A program made the translations under genes and the position numbers. Positions 1-64,000 of a stretch of DNA of 64,000 nucleotides are shown here, one piece after another. The notes under the pieces are model-generated. The model searched no databases. It saw only the letters and a program-made list of their open reading frames with translations, and was not told the DNA's origin. The DNA is from Crossaster papposus. Lineage: Eukaryota > Echinodermata > Asteroidea > Velatida > Solasteridae. The DNA lies in the NCBI GenBank assembly GCA_037893245.1, contig JBAIAA010000812.1:744001-808000 (forward strand). Reading direction: 5' to 3'. Each line of letters opens with the position of its first letter. Positions within the stretch are counted from its first letter, which is position 1.

Positions 1-1640
1 CTAAAATTTTCAAACACACCTGCCAAAAGTGACGCGTCGGTGGTGACGTACAAGTCGTGATATTTACCCAAGTGTTTGACGTTAAATTCGACCCACACTT
101 GTTGAGCCCTAGAATAATCGTCTTGCGAGATATTCGAGTCTTTGAGGCTGCTGTAAAACTCGTCGATGGGTGGTAGGTCGATCTCTTCAAACTTATCGAA
201 CGAGTCCATATACTCGTACGGGTAAATACCTTTTTGTAAGAGCAGTTCGACATTTTGGTCTGTATAGCGTTCTTTGATTAGAGTAAACGCCTCTTTTGGA
301 CACGCGTTGACTAGTTTATCCAACGACGTCGACATAAATTTAAACGAGTCTATAAATCTCAGATTACCGATCGAAAACGAAATGTATTTTTCCGAGTTGC
401 TAGGAATAAAATCGATATTTTCTTTAGTCTCGTACAAACCTTGCATGATTAAATGAGCATCGTAATTTTGTAAATTGTGAAAGATGACGGGTATCTGAGT
501 TTTATCCGATACCACCTGCAGTTTTTGATTGCAATAAGCGTGCGCGGCTCCCCTGTATCTACCCGTGATGTGACAGTGATCTCTCACCTTTCTAAATTTG
601 TTGATACGCTTTTTACACTCGATACACTTTGACTCTTTAAATCCCTTTTTGTTTACGTAACAACATTCTTTCTTTTCTTCGTTAGTCTTCGGTTCTTTCG
701 GAAGCGGGCATGGACAGTTTGAGGATTAATTAGGATATATTGATATATCGCAAATCCAACACGTACTCGTGTTTTGGTGATCGATGTTGTCTCGCGATGT
801 AAAGTCTATGAGCTTGGGGTTTTTAAAAACTTAAACGGTGAATATCTTAAACGCAACGTCGAGTCTATCAATTTAGTCATGGCGTCTTTTCCTCTATAGG
901 TCTCTTGAAATTCAAGTTTACCGTCGTACCTTATAGCGATCAACGAATAACCGCAAGATTTGTGAACTTGAGTCTCCTGCGTGTTTGCCTCTTGAGGCTT
1001 TAATTTGTTTAATATCGATTCAAAGTCGGCATAAATGACAAAAGGCGCGTCTTGCGTAAACTTTTGATTTTTAAATTTTAATTGGAGGGTCGTCGTTAAA
1101 ACTATTTGGGAAAGACGACCTTAGATGGTGGCATATCTATTCCCTCGCAATCTTGCGTATGCCTGTCCAACTTGTCTCGTGAGTTGTAGTGCGCCAAACA
1201 TCTAAAACAGACGTATGTTTTATGCTGGTGTTTCGTTTGGTTCAAAAATATTCTAGATATATGTTTTATCCAACAATAGTGATTCGTGTCATCCGAGGAA
1301 AACAACAACAGATTTATGGCTGCGGGGTCGTTGGCGTTTTTAGATAAATATAACGGTCGTACTTTAGCCTCTTCGTACGCGAACACATTTATACTCAGAT
1401 TGTTTTGTCTCTCTATCTTTTCTATTTGATTGATTGGAGTAGGAAAGTGTACGTCTTTAAAATTTAATCCATCGTTTTCATCGTAAACTGACGGCCTGTC
1501 TTCGTGGATTTTAAATTCGGGTTTGTCTTTTACTTGTTTTATTTCGTCGGTATACTTGCCGAGAGCGGCTCTCAAACACCACCGTAAACATTCGTTGTCT
1601 TTTTTTCTGACGTTAATAAAAGCTTTTTTGTTTTAAAGCC
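1..1640 (-). pseudogene. Decayed protein-primed family B DNA polymerase of a Polinton/Maverick/adintovirus-like element (runs off left edge)
   Basis: Read on the minus strand, several segments in shifted frames are recognisable as the N-terminal half of a viral-type, protein-primed DNA polymerase B. From upstream: a segment at 1,102-1,575 with a Cys/His zinc-finger-like stretch (CFRC...H...C) as found before the exonuclease domain; an exonuclease I motif (YADFE) at about 1,025-1,040; a Cys-pair/CHITG block at about 560-690; and an exonuclease II motif (FHNL..YD.HL) at about 450-500, after which the frame stays open to base 1. The motif order is what I know from Polinton and adintovirus polymerases. 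At least one frameshift (near 1,090-1,100) and another break near 720-770 make this copy non-functional. The polymerase domain proper must lie outside the window. Confident in the family; not sure whether it is a Polinton or an adintovirus-like relic. Confidence 0.85.
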
Positions 1641-1894
1641 GTCTTGATTTTCTTTATCGTATTCCGCTTTAAATCCTAACTGAACTTTTATGGCCGATAG
1701 ATTTCTCAGCTCTGACACAACAATTTTTTCAATCTGCCGCACGTCCTTATTAAAGAATTGCTCTACAATCTAGGCATTAACTCCAAGTTTCTATAACTGT
1801 TACTAAAAGCTTTATGTACTTGAAAATCTGCCTCTTTAAAGATATCAGGGTTTTTATACGATTTAATCGCTAAAATTAAATCTTTTAGTAAAAA

Positions 1895-2080
1895 TCAACC
1901 TCGTTTACCAGTTGACATAAATTGTAGCTCTTGGTCGTCTATTATTTGTTTGAGCTCATCCAGTTTCTTGCGATTTAAGTTTTTATATTTACTTTCCTCT
2001 CTTCTGATGGCGTTGATATAGTCCCGGCATAGCTCGCGCTCTGGGATCGTGATATTATTCCGCTCCACATAATTTTGCAA
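1895..2080 (-). CDS. Short basic/charged ORF upstream of the polymerase relic, function unknown
   Basis: This 61-residue ORF has a charged, helical composition (many K, E, R, D) and lies just upstream of the polymerase relic on the same strand. It could be the degraded N-terminus of the polymerase ORF, part of a neighbouring element gene, or chance. I do not recognise a domain. Bases 1,641-1,894 between it and the polymerase show no readable frame. Confidence 0.25.
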   Translation of the reverse strand: MQNYVERNNITIPERELCRDYINAIRREESKYKNLNRKKLDELKQIIDDQELQFMSTGKRG

Positions 2081-2160
2081 GGTTGATTTTGATCAACGTC
2101 CATATCCTATCGGTGTTGGTTTCATCATGCTTTATAATATAAGTATTATAAAATTTTGTT

Positions 2161-2262
2161 TATCTCACTTTTATTGAGAGTAAACCATATTAAGTATTAT
2201 AATAATTTTTTTATCTCACTTTTATTGAGAGTAAACCATATTAAGTATTATACTATTTTTTG
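2161..2262. repeat. Tandem duplication, 51-bp unit, AT-rich
   Basis: Two nearly identical copies of a 51-bp unit, each starting TATCTCACTTTTATTGAGAG and ending in a TATTATA run, lie side by side. They sit between the polymerase relic and the hairpin at 2,395. AT-rich direct repeats are common at the edges of Polinton-type elements, but no terminal inverted repeat is visible to prove this is an element end. Confidence 0.7.
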
Positions 2263-2394
2263 TGGAAAAGTTGGTGTCTAAAGAAAAAAAGGTCTTATCG
2301 AAAAACTTACAGCTTCGCGATAAATAAAAGTTATTTCGATCGACCTCCTCCTTACGCGTCGGCGCCTCCTTTTGACTCGTTTTAAATGTTGTGG

Positions 2395-2429
2395 AAAAAA
2401 AGGGCACTCTTTTTTGAGTGCCCTTTTTT
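2395..2429. terminator. Perfect A/T-flanked hairpin, terminator-like or element-derived
   Basis: An A-run followed by GGGCACTC, a six-T loop, then GAGTGCCC and a T-run gives a 14-bp stem. Such a GC stem with a T tail looks like an intrinsic terminator. In this eukaryotic/viral-element context it more probably marks a transcript end or a fold in the Polinton-derived segment. It lies between the polymerase relic and the host gene exons. The 297-bp ORF across it (2,222-2,518, minus) looks fortuitous. Confidence 0.5.
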
Positions 2430-2758
2430 AGAAGAAAAAATGGTGCTGCTCGTACTACATTTTTAGAGAGAGAAGAGAAAACTGAGCGAGTTTTAGAAAG
2501 TGGTCTAGAAGCGGCCATCCCCTACTACTCTCGGAAGATAAAGCATTCACAGAGATAACAATTCATCAGGTTTAGTTGTCAAGGACCTGTCTTTAGATTT
2601 TGGGTACTTTTGCTGCGTCAAACGATAGAAATGCCCAATCAACAAAATAATGGTCTACGGTGGCTTGACCCCTTTCTGTATACCCTCTGGCTCTGGGCCG
2701 GATAAACCAAACATCCAAATACGGGACCATCTACCGAACATCTGACTAGCTTTCTCAC

Positions 2759-2914
2759 CTGTTGAATTGCAGAAGTTACCGGCCGTGCAACGGAGGCACT
2801 CCTCAACCATCTTCAGCCTGGTGACTGGGCTGAACGTCCCCTCTGGGCAGGCGTCTGGTTCCACGTTGCCCGCCATGCAGTAGTAACCAGCAGGGCACTC
2901 GTCGTTCAGGAGGC
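2759..2914 (-). CDS. GCC2/GCC3 gene, 156-bp exon (last in view)
   Basis: The acceptor TTTCACCAG and donor GTGAGA are both strong, and phase is 1 at each end. It encodes CPAGYYCMAG, CPEGTFSP and CLRCTAGNFC. No further exon is seen between here and the Polinton-derived segment, so the 3' part of the gene is either far away or was lost when that element arrived. Confidence 0.75.
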
Positions 2915-3493
2915 CTGGTGAAATCAGGAATAACTTATTAATATTGAATAATGCACGATAAATAATGCACGAGTTCATCTGAGAAAACAGTCCTCAGTAA
3001 CCATCAGGATATTGATTATTTAGTCACTTCTATGAATAAATGAATAATAAAAACATGCAAATAGAAAGTGACCGTAACAAAACAAAGAGAAAATTCCCAA
3101 CTTGAGTATTTATATGCTGTTCGTTATTTAACAAAATTTGGCAGATTTTGACTTAAAACCAAAACAATGAATTGGGGTAATTATGCAAAACCCTCATCCA
3201 ATCGATGTATAATGAATTAGGAGTGTTTGAATGTAGTAACATCATCTCAGGTTGTTTCTGGCTTACATAACTTACAGGCTTACAGAACTACGGCTACATC
3301 TATTGTAAGCCTGCTCACGCGTAATTGTTGTAGACCTAAACAGTAGCCAAGAGATTCAGACGCAGCCTTACACTTTGTAACTACGTGGAATGTGCTGATT
3401 TATAATTTCTATTCTTTGATTTTGTAGATATTTGCTGTAGTATATTCTTATATCCCCGCCCCAAAATCCAATATTATATGAGAGTATTCATAC

Positions 3494-3631
3494 CATCTAT
3501 GGGCGTGGTAATGTTGGCACCTTTCCTGCAGTAGTATCCAGCCTCGCAGGGCCTGACGGGATAGACCAAGCCAGACTCGTCGCATGACATCCCAGGCAGG
3601 CATGGAGTGCAGTCACCTTGACTCATCAAGC
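3494..3631 (-). CDS. GCC2/GCC3 gene, 138-bp exon
   Basis: An acceptor ending TACTAG and donor GTATGA bound 46 codons, phase 1 on both sides. It carries C-T-P-C-L-P-G-M-S-C and C-E-A-G-Y-Y-C-R-K-G motifs and is uninterrupted. Confidence 0.75.
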
Positions 3632-3744
3632 CTAGTATGGTTCAAAGAAAATGACACACGTTTCCTGAACGTATTATCCTGCAAACTCGATTGGCAATTA
3701 TTTATTGGCATATAGAATGTTTATAACTAACAACACATATAAAG

Positions 3745-3985
3745 TGCCGTGGCCTCGTGGTTGTGGGTTCGAGTCCATCCTGGGGGGAGGGGGTGGGGGT
3801 GTTTGCGTGTGCCCATAGGCAAGGCACTTTGCCACTCATTATTTCTCCCCTTCCAGGAGTAAATGGGTACCTGTGAGGGCAGATATAGTGATTGCTGCTT
3901 TGGGCCAAAATGGCAGCATGGAGCTTTATACTCACCTGGGAGCTGAGATGGTATTTGGAATGTTTCATGGGCCCAATTAGCTTTG
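3745..3985 (+). repeat. tRNA-headed SINE-like repeat, copy 1
   Basis: A tRNA-like head with a B-box-type sequence (GTGGGTTCGAGTCC) is followed by a body containing GGCAAGGCACTTTGCCACTC and AGGAGTAAATGGGTACCTG. The same body occurs in inverted orientation at 4,395-4,715, proving a dispersed repeat. It sits in an intron or flank of the GCC2/GCC3 gene. Confidence 0.75.
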
Positions 3986-4394
3986 AGCACCTGTCTGATG
4001 CTTAATAAATATGTACTTTGTTTGTTTGTGTATAATACAGACTGTCAAAAAGTTAACCAGTTCGCACAGGATTATTCTGACGTTGACAGGACCCGGCATA
4101 TGGGTGAAACCCTGATTTTTCCAGCCTCGCTCACTGCGTTCTGGTCGCGGACAGATATTTACAGCCTTCCTTGTATTGTGTTTATCCGTGAATCGTTTTG
4201 AGAGCCAGCACTGAGCCAATATGCCCGTTCCCTCCAGCTCTGGTTTATTTCGGTGGCGCCTACACAGACAAAAGTGTCTGAGGACTTGATTTTAATACTT
4301 GCACAGTATCCAAACAAAATTAAAAAACTTGGTCCTATGGTCAATTTGACCTCTCTTGGAAAAATACTCATATTGTGCGGTGCTTATGAAGCGC

Positions 4395-4715
4395 TTTATC
4401 ACCAAGGTTTCAAAGCGCTTAACATTATTAACTCGGTCATTGGGCCCATGAAACATTCCAAATACCATCTCAGTTCCCTGGGGAGTATACAGCTCGATGC
4501 TGCCATTTCGGCGCAAAGCAGCGAAATCAACCACAATTAAACCATCTCTGCCCTCACAGGTACCCATTTACTCCTGGGTGGAGAAGCAATGAGTGACAAA
4601 GTGCCTTGCCCAAGGGCACACGCACCATAGTCTCGGGCAGGACTCGAACCCACAACCTGTAGCTTAACCTACAGATTACAAATGCGATGCTCCAAACCAA
4701 GAGACCACAACACTC
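4395..4715 (-). repeat. tRNA-headed SINE-like repeat, copy 2
   Basis: Minus-strand copy of the repeat at 3,745. The tRNA-like head is at about 4,640-4,715, with a B box on the minus strand and tRNA-like arms; the body runs to the GGGCCCAATGACCGAG region. The two copies differ by scattered substitutions and short gaps, so they inserted independently. Confidence 0.75.
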
Positions 4716-5020
4716 CATATTCTGTTAAACATTGTCAGATATAGTTATGCATAGATATAGTTATACCTAGTTATACATTATACGCAAGGTATTCCATTAT
4801 ATTTAGTTGCATTTTGTGTGTATATACACCCTGTATGTTCCCATTAAATAGGATTTAAAGATTTGCATGGTGGTAGTAACAAACTAGTGAAGGTTTGCAG
4901 CAACACCTTGTGGTTGAATTATTTAGGAAAATTGTGTAGTTCTGAAGAGAACCGTTTGAGTGCGGACTCAACGTTCCGATCAGCATGCTCTGATCGTCTT
5001 CATGAGAAGATTGAACCTAC

Positions 5021-5369
5021 CTGCCGAGCATATGCCGCTGGTGGCCGAAGCCCCAATCTCGTCAAAGTAGAACCCAGCCCGGCAAGGCAAGCAATCCTCC
5101 AGACCATCCTGCCCTGTGGCCGGGTTGCAAGTCCCATTGGAGCAAGGGATTGGGACGCTGGTCTCCAATGGGCAGTACCGGCCGACCGGGCACTCCCGCT
5201 CCTCAGGACTGGACGAGCCCTCGGGGCAGTAGAAGCCCGGGCTGCACTGGCCTGAGGGGTCGGAGAGGCCTGTGGTGTTGCAGTGCCAGCACGGGGTGCA
5301 TGGCCAGGGCTGGGCTGAGCCGCTAGGGCAGTATTCGCCCGCTTTGCATTCCCCACCATTACCATTTGG
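5021..5369 (-). CDS. GCC2/GCC3 gene, 349-bp exon
   Basis: The acceptor is TTTTTGTTTAG and the donor GTAGGT. It starts in phase 0 and ends in phase 1, agreeing with both neighbours. It encodes about 116 residues with paired motifs such as GEYCPSG, CTPCWHC, CSPGFYCPEG, CPVGRYCPLE and CLPCRAGFYF. Its GC content is markedly higher than the surrounding introns, supporting a coding role. Confidence 0.8.
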
Positions 5370-5810
5370 CTAAACAAAAATAAAAAATGTCGGGCATGCC
5401 GATACAAAAACTTTCACTTTCTGGATTTGTAGCTTTATTCAAACAAGCAATTGTAACTTATTAGTCATCTTGCCTCTAAATCTCAATTCATATTTCTAAG
5501 ACAAGTCTCAGTCAAATTGCAGACATAGTGTCTGATATACACTGTACGATGCAGGATTCTAAACAACTTCCCTCATAATCTTCCTGCAATAGAGTTATCA
5601 GTATTTGTTGAGTCCAGCAGATGCTCCTAAAACTTTCCACAGAACAAGTCCGGGCGAAAAATGCAGAGGTATTTCAGGACAAACTGAATGATTCTACCCA
5701 GCACTTGTCAAGGAATTGTCCCGGATATGAAAAGGGGACATCCATCCACAGAAATAAAAACATTTAAAATGCACCACAAGGGAAACCGGCTAGGTGCAAG
5801 TCAATACTAT

Positions 5811-6149
5811 TTTGAAAATGAACAAAGAAATTGACTGAAGCAGGGCTTGAAACAGCAACCTCTACAAACTGAGCTATCCAGCCCCGTGTTGGCAGTTGCC
5901 CAAATTAGTCAATATCAGTGTTCAGGGGACGATAGTCAGAAGCCACAAACCTATAATTGCCTTGCTCAACATATAATATCAGGACTTTTAGCCTGATCCC
6001 TGACTAGTGCCCCCTGAAAAAAGATAATGACTAATTTGGGGAGCTGCCAATACAGGGCTGGATAGCTCAGTTGTCAGAGCACCGGGAGGCTCAGGAGGTC
6101 GCTGATTTAAACCCTGCCCCAGTCAATTTCTTTGTTCAATTTTCAAAAC
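5811..6149. repeat. Palindromic element with tRNA-like arms
   Basis: About 110 bp at the left (ending around 5,925) is repeated in inverted orientation at the right (from about 6,025). Each arm contains a tRNA-like stretch (GGATAGCTCAGTTG...GAGC on the right arm, with a degenerate B-box region), and the outer ends are shared (TTTCTTTGTTCA on the right, inverted on the left). Either two tRNA-derived SINEs in tail-to-tail arrangement or a fold-back element whose ends captured a tRNA. Confidence 0.65.
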
Positions 6150-6214
6150 AGAAATACAACTTTTGATCTCACATCAAAAGTGTTTTTTTAATCATTAAGG
6201 ATTCTGGAACTCAC

Positions 6215-6405
6215 CCTAGTTTGGTTGGCACCTCCCGAGCAGTAGAACCCAGGACTGCACTGCGCCGTGGGATAGCTGTTCCAGTAACCCTCGCAGTACC
6301 AGCCAGGGGTGCAGGCCACACAGGCCTCGTGTCCCTTCTGCAAGGTCAGATTGTTGAAAGTACCCGGCGGGCAGGGGTAGGCGTAAGGGTGCGGGGTGTT
6401 AAAGG
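6215..6405 (-). CDS. GCC2/GCC3 gene, exon without a canonical acceptor
   Basis: It codes for CPPGTFNNLT...CVACTPGWYCEG...CSPGFYCSGG and ends at a good donor (GGTGAGTT; phase 0, matching the next exon). Upstream of the first cysteine module no AG occurs within the plausible acceptor range; the tract TTACCTTTAACAC is pyrimidine-rich but ends in AC. The start is therefore approximate. Confidence 0.7.
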
Positions 6406-6777
6406 TAAGATACACCATTTGCAGATATCAAAAATATTTACTACCAAATTATTGAGAAATATCTTACTCATTTGAAAGTAAATGTTGATTCTTGGCATCC
6501 AGCAAAATGATTGCGCTAGATATCCTGGAGTTATTCTGAAAAATATAATTTTATAATGAAAAATTCGCGATCGCCGGACGGCGATCAGGAAAAAACAAAG
6601 ATAACATAAGAATAACTACTCGACGCCTGTTGAAAAAAATCGGTTTTTCGTGCTTTTCTCGGCATCCATGATTGTAAAACTTCGGACAGGTCAGTTAAAC
6701 GATATTTACTATAAAACACAACCCTCCAAATCTACTCATTCATGATAATTCAAGCAATTACCAATGGTGTATCCTAC

Positions 6778-6915
6778 TTTTAAGGGGGCAGTAGTAGCCC
6801 GTCGGGCAGTCGTTGGAGGTGTAGTCGGTGGTGTTGAGGTATCAGTAGTAGCTCTGTGGGCAAGGGAGGCAGGAGGACTGCTGGACTTGGTCCTGGTAGG
6901 TGCCGGCCTCGCAAC
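6778..6915 (-). pseudogene. GCC2/GCC3 gene, exon with in-frame TGA
   Basis: The acceptor CCCGAG and donor GTAGGA bound a 138-bp exon in phase 1 at both ends, encoding C-E-A-G-T-Y...C-L-P-C and C-P-T-G-Y-Y-C modules. Codon TGA (plus-strand tca at 6,842-6,844) stands where the S-Y-Y-C pattern expects TGC, a one-base change. No frameshift is seen. Confidence 0.75.
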
Positions 6916-7211
6916 CTCGGGAGAAAAAAACGCAGGATAAAATATTTTGAATTCCTTTATCTGTTCTGAAGACAGGCTACAGGCTATTTAAAGTTGGTGT
7001 ATCTTGCTCGTTAATAAACAAGTTGACTTCCTTTCTTGCTCGATAAAGTCCGAAAAACTCCTGGGGAAAATCCAAGCATTTCCTTCAATTTTTGGTTAAA
7101 TATCAGATTTGGCAGGGCAATAAAATCATAAGGAAAATCCAAATGTTTAGAATTAATTTAAAAAAGTTTGATTTCCGATTAAAATCAGAAAAGATTTTTT
7201 TCTCTGCTTAC

Positions 7212-7589
7212 CAGTTAGATATTGAGATCCCTGTAGGCAGAAGTGACCCTTCGGGCACACATTGCCGATGATGGGATGCAAGGTCCCTGCCGGGCACTGG
7301 TCCCCGCCTAGCATGACCGGATCCGACTTGTCTACCCCGGACACATAGTAGTAGCCCGCGTCGCACTGTGCCGAGGGCGCTGTCAGGTTCACGCCTTGGC
7401 AGTACATGCCGGCATCGCAGGGTGTGCACTCTGCGGCCTCAGCAAGGCCGTCTGATTGCCCGTAGGTGCCGGCCGGGCAGGGCTGGTGGTTGTGCCCAGT
7501 GCCATTGGGACAGAAGAACCCCAGCGGGCAGCAGTGGTAGGTTGTGGAGCCGTCACCTTCCACGACCAGCTCGGGGATGCAGTAATATC
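7212..7589 (-). CDS. GCC2/GCC3 gene, exon with about 126 codons (first in view)
   Basis: The acceptor is a C-rich tract plus CAG just before 7,589; the donor is GTAAGC at 7,211. The exon is 378 bp, entering and leaving in phase 1. It codes for three cysteine-rich modules (YYCIP...CCPLGFFCPNG; CPAGTYGQ...CTPCDAGMYCQG; CPAGTLHP...CPKGHFCLQG). It joins in frame to the exon at 6,778. Confidence 0.8.
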
Positions 7590-7629
7590 CTGGGGGAGAG
7601 ACGGTCATACAGTAAGGCTGTGTCCAAAT

Positions 7630-8222
7630 TACTTGACTATGGCTTACATTTGGCACACATGCCTCAATGGAAGCGGCTGCTTCTAAATTACTTGGATATG
7701 GCTTTAATTACACATGCCCGAAGTGAAGCAGCTGCGGCCTCATCTGAATTGCATGGCAATAGCTTACAATTACACATGCCCCAATGGAAGTGGCTGCTTC
7801 TGAATTTTTAGGTTATGGCTTACAATTACACATGCCCCAATGGAAGCGGCTGCTTCTGAATTACTTGGATATGGCTTACAATTACACATGCCCCAATGGA
7901 AGCGGCTGTCTGAATTACTTGGTTATGGCTTACAATTACACATGCCCCAATGGAAGCAGCTGCTTCTTAATTACTTGGTTATGGCTTACAAGTGCACATG
8001 CCCCAATGGAAGCGGCTGCTTCTGAATTACTTGGATATGGCTTACAATTACACATGCCCCAATGGAAGCGGCTGTCTGAATTACTTGGTTATGGCTTACA
8101 ATTACAAATGCCCCAATGGAAGCAGCTGCTTCTTAATTACTTGGTTATGGCTTACAAGTGTACATGCCCCAATGGAAGCAGCTGCTTCTGAATTACTTGG
8201 CTATAGCTTACAATTACACAAT
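7630..8222. repeat. Minisatellite, about 56-bp unit, about 11 copies
   Basis: The unit contains TTACTTGG.TATGGCTTACA, then ATTACACATGCCCCAATGG, then AAGCGGCTGCTTCTGAA. Some units are shortened by five bases (GGCTGTCTGAA), and a block of three units appears twice (about 7,860-8,026 and 8,027-8,192), showing higher-order duplication. The array begins about 40 bp upstream (in gene direction) of the 7,589 exon edge, so it lies in an intron. The overlapping ORFs are by-products of the repeat. Confidence 0.9.
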
Positions 8223-11200
8223 GGACAAAAATGGTGTCGCAAATTAAATCCAAATGGTTTTTGCTTTTTATAATACACATGTGGTAAGGAATCGGAGCAG
8301 CTGAACTTCATAGCATGTACATGGCATACAGCAGTGTTGTAGTACTCATGATAAATGTACATGTACTCATACTGATGATAAGTACTTGTACTCTTGAAAA
8401 TGTTACCACACATGAGAAAAAAGAAAAAAAGAGCTATTGTATGTACACCCTGGAAACAATCAAGTTTCCTACTGTTTGGGAAACTTGTACAAGTGTATAA
8501 AAGTACTTTGACAGCTAAAAGCATTTGAAAACCTGTTAAAATATTGAAATTTGCTCTACATGTACTTAAAGAAAGTACTTGTACTCGTGTAAACAAATAA
8601 CCTTGTACTCGTACTCCTACTCTACTCATGCCAAAGTATTCATACTCGTACTCGTGGAGTGTATGACTACAACGCTGGCATACTGTATACAGGTTTTTGG
8701 CTTTAGCTGTGAGCAAAGGGTGGTGATCTAGCCAAATGTTCGGTATAGCATGTATTAGTTTCGCAGCATTCCACTGTAGTGCAAAGTAAAAAGCATTTAT
8801 ACTCACACATTGGGTAGCATTCAAGTTGGTAGCAAGGAAGGTTTTTCTTGCTGGCTGTGCTACATTCCTGAATGTACTGGTACTTGATGAACTGATGGCA
8901 ACTAAAGGAAGATCAGGGGCAACACAGCATTTTGTCATATTGACTTCCATGTTTAAGACACATCTACTGTAGCAATTTACATCCGCCCAAACAAATAATA
9001 CATGTATAGTGTTTCCGGTAATACCCGATCGACCGTAAACAAAATTGGCCGTACGTAGAGTCGGCAAAGATATTTATTTTGGCATGAAAGTAAAATGAAT
9101 ACATAATACCCAAAATATATAAATCTTCGTGAAAATGTATAAATTAACTCAAATTGCTGTTAACGAAACCTTTGCTATACTATAGCGTTTCTAAAGTCGC
9201 AGGATTGTCCCCGTTTTAATCAGCAAGTTACCGGGTAGAAACAACATAGTCTTTTCTGTCTTCAGAAAACAAAAAAACGTTTGTTACAAATTGTCCCCGT
9301 TTTATCGGCAAGTTACATGTAGACACAAAATCTATGTCTTTTCTGTCTTCTCAAAAACGCTTCTTCAATCAAAAATGCTTGCAACATTTCTGTCATCTGT
9401 ATTTCCTTGTTTGCTTACTAACAATCGCTACATGTATCTATTTTCAGAAGGGTTAACCGATGTTTTTTTCGCCGGTGCGATCGGCATGCAAGCTCCGCAG
9501 TGAACGAAAGCACTTAGGCCGTGTTACGTCCCCGTTTTTCGTGTTGCCTGGTGGTACCTGACGGGGAACAGAACGAAAATTCCCATACACATAAATTGAA
9601 CCACTGCGAATTAAAAAATCCATGTTGTCAGAGCAAGGGAATGGAACAAAGGGGTAAAATTAGGCCTCGAAAGACCCGTTTTTGGTCCTTGAATCGATGA
9701 CGTCGCAACAGGCACAGTATGGACAGCCATATTGACAAAAAGAAAAGAAAGGTGACAATGAATTTATTTAGGCTAATAATAGTAGCCCCCACCCCCACTT
9801 ACATTTCACAAATTGATATACATTTCGAAATCATTTTGGTGAGAAGGATGCATCTTAAAAATAAATTTAAACTATAAAAAGTTATGTCCCCCATCCCATT
9901 ATTTACGATCGATTTCTAAAAGACGCGGCTTTCCATACAAAAGTGTGTCGATAGGTGGCGCACTATATGTAAACAAATGCATGCGCCATGCGTGAGTCAA
10001 ATTTTCTCGTCAAATGGAGAGAATCATCATCAAGCTTCTGCCGATGGCACAGCTTCAGAAACCGCATTTGTGTGTGTGAAGAAGTAACTTAGTACCTGGA
10101 GAGTTATGAAAAAAGACTGACAAGTGGTAAATAACATGAAATTGGTGTATGGAAATCAATGCCACGACGCGACCAGCGCGGCGAAGGCGAATACAACCGA
10201 TTTTGTACTAATGCCTGGTCGGAGTTGTGTCGTCGTGTGTCGCATTTATTTTTTCCACACGGGAGTTGCCACGGTCTGCAGCGAAAAGGAATTATTTGGA
10301 AAGTAAGAAAAAACAAGGAATGGAGCTATAGTATTATATTAACAAATATATTTGTCGTATTTTAGGCAAGGCTTTTTTTTTTTTTTTTATTATTTTGAAA
10401 TCGGTTCCCGATTTTGCAAGGTGCCAAAGAACACACGGCATCATCAACAACACCAATGCATCAGCACAGTGGTTCGCAATACTTACCATAACCACAGAAG
10501 AATCCACCCAAAAATGTTAACCACCAAAGATGGAAATGCCATTTTATTGCAAAGTATGGGGGAAGGGTCAGGCAGGGGATGTTTATACTCCTACTAGGGT
10601 GCCTTGTGTTATATAGTTCTATTACTATCGTAATATTTTTTTGCCATTGGTGATTTGTATTGATATTTTTAGGCAACAACGTAGTAGTTATCTGATTCCC
10701 TGAAAATGACAATACTCTGGACCTTAAGTTACTCTTGAAACCTGGCTAATATCAACCAGTGCGGTTCCAAGATCGATATCAAAATATTATTATCAATGTG
10801 TCGGCCTGGGTATGTCTGGGAATCAGCTCGTCAAGTGCCGTAGGCACTAACGATAGCCACTGCGTTTTACAGGCAAGTTAAATGGCAATCAGAAATTCTC
10901 TTCTGATTAGAATATCTTTCTTGAATGAACAAATTACAGTTTTATTTTTCATTTATTTTTTACAGCATATCTTCTGGATCAATGGATGAAAATTTAAATC
11001 TGGAATTGGAGTAGCTCTTCAGTGCAGTACTTGACTGTACCGACAGCACCAATTTTATTTACCGGATGATGACACAGGAATAGACCCCATCTGAACAATT
11101 ATATGTAGCTGTAAATAAACTGAATGTTCATTATTTTGTGCGAGTCACACATGTGATGTTTTGTATAAGCTGTGGTATTGGTCAGTTTACTGCAACTGCA

Positions 11201-12437
11201 ACATTATGATAGAATTGTTTACTTGAGGATAAAAGCATGTATTTTGGCACAAATTTATTTGGTTCTCCGCGCTCTCCGCGCTCGGGCCATCGTAGTTTTG
11301 ACTTTAGGAAAAATATCTAGGTAGAATAGCAATGGTAGCCATTTAGAATTTTTGTAAAATGCCCGTTATATTTTTTTCAAGGGGCAAATGTAGGATGGCC
11401 CTATACATTTATATTCTAAAGACATACTATTTTGATTGTGTGACAAATTTCATGCTTTTATCATTTTTACCATGTTTGTTTCAACAATCTGCCTGACTTA
11501 ACAGCAAGACTCCAATTTATGTATGCCAGTAGGCAGTATAGTATAGTCCTGAATTGGCATGATGTATATTATTGCTACTGCCGACCACCTGTAGGGAGTA
11601 CAATTGCCAATAAAGTATCCCATATATAGCATAATATCAACCGAAAATAGTTTTTTGGAAAATTGTTGGTAAACTGAAATATTAACCTACACTCTTTTAC
11701 AGGCTTCATATGAAAATCATGACCAACTATAGGTTCAAAGAAGTGCCAATTAGACCAGACTATATTGAATGCAAAAATAAGTTACATGAAGTTTTTTGGA
11801 AAAGCCAACTGTCATTTTTACATTTAGGACAGATACTTCCATTTAGAACTCGTGTTGGGCGCAATTCAGTCTTTCTGCGCGGCGCGAACTGCTGATCTGC
11901 ACGAACTGCTAATCTGCGCGAACCGTCCATTGCGTGCGCTGCTGTGATCATGGGGAGGTACAGGTAGGTCCGAATCGGATCGCGCTGCATTCGTTGTCGG
12001 TTGATCGTGCCTCAATTGGCCGATCGTGCCACCACCAGTCGATTGCCTTCTATTTAGCTCTTCCATTTAGTTCCAATGCACGAGTACTTTGGGGGTTGTT
12101 CTGCAAAAGAGAATTAAAAACTGAGAAATAGGCTGACGGTACTTGTGCAAATGCATTTTTGATAGCGCAGATTTAGAGACTGCGCCCACAATTCTGATTT
12201 TGGACCCCAAAAAGTAGGTTATGTTCCATTCCCTGCAACCGACAACATTGATTTTCGGATTCAGGACATCAAACTGAGTAGAATCACACAATTTGTTTTT
12301 TGTTCCCAAACTGGTACCACGGATTTTTTTTCTGAGCATATTTTTGGGTCACGTAACACGGCCTAACTACATATCCTGCATACAGAAATGCTAGACTTGT
12401 TCCCGCGGCGCGCGATACCACGGCCGACATATAGCTG
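8223..12437. other. No gene seen; simple and dispersed noncoding sequence
   Basis: Short ORFs here have no recognisable domains. Visible structure is limited: TACATGTACT-rich simple sequence at 8,310-8,660, a long T run at 10,372-10,388, and general AT-rich unique-looking sequence. A possible 61-bp GCC-like exon at 8,807-8,867 was considered and not accepted. Confidence 0.6.
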
Positions 12438-12575
12438 GTGCGTTCGTTTAACTCACCTGAGTCGATACGGGTATGAGTAAAGGCAGTCAGATTAGCCGCG
12501 CAAGCCGTGCTATGAAAATGAACGCTCAAACCCGGGCCATCACGATCCTCACTCGGGTGAGCTAAACGAACGCAC
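12438..12575. mobile_element. Short MITE with about 25-bp inverted ends (138 bp)
   Basis: It starts GTGCGTTCGTTTAACTCACC and ends with the matching inverse (GGTGAGCTAAACGAACGCAC). The same family occurs inverted at 13,047-13,133 and in the right arm at 60,700-60,790. The target duplication is not clear. Confidence 0.7.
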
Positions 12576-13479
12576 TTAGCATGATATAGCATTAACGTTG
12601 TGTGTTCCTGTGGCATTTCTACACTAGCACATGCTGCCCGCGGTCCACACATAGCGAATGCAGTACGGCTGGAGTTGGCCAGCGGCTGTTGCAACGAACG
12701 CCGATAATGTTGGTTTTTCTTAAGATCCATCAACCTTAAATATATTTCTCAGGGGTTTCAAAATGTTTTAGAGTAGCAGGCAGGTGGATGAAAGTTTACA
12801 TTCTTTTACACACTCATCCTTTATAAAGACAATTGACATACAAACATATTATGTTTTTTTATGTAAGTTAACCTTAGAATGGGAAATACTTTTCACTTTT
12901 TTTCACACTTTTTCTCAAGTGGAAAACCGTTTTCACCAAATTGTCACACCTTTTCACACGAGTGGACAAACCATTTTCACACTGTTTCACAAAATGTTAA
13001 CACCTTTTCACAAAATTTGAGCATCACGTGAGGATCATAATGGCCCGGGTTTGAGCGTTCGTTTAGCACAGTTCTCGCGGCTAACCCAAGTGACTTTACT
13101 TGTGTCGACTCGGGTGAGCTAAACGAACACACACAGTCACACTGACTCGAACCCACGACCTCCTGCTTTCTAGCAGGACAACACATAGTATACAGTGTAA
13201 AAAACACGTTGGGACTTGCATGTAGTTGGGACAAGAGCGTAACATTTCTCAAAGCCAAGGTACCAGTTGCGTCCAAATTGTTGGCTACGTAATGGAAGAA
13301 CAACATTGAGCATAACACACAGAGTTAGTTGATACAACCGCTTACTTAGCCCTGCGTGTAGTCTTGATCCAAGACCAAGCTAGCCGTTTATTTGTTCCGC
13401 GGCGCGCCGTCCGTATATATCCGGGCTTATTGAGGGCGCCCTTAATTATCGCCAGATTTCTTCCACTATCTTTAGTCTA

Positions 13480-16400
13480 GTAGTTAGATAGGGGTACTAT
13501 GCACCCCCCGGAAATCAAAATTTAATCGGTGTCTCTAGATTGTAAAAAATGCGTAGAGAATGATTAGCTATGTTAACAAGTCGGCAAAATGTCCCACGTG
13601 CCCTTAATATGCAAATTAGTGCCGCCATTACCGAAAAATCTTTTTTTGCAATATCTCCGTCAATAATGATGATAACTGAACAAATAAGGTGTCTACACCC
13701 ATGTTATGAGGGGCAGAGATGATGAAAATAACATTCATAAAGCGACTACTCAACTCATTGTCATATTATTATGCAAATATTGTCAAAAAAATAAAAATAG
13801 TATGATTTTAGCTATATTGTCACGGGGTAATTTGGAGAAGTTGAGGGTTTGTTTGTGGATATTTCAGTGATTTATTTCTACAATAATGTATTATCTCTAG
13901 GTTATGGTGGTAGATAATATTAACAGTACTTGTAAACATTAACAGTGGTGGTGGACATTAATAGTGGTGGCGGAAACCTGACAGGAGCGGAGACCATGCA
14001 GCCAATAACCCGATCCATCTACATGAGTATTCATATCATAGACTTTGTACTAATAATATCTTATCTTTGCAGGCATACAGTTGTGGTAAAAATAGTGAAA
14101 TAACGGTGGTGGTAGAATTAACACTTCTGATAGAATTAATAGTGGTGGCGGACTTTAATCATGCCTAAGCGCAAACCTGACAGGAGCGGAGACCATGCAG
14201 CCAATAAACACCCCACACCTATATGCATTATTCACGTGTTTTCAATTGCTGATCATGGTCACTTTACACCCCTGAGTGAAATCAAGGGAACTGCAGATGA
14301 CAAACTACAGCAGCTTCATCAGATCCGGGACCGTCGTCTGTGCCTAGCACAAGATTCGCCATATCGAATGCAATCGGTATGTGATCAGATCCTTACAACT
14401 ATCCCAGATGACCTGAAAATTGTTGGATATCACAGACAGTGCTACCAACGATTCTGTGCCAATCTCAATCGTCTGCCGGATCATGTCGAAGCAGGCGAGG
14501 CAGGTACCTCCCAATGGCATCACTCCCCTCGTAAAGTGTGTTCTACAGGCTCTGCAGTACCAATCTTCCCACCATAATGCATTTTCTGTGACAAAGTGGA
14601 GATCAAGGATTCTGATCGCAAAACTGAGAGAGCAGAAGTCTTCCCATCTTGGAAGAACAAAAAAAACGGATGGGAGCAAATTGAATCAAGGGCTGAGAAA
14701 ATGGGTTTAGATCGACTTCATAGACGGGTTCAAAACAAAGATCTCTTTGCTGTTGAAGCCAAACACCATATTTCGTGCCTCAGATCTTTCCGCACAGCAT
14801 TTGCTAACTACGAGCGTGGGATTGGTAGAGCCGAAAGAAGAAGTGATACTGCTCGCGTGTCAGCCGCCCATGAAAAGGCGCTCATATCGGTACTAGAGCA
14901 CATTCAGACTCATATTGTCCAGCAGAATAAAGTCCTGCGGTTATCATCATTGCGCTTGATCTATGTTGAAGAACTGAAACAGAATGGGTACGATAACTCC
15001 AACTATCGCTCTGAAAAACTACTGAAACGCCTGGAGAATGACGCAATCAAAGACTATATCCACTTCACGAAGGTAAATCACGAGGGCGTCCCATTCTGGC
15101 TAGTGCACAACTCCAGTATCACCGTTTCTAATGCTCTTGCACGAGCGTACACCCTCGGAACCACAGACAAGTATATGGACGTCGCTCTATTTCTTCGCCA
15201 TAATATTCTGCGGGCATTTAGCGAGGCCAAGGAAATACCATGGCCATTCACAGCTGACGACATGGAGCTCAGTCCAGAAGAGCTCCTACCTCCAGATCTC
15301 ATCCGTTTCCTCAACATAGTTCTGTCCGGCAAGGAAGACGTGGAGAAGAGCGACAAGATCAAGCGTTTGGTATTCTCCATTGGTCAAGATCTATGCCGTG
15401 CAGTTTCAGAAGGTAAATGGAAGCTACCGAAACACGTCCTTCTCTGTGTGACTGTCAGGCACTTGTTCAGAAGCAAACAGCTCAACATGATATTACACAG
15501 GCTTGGCCACTCTGAGGGCTACGATTTTGGCTTGGAGTTGGAAACTGCCCAGGCCAAGGCCCTAGATGACGCTTCAACCTACCTGACACCCCAAATCGTG
15601 ACGGGAGAGGGCAACACTGTATTCCACTGTGAGTGGGACAACTTGAATAAAACCACTACAAATGTGCACGGAAGCAACATTGTCAATAGCGCTGGCGGAA
15701 TCATGTTGCAGGAGGTCATGCCTGGCTTCGAGAGTACCAAAGTCCGCACACTGCCAACCATCGACAAGTCTCAACAGCGCAGCTTGATCATCGACACACC
15801 AGAAACACTCCCACCATTGAACTTCAGTCGCATCGGTCCAAACTTTCCTCGGGGATCCTCATTCACACCTCCCCATGAGAACGGCACAGTCTATGCCTCT
15901 AAGATGCAAGAGTACTACGTCTGGCTCTTCAGCAGATATATCGAAAGCAGCGGCCAGCAGCCTGTGGCCGGACTGGGGGGCTTCACCTCTGCAACAGGGA
16001 TGACCATCTCCTAGAAGACACCACCCCCGAAAATCTCCCATACCCAATGGAACGCCCTATTCATCCAGGACGGCATGGCACTGCTTCACATTCTTTCCAA
16101 CCTTCCTCCGACCTGTGGAGAGATATGCCTACAAGTGCTCGACCTTAATGGTGGCCAAGAAGGACTTCTTGTTCTCCACTGATAGTTATCATCCGGAATC
16201 TATCAAAGCCCAGGAGAGGTTGAGGCGTGGTAGCTCAGAGAAGATCATTGTGGCTGGACCAGCGACCAGGAAGCCGTACGACTTCAAAATGTTTCTTGCT
16301 AATGATGATAATAAGAAGCAGCTCTGCCAGCTGATGCTGCGTGTGTGGAGTGGTCAATCGGCAGCTTCAAGACTGGCGAGAACCAAGATGGCAGTGCTTA

Positions 16401-17989
16401 TCGTGGAGGGGAGAGCACATCGATTTGTATCATCGAACGGCGAGGTCAGTTTAAATGCCCATATTATTATTTGTATTATTACTATCTTGCAATGCCATAT
16501 ATGTGTATCGTACATGCAAATGCAATGCCATTCATATTATTGACTCTGTTCCAGGTCACGGTATGTGAGCTCCCCACAATCTACAGCAACCAGGAGGAGA
16601 CTGATACCAGAGTGGTACTGTACCTCCATCATGCCGTGCCCCTCGGGTATAAGAGTGCTGTGGTTAGAACACCGGAAAAAGATATCTTCGTGATTCTCCT
16701 GTACCATGCTCACACTATCAACCTGACTGTATACCTAGATACAGGGTCAGGGAAACATCGGCAGCTAATCAACCTCTCGGAGCTAGCAGAATCCTTGGGA
16801 GAAGACTACTGTTCTACGCTTCTCGGGTTCTATGTGTTCAGCGGCGAAGACTGCACCAGTGCCTTTAAAGGGAAGGGGAAGGTGGGGCCACTGAAGAAAT
16901 TGGAGAGGAACCCAAGGTTCCACAAGGCGTTCAGGCAACTCGGGGACGCCTGGAACGTCACGCCGCAGTTGCAGAAGGAGTTGGAACAGTTCACCTGTCT
17001 GATGTATGGACAGAGTCGCCAGTCGTCAGTAGACGTCGTCCGCGCCATACTATTGCGCAAGATGGTGGGAGAGGATGAGAAACTCAGTGTCAGGTCTAAG
17101 GTAGACTTAACTCGTCTCCCTCCTTGTCGCTCTGCTCTGAAGCCACACATCCAGCGTGTAAACCACCGCGCAGCCTTGTACAAACGTGCGCAGGAACTCA
17201 TTGTGGAGAAGCCGAAACCCTACGATGAAGGACAGGGATGGATGAGGACGGCCGAAGGAGTCTTGGAACCGCTATGGTCATACGGTGCGGTACTACCAGA
17301 CTCGCTGGTTGATCTCCTGGACACCGATGACACTGAAGATGATGAGCCAGAGGATGAGGGAAGAGATGATGAGGAAGAGTTAAGCTTTAATGTATTCATT
17401 GATAGCGATGTTGAGTGATATTTGATAGCAGAGAACACATCCATACGTCACAATGTTTAATGTGATTTTGTTCGTTTTGCCTTTACTTTCATCATGTACA
17501 TTATAATTGTCTTAATACTGATATACTGATATTTAGAGGCAATGGAAATTAATGTATAAAACACATTTGAAATAAACACATACAATGTAAAACATTATTT
17601 AACCTAAGATTGCAAACATACAATACCACAATTATTTTAATGTCTGATAATAGAGCTAAAATTGTTAACGGCGAATGTAATTTACATGCTAACACGTCAA
17701 ACACCCAATTAGTGACTGCCGAAATGGTATTTAATGTTATTTTCGTCATCTCTGCCCCTCATAACATGGGTGTAGACACCTTATTTGTTCAGTTATCATC
17801 ATTATTGACGGAGATATTGCAAAAAACTGATTTTTCGGTAATGGCGGCACTAATTTGCATATTAAGGGTACGTGGGACATTTTGCCGACTTGTTAACATA
17901 GCTAATCATTCTCTACGCATTTTTTACAATCTAGAGACACCGATTAAATTTTGATTTCCGGGGGGTGCATAGTACCCCTATCTAACTAC
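13480..17989 (+). mobile_element. DNA transposon with 256-bp terminal inverted repeats, superfamily not identified
   Basis: Left end 13,480-13,735 and right end 17,734-17,989 are inverted copies with few mismatches, starting GTAGTTAGATAGGGGTACTA. The element is absent from the equivalent place in the right arm (about 60,350-60,390), giving an empty site. Flanks differ slightly from the empty site and no clean target duplication is visible, so the last few bases of each boundary are uncertain. A subterminal 30-bp segment (CTGACAGGAGCGGAGACC...) is repeated at about 13,978 and 14,175. The single recognisable gene is at 14,161-17,418. Confidence 0.85.
14161..17418 (+). pseudogene. Large element-encoded protein with possible FEN/PIN-like nuclease region; damaged
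   Basis: One frame runs from ATG at 14,161 past a TAA at 14,575 (just before a C-x-x-C, residues CIFC) to a TAG at 16,012. A frame change near 16,145 leads into the next part. A 110-bp GT-AG intron (16,445-16,554, phase 0) then joins to the last exon, ending in an acidic tail (many D/E) at 17,418. The total would be about 1,000 residues. Motifs in the last exon, EETDTR, TPEKDIFV and F-S-G-E-D...SAFKGKGK, match a metazoan family of uncharacterised proteins whose usual forms are EEADTR, SPDTDVFV and FTGCDT.SAF.GKGK. The acidic residues and GCD resemble the EAD, DxD and GCD motifs of FEN/XPG-like nucleases; that comparison is my inference. No DDE transposase motif is seen. Two nonsense codons and one frameshift make this copy inactive as read. 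Confidence 0.7.
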
Positions 17990-20288
17990 CCAACTATTCA
18001 AATTTTAACGGCTCTTACCAAAAAAAGCACAATGACTACAATGACTGTGGTATTATTAGGCATTTCGTCTGGTGTTGACTTTTGCCAATGCGAGTTTTAT
18101 TTTATAAAAACCTGGAAACACTCGAACATCGCGAACGTTAAGCAATTCATCCAGTTTTGGGTCACGTGACATTGGCGGCTAAATAATAAATGAAAAATCA
18201 CAAATAGTCAGAAATATTTGGTCTGGGAACCAGACTATAATAATCGTACACTACATTAAACAAAAACGACTTAGCGCGCATGCAGGGACGAGTAGCAATT
18301 TGAGCTATGCTTGGAATGTCCTCGAAATTTTCCGGGTTCACGTGACACTTGCGCCAAGACCAAGATACATGTAGTGGAAGGAATCTGTGACGATAATTAA
18401 GGGCGCCCTCAATAAGCCCGGATATATACGGACGGCGCGCCGCGGAACAAATAAACGGCTAGCTTGGTCTTGGATCAAGACTACCCTGCGTGCAATTTCC
18501 AGACGTAGCCAAGTTCGAACGTGGCCAACTTCCCCTCAGCACGGCGACAATGGAGAATTTGTCGACATACTGTATTGCATGCATGCATATTGCACTGCTA
18601 GTCAGCTATACAGTTTAAATTCTCACTACGTTCCGCAGACTTAAACTCCAGTCAAGTAACGTATGGTCATATTTTTGTGTGTATGGTGCTTGTGATGTGT
18701 GTGGTACCGGTATATGGGTGTACATGTCGTGTGTGGCCAGTCTATTGTCAAGTCTATAATGTCATGCATGTACCGCGGCGCACATGTTTTCCTTTCAGTG
18801 ACTGTAATACCTGTACGTGTATCGTTTCAAAATGACAGCATTTTACGGCATAGACCTCAGCGAATGTTGACATTTTTCAAAAACAAAGAGCACATTTTTG
18901 CCTGTTAATCTCAAGATCACATTCAAGGACGTCTTTGTAAAGAACCATGGGAAAGTTGATAAAGACTTTTGCATTGACATCCAGTAGGAAGCCAAGCAGA
19001 TGACCCTGGGGCCGGAGTGGAGAAGTGCAACGTTACAATACCTTGTTATGTCAGTCACAGAACTCACAAACTGTTTAACCATCAGTAATAAAACATGTCT
19101 CAAAAATCATCTCAAAACACTTTGATTGCGCACCACTTAAACTTGTATGGTTCCTCACATACTGTGTACATGTATACACCTCCAAAAAAAAGGGCAAAAA
19201 TGTCATGTGGATCGACTGACCCAATTTTTTTCTACCAAATTTTTTTTTTGTTTTGCCTTAAATCTTTCCTGAGTTTTTTGTGAAAATAATTCTTCAAACA
19301 ACTTTTGAACAAAAGTCGTAATGCCCAGTTTTACTCACACATGACGACACAAACCATGGAGGGCTAGGGAGGAAGGAATATTCCCAAGCATAATGCACGC
19401 ACCTGCCACGGATGTTATTTTTTCATTCGCAAAAACAATATGCTTTTGCTACAGTATTTGCTTGGAGACTGGACTTATTACAGATGCTGTAACACGATAT
19501 CAAACAAGTGGAGCCAGACTACTTTGTATTCTTAGCACCACCTCGTCCCTGTTCGTTGCTCGCTTTATCATTGCAAGTTCAATGTAATTATTTTGGGTAT
19601 GAGGGGGGGGGGGGCTTAGCTCTATGCGTAAAGCAACGATAGTGGACTAAGATCACGGTTTGATTTTTTTCCGACTTGACAAAACTGCATGTCAAACGTG
19701 CGAGGATATTGAAAAAAACAAAACCGAAGAAAAAAAACGGAGTTGGGAAATTATAAACGCGGCACGGACATTTCACATGCCTGCTTTGGAGACGATAATT
19801 ACATGTAGTATTTCGTAGCTTAACTAGTTCCCGATGTTTTTACACTTTGCAGTGACCGATCAGCGTTATAATTATCATGCTTATCCACGTCTAGCGCTGG
19901 ACTGTCGTTAATCGCCGAGAACAATGTCGACAAAAGAAAAAATATATGAACACAATGGTTGCTGGAAATGGACGCACTTCCACTGAAATCAAGTCGCCGA
20001 TGTCAAACAAAAAACAAGTAGGAGGGGGGGGGGGTGCTTGCGTTTTTATTGCACAAAGATAGATTAATCTGATTGGCCAATTTTCATCGAGGGCAACGAA
20101 GTGGGCATTCCTCAGAAAAAATAGTGTGGCGCAAGTGGAACAAAACCTTAATGCCAAATCCTATTGGTCCATGATTGATCAGTTGGAGGATTATCAGACA
20201 ATGTAATACTTGTTTTACTTTGTGAATGCTGCCTGGTTGGCAACATAGGCCACTTTGCAAATTGGACTGTCGATCATTCTCGGACCTG

Positions 20289-20899
20289 CAGCCGATTTCA
20301 CGAAACCTTATGCAATTGCGTAAGCCCCCTTGCGCCACAATTTATTGTGTAAGCTGCGCTACTTTTGTTTGCTGCGCAACATTTCGCTTACGACAGTTTC
20401 ACGAAAGTTTGACAGTGCGTAAGTCCACGGCTTGCGCAACAAATTATGGCGTAGCTTGCGCAGTCAATTTAGGTGGCGTAAGATATGGCGTAGCGACTGA
20501 AAAATGACCTATTTTACCAGCAAATCGTAATTGACGTGGAGCCCGTCATTGCTCAACTTATTAAGCTTGATAAAAGACACTCACAGTTTCATGATTGAAG
20601 TAAAAGAATCACTATTTTACCTGTGACAGAATTGTTAATGTTGCCACACGATTTCGCGGAAAGTCGGACAAAACTATTTTCAAAATGGTGGGCGAAGGTG
20701 ATACAACGACGATTTCGTGAAAGAACACAATAATACGCAAACAGTCGCCGTAAACGGTGTTTAAAACGTTGCGCAGCTACGCCAAGTTTCGTGAAATGCT
20801 CCGTAAGGAAATGGCGCAGCTACGCAACATTTTTGTTGCGTAAGCCTTACGCCACTTTTGAAAATGGCGCAAGCTACGCACTTTTCGTGAAATCGGCTG
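20289..20899. mobile_element. MITE with CAGCCGATTTCACGAAA ends (611 bp), left-arm copy
   Basis: The ends are CAGCCGATTTCACGAAA and its inverse, with further inverted homology of GCGTAAG/GCTACGC words inside. It is flanked by a 3-bp duplication CTG (20,286-20,288 and 20,900-20,902). Three-base target duplications fit Harbinger- or CACTA-like elements. No ORF. The right-arm copy is interrupted by the Gypsy element. Confidence 0.8.
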
Positions 20900-21752
20900 C
20901 TGGAGAGTCAGTTGCTGAATTAGTATTTTGTCTGGGCTGGGCTGCGAATTTGGAAAGAATAACAAATTAGGCATGGGACAAGTTTATAAAATGATGCACT
21001 TCGATGAATGCAGGCATTACAGGGTATTGTTTGACATCCAAGATTGTGGTGGTTTATATTTTATTTTTCTTAACTACAATTTGCAAAGGCTGGAATGAGC
21101 CTTTTTAAATCTATAGAACAATGTATTTCTAACACCATTTTAACACTAAACACACAACTTATATAAATGCCGGTAATATTTTGTTTATTGGGAAGGGGCG
21201 TAATCATACATGCAGCTTACATTTTGTTTAACGATTCTCGGTCACATGGGATGGAAATTAAATTGAAGAACGTGTAATGCTGGGTTTTGTGGATTTTTGT
21301 TCTGTCAGGCTATTAGGTTTTTTAGTTAAAGATGAGGTGCTTTTGCAAGAAAATAACAAGGAGAAACCGGTTTATGCAAACATACTTCATAGTTTATTTA
21401 TTGATTTTGTTTGATCGATGCTAGAGTTAGCTGCAGTGAGTCAGAACTCATTCTATATTGGAAGGGGAGGGTGTTTATGGGAGTTTTTACAAGTTTTAAC
21501 ATAACTATTTCTCATAGTTTTCGTTATTTTTTTGTTTCGTTATTTCGTTGATTTGTATCTCATTCGTTCTTCGACGCTCGCAATGCAAACATCCGTACCG
21601 TACCATACCATACCATTGTACGCAGCGTGGTAATTTGGGTGTCATTCTTATGGAGCATGGTAATGCAAATCCTGTTATCGTCATTGATTGGAATTTTGCT
21701 CCTTGGCTTAGCAAGGCAGACTTAGAATAATTCCTGGCATATAGTAATTATG

Positions 21753-21958
21753 TGATGAGCTTGGATATTTTGCCAGCTCGAGTTGACTTGGTTAGTCCTG
21801 GTGTGAGCTTGGATGGGCTTTTGCCAGCTCAGGTACACTTATTGGGAGCTTGGGTGGGCTTTTGCCAGCTCAGGTGGATTTGGTGTGAGCTTGGGTGGGC
21901 TTTTGCCAGCTCAGATGGACTTGGTGTGAGCTTGGATGGAGGCTTGCCGAACTTGGTG
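21753..21958. repeat. Tandem repeat, about 45-bp unit, about 4-5 copies (left arm)
   Basis: Repeats of GAGCTTGG(A/G)TGGGCTTTTGCCAGCTCAG plus a variable spacer (TGGACTTGGTGT). The mirror copy is at 44,538-44,743. Confidence 0.85.
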
Positions 21959-24924
21959 GAATTTCTAACAGTTCGGTAAATAACTGCCTCATGTCACATC
22001 CTTGGGACCTTTTCCCGGGGCTAGCCTCTGCGTATTTTGCAGAGGTTGAATTGGGGCCGGCATACAGATTTTTCAAAAAATTCAGTATATCACTGCTACA
22101 TCCTTTTTTAACGTATTCATAGAAAAAACTGTGTGGGTTCGAAGAAGAATTTTCAAAAATGTATCGATTATTGTTGCCCTTTTTAGGGGAGGTATTTGTT
22201 AACGTCGTTTGTGTATTTGTGCACGATCTCCACGTGCAGCATTAGTACGTCAACGGCTAATTTTTAGGGGACTGTTTTTTTATTTTCAATACAATTTTTG
22301 TCATTAGATGATAAAAATGTAGGCTATGTAAATAACAACCTTTTTTTTTAAAGACAAGAGACAAAATGTTAAGATTGGATGCAAAAAACCAAAGACGATA
22401 CTGTCTATATCGTCTTCGGTATCGTATCGTGACGATATTATCGTCCAGCGCTATCCACGTCATCTCCTTGAAGTTCTTGCATACCCAGCGATATGCCATG
22501 CATGGTCCATTAAGCTTTCCTATAGCTTTTGCAAGAGGAATTCCATCCACTTCCTTCTCCAACCAGTCCCATTTGCAAGCATATTTGATGCGGCCCTAAA
22601 GTTTGTGTCGGTAAGTTTGTTTTTTTAAATCAAAAATGAAAACAAACTGTCTTTTCTGTCTTCACGAAATGACTCTCAACTATACCTATTTATGTCAAAA
22701 CGCTTCTAATTTGTCGGCCCACTTACGTTCGCTATTTTCTGAGAAGAAACCTCTGTTGGTTTTAGAAGATCCCTTCAAGATTACAAGTTCCCTTCGTGGT
22801 GCACAATTCCCAGTCATGGTGATGAAAACATGTGCGTAACGCTCAATGCAGTAACGCTGTACTGGTCCCTGCCGCGCCAAAGAAGGCATGATGTATGCGA
22901 CAATCAGTCTATGCATGTACATGTACATGCATGGCCGATTAACATCGTAACACTGTAGTTCCAGGTCGATCTAAATGCCGAATAAACATCGATGGAGAAC
23001 GAATATTTCTGCAAGTTAATTCACAAAACTTGATCTCTCAACTGTGTATGTGTTTTCTGTGTTCATGAATTATGATGAGGTTGTATCGCTTGTACTTGAA
23101 ATGATAGCGCAGCATGTTTCCCCGACATTTTCTGCCGCAACGCGAGGTTCGTCGCCTGCCACACAGTGCTTCACACACTACAAACGGACAGTGTTGGCAA
23201 GTTTCCCTTCGTGGGTAGCGTTGTGCATAGTGGTGTGCACGACCTAAATTCTCCATTATTTTAAAGAATTATCGACAGTAAATAGTTGACATTAATTAAG
23301 GCAAGTTTTTATCACTTTTTGTGGCAATTGTTTTAATGGCTTTTGTACATGTAGCGTAAATCAATGTCAACATTTGAAGCGCGAGATGTGCCGCGGCAAC
23401 TCACACCGCGAGGCTCGCAGCATGCTACTTGCTACAAACGTTTTCACCGTACTTCCTTTTGGATTGAGTTCTGCCAACTACGTATTCACTAAGGTGGTGT
23501 ACGTATCATTAGCGTGCTCAAGGCATTTTATCCTTTGTGTACAATTGACGACAGACTCATTGTTTCATCAAACCAACACTCTGCCCTTAAGAATGTCGAA
23601 ATCGTACGGAATTCCATAGTTCGCAGCGATTTGTTCTTAACCAAAAACAAAGCGTCTGGAACCCCACAATGTCCATTCAATGATTCTGGCTTTATCATAG
23701 ATTCAAACACGTGTTCTTTTTATCTGCCCGTTTCCTGTTGGTCGGCCGTGTATGCATAGACTCCATCCTGCCTTCTTTGGCACTTTTAGTGGGCGGTGCG
23801 GGGGGAACCAGTACAGCATTGCTGCATTGAGCATTATGCACGTGTTTTCATCACCGTGATACTGATAGGGAATCGCGCAACGCGTTGTCATTGCGAACAG
23901 AAAGTGATAGGGAATCTCAGAAAATAGCGAATGTAAGTAGGTAGTTGGGTAGTTGAAAAGCATTTTGTAAAGACAGAAAAGATATTTTTGTTAATTTAAA
24001 AAAAAATGTTTTAATGGTTATTATTATTATTTTTTAACTTGCCGATAAAAACTTTAGGGTAGCAGCCTTAACAAAACATGTCTTTTAAAACATGATTTTA
24101 ATTATTACTGTGTTATAATTGGGTCTAGGTAAAATTTATTAATGATAAAATGAAGAATTGATGAGGCCAAAAGAAAAATGGTGTGTTTACACTAACCCTA
24201 CCTACCTGGATTTTTGGTGGCCCAATTGCCAACCTCATTGTAGATGAATACTAGTTTCAATTATTTGTCACAAATAATCATTTTCCACACTTAAAACACA
24301 ACTAAAATGGAAAAGAAAAGACAAAATTAAAATATTTCCCTGCCTACCTACCTGTATTTTTTTCAAGCCGTTACTGTAAACACACCATTTATTTTGTTTA
24401 GCCTAAGCATACATCTGGATATGGGAGCCCAAAGAGCTGTGCTAAATGGCTAAAAACGTAACGTAATCGTGGAATTGCCCATTAGTGAAAATTGAGAGGG
24501 TTACAGCATATTAAGCGCAGGTAGTAACTTTGAGTTCATTATGATCAGAAGCAACTTACCACAGTGAAACACCGCTAGTCTTGAAGAAGAAGAAGAGAAA
24601 CGATCCCTTTTCGTCTGGGTATGTGTCCTGCCACTGTTCCCCTTTTAGTATGAGTTATCAGTTCTCCCCGATATTCCAGCAAGAAATTGGCTTTTTTGAA
24701 AATTCTTCTGAGCAAATGTTCCTCGATCGACCTAAGAAAATCAAAACCAGCAAAAAGCATACATACCTGAGACAGTTTTTCATTTTCATCTATGAACACA
24801 AATCTTTATAAAGGTCAGTATCACTATACAAGTGATCCCCTGAGTCGCGAGTGTCGCCTTTACCCCGCGGTCGATCCCTATGTTTAGTTTTCTTTAAAAA
24901 GTCCAATTTTGTGCATTTTTCAAT

Positions 24925-25220
24925 GACCTCAAATGACCCCTTGATTACCTTTGACCTCCTATTTCAAAGGAGTTGTGATGAACCCCACCCAAGGATCACT
25001 CCATCCAAGTTACATTAAAATCCATCAAATTCTGTATACATGTACAAAGAAACATTTGAAGTACCGGTATGTTTGAGCAATGACATCTAATGACCCCTAC
25101 ATGACCTTTGACCTCTGTAACCCAATGAGGAAATGTGTCTTCCGACCCAAGGGTCACTGCATCCAAGTTTTATCAAAATCTGTGAAAGCATGTACATGTA
25201 GAAGTTATACAATATTATTT
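24925..25220. repeat. Degenerate tandem repeat containing TGACCTTTGACC words (left arm)
   Basis: Two diverged units share CAATGACCTCAAATGACCCC / CAATGACATCTAATGACCCC, ACCTTTGACCTC, CAAG(G)GTCACTGCATCCAAG and AAAATC. A perfect direct repeat of AGGTCA with 1-bp spacing lies on the minus strand at 25,102-25,114. Mirror copy at about 41,340-41,640. Confidence 0.7.
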
Positions 25221-25861
25221 TTAAAAACTCATCACGCACGCTTACCGCCGCACCTCAAACTCGGGGCTACAATGTAGGCGTTGTGCATAGCACTGTTCAC
25301 GATCTAAATTCTCCATTCTTGTTAAAAGAATGATTGACTGTAAACATTTTTGACATTAATTGAGGCAAGTTTTTATCACTTTTTGAGGCAATATTTGATG
25401 GCTTTCGTAGCGTAAATGGAAACATTTAAAGCACGAGATGTGCCGCAGCAACCTTTTGAAAGGCATGTAATCGGAAGCAGAACTAAGGGGTCGTCCAAAG
25501 TTGTCACTATATCTGCAATGCAACCTTAACTCCCTAGGGTGTGTGGAAAATCATATTGAAATTTTAGGCTGTTCGCTTTACGCGATCCTTGCCCGGCATT
25601 GTTGATTTTTCTGATTTTCTTCCTAACAAATTCAATGCCGTTCATTTAGCAGAGGGATAACTTCATCAAAAACCTGTTGACAATATTGGAGCACCAGCCG
25701 CATGCAGGGTGATCGCAGCCTCGACTCCATATGAGCGTGTGCGCGTTATCGCGAAGGCATGGTGGGAAAACATAGCGCAGCAAGATCATAGCCATGGTAA
25801 CGAGGTTGGGGTGATTGTAACGACTATCGTTTGCCTCGTACACGTATCACACGTACACCCC

Positions 25862-28800
25862 TACATGTACTGTATGTACATTTCTGACAAAAAAAATCTG
25901 AATTATTGAGTAATTTACCCGAAAACTTGGGTTTCCTTTTTTCAGGGACACAAAAAGAATATAATTTGTAAATAAAATTAATTTTGTAAACTTTATAAAT
26001 AAAAATAAGAACCAATCATGTAAATTGGAACAGGAAGCAGGAACAGTTGTGATTGGTCAGTGTTGTGGGTGTGAGGTTGAATCTTTGATTCTGATTGGTC
26101 AATATTAGCAGCATAACATTAATCATGAAACTGGTCTGTAAAATGGATTTCCATGAACTTGTTTAATTCAAATACGCTTTAAATTTGGATTTCTTTGAAA
26201 TGAATATATTTTAAATTACCAGTTTAACAATGTGTGAAAAGATTATCAGTTAATTCCTAAAATACAATAAGGAATCAAAAAAATAAAAAATACTCGGCTC
26301 CACAGGATTGTGCACAAATTTTCAGGTTTGTTTGTCTTCCAATCTCATGATGCTTTGAGAATGTCGATAAGGTTTCCATCAAGTACAACTTGAACGATCA
26401 TTTTGTACAATTCATGAGATATCCCTTGCGTGGCGGAAACCAGACTGGTACCGTATGGATTGTGTAGGGGAAACCTTTGTAACTCATTTGCCGGTGTCAT
26501 ATAAAAATTAAAAAATTAGACAATGATATTATTTGGGTCGTTTTATAGCTATTTTGGTGCTGAAAATGATGGTTTTGCTAGGACATGTTGAACAAATGTT
26601 GGACGTGTGACGCACGCAGAAGTTTGGTATCACAGTTTGAACTTGGACCCTACAATTCGTCTTTTAGCATTTGGTCATTGTCTGGCGAATGTAGGGTTAG
26701 GTTAATCGGACTACCTCCACTCATACAAAAAATTCATCTGTAAATCTTGCTCTTTTTGGACCAGTTTGAATAGCCAAATATAAATGTTGCTCATAATAAA
26801 CATGACTAAGATCCTTGTCTACAAAGCAGTATTCCAAGAGTGAAGGCTATGGTTGCCAATCATGGGGGGAAAACAAGAGATTTTACCATGTAAACATAAC
26901 AGCAGTGTTATTTACATAATTAAACATGGATCTCGAGGGGCTTTGTAGTTCAGAGCAATGATTCTTTCTCCAAACAGTTCCACCAATCGCTCTTGTATGA
27001 TGATGCAGCGATGGGGCCCACCACAACAACCACAAATAAATAGTGGTGCACTTCCCTAAATATACCCTTTCATAACATTGGTCACCGTGAATGTAATGCC
27101 ATGAGCAAGGTGTCATTTTAAAGAGAATATCTCCCTATTTCTGTTACTTTTACATGTAGCAATAATATCTCGTTTCGGTTTTTTTATCCATCCTGTACAG
27201 CTCTAAGACATGAACTCTGTATCAGAAAGTTCCATCAGAAGGTTCCATCATTCCAAGCTCTGTTCTATTCTTGGAGTGAAACGGGAGGATCGATGTTACA
27301 GACAACAAGGGTGGATCTTCCAAGCATAGAGACCATGATTCGTCAGCTCAAGAGGATGACATACTCACGACTACATATACCCAGCACGATATGGGGCCGA
27401 GGGGTACCCCCCCCCCCCTTATCCCTATACCCTAACCCACTTTACACTATTGTTACCTAACACACGTACCCCCCCCCCCCCCCCCCCCCCCCCCACTCCT
27501 TAAAACCTAAAAAAAAATCCTGAGATTCCGGGAGCACAATGGCCAACACAATAGAGGGGCAGGGGGGGGGGGGGGGGTCTGTCGGCCCCGTATCATGCTG
27601 CATGTGGGACTACAGGCTGTACTCATAGTCAATTTACATCAAAATAGGGCCTTACCTAGAAGTAATTGCAATATAATTTAGTTTAACACTGTCACGTGGG
27701 GGAAGTATCACTCATAATCTAAATCCCCCAATGAGTGGAAAAGTGATTTGTATTCACTTTTTCGCTACTATTTTTTACCATACAACAACAGCCGGTACAG
27801 AGGGAGTGTTGTTTATCTTTTGCGTCTGGTAACCCTCAGAAAAATCGCTCACATCATGCAGGCGATACCTCGAAACTAGACTTATCACAAGCAGATGCCT
27901 TGTCTACCAATTTATATAATGGGAATCTACCTTGTCCCACAATAATATTATTTTGGTATTTTCTAGAAAAAGGTCAAGAATTTTGAATAATTTTGGCTGT
28001 CAAAATTATTAATCGGTTAAAATAAATCGACCCTCATGTTCAATAAACTATTTGTTTTAGAATGTTTTGGCATAAATAAGGCAAATTCAAAAACAGGGTC
28101 CGGCAATGATGTGCAGGAAGTGACCCATTTGAAGTTAAATTTAGGTGTCCATGCACAAAAGCTTGAGCCCAATTTGGGGATATATCCCAAATCCAAAATT
28201 CTTGTGAGTTTCCTGAGAAATTAACGTTCTTGGCATAACTTTATAATTGTAAAAAGTAGACGCCAAAAGCCTTAATGAAGAAAAAACGTGCAGGGTTGAA
28301 ATCTTTCACTGAAAGTTTCAGTGAATATAAATTGTCCACTGTTTTTAATATCCAAGGATCAAACTTAAATTTTCTACATTCTTTTTGCAAAATAATGAAT
28401 GTTTTTCATCTATGGACTTAAGCAGGTGAAAGTTAAAGTCATCCACTCTGTCAGAAGCGACTAGGACTGTGAATAAAGTTATGTCTTGAAAACTACAATG
28501 TTTCCGTCAATTGTAAAGTTGTAAACAAGTTTAAAATATTTTGTATTACTCTTAATATATAACGTAAATGTACTCTATATAGTTTATGTAAAAGATCAAC
28601 GAAAAAATATAACAAAGGAGAGAAGTATTTTCAAACATTGAAGATATTTTTATTATTTAGAGCTTTTTCCCAAACCCCAACTTCGACTGCATTGTGCCTT
28701 TTTTCGTTCAGTATGGCAATGAAGATGGAGCCTTATACGGACCGAAGTCGGGATCTTAGAAATGGCCCAAGTTTCCGACGCACTGTCGTATGTATTCGCA

Positions 28801-29130
28801 TTTTGTCTTAAATCCTATTATTATTACACATAGTGTTAATACTTTTCCAATGTTCACTCTGGTGAGTGGTGGTTACACACCGAGTATATATATATTCTTT
28901 CGGTACATGTACATAGGGTTTGTGTGTAAACTGAAATATCTCTAATCTCAAACTCGGAACACTCTAAAATTTTCAGCATCACCCTAATTTGTTCCCTTCT
29001 ACATTTTCTTTCGTTATACCCTAATTTTACCTTGTTCTACCTTTACTGAAGAAGACCCACCGCGCTATGGGGACTCAACTACTCGGTCTGTCTTTTCCAA
29101 ACAAAGGAGCCTGTCCCCATAACTCTGTGT
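25862..29130. other. Centre, first part: no gene seen
   Basis: AT-rich noncoding sequence. Homopolymer tracts: C at 27,408-27,417, C at 27,469-27,494 (26 bases) and G at 27,563-27,577. CCGAGGGG / GGGGCCG words on either side give a weak inverted repeat around them. No ORF here has a recognisable domain. Confidence 0.6.
27408..27577. repeat. Poly-C and poly-G microsatellite cluster
   Basis: Three mononucleotide tracts occur within 170 bp: two of C and one of G, so a C-rich strand faces a G-rich stretch further on. Lengths in such tracts are often unreliable in assemblies. Confidence 0.9.
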
Positions 29131-29174
29131 GTGCCTACCTACAGTGTTGTACATCGGTGAAGGGCAAAAATCTA

Positions 29175-30131
29175 TCTATATAATAATACGCTACTCTCTG
29201 TCTGTCTGTCTGTGTGTCTGTCTGTGCGCGCTTTTTCGTCCCCTTCCCGGGGTCGTGCGGCGTTCAAACTCGGTGGGTGGGTCCGGCTCGGTCCCCGCAA
29301 GAACCAGTTTGCATTCGCTAGAGCGTACGAGGTCAAAGGTCATCTAGGGGTCACCTTTTTGAAGTTGGTCGGATCGTGCTTAAACTCGGTGATCGCAATG
29401 CTCGATGCGAGGTGAGCGTGGCAAAAATAAAACGGGTTAGCGTTTTTCGGGTCTTCCGGGGTCAAAGGTCGTCTAAGGGTCGAATTTTCAAAGTTTGTCC
29501 TATCGGGCTAATGGACTGGGAAAAAATTCTAACCCAGGAGGTCATTCAGGGGGTGAAACATCCCTTCAAAATAATGGTTTGGGCCAAAAGCCATAGAGTT
29601 GTGCAGACAAATCGAAATCTGATCCCTTTGTGTTTAGCCGCTGTCAAAAAAAGTCTCTGACATCTCTTTGAGCGGCCTTGGTAGAGAACAAACACAGCTG
29701 TTATCAATCGCCACCCAGATATCCCCTGGGGGGTAGTTAGAGCTGTTGGTCGTTGTTATTTGTATCATATGGCTGTTTCATGTCTGTATTGCGCAATACT
29801 GATTTCAATGTTTACATGCTTGCAATGGATGTCCTTAAAAAAATACATAAAATAGCCAGAATGTTTAAATCTTTGATATGTGTGTCCAGGGTCCTTATAT
29901 CCATCTGTTGAGACCGTGAGAAAAAGATTTGTACCCCCAAACACAGTTCATTACCCCCAACATAAAACGTCCCCCCTTTGGAGGCACGAGGTGCCTCGAC
30001 ATGTTTCAAATGGCTTAACTATACATTTAATATATGAACATGATAATGGATATCCTGTCACCAAAACTTATTATCCATCCAGGGAAGTAGCTACAAACCC
30101 GAGAACCGACAAACCCCGGGTGACCGCCTAG
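29175..30131 (+). mobile_element. Non-autonomous Helitron-like element (957 bp)
   Basis: It begins TCTATATAATAATACGCTAC followed by CTCTGTCTGTCTGTC and ends with CCCGGGTGACCGCCTAG followed by T. An ACCCG...CGGGT stem lies just before the terminal CTAG. A 5' TC, 3' hairpin plus CTRR and insertion between A and T are the known Helitron signs, and no target duplication is expected. It has no Rep/helicase ORF. The target seems to be a SINE-like repeat, because the flank GGTGAAGGGCAAAAATCT occurs again at 30,322. Confidence 0.8.
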
Positions 30132-30189
30132 TATTGAATATTATAGTTAAATCGCAGTCCCGGTGCTATATGTACATCAGATTCGAACC

Positions 30190-30355
30190 AGCCACAGGAT
30201 CCCGTAAGCTCGGTGGTCGAGTGGTGATGTCATTTTCTGCACTACAAAGCAGGAGGTCGTGGGTCAAGCCCCACTCGAGTGGTTACACACCGACAAGTAC
30301 ACAGTGCATACATGTATACATCGGTGAAGGGCAAAAATCTAACATTGATTTCTAA
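30190..30355 (+). repeat. tRNA-headed SINE-like repeat with CACCGA...GGTGAAGGGCAAAAATCT body
   Basis: A tRNA-like region (GGTGGTCGAGTGGT as A box, GGTCGTGGGTCAAGCCCC as B box) is followed by GAGTGGTTACACACCGA and CATCGGTGAAGGGCAAAAAT. Parts of this body also occur at 28,870-28,910 and 29,148-29,174, flanking the Helitron. Confidence 0.65.
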
Positions 30356-30559
30356 TGGTATTACAAATGTAAAAGTGAATCGGAACCGACCTGCATGACT
30401 CGGACTCAATTAGAGAGGTGATTCAGACCTGGACTCGTGCAGGGTTGATGTGTACATAAACTACATTGTTTGTTACCACTTTATAGAACAATATTCATAG
30501 TACTTATATTTATTTATATTTATTTATAATTTTTAATCTGCAATTTGACCACCACAAGT

Positions 30560-30850
30560 GCCAAGGTGGGGGCTACTAAGGGGAGATAGAATGGAGAAAC
30601 CAGACCCTCTTACTGAAACAAGATCCCTGTTCCACGGATCTCTTCAAAGTGCAAATAGAGCTGGGAGCTAGGGGTATATAACCACAGTCCGAAGAAAAGG
30701 CATTACCCCTATTATGAGTAATATGTGATAAAGTGTTTTGCCCAAGGACACAAGCAGCACCATGATCCCACGCTAGGGTTCAAATTAACCCACTACATGT
30801 ACCACCGCACATGGCAGACACTGTAATCATCGGACCACGTTGCAATGTTA
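30560..30850 (-). repeat. tRNA-headed SINE-like repeat, minus strand, diverged
   Basis: On the minus strand a tRNA-like head (about 30,760-30,850, with GGGTTAATTTGAACCC in the B-box position) precedes CTTGGGCAAAACACTTTATC. This resembles the body of the SINE-like repeat at 3,745 and 4,395. It is diverged, so the call is moderate. Confidence 0.55.
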
Positions 30851-31620
30851 GTGAAACATTGGTTTTAAGATATCGTCACGTCAGTGCAATTATTTTGTCG
30901 TAACTCAATTGTGCAACAAAGTCGTATTTTTTATCTCGCGCAATATAACGCCGTATATCGACGTACATGATCATATGTACATACATGTATCGACGTATTA
31001 TGTTTGGATCTGGAACAGGCTACCTTGGCTGCAGTTACTGCAACCAATCTGAAAGGGTTCCAGAGAGAAGCACGACCAGCTATATAGTGTAGGATGTTAT
31101 GTATATTTGCATTTTTTTTGGCTAAGGATGCTTTTTTTGGTTTCATTGGCTAGAGTAGACTCTCAGCTCTCAGAAAAGTATTGGTAACATTTTTTTCCGT
31201 TAAAAATATGGCCGCCATCTTGGATTTCCAAATGTCCGCCGTTTTCAAAAGAATTTGCCCTACAACTTTGGTTCTGAGCAACATATGGAGTCAAACTTGG
31301 TGGCAAAGCCTATGTTTTCAATATCAGGGAGTTCAAAAATATCATAATTAGGTTTATAGCTATATACGTATGACCGCCATCTTGGATTTCAAAATGGCCG
31401 CCATTTCTAGAGGATTTTGCCCTATAACTTTAGTTCTGAGCAACATATGAAGTCAAACTTGATGGCAATAAAATGTAAAGCTATAGCTGTTGTCAGCAAT
31501 GTTAGGCTGGCAGGTGTAATTATGCAGCTATAATGTAAATTATAAACTTGACAATAATAATTTGCTTTTGTTGCTGTTTTTACTTAACCCTGTATGTACC
31601 AATGCCAGCCTCAGGCTATC

Positions 31621-31621
<1 letters not shown>

Positions 31622-31653
<32 letters not shown>
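31622..31653. repeat. Poly-C tract (32 bases)
   Basis: Pure C run immediately upstream of the LINE remnant. It gives spurious proline- or glycine-rich ORFs in both directions. Confidence 0.95.
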
Positions 31654-31713
31654 AGCAACATTCTGGATCTTACCCTGTAATCGCATCAAAACTCCACCAA
31701 GAACACTCGGACA

Positions 31714-33520
31714 GTGGAAGGTAGTACATGTAGTAGTGATCATGAGGCGGTATTGAGTGACATTGACTTTCAGCCTGCAGTAAACAAGAAGGCACCTACA
31801 AGAATCTGCTTCTACAGCAAATGTGACATGGAAGGTGTGAGATCGGATTTTGTAACCTTTCAAGAAGAATTTTTCAGCGAGGCACCTCGGCAATCAACCA
31901 ATGAGAACTTGGTCCTGTTGAAGACTTTTATTCTGCAGACAATGAAGAAAAATACCCCTAGTAAGATTGTAAGATCTCGTGCCAACCGGCCATGGATTAC
32001 ACCTTCCCTCGAACATATGATCAGAAAGAAGGCCAGAATGTAAAAGAAGGCAAAAGCTTCCAACTCCAAGGATGACTGGGATCATTTTAAGTCATTCCGC
32101 AATGAAGAAAGATCCTAGCCTCCTACTGGTCATACACTAACCGCATCCTAATGACAAACATAAAAATAATTTCTGGCGCTAGATACTACTGGTATTTCAC
32201 CCCTTACACACAATAACAAGATCATCTCAGACAACAAAGGTAAAGCTAGAATTTTGAACATGAAATATTTGTCTGTTTTCAACTCAGAGAGTCTGTCTGA
32301 TCTGCCATCAATGGGCAAGTCTTCGTTTCCTGATGCCGAGCACATTGAGATCTCAGTGAGTGGCGTGCGTAAACTCCTTGAGAAGAATAGCATTACCAAG
32401 GCAACAGGTCCGGATTCCATTTTAGCTCGATTTTTAAAAGACATGGCGGAAGAAATATCTCCTATCTTGTCATCCATCTTTCAATAGTCGTTGAAGTCTG
32501 GTAAAATCCCTCATGACTGGAGGATTGCAAACATGGTTTCCATAATAAAGATAGGTGATCGCAGTGAAGCCGCCAACTACCGACCCGTATCACTCGCATC
32601 AATATCATGTAAAATACTTGAGCATATTATTTGTAGCCGTGTGATGGATCATTATGAAACTCACAACATTTTATTTTGAAAGTCAACATGGCATTTGCCC
32701 TGGCCGCTCCTTTGAATAATCACAGCTTATCATTACAACTCATGAACTTGCTGAGGCCTTGGATGACAGAAAGCAAACAGATTTCATCATTCTTGACTTC
32801 TCTAAGGCTTTTGATAGAGTACCCTATTAAGGCTCTTCCTTATTAAAACTATATCATTACGGAGTTTGTGGCTCTCTTCTGAAGTGGTTCAACAATTTCC
32901 TCACCCAAAGAAGCCTGCGAGTTGTGGTGGATGGCGAAGCTTCGGAGTGGTCAGATGTTCTTTCTGGAGTTCCCCAAGGCACGGTGGTAGGGCCATTGTT
33001 ATTTCTCACATTCACCAATGGTATATCAATCTTCATCACATCGATTGTTTTATTCACCGTTCTATTAACAAGGTGTATGAATGCGGAGCTCTTCAAAAAG
33101 ATCTTGATTCAGCTGCATTCTTGCTCAGCCAAATGACAGATGAAGTTTAACATCGACAAATGCCATGCGATGCAAGTTTCCCACCTGGAAAACAACATCG
33201 GCTTTGACTACCACTTGGGTTATGATGTACGGACATCAGTTGATGAACATCCATATCTGGGACTATCTTTCAACTCCAAACTTTCCTGGAATACACACAT
33301 ATCATCACTTTGAAAGCCAACCGGATGCTAGGGTTAATTTAGAGGAATCTATAGGCACTGTAACCCACGGCTGCAGAAACAAGCCAAGCTTACATCTCTC
33401 TGGTCAGGCCACATTTAGAATATTGCTCAACAGTTTGGAATCCCCATCATCAAACCTCCATCAATCAAGTATAAGCCATCTAGAGAAGAGCAGCTAAATT
33501 TGTGCAGAACATCTATCAGC
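31714..33520 (+). pseudogene. Non-LTR retrotransposon (Jockey/CR1-type) endonuclease tail and reverse transcriptase, degraded
   Basis: Recognisable pieces in order: SDHEAVL, the last catalytic motif of an apurinic-type endonuclease (about 31,735); a linker; the RT fingers segment KATGPDSI (about 32,400); DWR.A...I.K.GD...NYRPVSL (about 32,515-32,600); DFSKAFDRVPY (about 32,790-32,825); and GVPQGTVVGPLLFL (about 32,965-33,005). The YADD-box region is not readable, and a downstream LVRP-LEYCSTVWNP-type segment can be seen near 33,400. Several stops and frameshifts split it (for example at 32,041, 32,485, 32,677 and 32,827). Definitely dead; the clade assignment is approximate. Confidence 0.8.
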
Positions 33521-33829
33521 GCAATAAAAGTTTTACTGCAATGCTGCAGAATCTGCAGGGGCCTTCACTTCAAGCTAGAAAGGAAGCAGCCACCAACATT
33601 ATGATGTACACAATTCCCCACGAGTTCATTGCCATCAACAGGGATCCTGTACCTGACCCCAATGACAGGTACAAGGACATCCATGCCTACAGCTGTCCGG
33701 CAATTAATATTGCATCTTCTTGGCAAACTCAATGTTGATTATTGCATTCACATCCTAAGTTTTTAAGCAAACTGATTCTAAAATGGAGGCCATTTTGGAA
33801 TTTAAGACTTTTCATCCTAATACCCCTGT

Positions 33830-34810
33830 CAGACCGGTGTGCGATCCCACGGCGACCTTACTGCGATGCAGTTTTCATCAAAAACGCAGTGGGGTCGCCG
33901 AAAACTGGCAAAAAATCCTGAAATCTATGAGGTAGGTAGCTCACAGTACGCTCTTGACTCGCTCACTGCGCTCTCACTACACTCTCACTGCGACCTATGT
34001 GTTCCCAGTTTGATCATCGCCACGCTCTCACTGCGCTCCTATTACGCTCTACGCGATTTTGCTGCGACCAAGGCGACCTCGCTACGACCTCGCTACGACC
34101 TTACGACGCTCTCAATACGTCCCCACTACGTTCTGTGCGACTTTGTACCGCGTTCGTGCGGCAACTATAAATACAGCGAGCTCGATGTTGCTAGATATTT
34201 GCTATCTGTTGTACAATGTTTATGTTCTGACTCTCTACAGCCATAGTGAAGAGGAGATGCACATTAGTATGTTGTGTGGAGGATATAGGCTGTATACCAT
34301 TTGTGGCCTTTACGCATGTCAAAGTCAGAACGTACTATACACGCAGTATAATCGCAGTTTAATCACACTGTGATCGTACAGGAAGCTCCATAACATCGCC
34401 ATGGACGCATTGGGGGCGCCATAGTCGTACTGGCAGCCCCGTGTGGACGCAGTATGAGCGTGAAAAAGCCCTATACGACGTAGTAGAAGTGCAGTATGAG
34501 CGTGGTAAGAGCGTAGTGAGAGCGTGATAAGCGTACAGCGGTCGTACTTCAGACGTACTTCAGTCGCAGATTAGGCAGACGGCGATACCAACTCGCTCTT
34601 GTTACGATCATGCCACGCCCAGGTAGACTTCACTACGTCCCAAGTACCCGGTACGTTCTTTGATATCCCACTACGCTCTCACTGCGCCCCCGTTGCGTTT
34701 TGGACCAGATCGCCGAGGTTTGGCGACCATGGAGACCCTCCCACGACCTAGGTAGACTCTACTACGTTCCCATTACGCTCTTGGCAATCCTACTGCGCTT
34801 CTACTGCGTT
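33830..34810. repeat. Degenerate CTACGCTCT / CACTGCGCT-word region
   Basis: Words such as CACTGCG, CTACGCTCT, CTACGAC, GAGCGT and GTAGTGAGAGCG recur dozens of times. In the first half they lie mostly on one strand, in 34,470-34,560 in the inverted sense, and again forward to 34,810. Spacing is irregular, unlike a simple satellite. ORFs crossing it are low-complexity artefacts. It lies inside the TIR element at 31,089. Confidence 0.7.
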
Positions 34811-35683
34811 TTTAAACTCCTTAGCATAATACATGTGGGTATTGACACCAAAATGGAGATCATACGAAATTCCAATCCTGGGTTAAAAAACATTGTCCTA
34901 AAGTGGCGGCCATTTTGAAATTCAAGATGGCTATCAACCAGTGAGATGGTATCAATCAATACTATTTGTATCTGTAACTCCTTTGCTTAATAAATTGAAG
35001 TAATTGTCAGTAAAATGAACTTCGCATAGCATTAATACTTTGATTTATTAAACATTTGGTTAACAAATGGCGGCCATTTTGAAATCCAAGATGGCGGCCA
35101 TACGGTTAATGGAAAAAAATGTTACCAATACTTTTCTGAAACTTGGATGTCTACTCTTTCCAATGAAACAAAAAAAAACATCCTTAGCAAAAAAAAATGC
35201 ACAACTTTGAAAACCCACATAACAGCCTACGCGACATCCAACCTTTAGTCAGTCTCTGCTTTACCAATGCGCATGCTCTACTGTACGTTCGCACGCGCTC
35301 CCGGCGAACTATTTATGAAAAGATGGCAACCGCTTTGTTTACATTTGCGACATGATGGTCATTGGCACTATTCTTCCATACTGTAAGTAGGATAAGTCAT
35401 AACGTTAGTCGTGTTGGTCCAAAAACAAGACAAAAATTACATTAGGCCCGCCAGATTTTCACTTAACGTTTTTCACTGCCTTTCCCTTCCGTCCGACTAC
35501 TGACATCACTTTGTCCACGCCTCTGTTTTCCTATGAAAAGAGGCTACTGTCAACTAAGTTAACCAGCGCCAACCGTGCCCCGGGTTAGTGCATGGAGCTC
35601 CATGGATATTGCAACCATTATGCGTTCGAGCGACGTTAGTCGAACTATAGCCCGAACTTGCTCCATTTATGGAGATCAATCGG

Positions 35684-36297
35684 TCTGGGCCTAATTTCTT
35701 GGCTCTGCTTATACCGTCTGCTATCGCGGTTAGCGGAAAATGGTGACCATAAGCGAGGAATTCTGTGGTTAGCAGAGCCAAGAAATTGGGCCCTGGGCCC
35801 AATTTCTTGGCTCTGCTTACTACGAAAAATCCCTGCTTACAGCAGAAAATTCGGTGCTTACGGTAAACGTATTTCACGCGTTAGCAAGGAATATGTTGGT
35901 CTCTGCATGCGTACATCCCGCAACTAAGGATTCTGTGCTTACCGGGTGAGCAAATAATTTTTCTGCTAGCGCGGAGTAGCGGAAAATGGTGACCGTAAGC
36001 GAGGAATTCTGTGGTTAACAGGGCCCAATTTCATAGCGCTGCTTATCAGTTAGCGGAAAAGTCGTGCTAACTTTAGCAGAAAAATTTGCTAACCTTAAGC
36101 GCTATTTCACGGCGTTTTTGTGCTAACGTTTGCGCGCGCATGGAGATTCTACTGTTACGTCACTGATTTAAGCAAATTTTCCCGCTAGGTTAAGGGTGCC
36201 TTTTGCTGCGCTTACTGCTTACGGTCCCCATGAAATAGACGGAGGCTCGGTTAGCAGAAAATCGTGTGCTTAGCAGCGCTATGAAATTGGGCCCAGG
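35684..36297. mobile_element. Cluster of three related MITEs with GGGCCCAATTTC ends
   Basis: A short copy at about 35,684-35,795, a second, truncated one from about 35,796 to 36,020, and a complete one at 36,021-36,297. The last has 24-bp inverted ends beginning GGGCCCAATTTCATAGCGCT. All are filled with TTAGC/GCTAA words. They are packed head to tail, suggesting repeated insertion into one another. No coding capacity. Confidence 0.75.
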
Positions 36298-38994
36298 GCC
36301 ACGTCCACAATAGACTTGGTGCCAAGTCGGTATAATAGCGGTCCACTCGGTATATACAGGGGGGAGGTTGCGGTTGCCTCGTTCCCAAATTCGAAGTTAG
36401 ATATGTCGCAACTCGGCACGTTACTAGTCTTAAACCAGCCGTGCCGATAAACTTCAACTGAAATACACGGATTAAACCCGACTATCTAACGACTTGTTAT
36501 CAAGTCTACGTCCAGAATAACGTGCCGCCGTTGTACATGTGCGCCTGGCCTCAATTTTGTATCAATTTTAGCGTCGGTAAGTATTATCGCGGTCGCGGCG
36601 TGCGCCGCGCCCGAGTCGGCCGAATATGTAAACAGCGCATGAAGTAATATACGCAATATGCCTTGCTGATTTGCGATGACGGTCACATCAAATTATAGCC
36701 TTTTTGCGGCTTTTACCATCGTCCGTACTAGTAGTGGTAGTATCATGACATCTTAGGAATTCTACTGCCATTCATGGTCAAGTTTGATGCCAGGGTTTGA
36801 TGAGTGGCCACGCTGACACAGCCACACGACCAGGGACAGGTCATGCAGGTTAGGCTACCACGAGCATAACGAGGACCGCTCACCGATCGAGTGGTTATAG
36901 GCCTAACGTTAGATTCTTTTTAGAATTTTTTAGACGAATATTTCATCTCCATTCCCAATGTGCATTTTGATCATCGTTCCCGATGCACATTTCGCTAATT
37001 CATTTTGCTGTAATTTTCATAAAACAATGGATGGATTTGAGGGGATAGTATGTATAGCAAATATTGTTACACTGATTCGTTTCACTGATTTAATTGTTTG
37101 AATTCGGTTTGTAGATGCTGGAAAAAGATAGAAAATCTACCATGTTCTTGTAGTCTGGTTCCCTGGCCCCACTTAAAATGAAGCGAAGCAATTATAGAGT
37201 TAGAGAATTATAAGGTCATAGAATTAGTCTAGTTGTTTGCTGGTGTAATCCAAAATGCGGAATAACTAAATTTCAAAATTTAAGAGCAGTAGTTTGTTTT
37301 AAGCCAGTTTTTTCAAACACTGGTAATTAAGCCAACCAGTGTTGGAAATTGATACGAAAATGGCACTTTATTTGAAAATGTCAGCACGCCAGGAACTATA
37401 TTTTTACAAGATGCTTTTAATAGACTCATTCCTCAACAGTCCAGTACACGTAAAGTATTTTGTGGTATTTTAAGAGGTGAAAATACCGAGAGAGAAAGTC
37501 GAAAGTTGTCAGTGAGCCCTGCATTCTATAATTGGTCTGATTGCTGTAATTGTAGTTTATGATCAACGAAGCATTACAATTTCCCTCAAATGTGTGTATT
37601 ACATGACTATAGGCCTGCAGTCTCTCCTTGCAATTTTTAAGAAGTTTGTGGTTATTAACAGTTAGCTCTGTGGTATTGGATATTTGCATATCAGTATAAA
37701 AAAGGCCAGGCAAGTAGTTGTGGTTGTTGACAACTGGTGGTGGCAAGAGGCTAGCTATCTAACACCTCTTATCCTTACACAATGGCTGTATTACGTTTCA
37801 GACATTTACAGGCCAAGACTGGGCCAATGTTATAACCTAATTATGTTTCAGACATTTATGTTTCGGTGATTAGAAAGCTTACGTTTCAGACATTTGAAAT
37901 GTCTGAAACGTAATCGCTACTTACGTTTCAGACATTTAATATATATTTAATAAGTATATTGTTCTTGTTTCAGACATTTTGACACGTAACAATAGCGTTT
38001 CAGACATTCTTGGTTCACAGAAAAAATAGGACCCCGTTCGAACCCCGTTCGTTTGAATTCCTGACCTGTTTGTTTGTGTTCTTTCCTCCATGCCATGGTA
38101 CATGTACACCCTAACCCTACCTAATGCTACTTTTGACTACTAATAGTAAAAAGTAGTATGCAGTACTCTCACTGACCTGTGTGCAATGCCTGTAGTAATT
38201 TTTAGTATTTGGTACTTCACCCCTTATTGCACTCGTAGTACTTTTTAGCATTGTGTCCCTCTGCTTGCTGAGTGTGCATGGCCCATGTATGCTGTGTAAG
38301 GTGTTCTAAACTCTACAGCAAAAATTGTCCCTTGGGACACATTGGGTCAAGGCTGGACTACTGCATTTTTTGCCAGGTAAGTATTACTGACCTGTATTGC
38401 CACTATTAGTACTTTGTAGTTGGCAGTATCTGTACTCTGTCAGTACACAGCCAATCATCAGTCACGGAGGGACCCAATGCTACAAAATACTAAGTAGTAT
38501 TCTGTAGTACGCAGTTCTTTAGCCCAAAGTAAGGCCTAGGGGGTTAGGGTTAAACCACGATGTTTGTCTTTCGGATAATACCAGAAAGAAAACGATCACT
38601 GGCTGAAATTGTTTTGGTGTTCGGCGATTTTCACCAATATGATCAAAAGTTTGTATCGTAATATTTTTTACAATAACCAATAACAATTAACATTTTGTGG
38701 GGTTGCATTTTATCCTTTCTAAAAATAGGGTTGGTCGGTTATTTTTTGTTTAGCCTTTAACTTGTGACATGTTGAACCCTTTGCATAGGGTTAACATGCA
38801 TACAGTATTTCTAATCATACATTTTGAATATTTGCAGTAACCTCCTGATCGAGACCCAGACTCGTAGTGTACTTCATTCAGCAGAGATTATCATGTGAAC
38901 CACAACAAACAGGCTTCTTTGAAGTGCAGTTCATCAATGAGTACATTGGTAAGAACGTTTGTACTAAACACTTTGGATAGGTGATTCATTAAGG
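36298..38994. other. Centre, noncoding: no gene seen
   Basis: Apart from the motif array at 37,791-38,008 and a possible MITE at about 38,107-38,550 (CCCTAACCCTACC at one end, GGGGGTTAGGGTT at the other, AGTACT/TAGTACTTTTTAG words inside), nothing is recognised. Confidence 0.5.
37791..38008. repeat. Seven-copy array of a TTACGTTTCAGACATTT motif with one inverted copy
   Basis: Copies start at about 37,791, 37,841, 37,879, 37,921, 37,963 and 37,993, with an inverted copy at 37,897-37,913. Copy 3 and the inverted copy form a perfect 35-bp palindrome centred on 37,896. Spacings are 30-50 bp and the intervening sequence is unrelated, so this is a motif array, not an ordinary tandem repeat. Confidence 0.85.
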
Positions 38995-39675
38995 GCTGTC
39001 CAAAGTTGTCAACATTTTTAAGGTCGTACAGAGCGTACTACTTTTCAAGACCCCCCTCCCTCCCCCCAAAGTAGTACTTTTCAACATTTAGTCCAAACAC
39101 CGGTAGAGCTGTGTGGGGCATTGCGTGCACGATGTCCATGCACAGCTGTGGGAACGAGTCGCAGTAAAGCTGTGTCAAAGGTTATTCATTCACGCTTGGC
39201 ACATTCGCGCGCTTATTGAGGGCTAGTATATAGGGCATCAATACATGTGTGTATGTACACCGCATGGTTAACGTTGCGCTATACGAAATCATTGCCAACT
39301 CGGTCGCCGCGGCGTGTAGGGCGGGCGGCGTCAAAAGTATCTCATCCTCGCAAGCTACGTACTGTATAGCTAGCCAGGGACGCATCAGATTTTTTTTCAC
39401 GGAGTTGCATAGCTGCTAACAAGGTATAACCTGCCGAAGCAATCATTTTTGAACAGCGGACTATTTGTATCGCTTCTGATTTTAACGTTGGAAATTATTT
39501 CGAGATAAAACAAGAAGGAAACAAAACCAATCATATAATTTTCCTTTGCTGATTGTATGGTACAAAATCAACATTTTATTTACAATTTAAAGTCGTACGC
39601 GGCCTCCGACCCCCCTCCCCCCTGTCGTACGCTTTGTACGACCATTAAAATGTTGAAAACTTTGGACGGCCCCTT
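38995..39675. mobile_element. TIR element with GTCCAAAGTTGTCAACATTT ends (about 680 bp)
   Basis: The left end GGGCTGTCCAAAGTTGTCAA and the inverted right end share about 45 bp, continuing through GGTCGTAC and AGCGTAC. Related single ends (GGGGTCGTCCAAAGTTGTCA) are found in both arms at 25,492 and 41,060-41,090. No ORF is recognised inside. Confidence 0.75.
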
Positions 39676-39754
39676 AGTCATGAAGTAACACAGACATTTG
39701 TAAGTCACATCCTATAACTACATAAATATTGAATATTTTAAAGTGAACAAAGCT

Positions 39755-39830
39755 GGCAGGAGCTGGATTCGAACCTGCAACCTCCAGGTTACCGTACCAG
39801 CGCTATACCAACTGAGCTATCTTGCCGCAA
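39755..39830 (-). repeat. tRNA-like sequence (SINE head or tRNA relic)
   Basis: On the minus strand GGCAAGATAGCTCAGTTGGTATAGC provides a good A box and GCAGGTTCGAATCC a good B box, and the acceptor stem nearly closes. The anticodon stem does not pair convincingly and the D stem has a mismatch, so I call a tRNA-derived repeat and not a functional tRNA. Confidence 0.6.
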
Positions 39831-40710
39831 TGCCCTATGAATGAGGCTAGCCTACATGTATGTTGGCGGTCTCCCAAATTGTCAGTATCTTTATTTGGGG
39901 GCGCTAGTCAGAAGTCATAAACACAAGAATGACGTATGTGACCTGTTGCCCTGAAGTGGGCGTAAAGTAGCAAAATTTCAAAATCAAGACTATGGTATTT
40001 CCTGAAAGTACAGGTTTCAAGCTTTAATTATAGATACATTGTGTGTTGTGTATCATACAACCAACAAACTTTGGTTTGGGTCACATGGTGAGAAAACAAT
40101 TGGGTCGGTCGGTCAGCATGACATTTTTTTTTAAATTTTTTTTTTAGGTTTAAATATATGTTAGTATTAGTATTATTATTATTTTAGGAACCATACCTGG
40201 GCTTGAAGTAAACGACGGCCACGACGGCCATTGCCGTTGTTGCCTTTTTGATGGCCGAGGTGCCCCACTAAAAATTGCCGTCTTCACGGCTAGTTTTGCC
40301 TTGCCCAATTTTTACCTTGGCCCGGCCGTCGTGCCCTTTTTTGCAAAAACATCCTTCAGCCTAATGTTAGTATTCTAATCACTGAATCATTGTTCTAGAA
40401 AAAAATATCGCTGCATACGTTACGTATCGCGCACGCAGCAACGTTAACGACACAAACTGAATCTAGCTTCGCGATCAGGCCCCATAAATATAGCGCACGC
40501 TATGTACTGTACATGTTTGTATGTACAGCCGAGTCCAGCTAATTTCGGAGTATGCTGATACTTCTAGCTGCGACACCCCGCCGCAACACACGTACCAGCA
40601 GGAGTAAGTACGGCATGATCGTACCTGCGAAGTCAACTGACTTTCTTTTTCTCAGTGCTACTGTACACGTGACGCGCAGTGTACAATACGAATGCGTGTT
40701 TGTGTTCGTG
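39831..40710. other. Centre, last part: no gene seen
   Basis: Contains a GACGGCC/GGCCGTC-rich stretch at 40,214-40,335 that can fold on itself (ACGACGGCCACGACGGCC against GGCCCGGCCGTCGTGCC), probably a small fold-back element. The inner edge of the right arm starts at 40,711. Confidence 0.5.
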
Positions 40711-41339
40711 GGGGTGTACGTGTGATACGTGTACGAGGCAAACGATAGTCGTTACAATCACCCCAACCTCGTTACCATGGCTATGATCTTGCTGCGCTAT
40801 GTTTTCCCACCATGCCTTCGCGATAACGCGCACACGCTCATATGGAGTCGAGGCTGCGATCACCCTGCATGCGGCTGGTGCTCCAATATTGTCAACAGGT
40901 TTTTGATGAAGTTATCCCTCTGCTAAATGAACGGCATTGAATTTGTTAGGAAGAAAATCAGAAAAATCAACAATGCCGGGCAAGGATCGCGTAAAGCGAA
41001 CAGCCTAAAATTTCAATATGATTTTCCACACACCCCAGGGAGTTAAGGTTGCATTGCAGATATAGTGACAACTTTGGACGACCCCTTAGTTCTGCTTCCG
41101 ATTACATGCCTTTCAAAAGGTTGCTGCGGCACATCTCGTGCTTTAAATGTTTCCATTTACGCTACGAAAGCCTCAAAAAGTGATAAAAACTTGCCTCAAT
41201 TAATGTCAAAAATGTTTACAGTCAATCATTCTTTTAACAAGAATGGAGAATTTAGATCATGAACAGTGCTATGCACAACGCCTACATTGTAGCCCCGAGT
41301 TTGAGGTGCGGCGGTAAGCGTGCGTGATGAGTTTTTAAA

Positions 41340-41640
41340 AATAATATTGTATAACTTCTACATGTACATGCTTTCACAGATTTTGATAAAACTTGGATGC
41401 AGTGACCCTTGGGTCGGAAGACACATTTCCTCATTGGGTTACAGAGGTCAAAGGTCATGTAGGGGTCATTAGATGTCATTGCTCAAACATACCGGTACTT
41501 CAAATGTTTCTTTGTACATGTATACAGAATTTGATGGATTTTAATGTAACTTGGATGGAGTGATCCTTGGGTGGGGTTCATCACAACTCCTTTGAAATAG
41601 GAGGTCAAAGGTAATCAAGGGGTCATTTGAGGTCATTGAA
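41340..41640. repeat. Mirror copy of the TGACCTTTGACC repeat (right arm)
   Basis: Reverse complement of 24,925-25,220. The plus strand here shows AGGTCA-A-AGGTCA at 41,455-41,467 and GAGGTCAAAGG again near 41,600. Confidence 0.7.
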
Positions 41641-44537
41641 AAATGCACAAAATTGAACTTTTTAAAGAAAACTAAACATAGGGATCGACCGCGGGGAAAA
41701 GGCGACACTCGCGACTCAGGGGATCACTTGTATAGTGATACTGACCTTTATAAAGATTTGTGTTCATAGATGAAAATGAAAAACTGTCTGAGGTATGTAT
41801 GCTTTTTGCTGGTTTTGATTTTCTTAGGTCGATCGAGGAACGTTTGCTCAGAAGAATTTTCAAAAAAGCCAATTTCTTGCTGGAATATCGGGGAGAACTG
41901 ACAACTCATACTAAAAGGGGAACAGTGGCAGGACACATACCCAGACGAAAAGGGATCGTTTCTCTTCTTCTTCTTTAAGACTAGCGGTGTTTCACTGTGG
42001 TAAGTTGCTTCTGATCATAATGAACTCAAAGTTACTACCTGCGCTTAATATGCTGTAACCCTCTCAATTTTCACTAATGGGCAATTCCACGATTACGTTA
42101 CGTTTTTAGCCATTTAGCACAGCTCTTTGGGCTCCCATATCCAGATGTATGCTTAGGCTAAACAAAATAAATGGTGTGTTTACAGTAACGGCTTGAAAAA
42201 AATACAGGTAGGTAGGCAGGGAAATATTTTAATTTTGTCTTTTCTTTTTCATTTTAGTTGTGTTTTAAGTGTGGAAAATGATTATTTGTGACAAATAATT
42301 GAAACTAGTATTCATCTACAATGAGGTTGGCAATTGGGCCACCAAAAATCCAGGTAGGTAGGGTTAGTGTAAACACACCATTTTTCTTTTGGCCTCATCA
42401 ATTCTTCATTTTATCATTAATAAATTTTACCTAGACCCAATTATAACACAGTAATAATTAAAATCATGTTTTAAAAGACATGTTTTGTTAAGGCTGCTAC
42501 CCTAAAGTTTTTATCGGCAAGTTAAAAAATAATAATAATAACCATTAAAACATTTTTTTTTAAATTAACAAAAATATCTTTTCTGTCTTTACAAAATGCA
42601 TTTCAACTACCCAACTACCTACTTACATTCGCTATTTTCTGAGATTCCCTATCACTTTCTGTTCGCAATGACAACGCGTTGCGCGATTCCCTATCAGTAT
42701 CAAGGTGATGAAAACACGTGCATAATGCTCAATGCAGCAATGCTGTACTGGTTCCCCCCGCACCGCCCACTAAAACTAAAAGTGCCAAAGAAGGCAGGAT
42801 GGAGTCTATGCATACACGGCCGACCAACAGGAAACGGGCAGATAAAAAGAACACGTGTTTGAATCTATGATAAAGCCAGAATCATTGAATGGACATTGTG
42901 GGGTTCCAGACGCTTTGTTTTTGGTTAAGAACAAATCGCTGCGAACTATGGAATTCCGTACGATTTCGACATTCTTAAGGGCAGAGTGTTGGTTTGATGA
43001 AACAATGAGTCTGTCGTCAATTGTACACAAAGGATAAAATGCCTTGAGCACGCTAATGATACGTACACCACCTTAGTGAATACGTAGTTGGCAGAACTCA
43101 ATCCAAAAGGAAGTACGGTGAAAACGTTTGTAGCAAGTAGCATGCTGCGAGCCTCGCGGTGTGAGTTGCCGCGGCACATCTCGCGCTTCAAATGTTGACA
43201 TTGATTTACGCTACATGTACAAAAGCCATTAAAACAATTGCCACAAAAAGTGATAAAAACTTGCCTTAATTAATGTCAACTATTTACTGTCGATAATCCT
43301 TTAAAATAATGGAGAATTTAGGTCGTGCACACCACTATGCACAACGCTACCCACGAAGGGAAACTTGCCAACACTGTCCGTTTGTAGTGTGTGAAGCACT
43401 GTGTGGCAGGCGACGAACCTCGCGTTGCGGCAGAAAATGTCGGGGAAACATGCTGCGCTATCATTTCAAGTACAAGCGATACAACCTCATCATAATTCAT
43501 GAACACAGAAAACACATACACAGTTGAGAGATCAAGTTTTGTGAATTAACTTGCAGAAATATTCGTTCTCCATCGATGTTTATTCGGCATTTAGATCGAC
43601 CTGGAACTGCAGTGTTACGATGTTAATCGGCCATGCATGTACATGTACATGCATAGACTGATTGTCGCATACATCATGCCTTCTTTGGCGCGGCAGGGAC
43701 CAGTACAGCGTTACTGCATTGAGCGTTACGCAAATGTTACGCACAGAGGTTTCTTCTCAGAAAATAGCGAACGTAAGTGGGCCGACAAATTAGAAGCGTT
43801 TTGACATAAATAGGTATAGTTGAGAGTCATTTCGTGAAGACAGAAAAGACAGTTTGTTTTCATTTTTGATTTTTTTTTAAAAACTTACCGACACAAACTT
43901 TAGGGCCGCATCAAATATGCTTGCAAATGGGACTGGTTGGAGAAGGAAGTGGATGGAGTTCCTCTTGCAAAAGCTATAGGAAAGCTTAATGGACCATGCA
44001 TGGCATATCGCTGGGTATGCAAGAACTTCAAGGAGATGACGTGGATAGCGCTGGACGATAATATCGTCACGATACGATACCGAAGACGATATAGACAGTA
44101 TCGTCTTTGGTTTTTTGCATTTAATCTTAACATTTTGTCTCTTGTCTTTAAAAAAAAAAGGTTGTTATTTACATACATTTTTATCATCTAATGACAAAAA
44201 TTGTATTGAAAATAAAAAAACAGTCCCCTAAAAATTAGCCGTTGACGTACCAATGCTGCACGTGGAGATCGTGCACAAATACACAAACGACGTTAACAAA
44301 TACCTCCCCTAAAAAGGGCAACAATAATCGATACATTTTTGAAAATTCTTCTTCGAACCCACACAGTTTTTTGTATGAATACGTTAAAAAAGGATGTAGC
44401 AGTGATATACTGAATTTTTTGAAAAATCTGTATGCCGGCCCCAATTCAACCTCTGCAAAATACGCAGAGGCTAGCCCCGGGAAAAGGTCCCAAGGATGTG
44501 ACATGAGGCAGTTATTTACCGAACTGTTAGAAATTCC

Positions 44538-44743
44538 ACCAAGTTCGGCAAGCCTCCATCCAAGCTCACACCAAGTCCATCTGAGCTGGCAAAAGCCCAC
44601 CCAAGCTCACACCAAATCCACCTGAGCTGGCAAAAGCCCATCCAAGCTCCCAATAAGTGTACCTGAGCTGGCAAAAGCCCATCCAAGCTCACACCAGGAC
44701 TAACCAAGTCAACTCGAGCTGGCAAAATATCCAAGCTCATCAC
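44538..44743. repeat. Mirror copy of the 45-bp tandem repeat (right arm)
   Basis: Reverse complement of 21,753-21,958, with the same number of units and only a few base differences. Confidence 0.85.
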
Positions 44744-45762
44744 ATAATTACTATATGCCAGGAATTATTCTAAGTCTGCCTTGCTAAGCCAAGGAGCAAA
44801 ATTCCAATCAATGACGATAACAGGATTTGCATTACCATGCTCCATAAGAATGACACCCAAATTACCACGCTGCGTACAATGGTATGGTATGGTACGGTAC
44901 GGATGTTTGCATTGCGAGCGTCGAAGAACGAATGAGATACAAATCAACGAAATAACGAAACAAAAAAATAACGAAAACTATGAGAAATAGTTATGTTAAA
45001 ACTTGTAAAAACTCCCATAAACACCCTCCCCTTCCAATATAGAATGAGTTCTGACTCACTGCAGCTAACTCTAGCATCGATCAAACAAAATCAATAAATA
45101 AACTATGAAGTATGTTTGCATAAACCGGTTTCTCCTTGTTATTTTCTTGCAAAAGCACCTCATCTTTAACTAAAAAACCTAATAGCCTGACAGAACAAAA
45201 ATCCACAAAACCCAGCATTACACGTTCTTCAATTTAATTTCCATCCCATGTGACCGAGAATCGTTAAACAAAATGTAAGCTGCATGTATGATTACGCCCC
45301 TTCCCAATAAACAAAATATTACCGGCATTTATATAAGTTGTGTGTTTAGTGTTAAAATGGTGTTAGAAATACATTGTTCTATAGATTTAAAAAGGCTCAT
45401 TCCAGCCTTTGCAAATTGTAGTTAAGAAAAATAAAATATAAACCACCACAATCTCGGATGTCAAACAATACCCTGTAATGCCTGCATTCATCGAAGTGCA
45501 TCATTTTATAAACTTGTCCCATGCCTAATTTGTTATTCTTTCCAAATTCGCAGCCCAGCCCAGAAAAAATACTAATTCAGCAACTGACTCTCCAGCAGCC
45601 GATTTCACGAAAAGTGCGTAGCTTGCGCCATTTTCAAAAGTGGCGTAAGGCTTACGCAACAAAAATGTTGCGTAGCTGCGCCATTTCCTTACGGAGCATT
45701 TCACGAAACTTGGCGTAGCTGCGCAACGTTTTAAACACCGTTTACGGCGACTGTTTGCGTAT

Positions 45763-46469
45763 TGTAACCGAGTGAATATAGGCCCTTTTATTTTATATAG
45801 TTCCTTTTGATTTTCTATATTCCTTTTGTAGTTAGCCACTTTTGTGTATTTTACATCTCATTTACGATGATACTAACCTTTAAGATTTTCCTGTTTATTT
45901 TATACTAACATTTAAGGTTCCCCTTAATTCAAAGCTTGCTGCCAGAGCCATCAATCTTACCACAGTTGGGGCGCTATTAAATCTCAGGGTCTCACCCAAA
46001 TCCCGTGTGTTACTCCAATTCGTGCGGTTTGGACTCTTAACATCGGCTTTGATCGATCATGGTCTGATGACGTGGATGGGTACTGGCCTTACTAGGGTTA
46101 TTGCCCTCACGAAAAAGTTGAGCGGTTGTTCGAGACAGGGCTGGGCACTTTGTGTTGGGACCTGCTCCGTGCTAGTCGTGCCAGTTGGCAGCTGCAATCT
46201 TCTGCATTATAAAGCTTGCGCTGGACTTGTTCAGGTTCTCCTCTAGCCAACTTAGCAGGGTGAAACAACAGCTGGATTGTGCCAAGATTAACTGGGCCTA
46301 GCCATGCAGTTGGCCTTGGTGCCACTGGGTACGGTCTGGAAGAACCATTAGCCTCATATTACTAGGTTGGATGGGGGTTTTTGTTTTGACCGTGTCCTAT
46401 TAAAGTACATGCCACTGCATCCTGGTTTCTGTGTGCCTTGATCCTTGATGGTTAAAAATATGGCTCACA
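45763..46469 (+). repeat. 5' LTR
   Basis: 707 bp, TGTAACC...CTCACA. Promoter and polyadenylation signals must lie here by analogy; a TATAAA-like CATTATAAAGC at about 46,205 is a weak candidate only. Confidence 0.95.
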
Positions 46470-46472
46470 ATT

Positions 46473-46490
46473 TGGCGTCGTAGACAGGAT
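46473..46490 (+). promoter_or_regulatory. Putative primer-binding site
   Basis: Three bases after the LTR comes TGGCGTCGTAGACAGGA. The TGG start complements the CCA end of a tRNA, as expected for minus-strand priming. I cannot name the tRNA with confidence. Confidence 0.6.
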
Positions 46491-46850
46491 GCGGTGTTAG
46501 GACACGGTTGGTGCTGTTGCTGCACACACGGCGGAATAAACCCCCACCAGCCGGAAGGAGTACATGACGAGAAGTCGGATGAGTCGATGCTGGGCGAGGA
46601 GTGAAGTTTACATGTACACCTGACGGACGCAGGAGACTAGGAGGGCATAGCTGGTTTCATCGGAGGGCGTTGACCGAAGGCGTGGACGCGTAATGGACTG
46701 TCGAGACGACGGTGATGTGATAGGCATTTAATTATATGTTTCTTTGCTCCTGTATGAAGCTAGTACAATCGTATGTGCCCTTTGCTTTGTTCACAATTTT
46801 TAAGGGATTTTTGTAATTCTGTATTGTTAATGTAATTTTAGTTTGAAATT

Positions 46851-47849
46851 ATGGCCTCGGAGGAACAGGTCCAGCAGCTGCGCAAAGAGTTGGCCGAAAA
46901 GGTCAAACTTCTTGAAACGGAGCAAGCGAAATCACTAGGGGGAAAAGCTGAGCGCGCAATTCTTGAAGCACGCTTAGAGGAAGCACGCTCGGGTAAGGCC
47001 TCCCATCCGCGTTATCTAAGCAGGGAACGCAAAGTTGAACAATTTGCGGCCACGGCTGGAGATATTGACGTTGCAATATGGGTGGAGGATATGCAAGAGG
47101 CTATCCATGCGCGTAAATATCCTACTGCTGAGGCCGCGGATTTTGTGTGGGACAACCTGCAGGGTGATGCCAAACTAGAAATACGGTACCAGGGGGGAGA
47201 AGTACGCAGAGACCCTGAGAGAATTTTTGAGTGTTTAGTTCAAGCTTTTGGTCAGCGCGAATCTGCGACCGAACTACGCGCAGAATTCTATCGCCGGTGC
47301 CAAGCACAAACAGAGAGCTTGCAAACGTTTTCACTGGGCCTCATGCAATTATACAATAGAGTACAACGGCGGAACAGTCACGCCGTTGAAGACCGTGAAA
47401 GCTCACTCAAGGGGCAGTTTACAACTGGGGTACGAGATAAGGGGCTGCGCAGGGAGCTTAGGCGTCTGGAAATAGAGGACCCAGACCTACCATTTGTAGA
47501 GTTCCGCGACCGCGCCATCCGTTGGCTTGGTGAAGATCCACCACCGCGAACCACAAATTTAGTGCGCGAGATAGAAGCACAGCCAGCCGCAGCAACCGTC
47601 GAGAAAATCGAAACAAACGGGTTGCAGACTCTCTGTGAGCGCGTTTCTAAATTGGAGCAGGGGCGCGCAGAACAAAGTGAAAAACTTGATAAGATTCTTG
47701 GTGTACTGCAACAGAACACAGAGCGCCGCCCTGGTCAAAGTGGGCAGATTAGATGCTATGGCTGCAAGCAGCTAGGCCATATCCGTAGAAATTGTCCCCA
47801 AAATGCCACCCACAACGCCCCATCAAACTCCCAACCCCCACAGCATTGA
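46851..47849 (+). CDS. gag: Gag polyprotein
   Basis: 332 residues. Begins with a coiled-coil-like, charged N-terminus (residues about 1-45, heptad-like L/E/K), then a capsid-like helical region (about 60-230: W-V-E-D-M..A, F-V-W-D-N-L-Q-G-D-A, and F-G-Q-R-E-S typical of Gypsy Gag). It ends with one CCHC zinc knuckle (C-Y-G-C-K-Q-L-G-H-I-R-R-N-C, residues about 303-316) for RNA packaging. The start codon is the first ATG after the primer site in a frame open to 47,849. It overlaps the next ORF by 58 bp in the -1 frame, so protease and Pol are probably made by -1 frameshifting. Complete. Confidence 0.9.
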   Translation: MASEEQVQQLRKELAEKVKLLETEQAKSLGGKAERAILEARLEEARSGKASHPRYLSRERKVEQFAATAGDIDVAIWVEDMQEAIHARKYPTAEAADFVWDNLQGDAKLEIRYQGGEVRRDPERIFECLVQAFGQRESATELRAEFYRRCQAQTESLQTFSLGLMQLYNRVQRRNSHAVEDRESSLKGQFTTGVRDKGLRRELRRLEIEDPDLPFVEFRDRAIRWLGEDPPPRTTNLVREIEAQPAAATVEKIETNGLQTLCERVSKLEQGRAEQSEKLDKILGVLQQNTERRPGQSGQIRCYGCKQLGHIRRNCPQNATHNAPSNSQPPQH

Positions 47850-48373
47850 GTCAAGCCGTGGGTGGGGAAGTATGTGACTCAACAGATACTAGGGCAGAAG
47901 CCGTTTTAGAGAAAGCCGCGGGGAAGTGTCCACAGGCTGTGGTAGAGCTGGAAGGGGTTAAGACCCATTGTTTGCTGGATTCAGGAGCAGAAGTTTCTAC
48001 GTTAACTGAGGAATTCTTCAGGCAACACTTTCAGTGCGACACAACAGGTTTGGTGGACACTACTCCGTGGTTGAAGATAACTGCTGCCAATGGTCAAGGC
48101 ATACCATATCTGGGGTATGTGGAGTTGGACCTGCGTGTGGGAGGGCGCTGCTTCCAGGGGTTAGGGTTCTTGGTCGTCAAGGATTCTGCCGACCCTGGCA
48201 TGCGTCAGAGAAAACAGCAGGTTCCGGGGATCATTGGTAGCAATATTCTTCGCAGGTTGTCTGGGGAGTTGCAAGAGTTGGATGGTGATGCTTCAGTGGC
48301 CGAGTTGGCTAAAGTTTTACAGTTGTACTTGGCACCACTCAGACGAGTAGAAGCATCCTGTGGTAATGGGTGA
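47792..48373 (+). CDS. Aspartic protease region (pro) of the Gypsy element
   Basis: Frame -1 relative to gag. Residues about 60-75 hold the aspartic protease active site L-L-D-S-G-A-E-V-S, and about 150 the I-I-G-S-N-I-L flap-end motif that closes the fold. Translation probably enters by frameshift within 47,792-47,849, so the ATG shown need not be used. It ends at TGA 48,371 while the homologous reading continues in another frame (see pol), so one small indel near 48,360 is likely, or a second recoding site. Confidence 0.85.
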   Translation: MSPKCHPQRPIKLPTPTALSQAVGGEVCDSTDTRAEAVLEKAAGKCPQAVVELEGVKTHCLLDSGAEVSTLTEEFFRQHFQCDTTGLVDTTPWLKITAANGQGIPYLGYVELDLRVGGRCFQGLGFLVVKDSADPGMRQRKQQVPGIIGSNILRRLSGELQELDGDASVAELAKVLQLYLAPLRRVEASCGNG

Positions 48374-49448
48374 GGACAGAGGCATTATTGGTTTGGTCCG
48401 GACATCTACTGATGGGCCAGTTCGGATTCCGTCGAGATCAATGGTGGTACTTGCAGGCACTGGGAGGCATCATGGTGAGGCTTACAATGCTCTGGTTGAA
48501 CAAGTGGATTCATCCCAAGGGTCTATCCCACGGGATGTGTTCATCATTCCGTCCCTCTCAAGGGTGGTGGATGGCTGCGTGCCTATGCGTGTAGTAAACT
48601 TGGGAAGGGATGATGTCTTGCTCCAGCCACGGGCTTGTGTAGGAGTGATGTACGAAGCCATTGTTGAGAGAGAGGAGTGTCCTGGGTTGACCCAAGTTAG
48701 TGACAGGGAAGTACTAATAGGCCAAGTTGAGACACATGTAGAGGATCAGGCTAAGGTTGACAAGCTCCTTGAGATGCTTGATCTAGGGGACAGCACTGAC
48801 CTCACGGAGGAGCAATCCTTTCAGTTGAGGAGGATGCTGGAGAAGCACATTCAGGCGTTTAGTTTGAATGAACATGACTTCGGTTACTGTGACCGAATCA
48901 AGCACACCATTCCGCTGACAGACACTACACCTGTACGACTACCACATCGGCACATCCCACCTCAGCTCCAGCCAGAAGTGAGGGAACACCTCAAGAAGTG
49001 GGCAGGTCAGGGCATAATTAGACCTAGCACTAGTCCCTATGCCTCTGCATTGGTGCTAGTGAAGAAGAAAGATGGTAGCCTCAGGTTATGCGTCGATTAT
49101 CGTCAACTAAATGCGAAGATCCGACAAGACGCGTATCCACTTCCTAGAATCGAGGAGGCCTTGGAGTCACTACATGGGTCGCGCTATTTCAGCTCGCTCG
49201 ACCTTGCGTCTGGTTACTTGCAATGTGCAATGGAGGAGGGCGACATCCATAAGACGGCGTTCCGAGTTGGCAGCGGGGGACTGTACGAGTTCACGCGGAT
49301 GCCCTTTGGGCTATGCAATGCCCCTGCTAGCTTTCAACGCCTAATGGAGGCCTGTCTCCAGGACCAAAATTATCAGACGTTGCTGCTGTACCTGGACGAT
49401 GTGCTTGTTATTTCCAAAGACATCGATGAGATGCTTAGTCCAGGCTAG
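48360..49448 (+). pseudogene. pol: Pol, first part: reverse transcriptase up to the catalytic YLDD, truncated by nested element
   Basis: From about 48,740 the frame shows the RT entry (H-T-I-P-L-T-D), I-I-R-P-S-T-S-P-Y-A-S, L-R-L-C-V-D-Y-R-Q-L-N, S-S-L-D-L-A-S-G-Y (first catalytic Asp), M-P-F-G-L-C-N-A-P-A-S-F-Q-R-L-M and L-Y-L-D-D-V (the other two Asp). The Pol frame then hits the inserted element at 49,436 and stops at 49,448. It resumes without loss of frame at 54,133 once the insert and one GCT are set aside. The start at 48,360 is GTG only because the preceding frame is shifted. Confidence 0.9.
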
Positions 49449-49765
49449 AGAGCAAGGAACCTTGTTTTTTTATATATACAATGTTTTTTGATGGTTTCTT
49501 ATCAATTCGAGGGTGCTGATTCCAAATCCGATGAGTGCCAGACGCGAAACCTTGAGCATTTTTCGTAAAACGCGAAAATTCAAAATGGCCGCCAAAATGG
49601 CCGCCAAATCATGAAAACGCTTATTATATGGCCATTTAAAAGGTTATTTGATGTTTTCTTGTCAAATCGAGGGTGCTGAATCCGAATCCGATGAGTGCCA
49701 GACGCGAAACCTTGAGCATTTCTCGTAAAACGCGAAAAATTCAAAATGGCCGCCAAAATATATCA
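49436..49765 (+). repeat. Left terminal inverted repeat with two subterminal units
   Basis: After the 13-bp perfect terminus, the unit (GAGGGTGCTGA...CGAAACCTTGAGCATT...GGCCGCC) occurs at about 49,508-49,670 and about 49,670-49,765. The serine-rich ORF starts in the last few bases. Confidence 0.85.
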
Positions 49766-50421
49766 GATATCCAACATGTCAAAACTCAGCAGAAGCAAAT
49801 CCAGCAAGAGCAAGAGCAAGTCCAGCCAGCCACCACCGTCTCCGTCTCCATCCAGTTCGTCCTCAAGTATACCCTGCGGGCAACCTTCACCACTTGGCAG
49901 CGATGATGAATCTCTTCTTCTATCCCTAGAATTAGACGATCAACCCGGCCCATCCACTTCTAGCAACACACCACAGGTCTCCGGCTCCCACCGTCTACCA
50001 GAGACAAAATTCAAAGAGGTAAAAGCTTTAGCAGAAACGATCAACATTTTGACCTCTGCTAAACCTCAATCGACAGATACAATCTTTGTCCATACATGTG
50101 AAGACCGCCACACCACCTCCATACCTGGAAACCAAGGTAAAGCCACCAAGACCACACCGATCGGTGCAACTCCAGAAATCGTTCACAGAACGTTGGAGTA
50201 AATTGCAGAGCCGTACATCGCTGCTTTTTACAAAAGTCGCACTTGAAGAGTACGAACACCAACTCAACCTGGCGGAGTCGAGATACACCGACACAAGACG
50301 AGCTGCTCAGGAAAAGCTCGCTGAATACCAAGGCCAAGACCACCAAACAGCACAACAGTTGCTGAGTTTCTTCACAAGGCCCCGACGATCAAGAGGCATC
50401 AAGAGGAAACATCCGTACTAA
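49746..50421 (+). pseudogene. Upstream ORF of the RT element: serine/lysine-rich protein, frame-shifted, function unknown
   Basis: First frame (49,746-50,201): an S/K-rich stretch and S/P-rich low complexity, then about 80 residues without a known domain. The second frame (50,086-50,421) continues with a likely coiled-coil stretch (Y-E-H-Q-L-N-L-A-E-S-R...A-A-Q-E-K-L-A-E-Y) and a basic end (R-G-I-K-R-K). The two overlap by 116 bp, which suggests one protein broken by an indel. Its place before an RT suggests an ORF1-like nucleic-acid-binding protein, by inference only. Confidence 0.55.
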
Positions 50422-50541
50422 GAATCTCTTCAACCACAATAAACCAAACGGTCTTTTTCAAGACCACCACAACTTCTCAAAAGAGATAAACCGTTTTTCT
50501 TGTTTACATTGTGCCCCATTTAATTTCCACACAGGAAAACA

Positions 50542-52107
50542 ATGGCAAGAAGAAACCTAAATAAAGAAAGAAAGAGATCCCTTAGCCAACAAAAATCAAA
50601 CCTTTTCTCTGGCAAATGCAAAAGCAAAAAAGCCAAATCCAATCAACAACAACAACAATTATTAGCAGAACAATGCGAATCATTTATAACCAACCTATCC
50701 AAAGCAACATTATCGCATACCGAGAAAATTGCTTTAGGAAAAGGCCTCAACTTCGTTCCCACTCCTGCTAAACCACACCGAACATCACTCGTGAGTGAAA
50801 TAAAGACATTCAATCGAAAACTTCGAGTTGCTTTCCTAATGCGTAACAAACGCTCTAAAAAACATCCTTTTAAACCACCATCAAACTGGTTTCCAATATC
50901 CACACCTAGCGCAACGCTAGAAGAATACCTGGAAGCCACTAAATTCGAACTGGCCCACATAAGGCTAAGAAAACAAGAAAGGAACTTGACAAAACAAGAA
51001 CAATCCGCCATACGCAACCTCAAAAACAACCCCGATATCGTAGTCAAACCATATGACAAAGGTAGAGGCATATGTATAATGAACCACACAGACTATCTAC
51101 AAGTGGGTTACCGCCATCTTGAGTCCCATCATTACACGCAGCTGGACCAGGATATTACCCATGAAACCACAACTATGGTTCACAACACACTGACACAAAT
51201 GAGAAACAACGGTCACATCGACAACAATATTCTGAAATACCTCGACCCACTTCAACAGAAGTGCCAATGTCCAACAATGTATTTTCTCCCAAAAATACAC
51301 AAAACTCCACCACAAGGAGAACCATTTGTTGGACGACCAATCATAAGCGGCTGCACAAGTCCTACAGCCAAAATTTCAGAATACATAGACTATTTTCTCC
51401 TTCCAATTGTAACCGCGCAATCCACATATGTCCGCGACACAGCAGACATTTTTCGCAGACTAGAAGGGAAAACATTCTCACAAAAAGCTCTAATCGCTAG
51501 CATAGACGTTGTTTCCATGTACACAAATGTCCGACAAGCGGAAGCAATCGATTGTGTTTGCAATGCCCTAGAAAATACCAATCACAACTATACCATCACA
51601 AAGCCACCATCAACATATATCCAAAAACTTCTGGAACTCATCCTCGGTCGCAACTGCTTCCAATTCGGAAACAAGTTCTTTCTCCAGAAAATTGGTTGTG
51701 CAATGGGCTCCACATCGAGCCCTGAAATATGTGATATCACCCTACACGAATTCGAGAAGAAAATAACCCATAAAGCGGATAATATCCTAACAATCCCATG
51801 GTGGCGCTATAGAGACGACATACTGGTCATCTACAATGGTACTCTGGACGAATTCAAAAATCTCGTCACAGAAATGAACAAGATGCACCCAACGTTAAAG
51901 TTCACATACGAAGCCTCTGAATCATCTATCAACTACCTTGACTTAACCATCTTCAAAGGAGATCGTTTTCGAAAAACAGGAATCCTAGACACAAAAGTCT
52001 ATATAAAACCAACGGAAACCTTCCAATATCTCCACAAAACATCATCCCACCCACCCCACGTTTTCAAAGCGTTCATTTACGGAGAATTAAACACTCCGAT
52101 ACGCTAG
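50542..52107 (+). CDS. Penelope-like reverse transcriptase
   Basis: 521 residues. Motifs: K-P-Y-D-K-G-R-G (about 169-176), P-K-I-H-K (250-254), G-R-P-I-I-S-G-C-T-S-P (264-274), A-S-I-D-V-V-S-M-Y-T-N (319-329, first catalytic Asp), G-C-A-M-G-S-T-S-S-P (385-394), Y-R-D-D-I-L-V-I-Y (423-431, catalytic DD) and Y-L-D-L-T (465-469). The D-K-G, P-K-I-H-K, G-R-P-I-I-S and A-M-G-S motifs with this spacing are those of Penelope-like elements, not of LTR or non-LTR enzymes. The N-terminus is basic with a Q run. A single extra A near 52,092 shifts the frame; a thumb-like continuation (Y-A-R-N-T-N-N-K-D-D...R-G-Y) is readable in the next frame. Hence catalytic residues are intact but the C-terminus is lost. 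The first ATG after a stop was taken as start. Confidence 0.85.
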   Translation: MARRNLNKERKRSLSQQKSNLFSGKCKSKKAKSNQQQQQLLAEQCESFITNLSKATLSHTEKIALGKGLNFVPTPAKPHRTSLVSEIKTFNRKLRVAFLMRNKRSKKHPFKPPSNWFPISTPSATLEEYLEATKFELAHIRLRKQERNLTKQEQSAIRNLKNNPDIVVKPYDKGRGICIMNHTDYLQVGYRHLESHHYTQLDQDITHETTTMVHNTLTQMRNNGHIDNNILKYLDPLQQKCQCPTMYFLPKIHKTPPQGEPFVGRPIISGCTSPTAKISEYIDYFLLPIVTAQSTYVRDTADIFRRLEGKTFSQKALIASIDVVSMYTNVRQAEAIDCVCNALENTNHNYTITKPPSTYIQKLLELILGRNCFQFGNKFFLQKIGCAMGSTSSPEICDITLHEFEKKITHKADNILTIPWWRYRDDILVIYNGTLDEFKNLVTEMNKMHPTLKFTYEASESSINYLDLTIFKGDRFRKTGILDTKVYIKPTETFQYLHKTSSHPPHVFKAFIYGELNTPIR

Positions 52108-52870
52108 AAACACCAACAACAAGGATGATTACAAAAACAAAGTCAAATCTTTCTCAGAGAAACTAGCCACCAGAGGTTACAACCTCACGGAAATTGAAAA
52201 GCAACAACCAAAGTATCGCATTTCGATAGAACCAGATTGATACACGGAACCGTAGTGAAAGACAAATCCAAACAAATTCCACTTGTCTTCTACTCTTCTC
52301 CACTACGTACAACCCAGCCATCAACCACCGTGACTTACATCAAGCAGTTAACAAACATTGGAACTTGATCCAAGGAAATGAAATACTCTCGGAAATATTT
52401 CCTAAACCTCCGTTCATTGCCTTCCGAAAAGCCAAAAACATCCGGGAAAAACTAATACGAGCCAAATTACCACAAATGCTCAAACCATTCCCACCCAACT
52501 CCGGCTTTGAAGAACTTATTGAACATGATCAAACCCTCAACATACTGCTCTCTTTACTAGAGGAACAACACGGAACCAACTAAAAGTACATGGCTTTGTT
52601 CCAAACATTTCCAATTCACGATCACTGATTGGACCACACCAAACCCACACACCTTGCGAGTTAGAACCGATTCCTTACCATGGAATCACCTACCTGCAAC
52701 TGACGAGTGTCATAACAGTAAAGACACGAAAGCACTGCTATTGCTAACACAAGAGAATTTGCGATTACAATTCTCCCCTCGCACCCCAAATAAAATCACA
52801 TTTGATTTATCTTATACCAACTACGGTCATCTAGTCTTTCGTGTTCGCCCACTCCATTTATTTCGGACAT
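52098..52870 (+). pseudogene. C-terminal remnants of the Penelope-like RT protein
   Basis: Readable pieces are the thumb-like segment at about 52,098-52,235, then Y-N-P-A-I-N...H-W-N-L-I-Q-G-N, and F-R-K-A-K-N-I-R-E-K-L-I-R-A-K-L at 52,320-52,480, which corresponds to the conserved F-R-R-(A/S)-K-N-L-R-D-x-L-V-x-A-K-L of Penelope proteins. In endonuclease-bearing Penelopes a GIY-YIG domain follows; none is seen in any frame to 52,870. The region is broken by several frameshifts. Confidence 0.65.
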
Positions 52871-52969
52871 AACGGGCGTAGACTGATTCGTGCTTAATTA
52901 ATCCATACAAGTCACAGAGAGAGAAATATAATGTCACTGGATGGGAAAGCGCCATCATTCTCTTAAACC

Positions 52970-53515
52970 ACGTCCACAATCCGTTTTTCAGTTTCCGAAA
53001 AAGAGCGCTAGAGGAAAAACGGGTTAGGGTTATATATAGAAAAGGTAGAAGGGACAGCTGAGAGGCCCATAATCCAAATTTAAGGGGAAATTTGTTTTGG
53101 GTAAGCGAGAAAAATGAGTATTTAGTCAAAGTTTGTTAACTACACGAAGACAAAGGAATGTCCACAGTACGTATGTAAGGTAAAGCTGTGTGGGTGAGCG
53201 TGAGTTAGTCTTGCATACGCACTGTGGACCTCCGAACAATATAGGTCCATACGATGCGGGAAGAGGTTACGGTTTGTGGACTTGCACACGTCCACAATCC
53301 GTTTTTCAGTTTCCGAAAAAGAGGCCTAGAGGAAAAACGGGTTAGGGTTATATATAGAAAAGATAGAAGGGACAGCTGAGAGGCCCATAATCCTAATTTG
53401 AGGGTAAATTTGTTTTGGGGAAGCGAGAAAAATGAGTATTTAGTCAAAGTTTGTTAACTACACGAATACAAAGGAATGTCCACAGTACGTATGTAAGGTA
53501 AAGCTGGGTGTGTGT
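52970..53515. repeat. Two direct repeats of about 220 bp, 315 bp apart
   Basis: CACGTCCACAATCCGTTTTT, CGAAAAAGAG, AAACGGGTTAGGGTTATATA, and GGGACAGCTGAGAGGCCCAT through to GTCCACAGTACGTATGTAAG occur at about 52,970-53,190 and 53,284-53,515 with few changes. Both contain GGGTTAGGGTTA. Confidence 0.85.
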
Positions 53516-53624
53516 GAGTGTTTGTGTAATTGTTTGCGGGTGATAATTGCACATTTAGAAAAAAACCTCTGAGGTCTGAAATCGTGCTCATTAATGGTTT
53601 TATTAAATGTGTAATTAAATTTAT

Positions 53625-54129
53625 TTGGCGGCCATATTGGCGGCCATTTTGAATTTTCGCGTTTTACGAAAAATGCTCAAGGTTTCGCGTCTGGCACTCA
53701 TCGGATTCGGATTCAGCACCCTTGATTTGACAAGAAAATATCAAATAACTTTTTAAATGGCCATATAATAAGCGTTTTCATGATTCGGCGGCCATTTTGG
53801 CGGCCATTTTGAATTTTTTCACGTTTTACGAAAAATGCTCAAGGTTTCGCGTCTGGCACTCCTCGGATTCGTATTCAGCACCCTCAATTTGACAAGAAAA
53901 CATCAAATAACCTTTTTAATAGCCATATAATAAGCGTTTTCATGATTTGGCGCCCATTTTGGTGGCCATTTTGAATTTTCGCGTTTTACGAAATATGCTC
54001 AAGGTTTCGCGTCTGGCACTCATCGGATTTGGATTCAGCACCCTCGAATTGACAAGAATCACTCAAAAAACATTGTATATATAAAAAAACATGGTTCAGT
54101 CCCTTTCCTATGGGGCCTAGCCTGGACTA
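53625..54129 (-). repeat. Right terminal inverted repeat with three subterminal units
   Basis: The same terminus and about 165-bp units in inverse orientation, three copies here against two on the left. It carries an additional GGCCCCATAGGAAAGGGACT segment just inside the terminus that the left end lacks or has altered. Confidence 0.85.
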
Positions 54130-54132
54130 GCT

Positions 54133-56911
54133 AGCACGACTAGATATGGTCCTGGGCCGATTCTCAAGCTTTGGGCTGAAGATCAAGCCAAGCAAGTGTC
54201 ACTGGTTTCAGAAGCGCATCTCGTTCCTAGGTCACGTGGTGTCAGAGAACGGTGTAGGCACTGATCCTGAGAAAGTTCGGGCCATAAAGGAGTGGAAGAC
54301 ACCTCAAAATGAGCACGAGCTTAGATCCTTTATGGGTCTGGCTAGCTATTATAGACGGTTTGTTCCAGGGTTTGCGAAAATAGCTGCACCACTTCATGCA
54401 TTGATGGGAAAGGCATCCCCCAAACATCGGAGGGGTGCTAAGCCCAAGTCGGTCCCTAATTTGCCATTTGTCCAATGCTGGGACTCTGAATGCCAAGCTG
54501 CCTTCGTACACCTGAAGGAGTGCCTGATGACTGCCCCCATCTTGGGTTACCCAGACTTTACCAAGCCCTTCATTGTGGAGACCGATGCTAGTTTCAAGGG
54601 GCTTGGTGCTGTTCTTTCACAAGACCAAGATGATGGGCGTGTGGTCATCAGTTATGCCAGCAGAAGCCTCAAACCGACCGAGAGGAATGATGCAAATTAC
54701 AGCTCCTTCAAACTGGAACTGCTCGCCTTAAAATGGGATGTTACAGAGAAGTTTCGAGACCACCTGCTTGGTTCGCGGTTTGTTGTCTTCACAGACAATA
54801 ACCCGTTGAGCTATTTGAGGACAGCAAAACTTGGGGCAACGGAGTCACGCTGGGCTGCACAACTGGCCCAGTTCGACTTTGAAATTAAGTTCAGGTCCGG
54901 TCGGACAAATGGCAATGCAGATGCACTAAGTAGAAAGACCGAACATGGAGACGTTGTGGTAGGGGTAGAAGCCGTCCAGGCAGTAGTGCAGGAATGCACT
55001 CTGTCTACAGCTGTCCTTGGTGAGCTGAGACAACTTATCAACAGTTGTGGTGGTTCCGGTGCTGGAAACTCAGAGCCGGAATCTGCATCCATCTCATCAG
55101 TGACGGCAACCAGCACCCTACCAACAATACCAAGACGAGACATGAGGCAGGCCCAGATTAATGACAAAGACCTTGCACTTGTTTGGCGTTACTGGCAAAC
55201 AGGCCATCCTCCCACTAGAAGGCAGTTGCTCCACGAGCCAAGGGCGGTTCGGAAACTGTTAAAGTTCTGGACGCGCCTGGAAGAAAAGGATGGAGTGTTA
55301 CATCGAGTGGTGAAGGAAAGGGGACAAAGGGTGGAACAATTGCTACTGCCCAAAATCTTCCGTCACAAGGTCCTCCAGGAATTGCATGACAATGCGGGCC
55401 ACCAAGGGATGGAACGGACCATGGCATTGGTTAGAGCCCGATGCTACTGGCCCAAGATGGCCATGGATGTAGAATCCTGGTGTCGATCTTGTGAACGGTG
55501 CACCCTTGCTAAGGCCCCACGGCCAAAAGTTAAACCCTCAATGGGGAACTTATTGGCCGCCCGACCACTCGATGTTCTAGCTGTGGACTTTACTGTCTTA
55601 GAACGGGCTAGTGATGGACGGGAGAATGTCTTGGTGATGACCGATGTCTTCACCAAGTTTACCAAGGCTGTCCCTACTCGAGACCAAACAGCGAAAACGG
55701 TTGCGCGTGTTTTGGTAAGAGAGTGGTTTGCACACTTTGGGCCTCCCGCCCGAATACACAGCGACCAGGGGCGAAACTTCGAGAGTGCCCTGGTCAAGGA
55801 GTTGTGTAGGTTATACGGGGTCGATAAGTCGAGGACCACCAGCTACAATCCAGAGGGCAATGGCCAATGTGAGCGCTTCAACCGCACAATGCATGATCGT
55901 CTGCGTACGCTTCCACCAGATCAAAAGCGCCGTTGGCCAGAGCTTCTCCCGGAGTTCGTGTATGCATACAATGCAACCGTGCACTCCTCAACTGGATATC
56001 CCCCATTTTATTTGATGTTTGGCAGGGACCCAAAGCTGCCCGTTGACCATTTTCTCGGTAACACTGAAGGCCATGATGATGGACCCAGCGTTGATGAGTG
56101 GGTAGCAGGCCATCAGACACGGTTACAACACGCCTGGGGTTTAGCTGGTGCACGCGCAGAAGCAGAGGCACTTGCCCGCAATCGTCGTTGCAATGCTAAG
56201 GCTGGGAGGACGGATCTTCCCATGGGCAGGAGGGTGTTTCTACGCAACCGGGGTGTACAAGGCCGAAACAAGATACAAGATATGTGGCTGCCTACTCCAT
56301 ATAAAGTAGTTGGCAGACCGGACCCCAATGGGAATGTCTATGTAGTCCAGCCAGCCGATGGGTTTGGACCCAAGCGGGTAGAGCACCGGTCCAATATTTT
56401 GGACGGGCGTCAGCTTGAGGTTCCACGTGTGGGTCATGAAAACATGCAGGATAAACCTGTTGACACGACCCAGACCCAACAATCCAGTAAGACAAGTGAT
56501 GGACCAGAGGTTCATGAAGAACACAACGATGATTCCTCGGAAGGAGAGACGGAATATATCACGATTCAACCTTGTGAAGAACCAGTCCCAGAAACTAACT
56601 CTGAAAACGGTACCATGGAGAGCGAGGAGGACAGGGATGAGCCTATCTTGCGTCGGTCGACAAGAGCAACGGCAAATCACCACCCAAACCCCCATAACCT
56701 CCCGCGGTCTACACTGATTGACCAGAATGTGGTAGAGGACCGTAGGGCAGATGTGGGTTACTCTTCCCCAAACTTCGAGAGTTTGAGTAGAGCCATAGCA
56801 GGGCTTAGGAGTAGTCTGGGAAAGGTTCTTCAAGACACTTGGCTACATTCTCAAGTGAATGTAGTTGCCGCGGACGGCAATGTTCAACTTGGGAGGAATG
56901 TAACCGAGTGA
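54133..56911 (+). CDS. pol: Pol, second part: RT connection, RNase H, integrase of the Gypsy element
   Basis: Numbered from the ATG at 54,146 (921 residues): RT thumb F-L-G-H-V-V (about 28-33) and F-M-G-L-A-S-Y-Y-R-R-F-V; RNase H with E-T-D-A-S (Asp 147), E-L-L-A-L-K-W (Glu 191), F-T-D-N-N-P-L (Asp 217) and A-D-A-L-S-R (259-264). The integrase zinc finger runs from H414/H419 to C446/C449 (W-C-R-S-C), and the D,D-35-E core is A-V-D-F (481), H-S-D-Q-G (540) and E-G-N-G-Q-C-E-R-F-N-R (576). A glutamate/aspartate-rich C-terminal tail follows. It reads through the polypurine tract and ends 13 bp inside the 3' LTR. All catalytic residues visible are intact. Confidence 0.92.
56891..56898 (+). promoter_or_regulatory. 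Polypurine tract
   Basis: GGGAGGAA directly abuts the TGTAACC start of the 3' LTR. This is the expected primer for plus-strand synthesis, and here it lies within the pol coding sequence. Confidence 0.8.
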
Positions 56912-57605
56912 ATATAGGCCCTTTTATTTTATATAGTTCCTTTTGATTTTCTATATTCCTTTTGTAGTTAGCCACTTTTGTGTATTTTACATCTCATTTA
57001 CGATGATACTAACCTTTAAGATTTTCCTGTTTATTTTATACTAACATTTAAGGTTCCCCTTAATTCAAAGCTTGCTGCCAGAGCCATCAATCTTACCACA
57101 GTTGGGGCGCTATTAAATCTCAGGGTCTCACCCAAATCTTGTGTGTTACTCCAATTCGTGCGGTTTGGACTCTTAACATCGGCTTTGATCGATCATGGTC
57201 TGATGACGTGGATGGGTACTGGCCTTACTAGGGTTATTGCCCTCACGAAAAAGTTGAGCGGTTGTTCGAGACAGGGCTGGGCACTTTGTGTTGGGACCTG
57301 CTCCGTGCTAGTCGTGCCAGTTGGCAGCTGCAATCTTCTGCATTATAAAGCTTGCGCTGGACTTGTTCAGGTTCTCCTCTAGCCAACTTAGCAGGGTGAA
57401 ACAACAGCTGGATTGTGCCAAGATTAACTGGGCCTAGCCATGCAGTTGGCCTTGGTGCCACTGGGTACGGTCTGGAAGAACCATTAGCCTCATATTACTA
57501 GGTTGGATGGGGGTTTTTGTTTTGACCGTGTCCTATTAAAGTACATGCCACTGCATCCTGGTTTCTGTGTGCCTTGATCCTTGATGGTTAAAAATATGGC
57601 TCACA
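56899..57605 (+). repeat. 3' LTR
   Basis: 707 bp, the same length as the 5' LTR and nearly identical. Followed by the GTAT target duplication. Confidence 0.95.
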
Positions 57606-59859
57606 GTATTATTGTGTTCTTTCACGAAATCGTCGTTGTATCACCTTCGCCCAACATTTTGAAAATAGTTTTGTCCGACTTTCCGCGAAATCGTGTGGCA
57701 ACATTAACAATTCTGTCACAGGTAAAATAGTGATTCTTTTACTTCAATCATGAAACTGTGAGTGTCTTTTATCAAGCTTAATAAGTTGAGCAATGACGGG
57801 CTCCACGTCAATTACGATTTGCTGGTAAAATAGGTCATTTTTCAGTCGCTACGCCATATCTTACGCCACCTAAATTGACTGCGCAAGCTACGCCATAATT
57901 TGTTGCGCAAGCCGTGGACTTACGCACTGTCAAACTTTCGTGAAACTGTCGTAAGCGAAATGTTGCGCAGCAAACAAAAGTAGCGCAGCTTACACAATAA
58001 ATTGTGGCGCAAGGGGGCTTACGCAATTGCATAAGGTTTCGTGAAATCGGCTGCAGGTCCGAGAATGATCGACAGTCCAATTTGCAAAGTGGCCTATGTT
58101 GCCAACCAGGCAGCATTCACAAAGTAAAACAAGTATTACATTGTCTGATAATCCTCCAACTGATCAATCATGGACCAATAGGATTTGGCATTAAGGTTTT
58201 GTTCCACTTGCGCCACACTATTTTTTCTGAGGAATGCCCACTTCGTTGCCCTCGATGAAAATTGGCCAATCAGATTAATCTATCTTTGTGCAATAAAAAC
58301 GCAAGCACCCCCCCCCCCCCCCTCCTACTTGTTTTTTGTTTGACATCGGCGACTTGATTTCAGTGGAAGTGCGTCCATTTCCAGCAACCATTGTGTTCAT
58401 ATATTTTTTCTTTTGTCGACATTGTTCTCGGCGATTAACGACAGTCCAGCGCTAGACGTGGATAAGCATAATAATTATAACGCTGACCGGTCACTGCAAA
58501 GTGTAAAAACATCGGGAACTAGTTAAGCTACGAAATACTACATGTAATTATCGTCTCCAAAGCAGGCATGTGAAATGTCCGTGCCGCGCTTATAATTTCC
58601 CAACTCCGTTTTTTTTCTTCGGTTTTGTTTTTTTCAATATCCTCGCACGTTTGACATGCAGTTTTGTCAAGTCGGAAAAAAATCAAACCGTGATCTTAGT
58701 CCACTATCGTTGCTTTACGCATAGAGCTAAGCCCCCCCCCCTCATACCCAAAATAATTACATTGAACTTGCAATGATAAAGCGAGCAACGAACAGGGACG
58801 AGGTGGTGCTAAGAATACAAAGTAGTCTGGCTCCACTTGTTTGATATCGTGTTACAGCATCTGTAATAAGTCCAGTCTCCAAGCAAATACTGTAGCAAAA
58901 GCATATTGTTTTTGCGAATGAAAAAATAACATCCGTGGCAGGTGCGTGCATTATGCTTGGGAATATTCCTTCCTCCCTAGCCCTCCATGGTTTGTGTCGT
59001 CATGTGTGAGTAAAACTGGGCCTTACGACTTTTGTTCAAAAATTGTTTGAAGAATTATTTTCACAAAAAACTCAGGAAAGATTTAAGGCAAAACAAAAAA
59101 AAATTTGGTAGAAAAAAATTGGGTCAGTCGATCCACATGACATTTTTGCCCTTTTTTTTGGAGGTGTATACATGTACACAGTATGTGAGGAACCATACAA
59201 GTTTAAGTGGTGCGCAATCAAAGTGTTTTGAGATGATTTTTGAGACATGTTTTATTACTGATGGTTAAACAGTTTGTGAGTTCTGTGACTGACATAACAA
59301 GGTATTGTAACGTTGCACTTCTCCACTCCGGCCCCAGGGTCATCTGCTTGGCTTCCTACTGGATGTCAATGCAAAAGTCTTTATCAACTTTCCCATGGTT
59401 CGTTACAAAGACGTCCTTGAATGTGATCTTGAGATTAACAGGCAAAAATGTGCTCTTTGTTTTTGAAAAATGTCAACATTCGCTGAGGTCTATGCCGTAA
59501 AATGCTGTCATTTTGAAACGATACACGTACAGGTATTACAGTCACTGAAAGGAAAACATGTGCGCCGCGGTACATGCATGACATTATAGACTTGACAATA
59601 GACTGGCCACACACGACATGTACACCCATATACCGGTACCACACACATCACAAGCACCATACACACAAAAATATGACCATACGTTACCTGACTGGAGTTT
59701 AAGTCTGCGGAACGTAGTGAGAATTTAAACTGTATAGCTGACTAGCAGTGCAATATGCATGCATGCAATACAGTATGTCGACAAATTCTCCATTGTCGCC
59801 GTGCTGAGGGGAAGTTGGCCACGTTCGAACTTGGCTACGTCTGGAAATTGCACGCAGGG

Positions 59860-60476
59860 TAGTCTTGATCCAAGACCAAGCTAGCCGTTTATTTGTTCCG
59901 CGGCGCGCCGTCCGTATATATCCGGGCTTATTGAGGGCGCCCTTAATTATCGTCACAGATTCCTTCCACTACATGTATCTTGGTCTTGGCGCAAGTGTCA
60001 CGTGAACCCTGAAAATTCCGAGGACATTCCAAGCATAGCTCAAATTGCTACTCGTCCCTGCATGCGCGCTAAGTCGTTTTTGTTTAATGTAGTGTACGAT
60101 TATTATAGTCTGGTTCCCAGACCAAATATTTCTGACTATTTGTGATTTTTCATTTATTATTTAGCCGCCAATGTCACGTGACCCAAAACTGGATGAATTG
60201 CTTAACGTTCGCGATGTTCGAGTGTTTTCAGGTTTTTATAAAATAAAACTCGCATTGGCAAAAGTCAACACCAGACGAAATGCCTAATAATACCACAGTC
60301 ATTGTAGTCATTGTGCTTTTTTTGGTAAGAGCCGTTAAAATTTGAATTGTTGCGCCAAGACCAAGATAGTGGAAGAAATCTGGCAATAAATAAGGGCGCC
60401 CTCAATAAGCCCGGATATATACGGACGGCGCGCCGCGGAACAAATAAACGGCTAGCTTGGTCTTGGATCAAGACTA
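59860..60476. mobile_element. MULE-like MITE, right-arm copy, uninterrupted (617 bp)
   Basis: It has inverted ends of about 120 bp (TAGTCTTGATCCAAGACC...) and the 9-bp duplication CACGCAGGG (59,851-59,859 and 60,477-60,485), the complement of that in the left arm. It provides the empty site for the 4.5-kb element of the left arm at about 60,350-60,390. Confidence 0.85.
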
Positions 60477-60649
60477 CACGCAGGGCTAAGTAAGCGGTTG
60501 TATCAACTAACTCTGTGTGTTATTCTCAATGTTGTTCTTCCATTACGTAGCCAACAATTTGGACGCAACTGGTACCTTGGCTTTGAGAAATGTTACGCTC
60601 TTGTCCCAACTACATGCAAGTCCCAACGTGTTTTTTACACTGTATACTC

Positions 60650-60790
60650 TGTGTTGTCCTGCTAGAAAGCAGGAGGTCGTGGGTTCGAGTCAGTGTGACT
60701 GTGTGTGTTCGTTTAGCTCACCCGAGTCGACACAAGTAAAGTCACTTGGGTTAGCCGCGAGAACTGTGCTAAACGAACGCTCAAACCCGG
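60650..60790. repeat. tRNA-like fragment plus GTTCGTTTAGCTCACCC repeat (right arm)
   Basis: GGAGGTCGTGGGTTCGAGTCAG is a B-box-like piece with no complete tRNA. It is followed by the GTTCGTTTAGC...GCTAAACGAAC inverted pair of the MITE family at 12,438. Mirror copy at 13,047-13,190. Confidence 0.6.
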
Positions 60791-61005
60791 GCCATTATGA
60801 TCCTCACGTGATGCTCAAATTTTGTGAAAAGGTGTTAACATTTTGTGAAACAGTGTGAAAATGGTTTGTAAGTGTGAAAACAGTGTGTGAAAAGGTGTGA
60901 CAATTTGGTGAAAACGGTTTTCCACTTGAGAAAAAGTGTGAAAAAAAGTGAAAAGTATTTCCCATTCTAAGGTTAACTTACATAAAAAAACATAATATGT
61001 TTGTA

Positions 61006-61168
61006 TGTTAAAGAAGGTTGACAACTTCGGTTAGATAGAGGCTAGTCGAGCTTTATTCTAGATGACACGAGCATGAATAGTTACATGTGAGCAGCCATGT
61101 TATAAGGTGATGCATTATGGGAAGTAAACATTAGACTTGAGTCAGTCTACTAATGGCATACCGCTACA
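61006..61168 (-). repeat. Probable 3' LTR of the second Gypsy element (163 bp)
   Basis: On the minus strand it begins TGTAGCGG after a purine tract (AGAAGAGAGGA, 61,169-61,179) and ends ...TTTAACA at 61,006, exactly where homology to the left arm begins. An AATAAA signal lies on the minus strand at 61,052-61,057. The partner LTR is outside the window, so the call rests on TG...CA, the purine tract and the junction. Confidence 0.7.
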
Positions 61169-61179
61169 TCCTCTCTTCT

Positions 61180-61530
61180 AAGTTTTGTTATAGAACTTGA
61201 ATAAACAAACAGCTTTGGATAGAAAATGAACGTATTCTGAGTTTATGAATTGGTGTCTGCTGATTTATAGTCCGAGTGCTTCATCGAGTTATTTTAACTT
61301 AGAACAAATTTTAAAGAAAAACTTTGTATGTAAATGTTATAAAATAAACGATGAATCGTCCTTTCTTTCGAAAACAAATTAAAAAAAACTTTGCCTAGAG
61401 TATGCAAACTGTTTACCAAAAAATATTTAAAAAATCCGGTAGTCAGGGATAGTTCAAAGTTATTAGCGGGAAATCAGGATCAACGGCACAAATCGAGTGT
61501 GGGCAAAGCAATAACAGTTACACAAAACTT
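61180..61530 (-). other. 3' untranslated part of the second Gypsy element
   Basis: About 350 bp between the pol stop and the purine tract. No ORF or other structure is recognised. Confidence 0.6.
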
Positions 61531-64000
61531 TCAAGTGTATCTAGGGTTCGGCTTTGAGATGCGACCAGAGCGGGTCATGGCGGGCTGTGGTGTAGGTGCT
61601 TGGGCGATGGCGGGTTGTGGTGGAGGGGCTTGGGCGATGGCGGGTTGTGGTAGAGGTTCCTGCGAAGGCATGTGGAAGTCGGGCAACTGCTGTTGTTGTG
61701 GGAGTGGTTCAGAGACGGGTAAGAGGTGCCTCCGGTTTCGGCGATAAAGCTTGCCTTGGGCATTGACGATGTAGGATCTGGGGTTGCCAGAATGCCTTTG
61801 GACAATGCCAAGCTGATCGTGTCCTTTGGGTGATTGGAGACGAACAACTTGTCCTGGGTTCAGTGGTCGGAGGGGTTTGGCGGATTTGTCGTATGAAGAC
61901 TTCTGCTGCTGGAGTCGCTTTCGTAACTGCGCTGTGACGCGTGTGTAGACGGTGGGTTTAAGGAGTGGCGTCGAGGTGGGGATGGTTGTTCGAAGACGCC
62001 GTGACATGAGACGTTGGGAAGGTGAGCCAAGTTGAGGGTTGGTTGGGACGTTGCGAATGTTTAGCAAATTTCGGTGAAGGTCGGATCCTTCGCGTTTTGT
62101 CTTCCCTAGGAGTAGTTTGGCGCGCTTGACAGAGCTTTCTGCAAGTCCATTGGACTGAGGGTAGTAGGGACTACTTGTTGTATGCTGGAAACCCCATGAC
62201 TGTGCAAACTGTTTGAAGGCGAAGCAATCAAATTGTCGTGCGTTGTCACTGATGACGATGCGGGGAATTCCGTGGATGGAAAATTGTCTCTTGAGTACCT
62301 CAATGACTGTGGAGGCACAGGTGTTGTCGAGCGAGGCGAAGTCAAACCAGCCAGAGTATGCGTCGCCAAGGGCTAGGTAGTCCATGTCGTTCCAATGGAA
62401 TAGGTCGACACCGATAAGTTCCCAGGGGAGACTGGGTGGTGGGTAGCTTTTCAATGGTTCTTTCTGTTGGTGGGCTTTGGTAGCATTGCAAACTGTGCAT
62501 CCAGAGACAGATTGTTCGATATCCATGCACATTGATGGCCAGTAAACTATATCCCTGGCTCTGCGTTTGGTAGCTTCGATACCTGGGTGACCTTCATGTA
62601 GTAATTTGGTGTATTCCGTACGCAGTAACTTGGGAATGATGGCCTTTTGTCCCTTCAAGATGATGCCACGTTCGAGAGTTAGTTCGTCTCTGAATGGGAA
62701 GTAGGGGCGAGCATCGGGTGGGGCATTGTTGGCGTTTGAAGGCCATCCGCGAGTGATGACATCCGTTAGCTGTTGCATGGCGGGGTCACAGGCGGTTGCT
62801 GCTTTGAGCTGTACAAGTCGTGTATCGGAGATTGGTAGGAGGGTCATGACTTCCAGGTCGAGGTTTTCGGTACCAGTTGTTGACATGGGAGCGCGTGACA
62901 AAGTGTCGGCAATAAAAAGTTCTTTCCCTTTCTTGTACACAAGGGTGATGTTATACTTTTGCAACCGAAGAAGCATGCGTTGAAGCCTGGCAGGGGCACT
63001 GAGCAGAGGCTTTTTGACGATGGTGACCAATGGCTGGTGATCGGTTTCAACGATAATGTCTTTACCATATATGTAGTCATGGAACTTGGTGCAGGCAAAC
63101 ACAACGGCAAGCAGTTCTTTTTCAATCTGCGCATACCGTTGTTCGGTGTCGGTCATAGTGCGCGAAGCGTATGCGACAGGGTCGCCCTCTTGTAGGCAGG
63201 CTGCACCAAGGCCAAACTTTGATGCATCGCAGGTCACTGTGACGGGCTTCTTGACATCAAAGTACTGGAGTGTCGGTGCATGAGCGATCTTGGCCTTGAT
63301 TTCCAAAAATACTGCGTTGTGACAGTCCAACCAGCACCAATGAACGTCATTATGTGTGAGCTCGCGTAGCGGGGCTGCTAAGTCGCTTAGATTCGGTATG
63401 AACTTGGCGAGGTATGTCACCATGCCGAGGAAGCGTTGTAGGGCAGTGACGTCCTGAGGTGGAGGCATGTCGTTAATAGCACTGACTTTGGCTGGATCGG
63501 GCCTAAGGCCAGTGTCGGTGAAGACGTGACCGACGGATGACACTCTTGTAAGACCAAATCGGCATTTCTGGGGGTTGAGACGCATGTTGATTTTGCGTAT
63601 CCGATTAAGGACGGTTTTGAGGTTTTGATCATGTTCCTCTTTGGTACGTCCACCAACTAGAATGTCATCCACGATGATGGAGCATGGCAGATCAGCAAAC
63701 AACTGCTCCATGGTTCTCTGGTATACATCAGAGGCAGAACAAATACCATAGGGCATGCGGAGATAACGGTATCTGCCGTGTGGCGTGCTAAATGTAGTCA
63801 GCAATGATGACTGATAATCGAGGGGAATCTGCCAGAAGGAGCATTTGGCATCAAGCACTGAGAAAACAGTGGCACCGTCCATCTGGGCGGCAACTTCCTC
63901 TACTGTTCGCGTAGGGTGGTGTGGGCGCTTTAGGGCTAGGTTAAGGTCACGAGGGTCGATGCATAAGCGAATTTCTTCGGTGTTTTTCTTATGAGTTGCG
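61531..64000 (-). CDS. pol: Pol of a second Ty3/Gypsy (Mag-like) element, N-terminus beyond right edge
   Basis: The frame is open from base 64,000 to a stop at 61,531. In order: RT with L-C-I-D-P-R-D-L-N, F-S-V-L-D-A (first Asp), L-R-M-P-Y-G-I-C-S-A and I-I-V-D-D-I-L-V (catalytic DD); RNase H with T-C-D-A-S, E-K-E-L-L-A, E-T-D-H-Q-P-L and A-D-T-L-S-R; integrase H-x3-H (H-E-G-H-P-G), C-x2-C, G-V-D-L-F, I-S-D-N-A-R-Q-F and N-G-L-A-E-S. The tail has three P-Q-P-A-(I/M) repeats near the C-terminus. The RT style (W-Q-I-P-L...F-x-T-P-x-G-R-Y-x-x-x-R-x-P-Y-G) is that of the Mag/SURL clade, from memory. Uninterrupted through at least 820 codons, so possibly an active element; gag and protease are outside. 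Confidence 0.92.
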   Translation of the reverse strand, partial: ATHKKNTEEIRLCIDPRDLNLALKRPHHPTRTVEEVAAQMDGATVFSVLDAKCSFWQIPLDYQSSLLTTFSTPHGRYRYLRMPYGICSASDVYQRTMEQLFADLPCSIIVDDILVGGRTKEEHDQNLKTVLNRIRKINMRLNPQKCRFGLTRVSSVGHVFTDTGLRPDPAKVSAINDMPPPQDVTALQRFLGMVTYLAKFIPNLSDLAAPLRELTHNDVHWCWLDCHNAVFLEIKAKIAHAPTLQYFDVKKPVTVTCDASKFGLGAACLQEGDPVAYASRTMTDTEQRYAQIEKELLAVVFACTKFHDYIYGKDIIVETDHQPLVTIVKKPLLSAPARLQRMLLRLQKYNITLVYKKGKELFIADTLSRAPMSTTGTENLDLEVMTLLPISDTRLVQLKAATACDPAMQQLTDVITRGWPSNANNAPPDARPYFPFRDELTLERGIILKGQKAIIPKLLRTEYTKLLHEGHPGIEATKRRARDIVYWPSMCMDIEQSVSGCTVCNATKAHQQKEPLKSYPPPSLPWELIGVDLFHWNDMDYLALGDAYSGWFDFASLDNTCASTVIEVLKRQFSIHGIPRIVISDNARQFDCFAFKQFAQSWGFQHTTSSPYYPQSNGLAESSVKRAKLLLGKTKREGSDLHRNLLNIRNVPTNPQLGSPSQRLMSRRLRTTIPTSTPLLKPTVYTRVTAQLRKRLQQQKSSYDKSAKPLRPLNPGQVVRLQSPKGHDQLGIVQRHSGNPRSYIVNAQGKLYRRNRRHLLPVSEPLPQQQQLPDFHMPSQEPLPQPAIAQAPPPQPAIAQAPTPQPAMTRSGRISKPNPRYT

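Follow-up and report, generated by a model that had tools for sequence, protein, structure and literature searches.

Academ-type transposases combine a DDE core with a CXC domain and an XPG nuclease, and Academ elements duplicate 3 to 4 bp of target DNA. Academ is listed as a DDD/E superfamily (PMC9587614). As far as the excerpts of the two reports go, Pack-MULEs (PMC6431247) and TET/JBP-bearing transposons (PMC12730594) resemble the locus described here in that cargo lies inside a DNA transposon; here, however, the cargo is nearly a whole retroelement, with ORF2 shortened in all 16 copies. Among literature titles and the beginnings of abstracts, no report of Penelope elements as cargo of DNA transposons was found. 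With Penelope-like elements without GIY-YIG, our element has in common the homology of its reverse transcriptase (RT), the arrangement in tandem copies and an inverted inter-unit module, but it differs from them by an upstream ORF1, by a histone-type stem-loop between ORF1 and ORF2 and by its carriage as cargo of a DNA transposon. The unit clearly exemplifies a class I element that has spread as class II cargo, and the copy-by-copy evidence shows that this does not depend on a working RT.

The window, a stretch of 64,000 nucleotides from Crossaster papposus, contains a 4,694-bp unit (49436-54129) inserted into the pol gene of a gypsy-type LTR retrotransposon (45763-57198, forward strand; LTRs at 45763-46062 and 56899-57198, 99%). 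The unit begins with the 13-bp terminal inverted repeat TAGTCCAGGCTAG (49436-49448, forward), ends with its counterpart on the reverse strand (54117-54129), and is flanked by a duplicated GCT (49433-49435 and 54130-54132). Subterminal repeats in units of about 160 bp follow the left end (49457-49759, forward) and are inverted relative to those at the right end (53623-54110, reverse). The exact inverted ends with multi-copy inverted subterminal repeats, as well as the clean GCT duplication within another element's coding sequence, had been described in the initial annotation, and both are present at these positions. The joined empty site with a single GCT is found at 18 other places in the genome (17 exact, one with one mismatch); the reversed control gave 0 matches.

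The ends and the duplication in the window are not a product of chance, since 16 RT-bearing copies could be read at both ends. These copies form a recent family: their Penelope parts are 99.1-100% alike (median pair, 99.5%), and two C87 copies, 33.5 kb apart, are identical over the aligned positions and have different duplications. As in class II DNA transposons with terminal inverted repeats, exact terminal inverted repeats are common to independent copies and the length of the duplication is fixed at 3 bp wherever it is readable; the duplicated triplet varies between insertion sites. Exact 3-bp duplications flank 15 of the 16 RT-bearing copies (14 by an exact script test, plus the copy in the window), and the left end of the 16th (L048) is damaged and its duplication unreadable, which is also the case for L050. 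Further 3-bp duplications are present at L043 and L047 (read or by script test) and at L052. This length fits the Academ range of 3 to 4 bp.

The same ends also occur without an RT. At C117 and C630, which have common flanks and therefore count as one site, they surround a multi-exon gene for an Academ-like transposase; the first 324 bp are 98.5% identical to the RT-bearing unit and the right tail 94-96%. A 79-90% relative lies on C896. Two 234-bp direct repeats of the unit in the window, with a spacing of 318 bp (52969-53520), are DNA-transposon sequence common to the transposase-bearing form as well. The partner gene matches positions 21-829 and the CXC tail of a profile of 30 transposase homologs, and at C117 the nuclease segment of its relatives is missing (profile positions 830-1412). 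One transposase homolog shows an XPG/FEN fold together with CXC; the matches listed, which are filled by the nuclease domain, include no DDE fold. In Pfam, the transposase matches DUF6589 at an E value of 4.1e-6 and 26.2 bits, below the cut-off of 27, and neither the relative L057 nor the N-terminal exon of the transposase gave a Pfam match above cut-off. In the RT-bearing element, the 30-homolog profile had no match at E ≤ 1 in six frames with filters off, in agreement with the earlier remark that no transposase is visible. Unlike Academ-type DNA transposons, the RT-bearing copies are without transposase, and the C117 partner gene is without its nuclease segment. We regard the unit as a probable non-autonomous member of an Academ-like family of DNA transposons.

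The RT part occupies the former location of the transposase and belongs to a Penelope-like element (49762-52966, forward) that aligns without a break to the free copies L051, L055 and L056. Its left junction is about 850 nt short of the full 4,042-bp unit, and its right junction is the free element's own 3' end. ORF1 (49776-50421, forward), which runs from the ATG (MSKLS...) to its stop, has a 5-nt deletion relative to L051 that breaks the frame. ORF2 (50542-52583, forward) encodes the RT and is open for 521 aa (to 52107) and then frameshifted; the stop of the free reading frame corresponds to approximately 52583 in the window. ORF2 is 97.5-98.1% identical to that of a free copy. A match to RVT_1 (E = 3.4e-9) and its homologs identify the RT as PLE type; the best named protein match is from Patiria (56%), and no solved structure is related to it by sequence at E ≤ 1. 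GIY-YIG (PF01541) was found in 6 of 111 RT homologs. At E ≤ 5, the only Pfam domain in the 521-aa ORF of the window and in the full-length ORF2 of the free copy L051 was RVT_1, and ORF1 of L051 gave no match; the initial annotation, too, had seen no GIY-YIG, and the cargo would be an EN-deficient form of Penelope at most. A hammerhead ribozyme was not matched by Rfam at E ≤ 1 in L051, L055, L056, L047 or L052, and DNA of other species around this Penelope was not found in the genome contigs or viral contigs searched.

Free Penelope copies follow one another in tandem at distances of about 4.04 and 4.26 kb, and an inverted module lies between the units of the free array L051. Inverted pseudo-LTRs are possible in Penelope elements according to the accessible part of PMC3846280, and the ends of our unit might thus be taken for the pseudo-LTRs of an ordinary Penelope element. 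This identity is refuted, and the probability that we leave to it is close to nil: nothing in the unit matches the L051 module (~3526-4372), the ends of the unit enclose a transposase gene elsewhere, and the duplications are 3 bp wherever readable, compared with 8-10 bp or none in that account.

The initial annotation had also considered a Penelope lineage with an unusual integration route. The DNA-transposon ends are missing from the three free stretches read of this Penelope element, and the RT part is bounded by junctions of its own, a 5' truncation and a natural 3' end, in TIR-element sequence found elsewhere without RT. These observations speak for a secondary insertion of the RT, which the initial annotation itself had listed first among the findings that would refute its reading, and against the unusual route, and a new way of Penelope integration is not needed. 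In a related scenario, a Penelope lineage adopted the ends of a DNA transposon as its termini, and its own RT copies and inserts the whole unit. Such a scenario is in line with the prevalence of the RT-bearing form (16 young copies versus one site, perhaps two with C896, for the transposase form), with the presence of two Penelope families inside such ends, and with the RT core that is still open in 4 of the 16 copies (L031, L039, L044 and the window), of which the C-terminal part alone is lost. The lesions argue otherwise. ORF2 is reduced to 8-523 aa from the ATG, compared to 674, and in 12 of 16 copies the open frame breaks off before the RT core is complete. Two insertions (nt 783 and 1074), common to seven copies from seven sites, put the RT core out of frame, and therefore, the unit spread after that damage; two copies with a 612-bp deletion in the core reached new sites as well. 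No single lesion is present in all 16 copies, which can be sorted into four groups with no lesion in common: a stop at codon 547 together with a 69-bp deletion unites 11 of them, L039 has the same 7-bp deletion as L040, two frameshift insertions link the copy in the window with L036, and L032 has a lesion of its own. Furthermore, pN/pS is 0.84 among the RT copies (274 synonymous and 828 nonsynonymous changes, 120 pairs) and 0.29 between RT copies and free copies (887 and 922, 48 pairs); selection on the RT in the unit is relaxed. The value of 2.5 among free copies comes from a count too small to demonstrate constraint (2 and 18, 3 pairs). Also at odds with an RT-driven unit are the same full-length outer ends with 3-bp duplications in 15 of 16 copies and the absence of these ends from the free stretches read. 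Hence, the Penelope element does not appear as a mobile unit with its own RT and its own termini, and we consider transposition of the unit by its RT very improbable. The lesions alone leave room for residual RT activity in the four open-core copies or for free-copy RT acting in trans; such a role is disfavoured because of the ends and duplications.

The other suggestion of the initial annotation, that a DNA transposon has taken on an RT as cargo, is supported by the same ends with and without RT, the fixed 3-bp duplications and the continued spread of copies with a frameshifted RT core. In our model, which we hold with high confidence as a whole, the RT is a passenger and the composite moved as DNA. 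A Penelope-like retroelement, truncated at its 5' end and intact at its 3' end, would have inserted into an ancestral DNA transposon; the transposase gene would have been lost through an internal deletion, either already present at the insertion point or arising at the same time. As DNA, the composite would then have moved on, giving rise to the 3-bp target duplications, and a putative transposase of the C117/C630 type probably mobilizes it in trans by way of its 13-bp ends and its subterminal repeats. Judging from the ends and duplications, the exact route would be cut-and-paste; neither an excision event nor a footprint was encountered among the copies. A gap repair or a break may have been the occasion of the Penelope capture. 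In a more specific version of the model, to which we give a little less than an even chance, a Penelope cDNA was captured at a double-strand break in the course of an abortive gap repair of the transposon; it did not insert into an element that already carried the deletion. Consistent with this version, sequences known from C117 flank the Penelope part, which stands in place of the transposase interior, and, by eye, the left junction permits 1-2 nt of microhomology and no duplication surrounds the Penelope part. A pre-insertion deletion form, on the other hand, was not found among the copies. The 1.3-kb copy C7 was considered as such a form and rejected; it is a derivative, because a remnant of Penelope ORF1 is retained inside.

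In an older subfamily (C145 and C853), such ends hold another Penelope family, the capture of which is independent of the young unit. Penelope capture by such a DNA transposon thus occurred on two or more occasions, and the Penelope families captured differ. A new route of retrotransposition need not be invoked whenever an RT gene is found between inverted ends with a short, fixed duplication. At C381 and C433 (L058 and L059), the match is limited to the last 29-34 bp, with no partner end within 4.6 kb; C552 has ends with 3 mismatches, and four queries had no match in the 5-kb stretch read there.

The mRNAs of replication-dependent histones carry a 3' stem-loop that is bound by SLBP (PMC2781718, in the part accessible). 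A histone 3'-UTR stem-loop (RF00032; 35.5 bits, cut-off 34) is predicted in the cargo just after ORF1 (50445-50490, forward). It comprises a 6-bp stem (50450-50455/50460-50465) with a UUUC loop, followed by ACCACA, 13 nt and a purine-rich, U7-type downstream element (50479-50490, forward) that is AAGAGAGAAA-like. The array histone genes of this genome (L081, L082 and L085) have the same layout; the cargo differs from them in the location of this candidate signal in a retroelement between two ORFs. ORF1 ends with a conserved C-terminal tail, (T/S)AQ(Q/K)LLSFFTRP...KRK, which we take to be PCNA-box-like with a non-canonical first residue. Together, these features lead us to a tentative reading, somewhat less probable than not: the Penelope ORF1 message may end via the host's histone 3' processing (SLBP/U7), which would tie ORF1 to S phase; the retroelement, which is without endonuclease, may be directed to replication forks and find free 3' ends there as potential primers; and an Academ-like DNA transposon may recurrently trap such elements and spread them. 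If the stem-loop works, this retroelement would make use of the 3'-end formation of histone mRNAs, and the way in which endonuclease-free Penelope elements find their primers would become directly testable through S-phase coupling.

The genome-wide RF00032 search scored 75 of 162,625 candidates, from which no count for Penelope copies can be derived; the matches listed are largely tandem histone arrays and include none of the Penelope copies read. Fourteen control genomes gave one match, below cut-off. The stem-loop is present in 10 of 20 further Penelope copies checked in this genome, and these 10 are the closer relatives. Stem pairing is 100% in 9 distinct rows, and 2 pairs show compensatory changes on both sides, a number that was also reached in 127 of 500 shuffles.

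The 4,694-bp unit at 49436-54129 carries at both ends the exact 13-bp inverted sequences reported in the initial annotation, together with the inverted subterminal repeats claimed there (units of about 160 bp; 290-bp arms, 93%). Likewise borne out is its placement within another element's coding sequence, since GCT is present on both sides and a gypsy-type pol frame is interrupted (the LTRs of this host element are 99% identical). The uninterrupted target, in which the two flanks meet at a single GCT, was found at 18 places in the 1.02-Gb genome searched (17 exact, the other with a single mismatch); the reversed control of this query gave 0 matches genome-wide.

A left-end query revealed at least 60 matches, grouping into at least 21 elements or pieces. 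Both ends were examined for 20 elements at 19 sites (contigs C117 and C630, which have the same ends around an Academ-like transposase gene, share flanks) and for L052, an older RT-bearing copy. Sixteen elements carry the young RT part, which is 99.1 to 100% identical among them (median pair, 99.5%); in the right tail of these copies, one pair goes down to 90%. Whether copies share 3-bp duplications had been raised in the initial annotation; they are perfect in 15 of the 16 young RT-bearing copies, and in the remaining copy, L048, the left end is damaged. Fourteen young copies, and also L043 and L047, were tested by script, and the window copy was read from its flanks and the empty site. The duplicated triplets vary by site (TAA, ATA, TGT, CTA, AGT, TAG, TCA, AAG, TAT, ACT, and GCT). 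Two copies 33.5 kb apart on C87 (L037 and L038) are identical over aligned positions and have the same lesions, but their 3-bp duplications differ, which points to a local hop. The right-end pattern (≤3 mismatches) is found at 26 genomic places (control, 0): the 16 RT copies, a short derivative on C7, C117, C630, the older RT-bearing copies on C145 and C853, C896, C381, C433, and two on C552. The left-end pattern is found at 25 (control, 0). The interval C896:314675-354923 has a left and a right family end separated by about 40 kb, each close to pieces of transposase; this may be a single transposase-type copy into which other insertions have nested. C304:1792012-1792784 has a row of three left ends about 375 bp apart.

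Free copies of the cargo Penelope-like element stand in tandem arrays (L051 and L055; unit of about 4,042 bp), and one free copy was found in the 5.6 kb examined at L056. Head-to-tail copies were also seen on C297, C48, C653, C1227, and C630, with a near-constant spacing of about 4,255 or 4,043 bp. L051 has ORF1 and an intact ORF2 (674 amino acids from ATG); no GIY-YIG domain was found in L051 (on C630), the one head-to-tail copy examined for it. The TIR-borne part runs unbroken from free-unit position 4373 (14 nt 5′ of the window ORF1 start) through ORF1 and ORF2 to 3518. The right junction lies within a few bases of the natural 3′ end of Penelope, given that free copy L056 stops at 3525; on the left, the element is 5′-truncated by about 850 nt. 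The sequence adjoining the Penelope part on both sides is DNA-transposon sequence also present in C117, where there is no RT; the Penelope part was therefore added to DNA-transposon sequence of which a form lacking it is known. Capture may have taken place at an internal break or deletion, and the composite is probably moved in trans by a C117-type transposase.

A second capture is seen in the older subfamily (L050 on C145 and L052 on C853), whose ends are 78 to 88% like those of the young family. With compared stretches that differ from pair to pair, its Penelope part is 88 to 90% identical to another free family, L066 on C463 (available over no more than some 950 nt around the end of ORF1), and 70 to 81% identical to the young cargo or L051. 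It stops near the natural 3′ end in different surroundings from the young cargo; hence, at least two captures of Penelope elements took place in this transposon family. C853 has a TTA target duplication. L050 and L052 do not share a left junction, a difference that we read as later deletions.

Scored against the L051 ORF2, no lesion was common to all 16 RT copies, which suggests that their common ancestor had a whole ORF2. ORF2 is now shortened in all 16 (8 to 523 amino acids from ATG), and in 12 the frame breaks ahead of or within the RT core; the core is open in L031, L039, L044, and the window copy, with the C-terminal part lost. A 69-bp in-frame deletion is found together with a stop at codon 547 in eleven copies, a 7-bp deletion in both L039 and L040, and two frameshift insertions in both the window copy and L036; L032 has a lesion of its own. 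Insertions at nt 783 and 1074 put the core out of frame in seven copies (L033, L034, L035, L041, L042, L048, and L049), and a 612-bp deletion is common to L037 and L038; in all of these copies, spread followed RT-core breakage. As rough measures from nonindependent pairs, pN/pS was 0.84 among RT copies versus 0.29 between RT and free copies, and 2.5 among three free copies, from 20 changes only. Between the TIR and free sets, 16 synonymous and 12 nonsynonymous codon differences are fixed; within the TIR set, the variants number 15 and 32, respectively. The RT copies are under relaxed selection, and the RT is cargo of a DNA transposon, one of the two readings initially proposed.

Between ORF1 and ORF2, the window has a match to the histone 3′-UTR stem-loop (RF00032) at 50445-50490 (35.5 bits; E = 1.3e-6 in 64 kb; cutoff, 34 bits), also matched in L051 (twice), L052, L055, and L056. 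A U7-type downstream element accompanies the stem-loop in the window, L051, L052, L055, L056, L061 to L069, and L080. In DNA upstream of 20 further RT copies, the stem-loop was found in 10: all 10 at 64 to 84% protein identity and 0 of 10 at 52 to 54%. Two of these matches are above the cutoff, and eight are at 31.1 to 32.4 bits with E ≤ 1.7e-5. The stem alignment comprised 14 rows, 9 distinct, leaving out L056, other TIR copies, and L050 (in which 5 of the 6 positions pair). All 54 cells were paired, and both partners had changed in 2 of 6 pairs. For three measures (paired cells, cells with both partners changed, and the covariation score), 1 of 500 shuffles each reached the observed value; for the number of pairs with both partners changed, 127 of 500 shuffles did so, and for the number of pair types, all 500. 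With the partner slid by 1 to 3 columns, at most 57% of stem cells were paired. Covariation with two variable pairs is support for a conserved stem, not proof. The stem follows the ORF1 stop at a distance of 25 to 29 nt in 10 of 12 sequences and of 14 nt in the remaining 2. Eight host stem-loops were read, the histone gene ends recognized by eye including H2A-type (L081), H2B-type (L084), and H4-type (L087). In the host histone array copies L081, L082, and L085, the stem is followed by UUUC, ACCACATATTTAC, and then AAGAGAGAAA; free L051 has ACCACAACTTCTC and then AAAAGAGAGAAA. The candidate stem-loop may be used by the histone pre-mRNA machinery of the host. A 35-place pattern of the Penelope version had 408 genomic matches with ≤3 mismatches (control, 0), counted as matches to the pattern. 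Literature on the histone stem-loop or SLBP in retrotransposons, Penelope, or transposons was not found among titles and abstract beginnings, most subscription papers being out of reach.

ORF1 had one homolog, P0232, at E ≤ 0.01 among 1,004 candidates (54% in alignment), whose start (MSKLS) sets the ORF1 start and whose C terminus retains TAQQL..FFTRP..G.KRKH. By resemblance, this C-terminal motif is a candidate PCNA-interacting box, with A in place of the first Q.

Elsewhere in the window, about 12833-25864 and 40708-61011 form a very long inverted repeat (blocks of 97 to 100% identity; spacer of about 15 kb), its arms broken up by insertions; it may be a palindromic duplication, a large element, or an assembly effect. 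Inverted repeats of about 260 bp surround ORFs 14596-16014 and 16345-17418 at 13473-17996. In blastp, the latter ORF is similar to the XPG region of the transposase relatives (E = 9.5e-16), and the stretch is another DNA transposon of the same broad kind. A tRNA match in Rfam (41 bits) lies at 39754-39826 on the minus strand.
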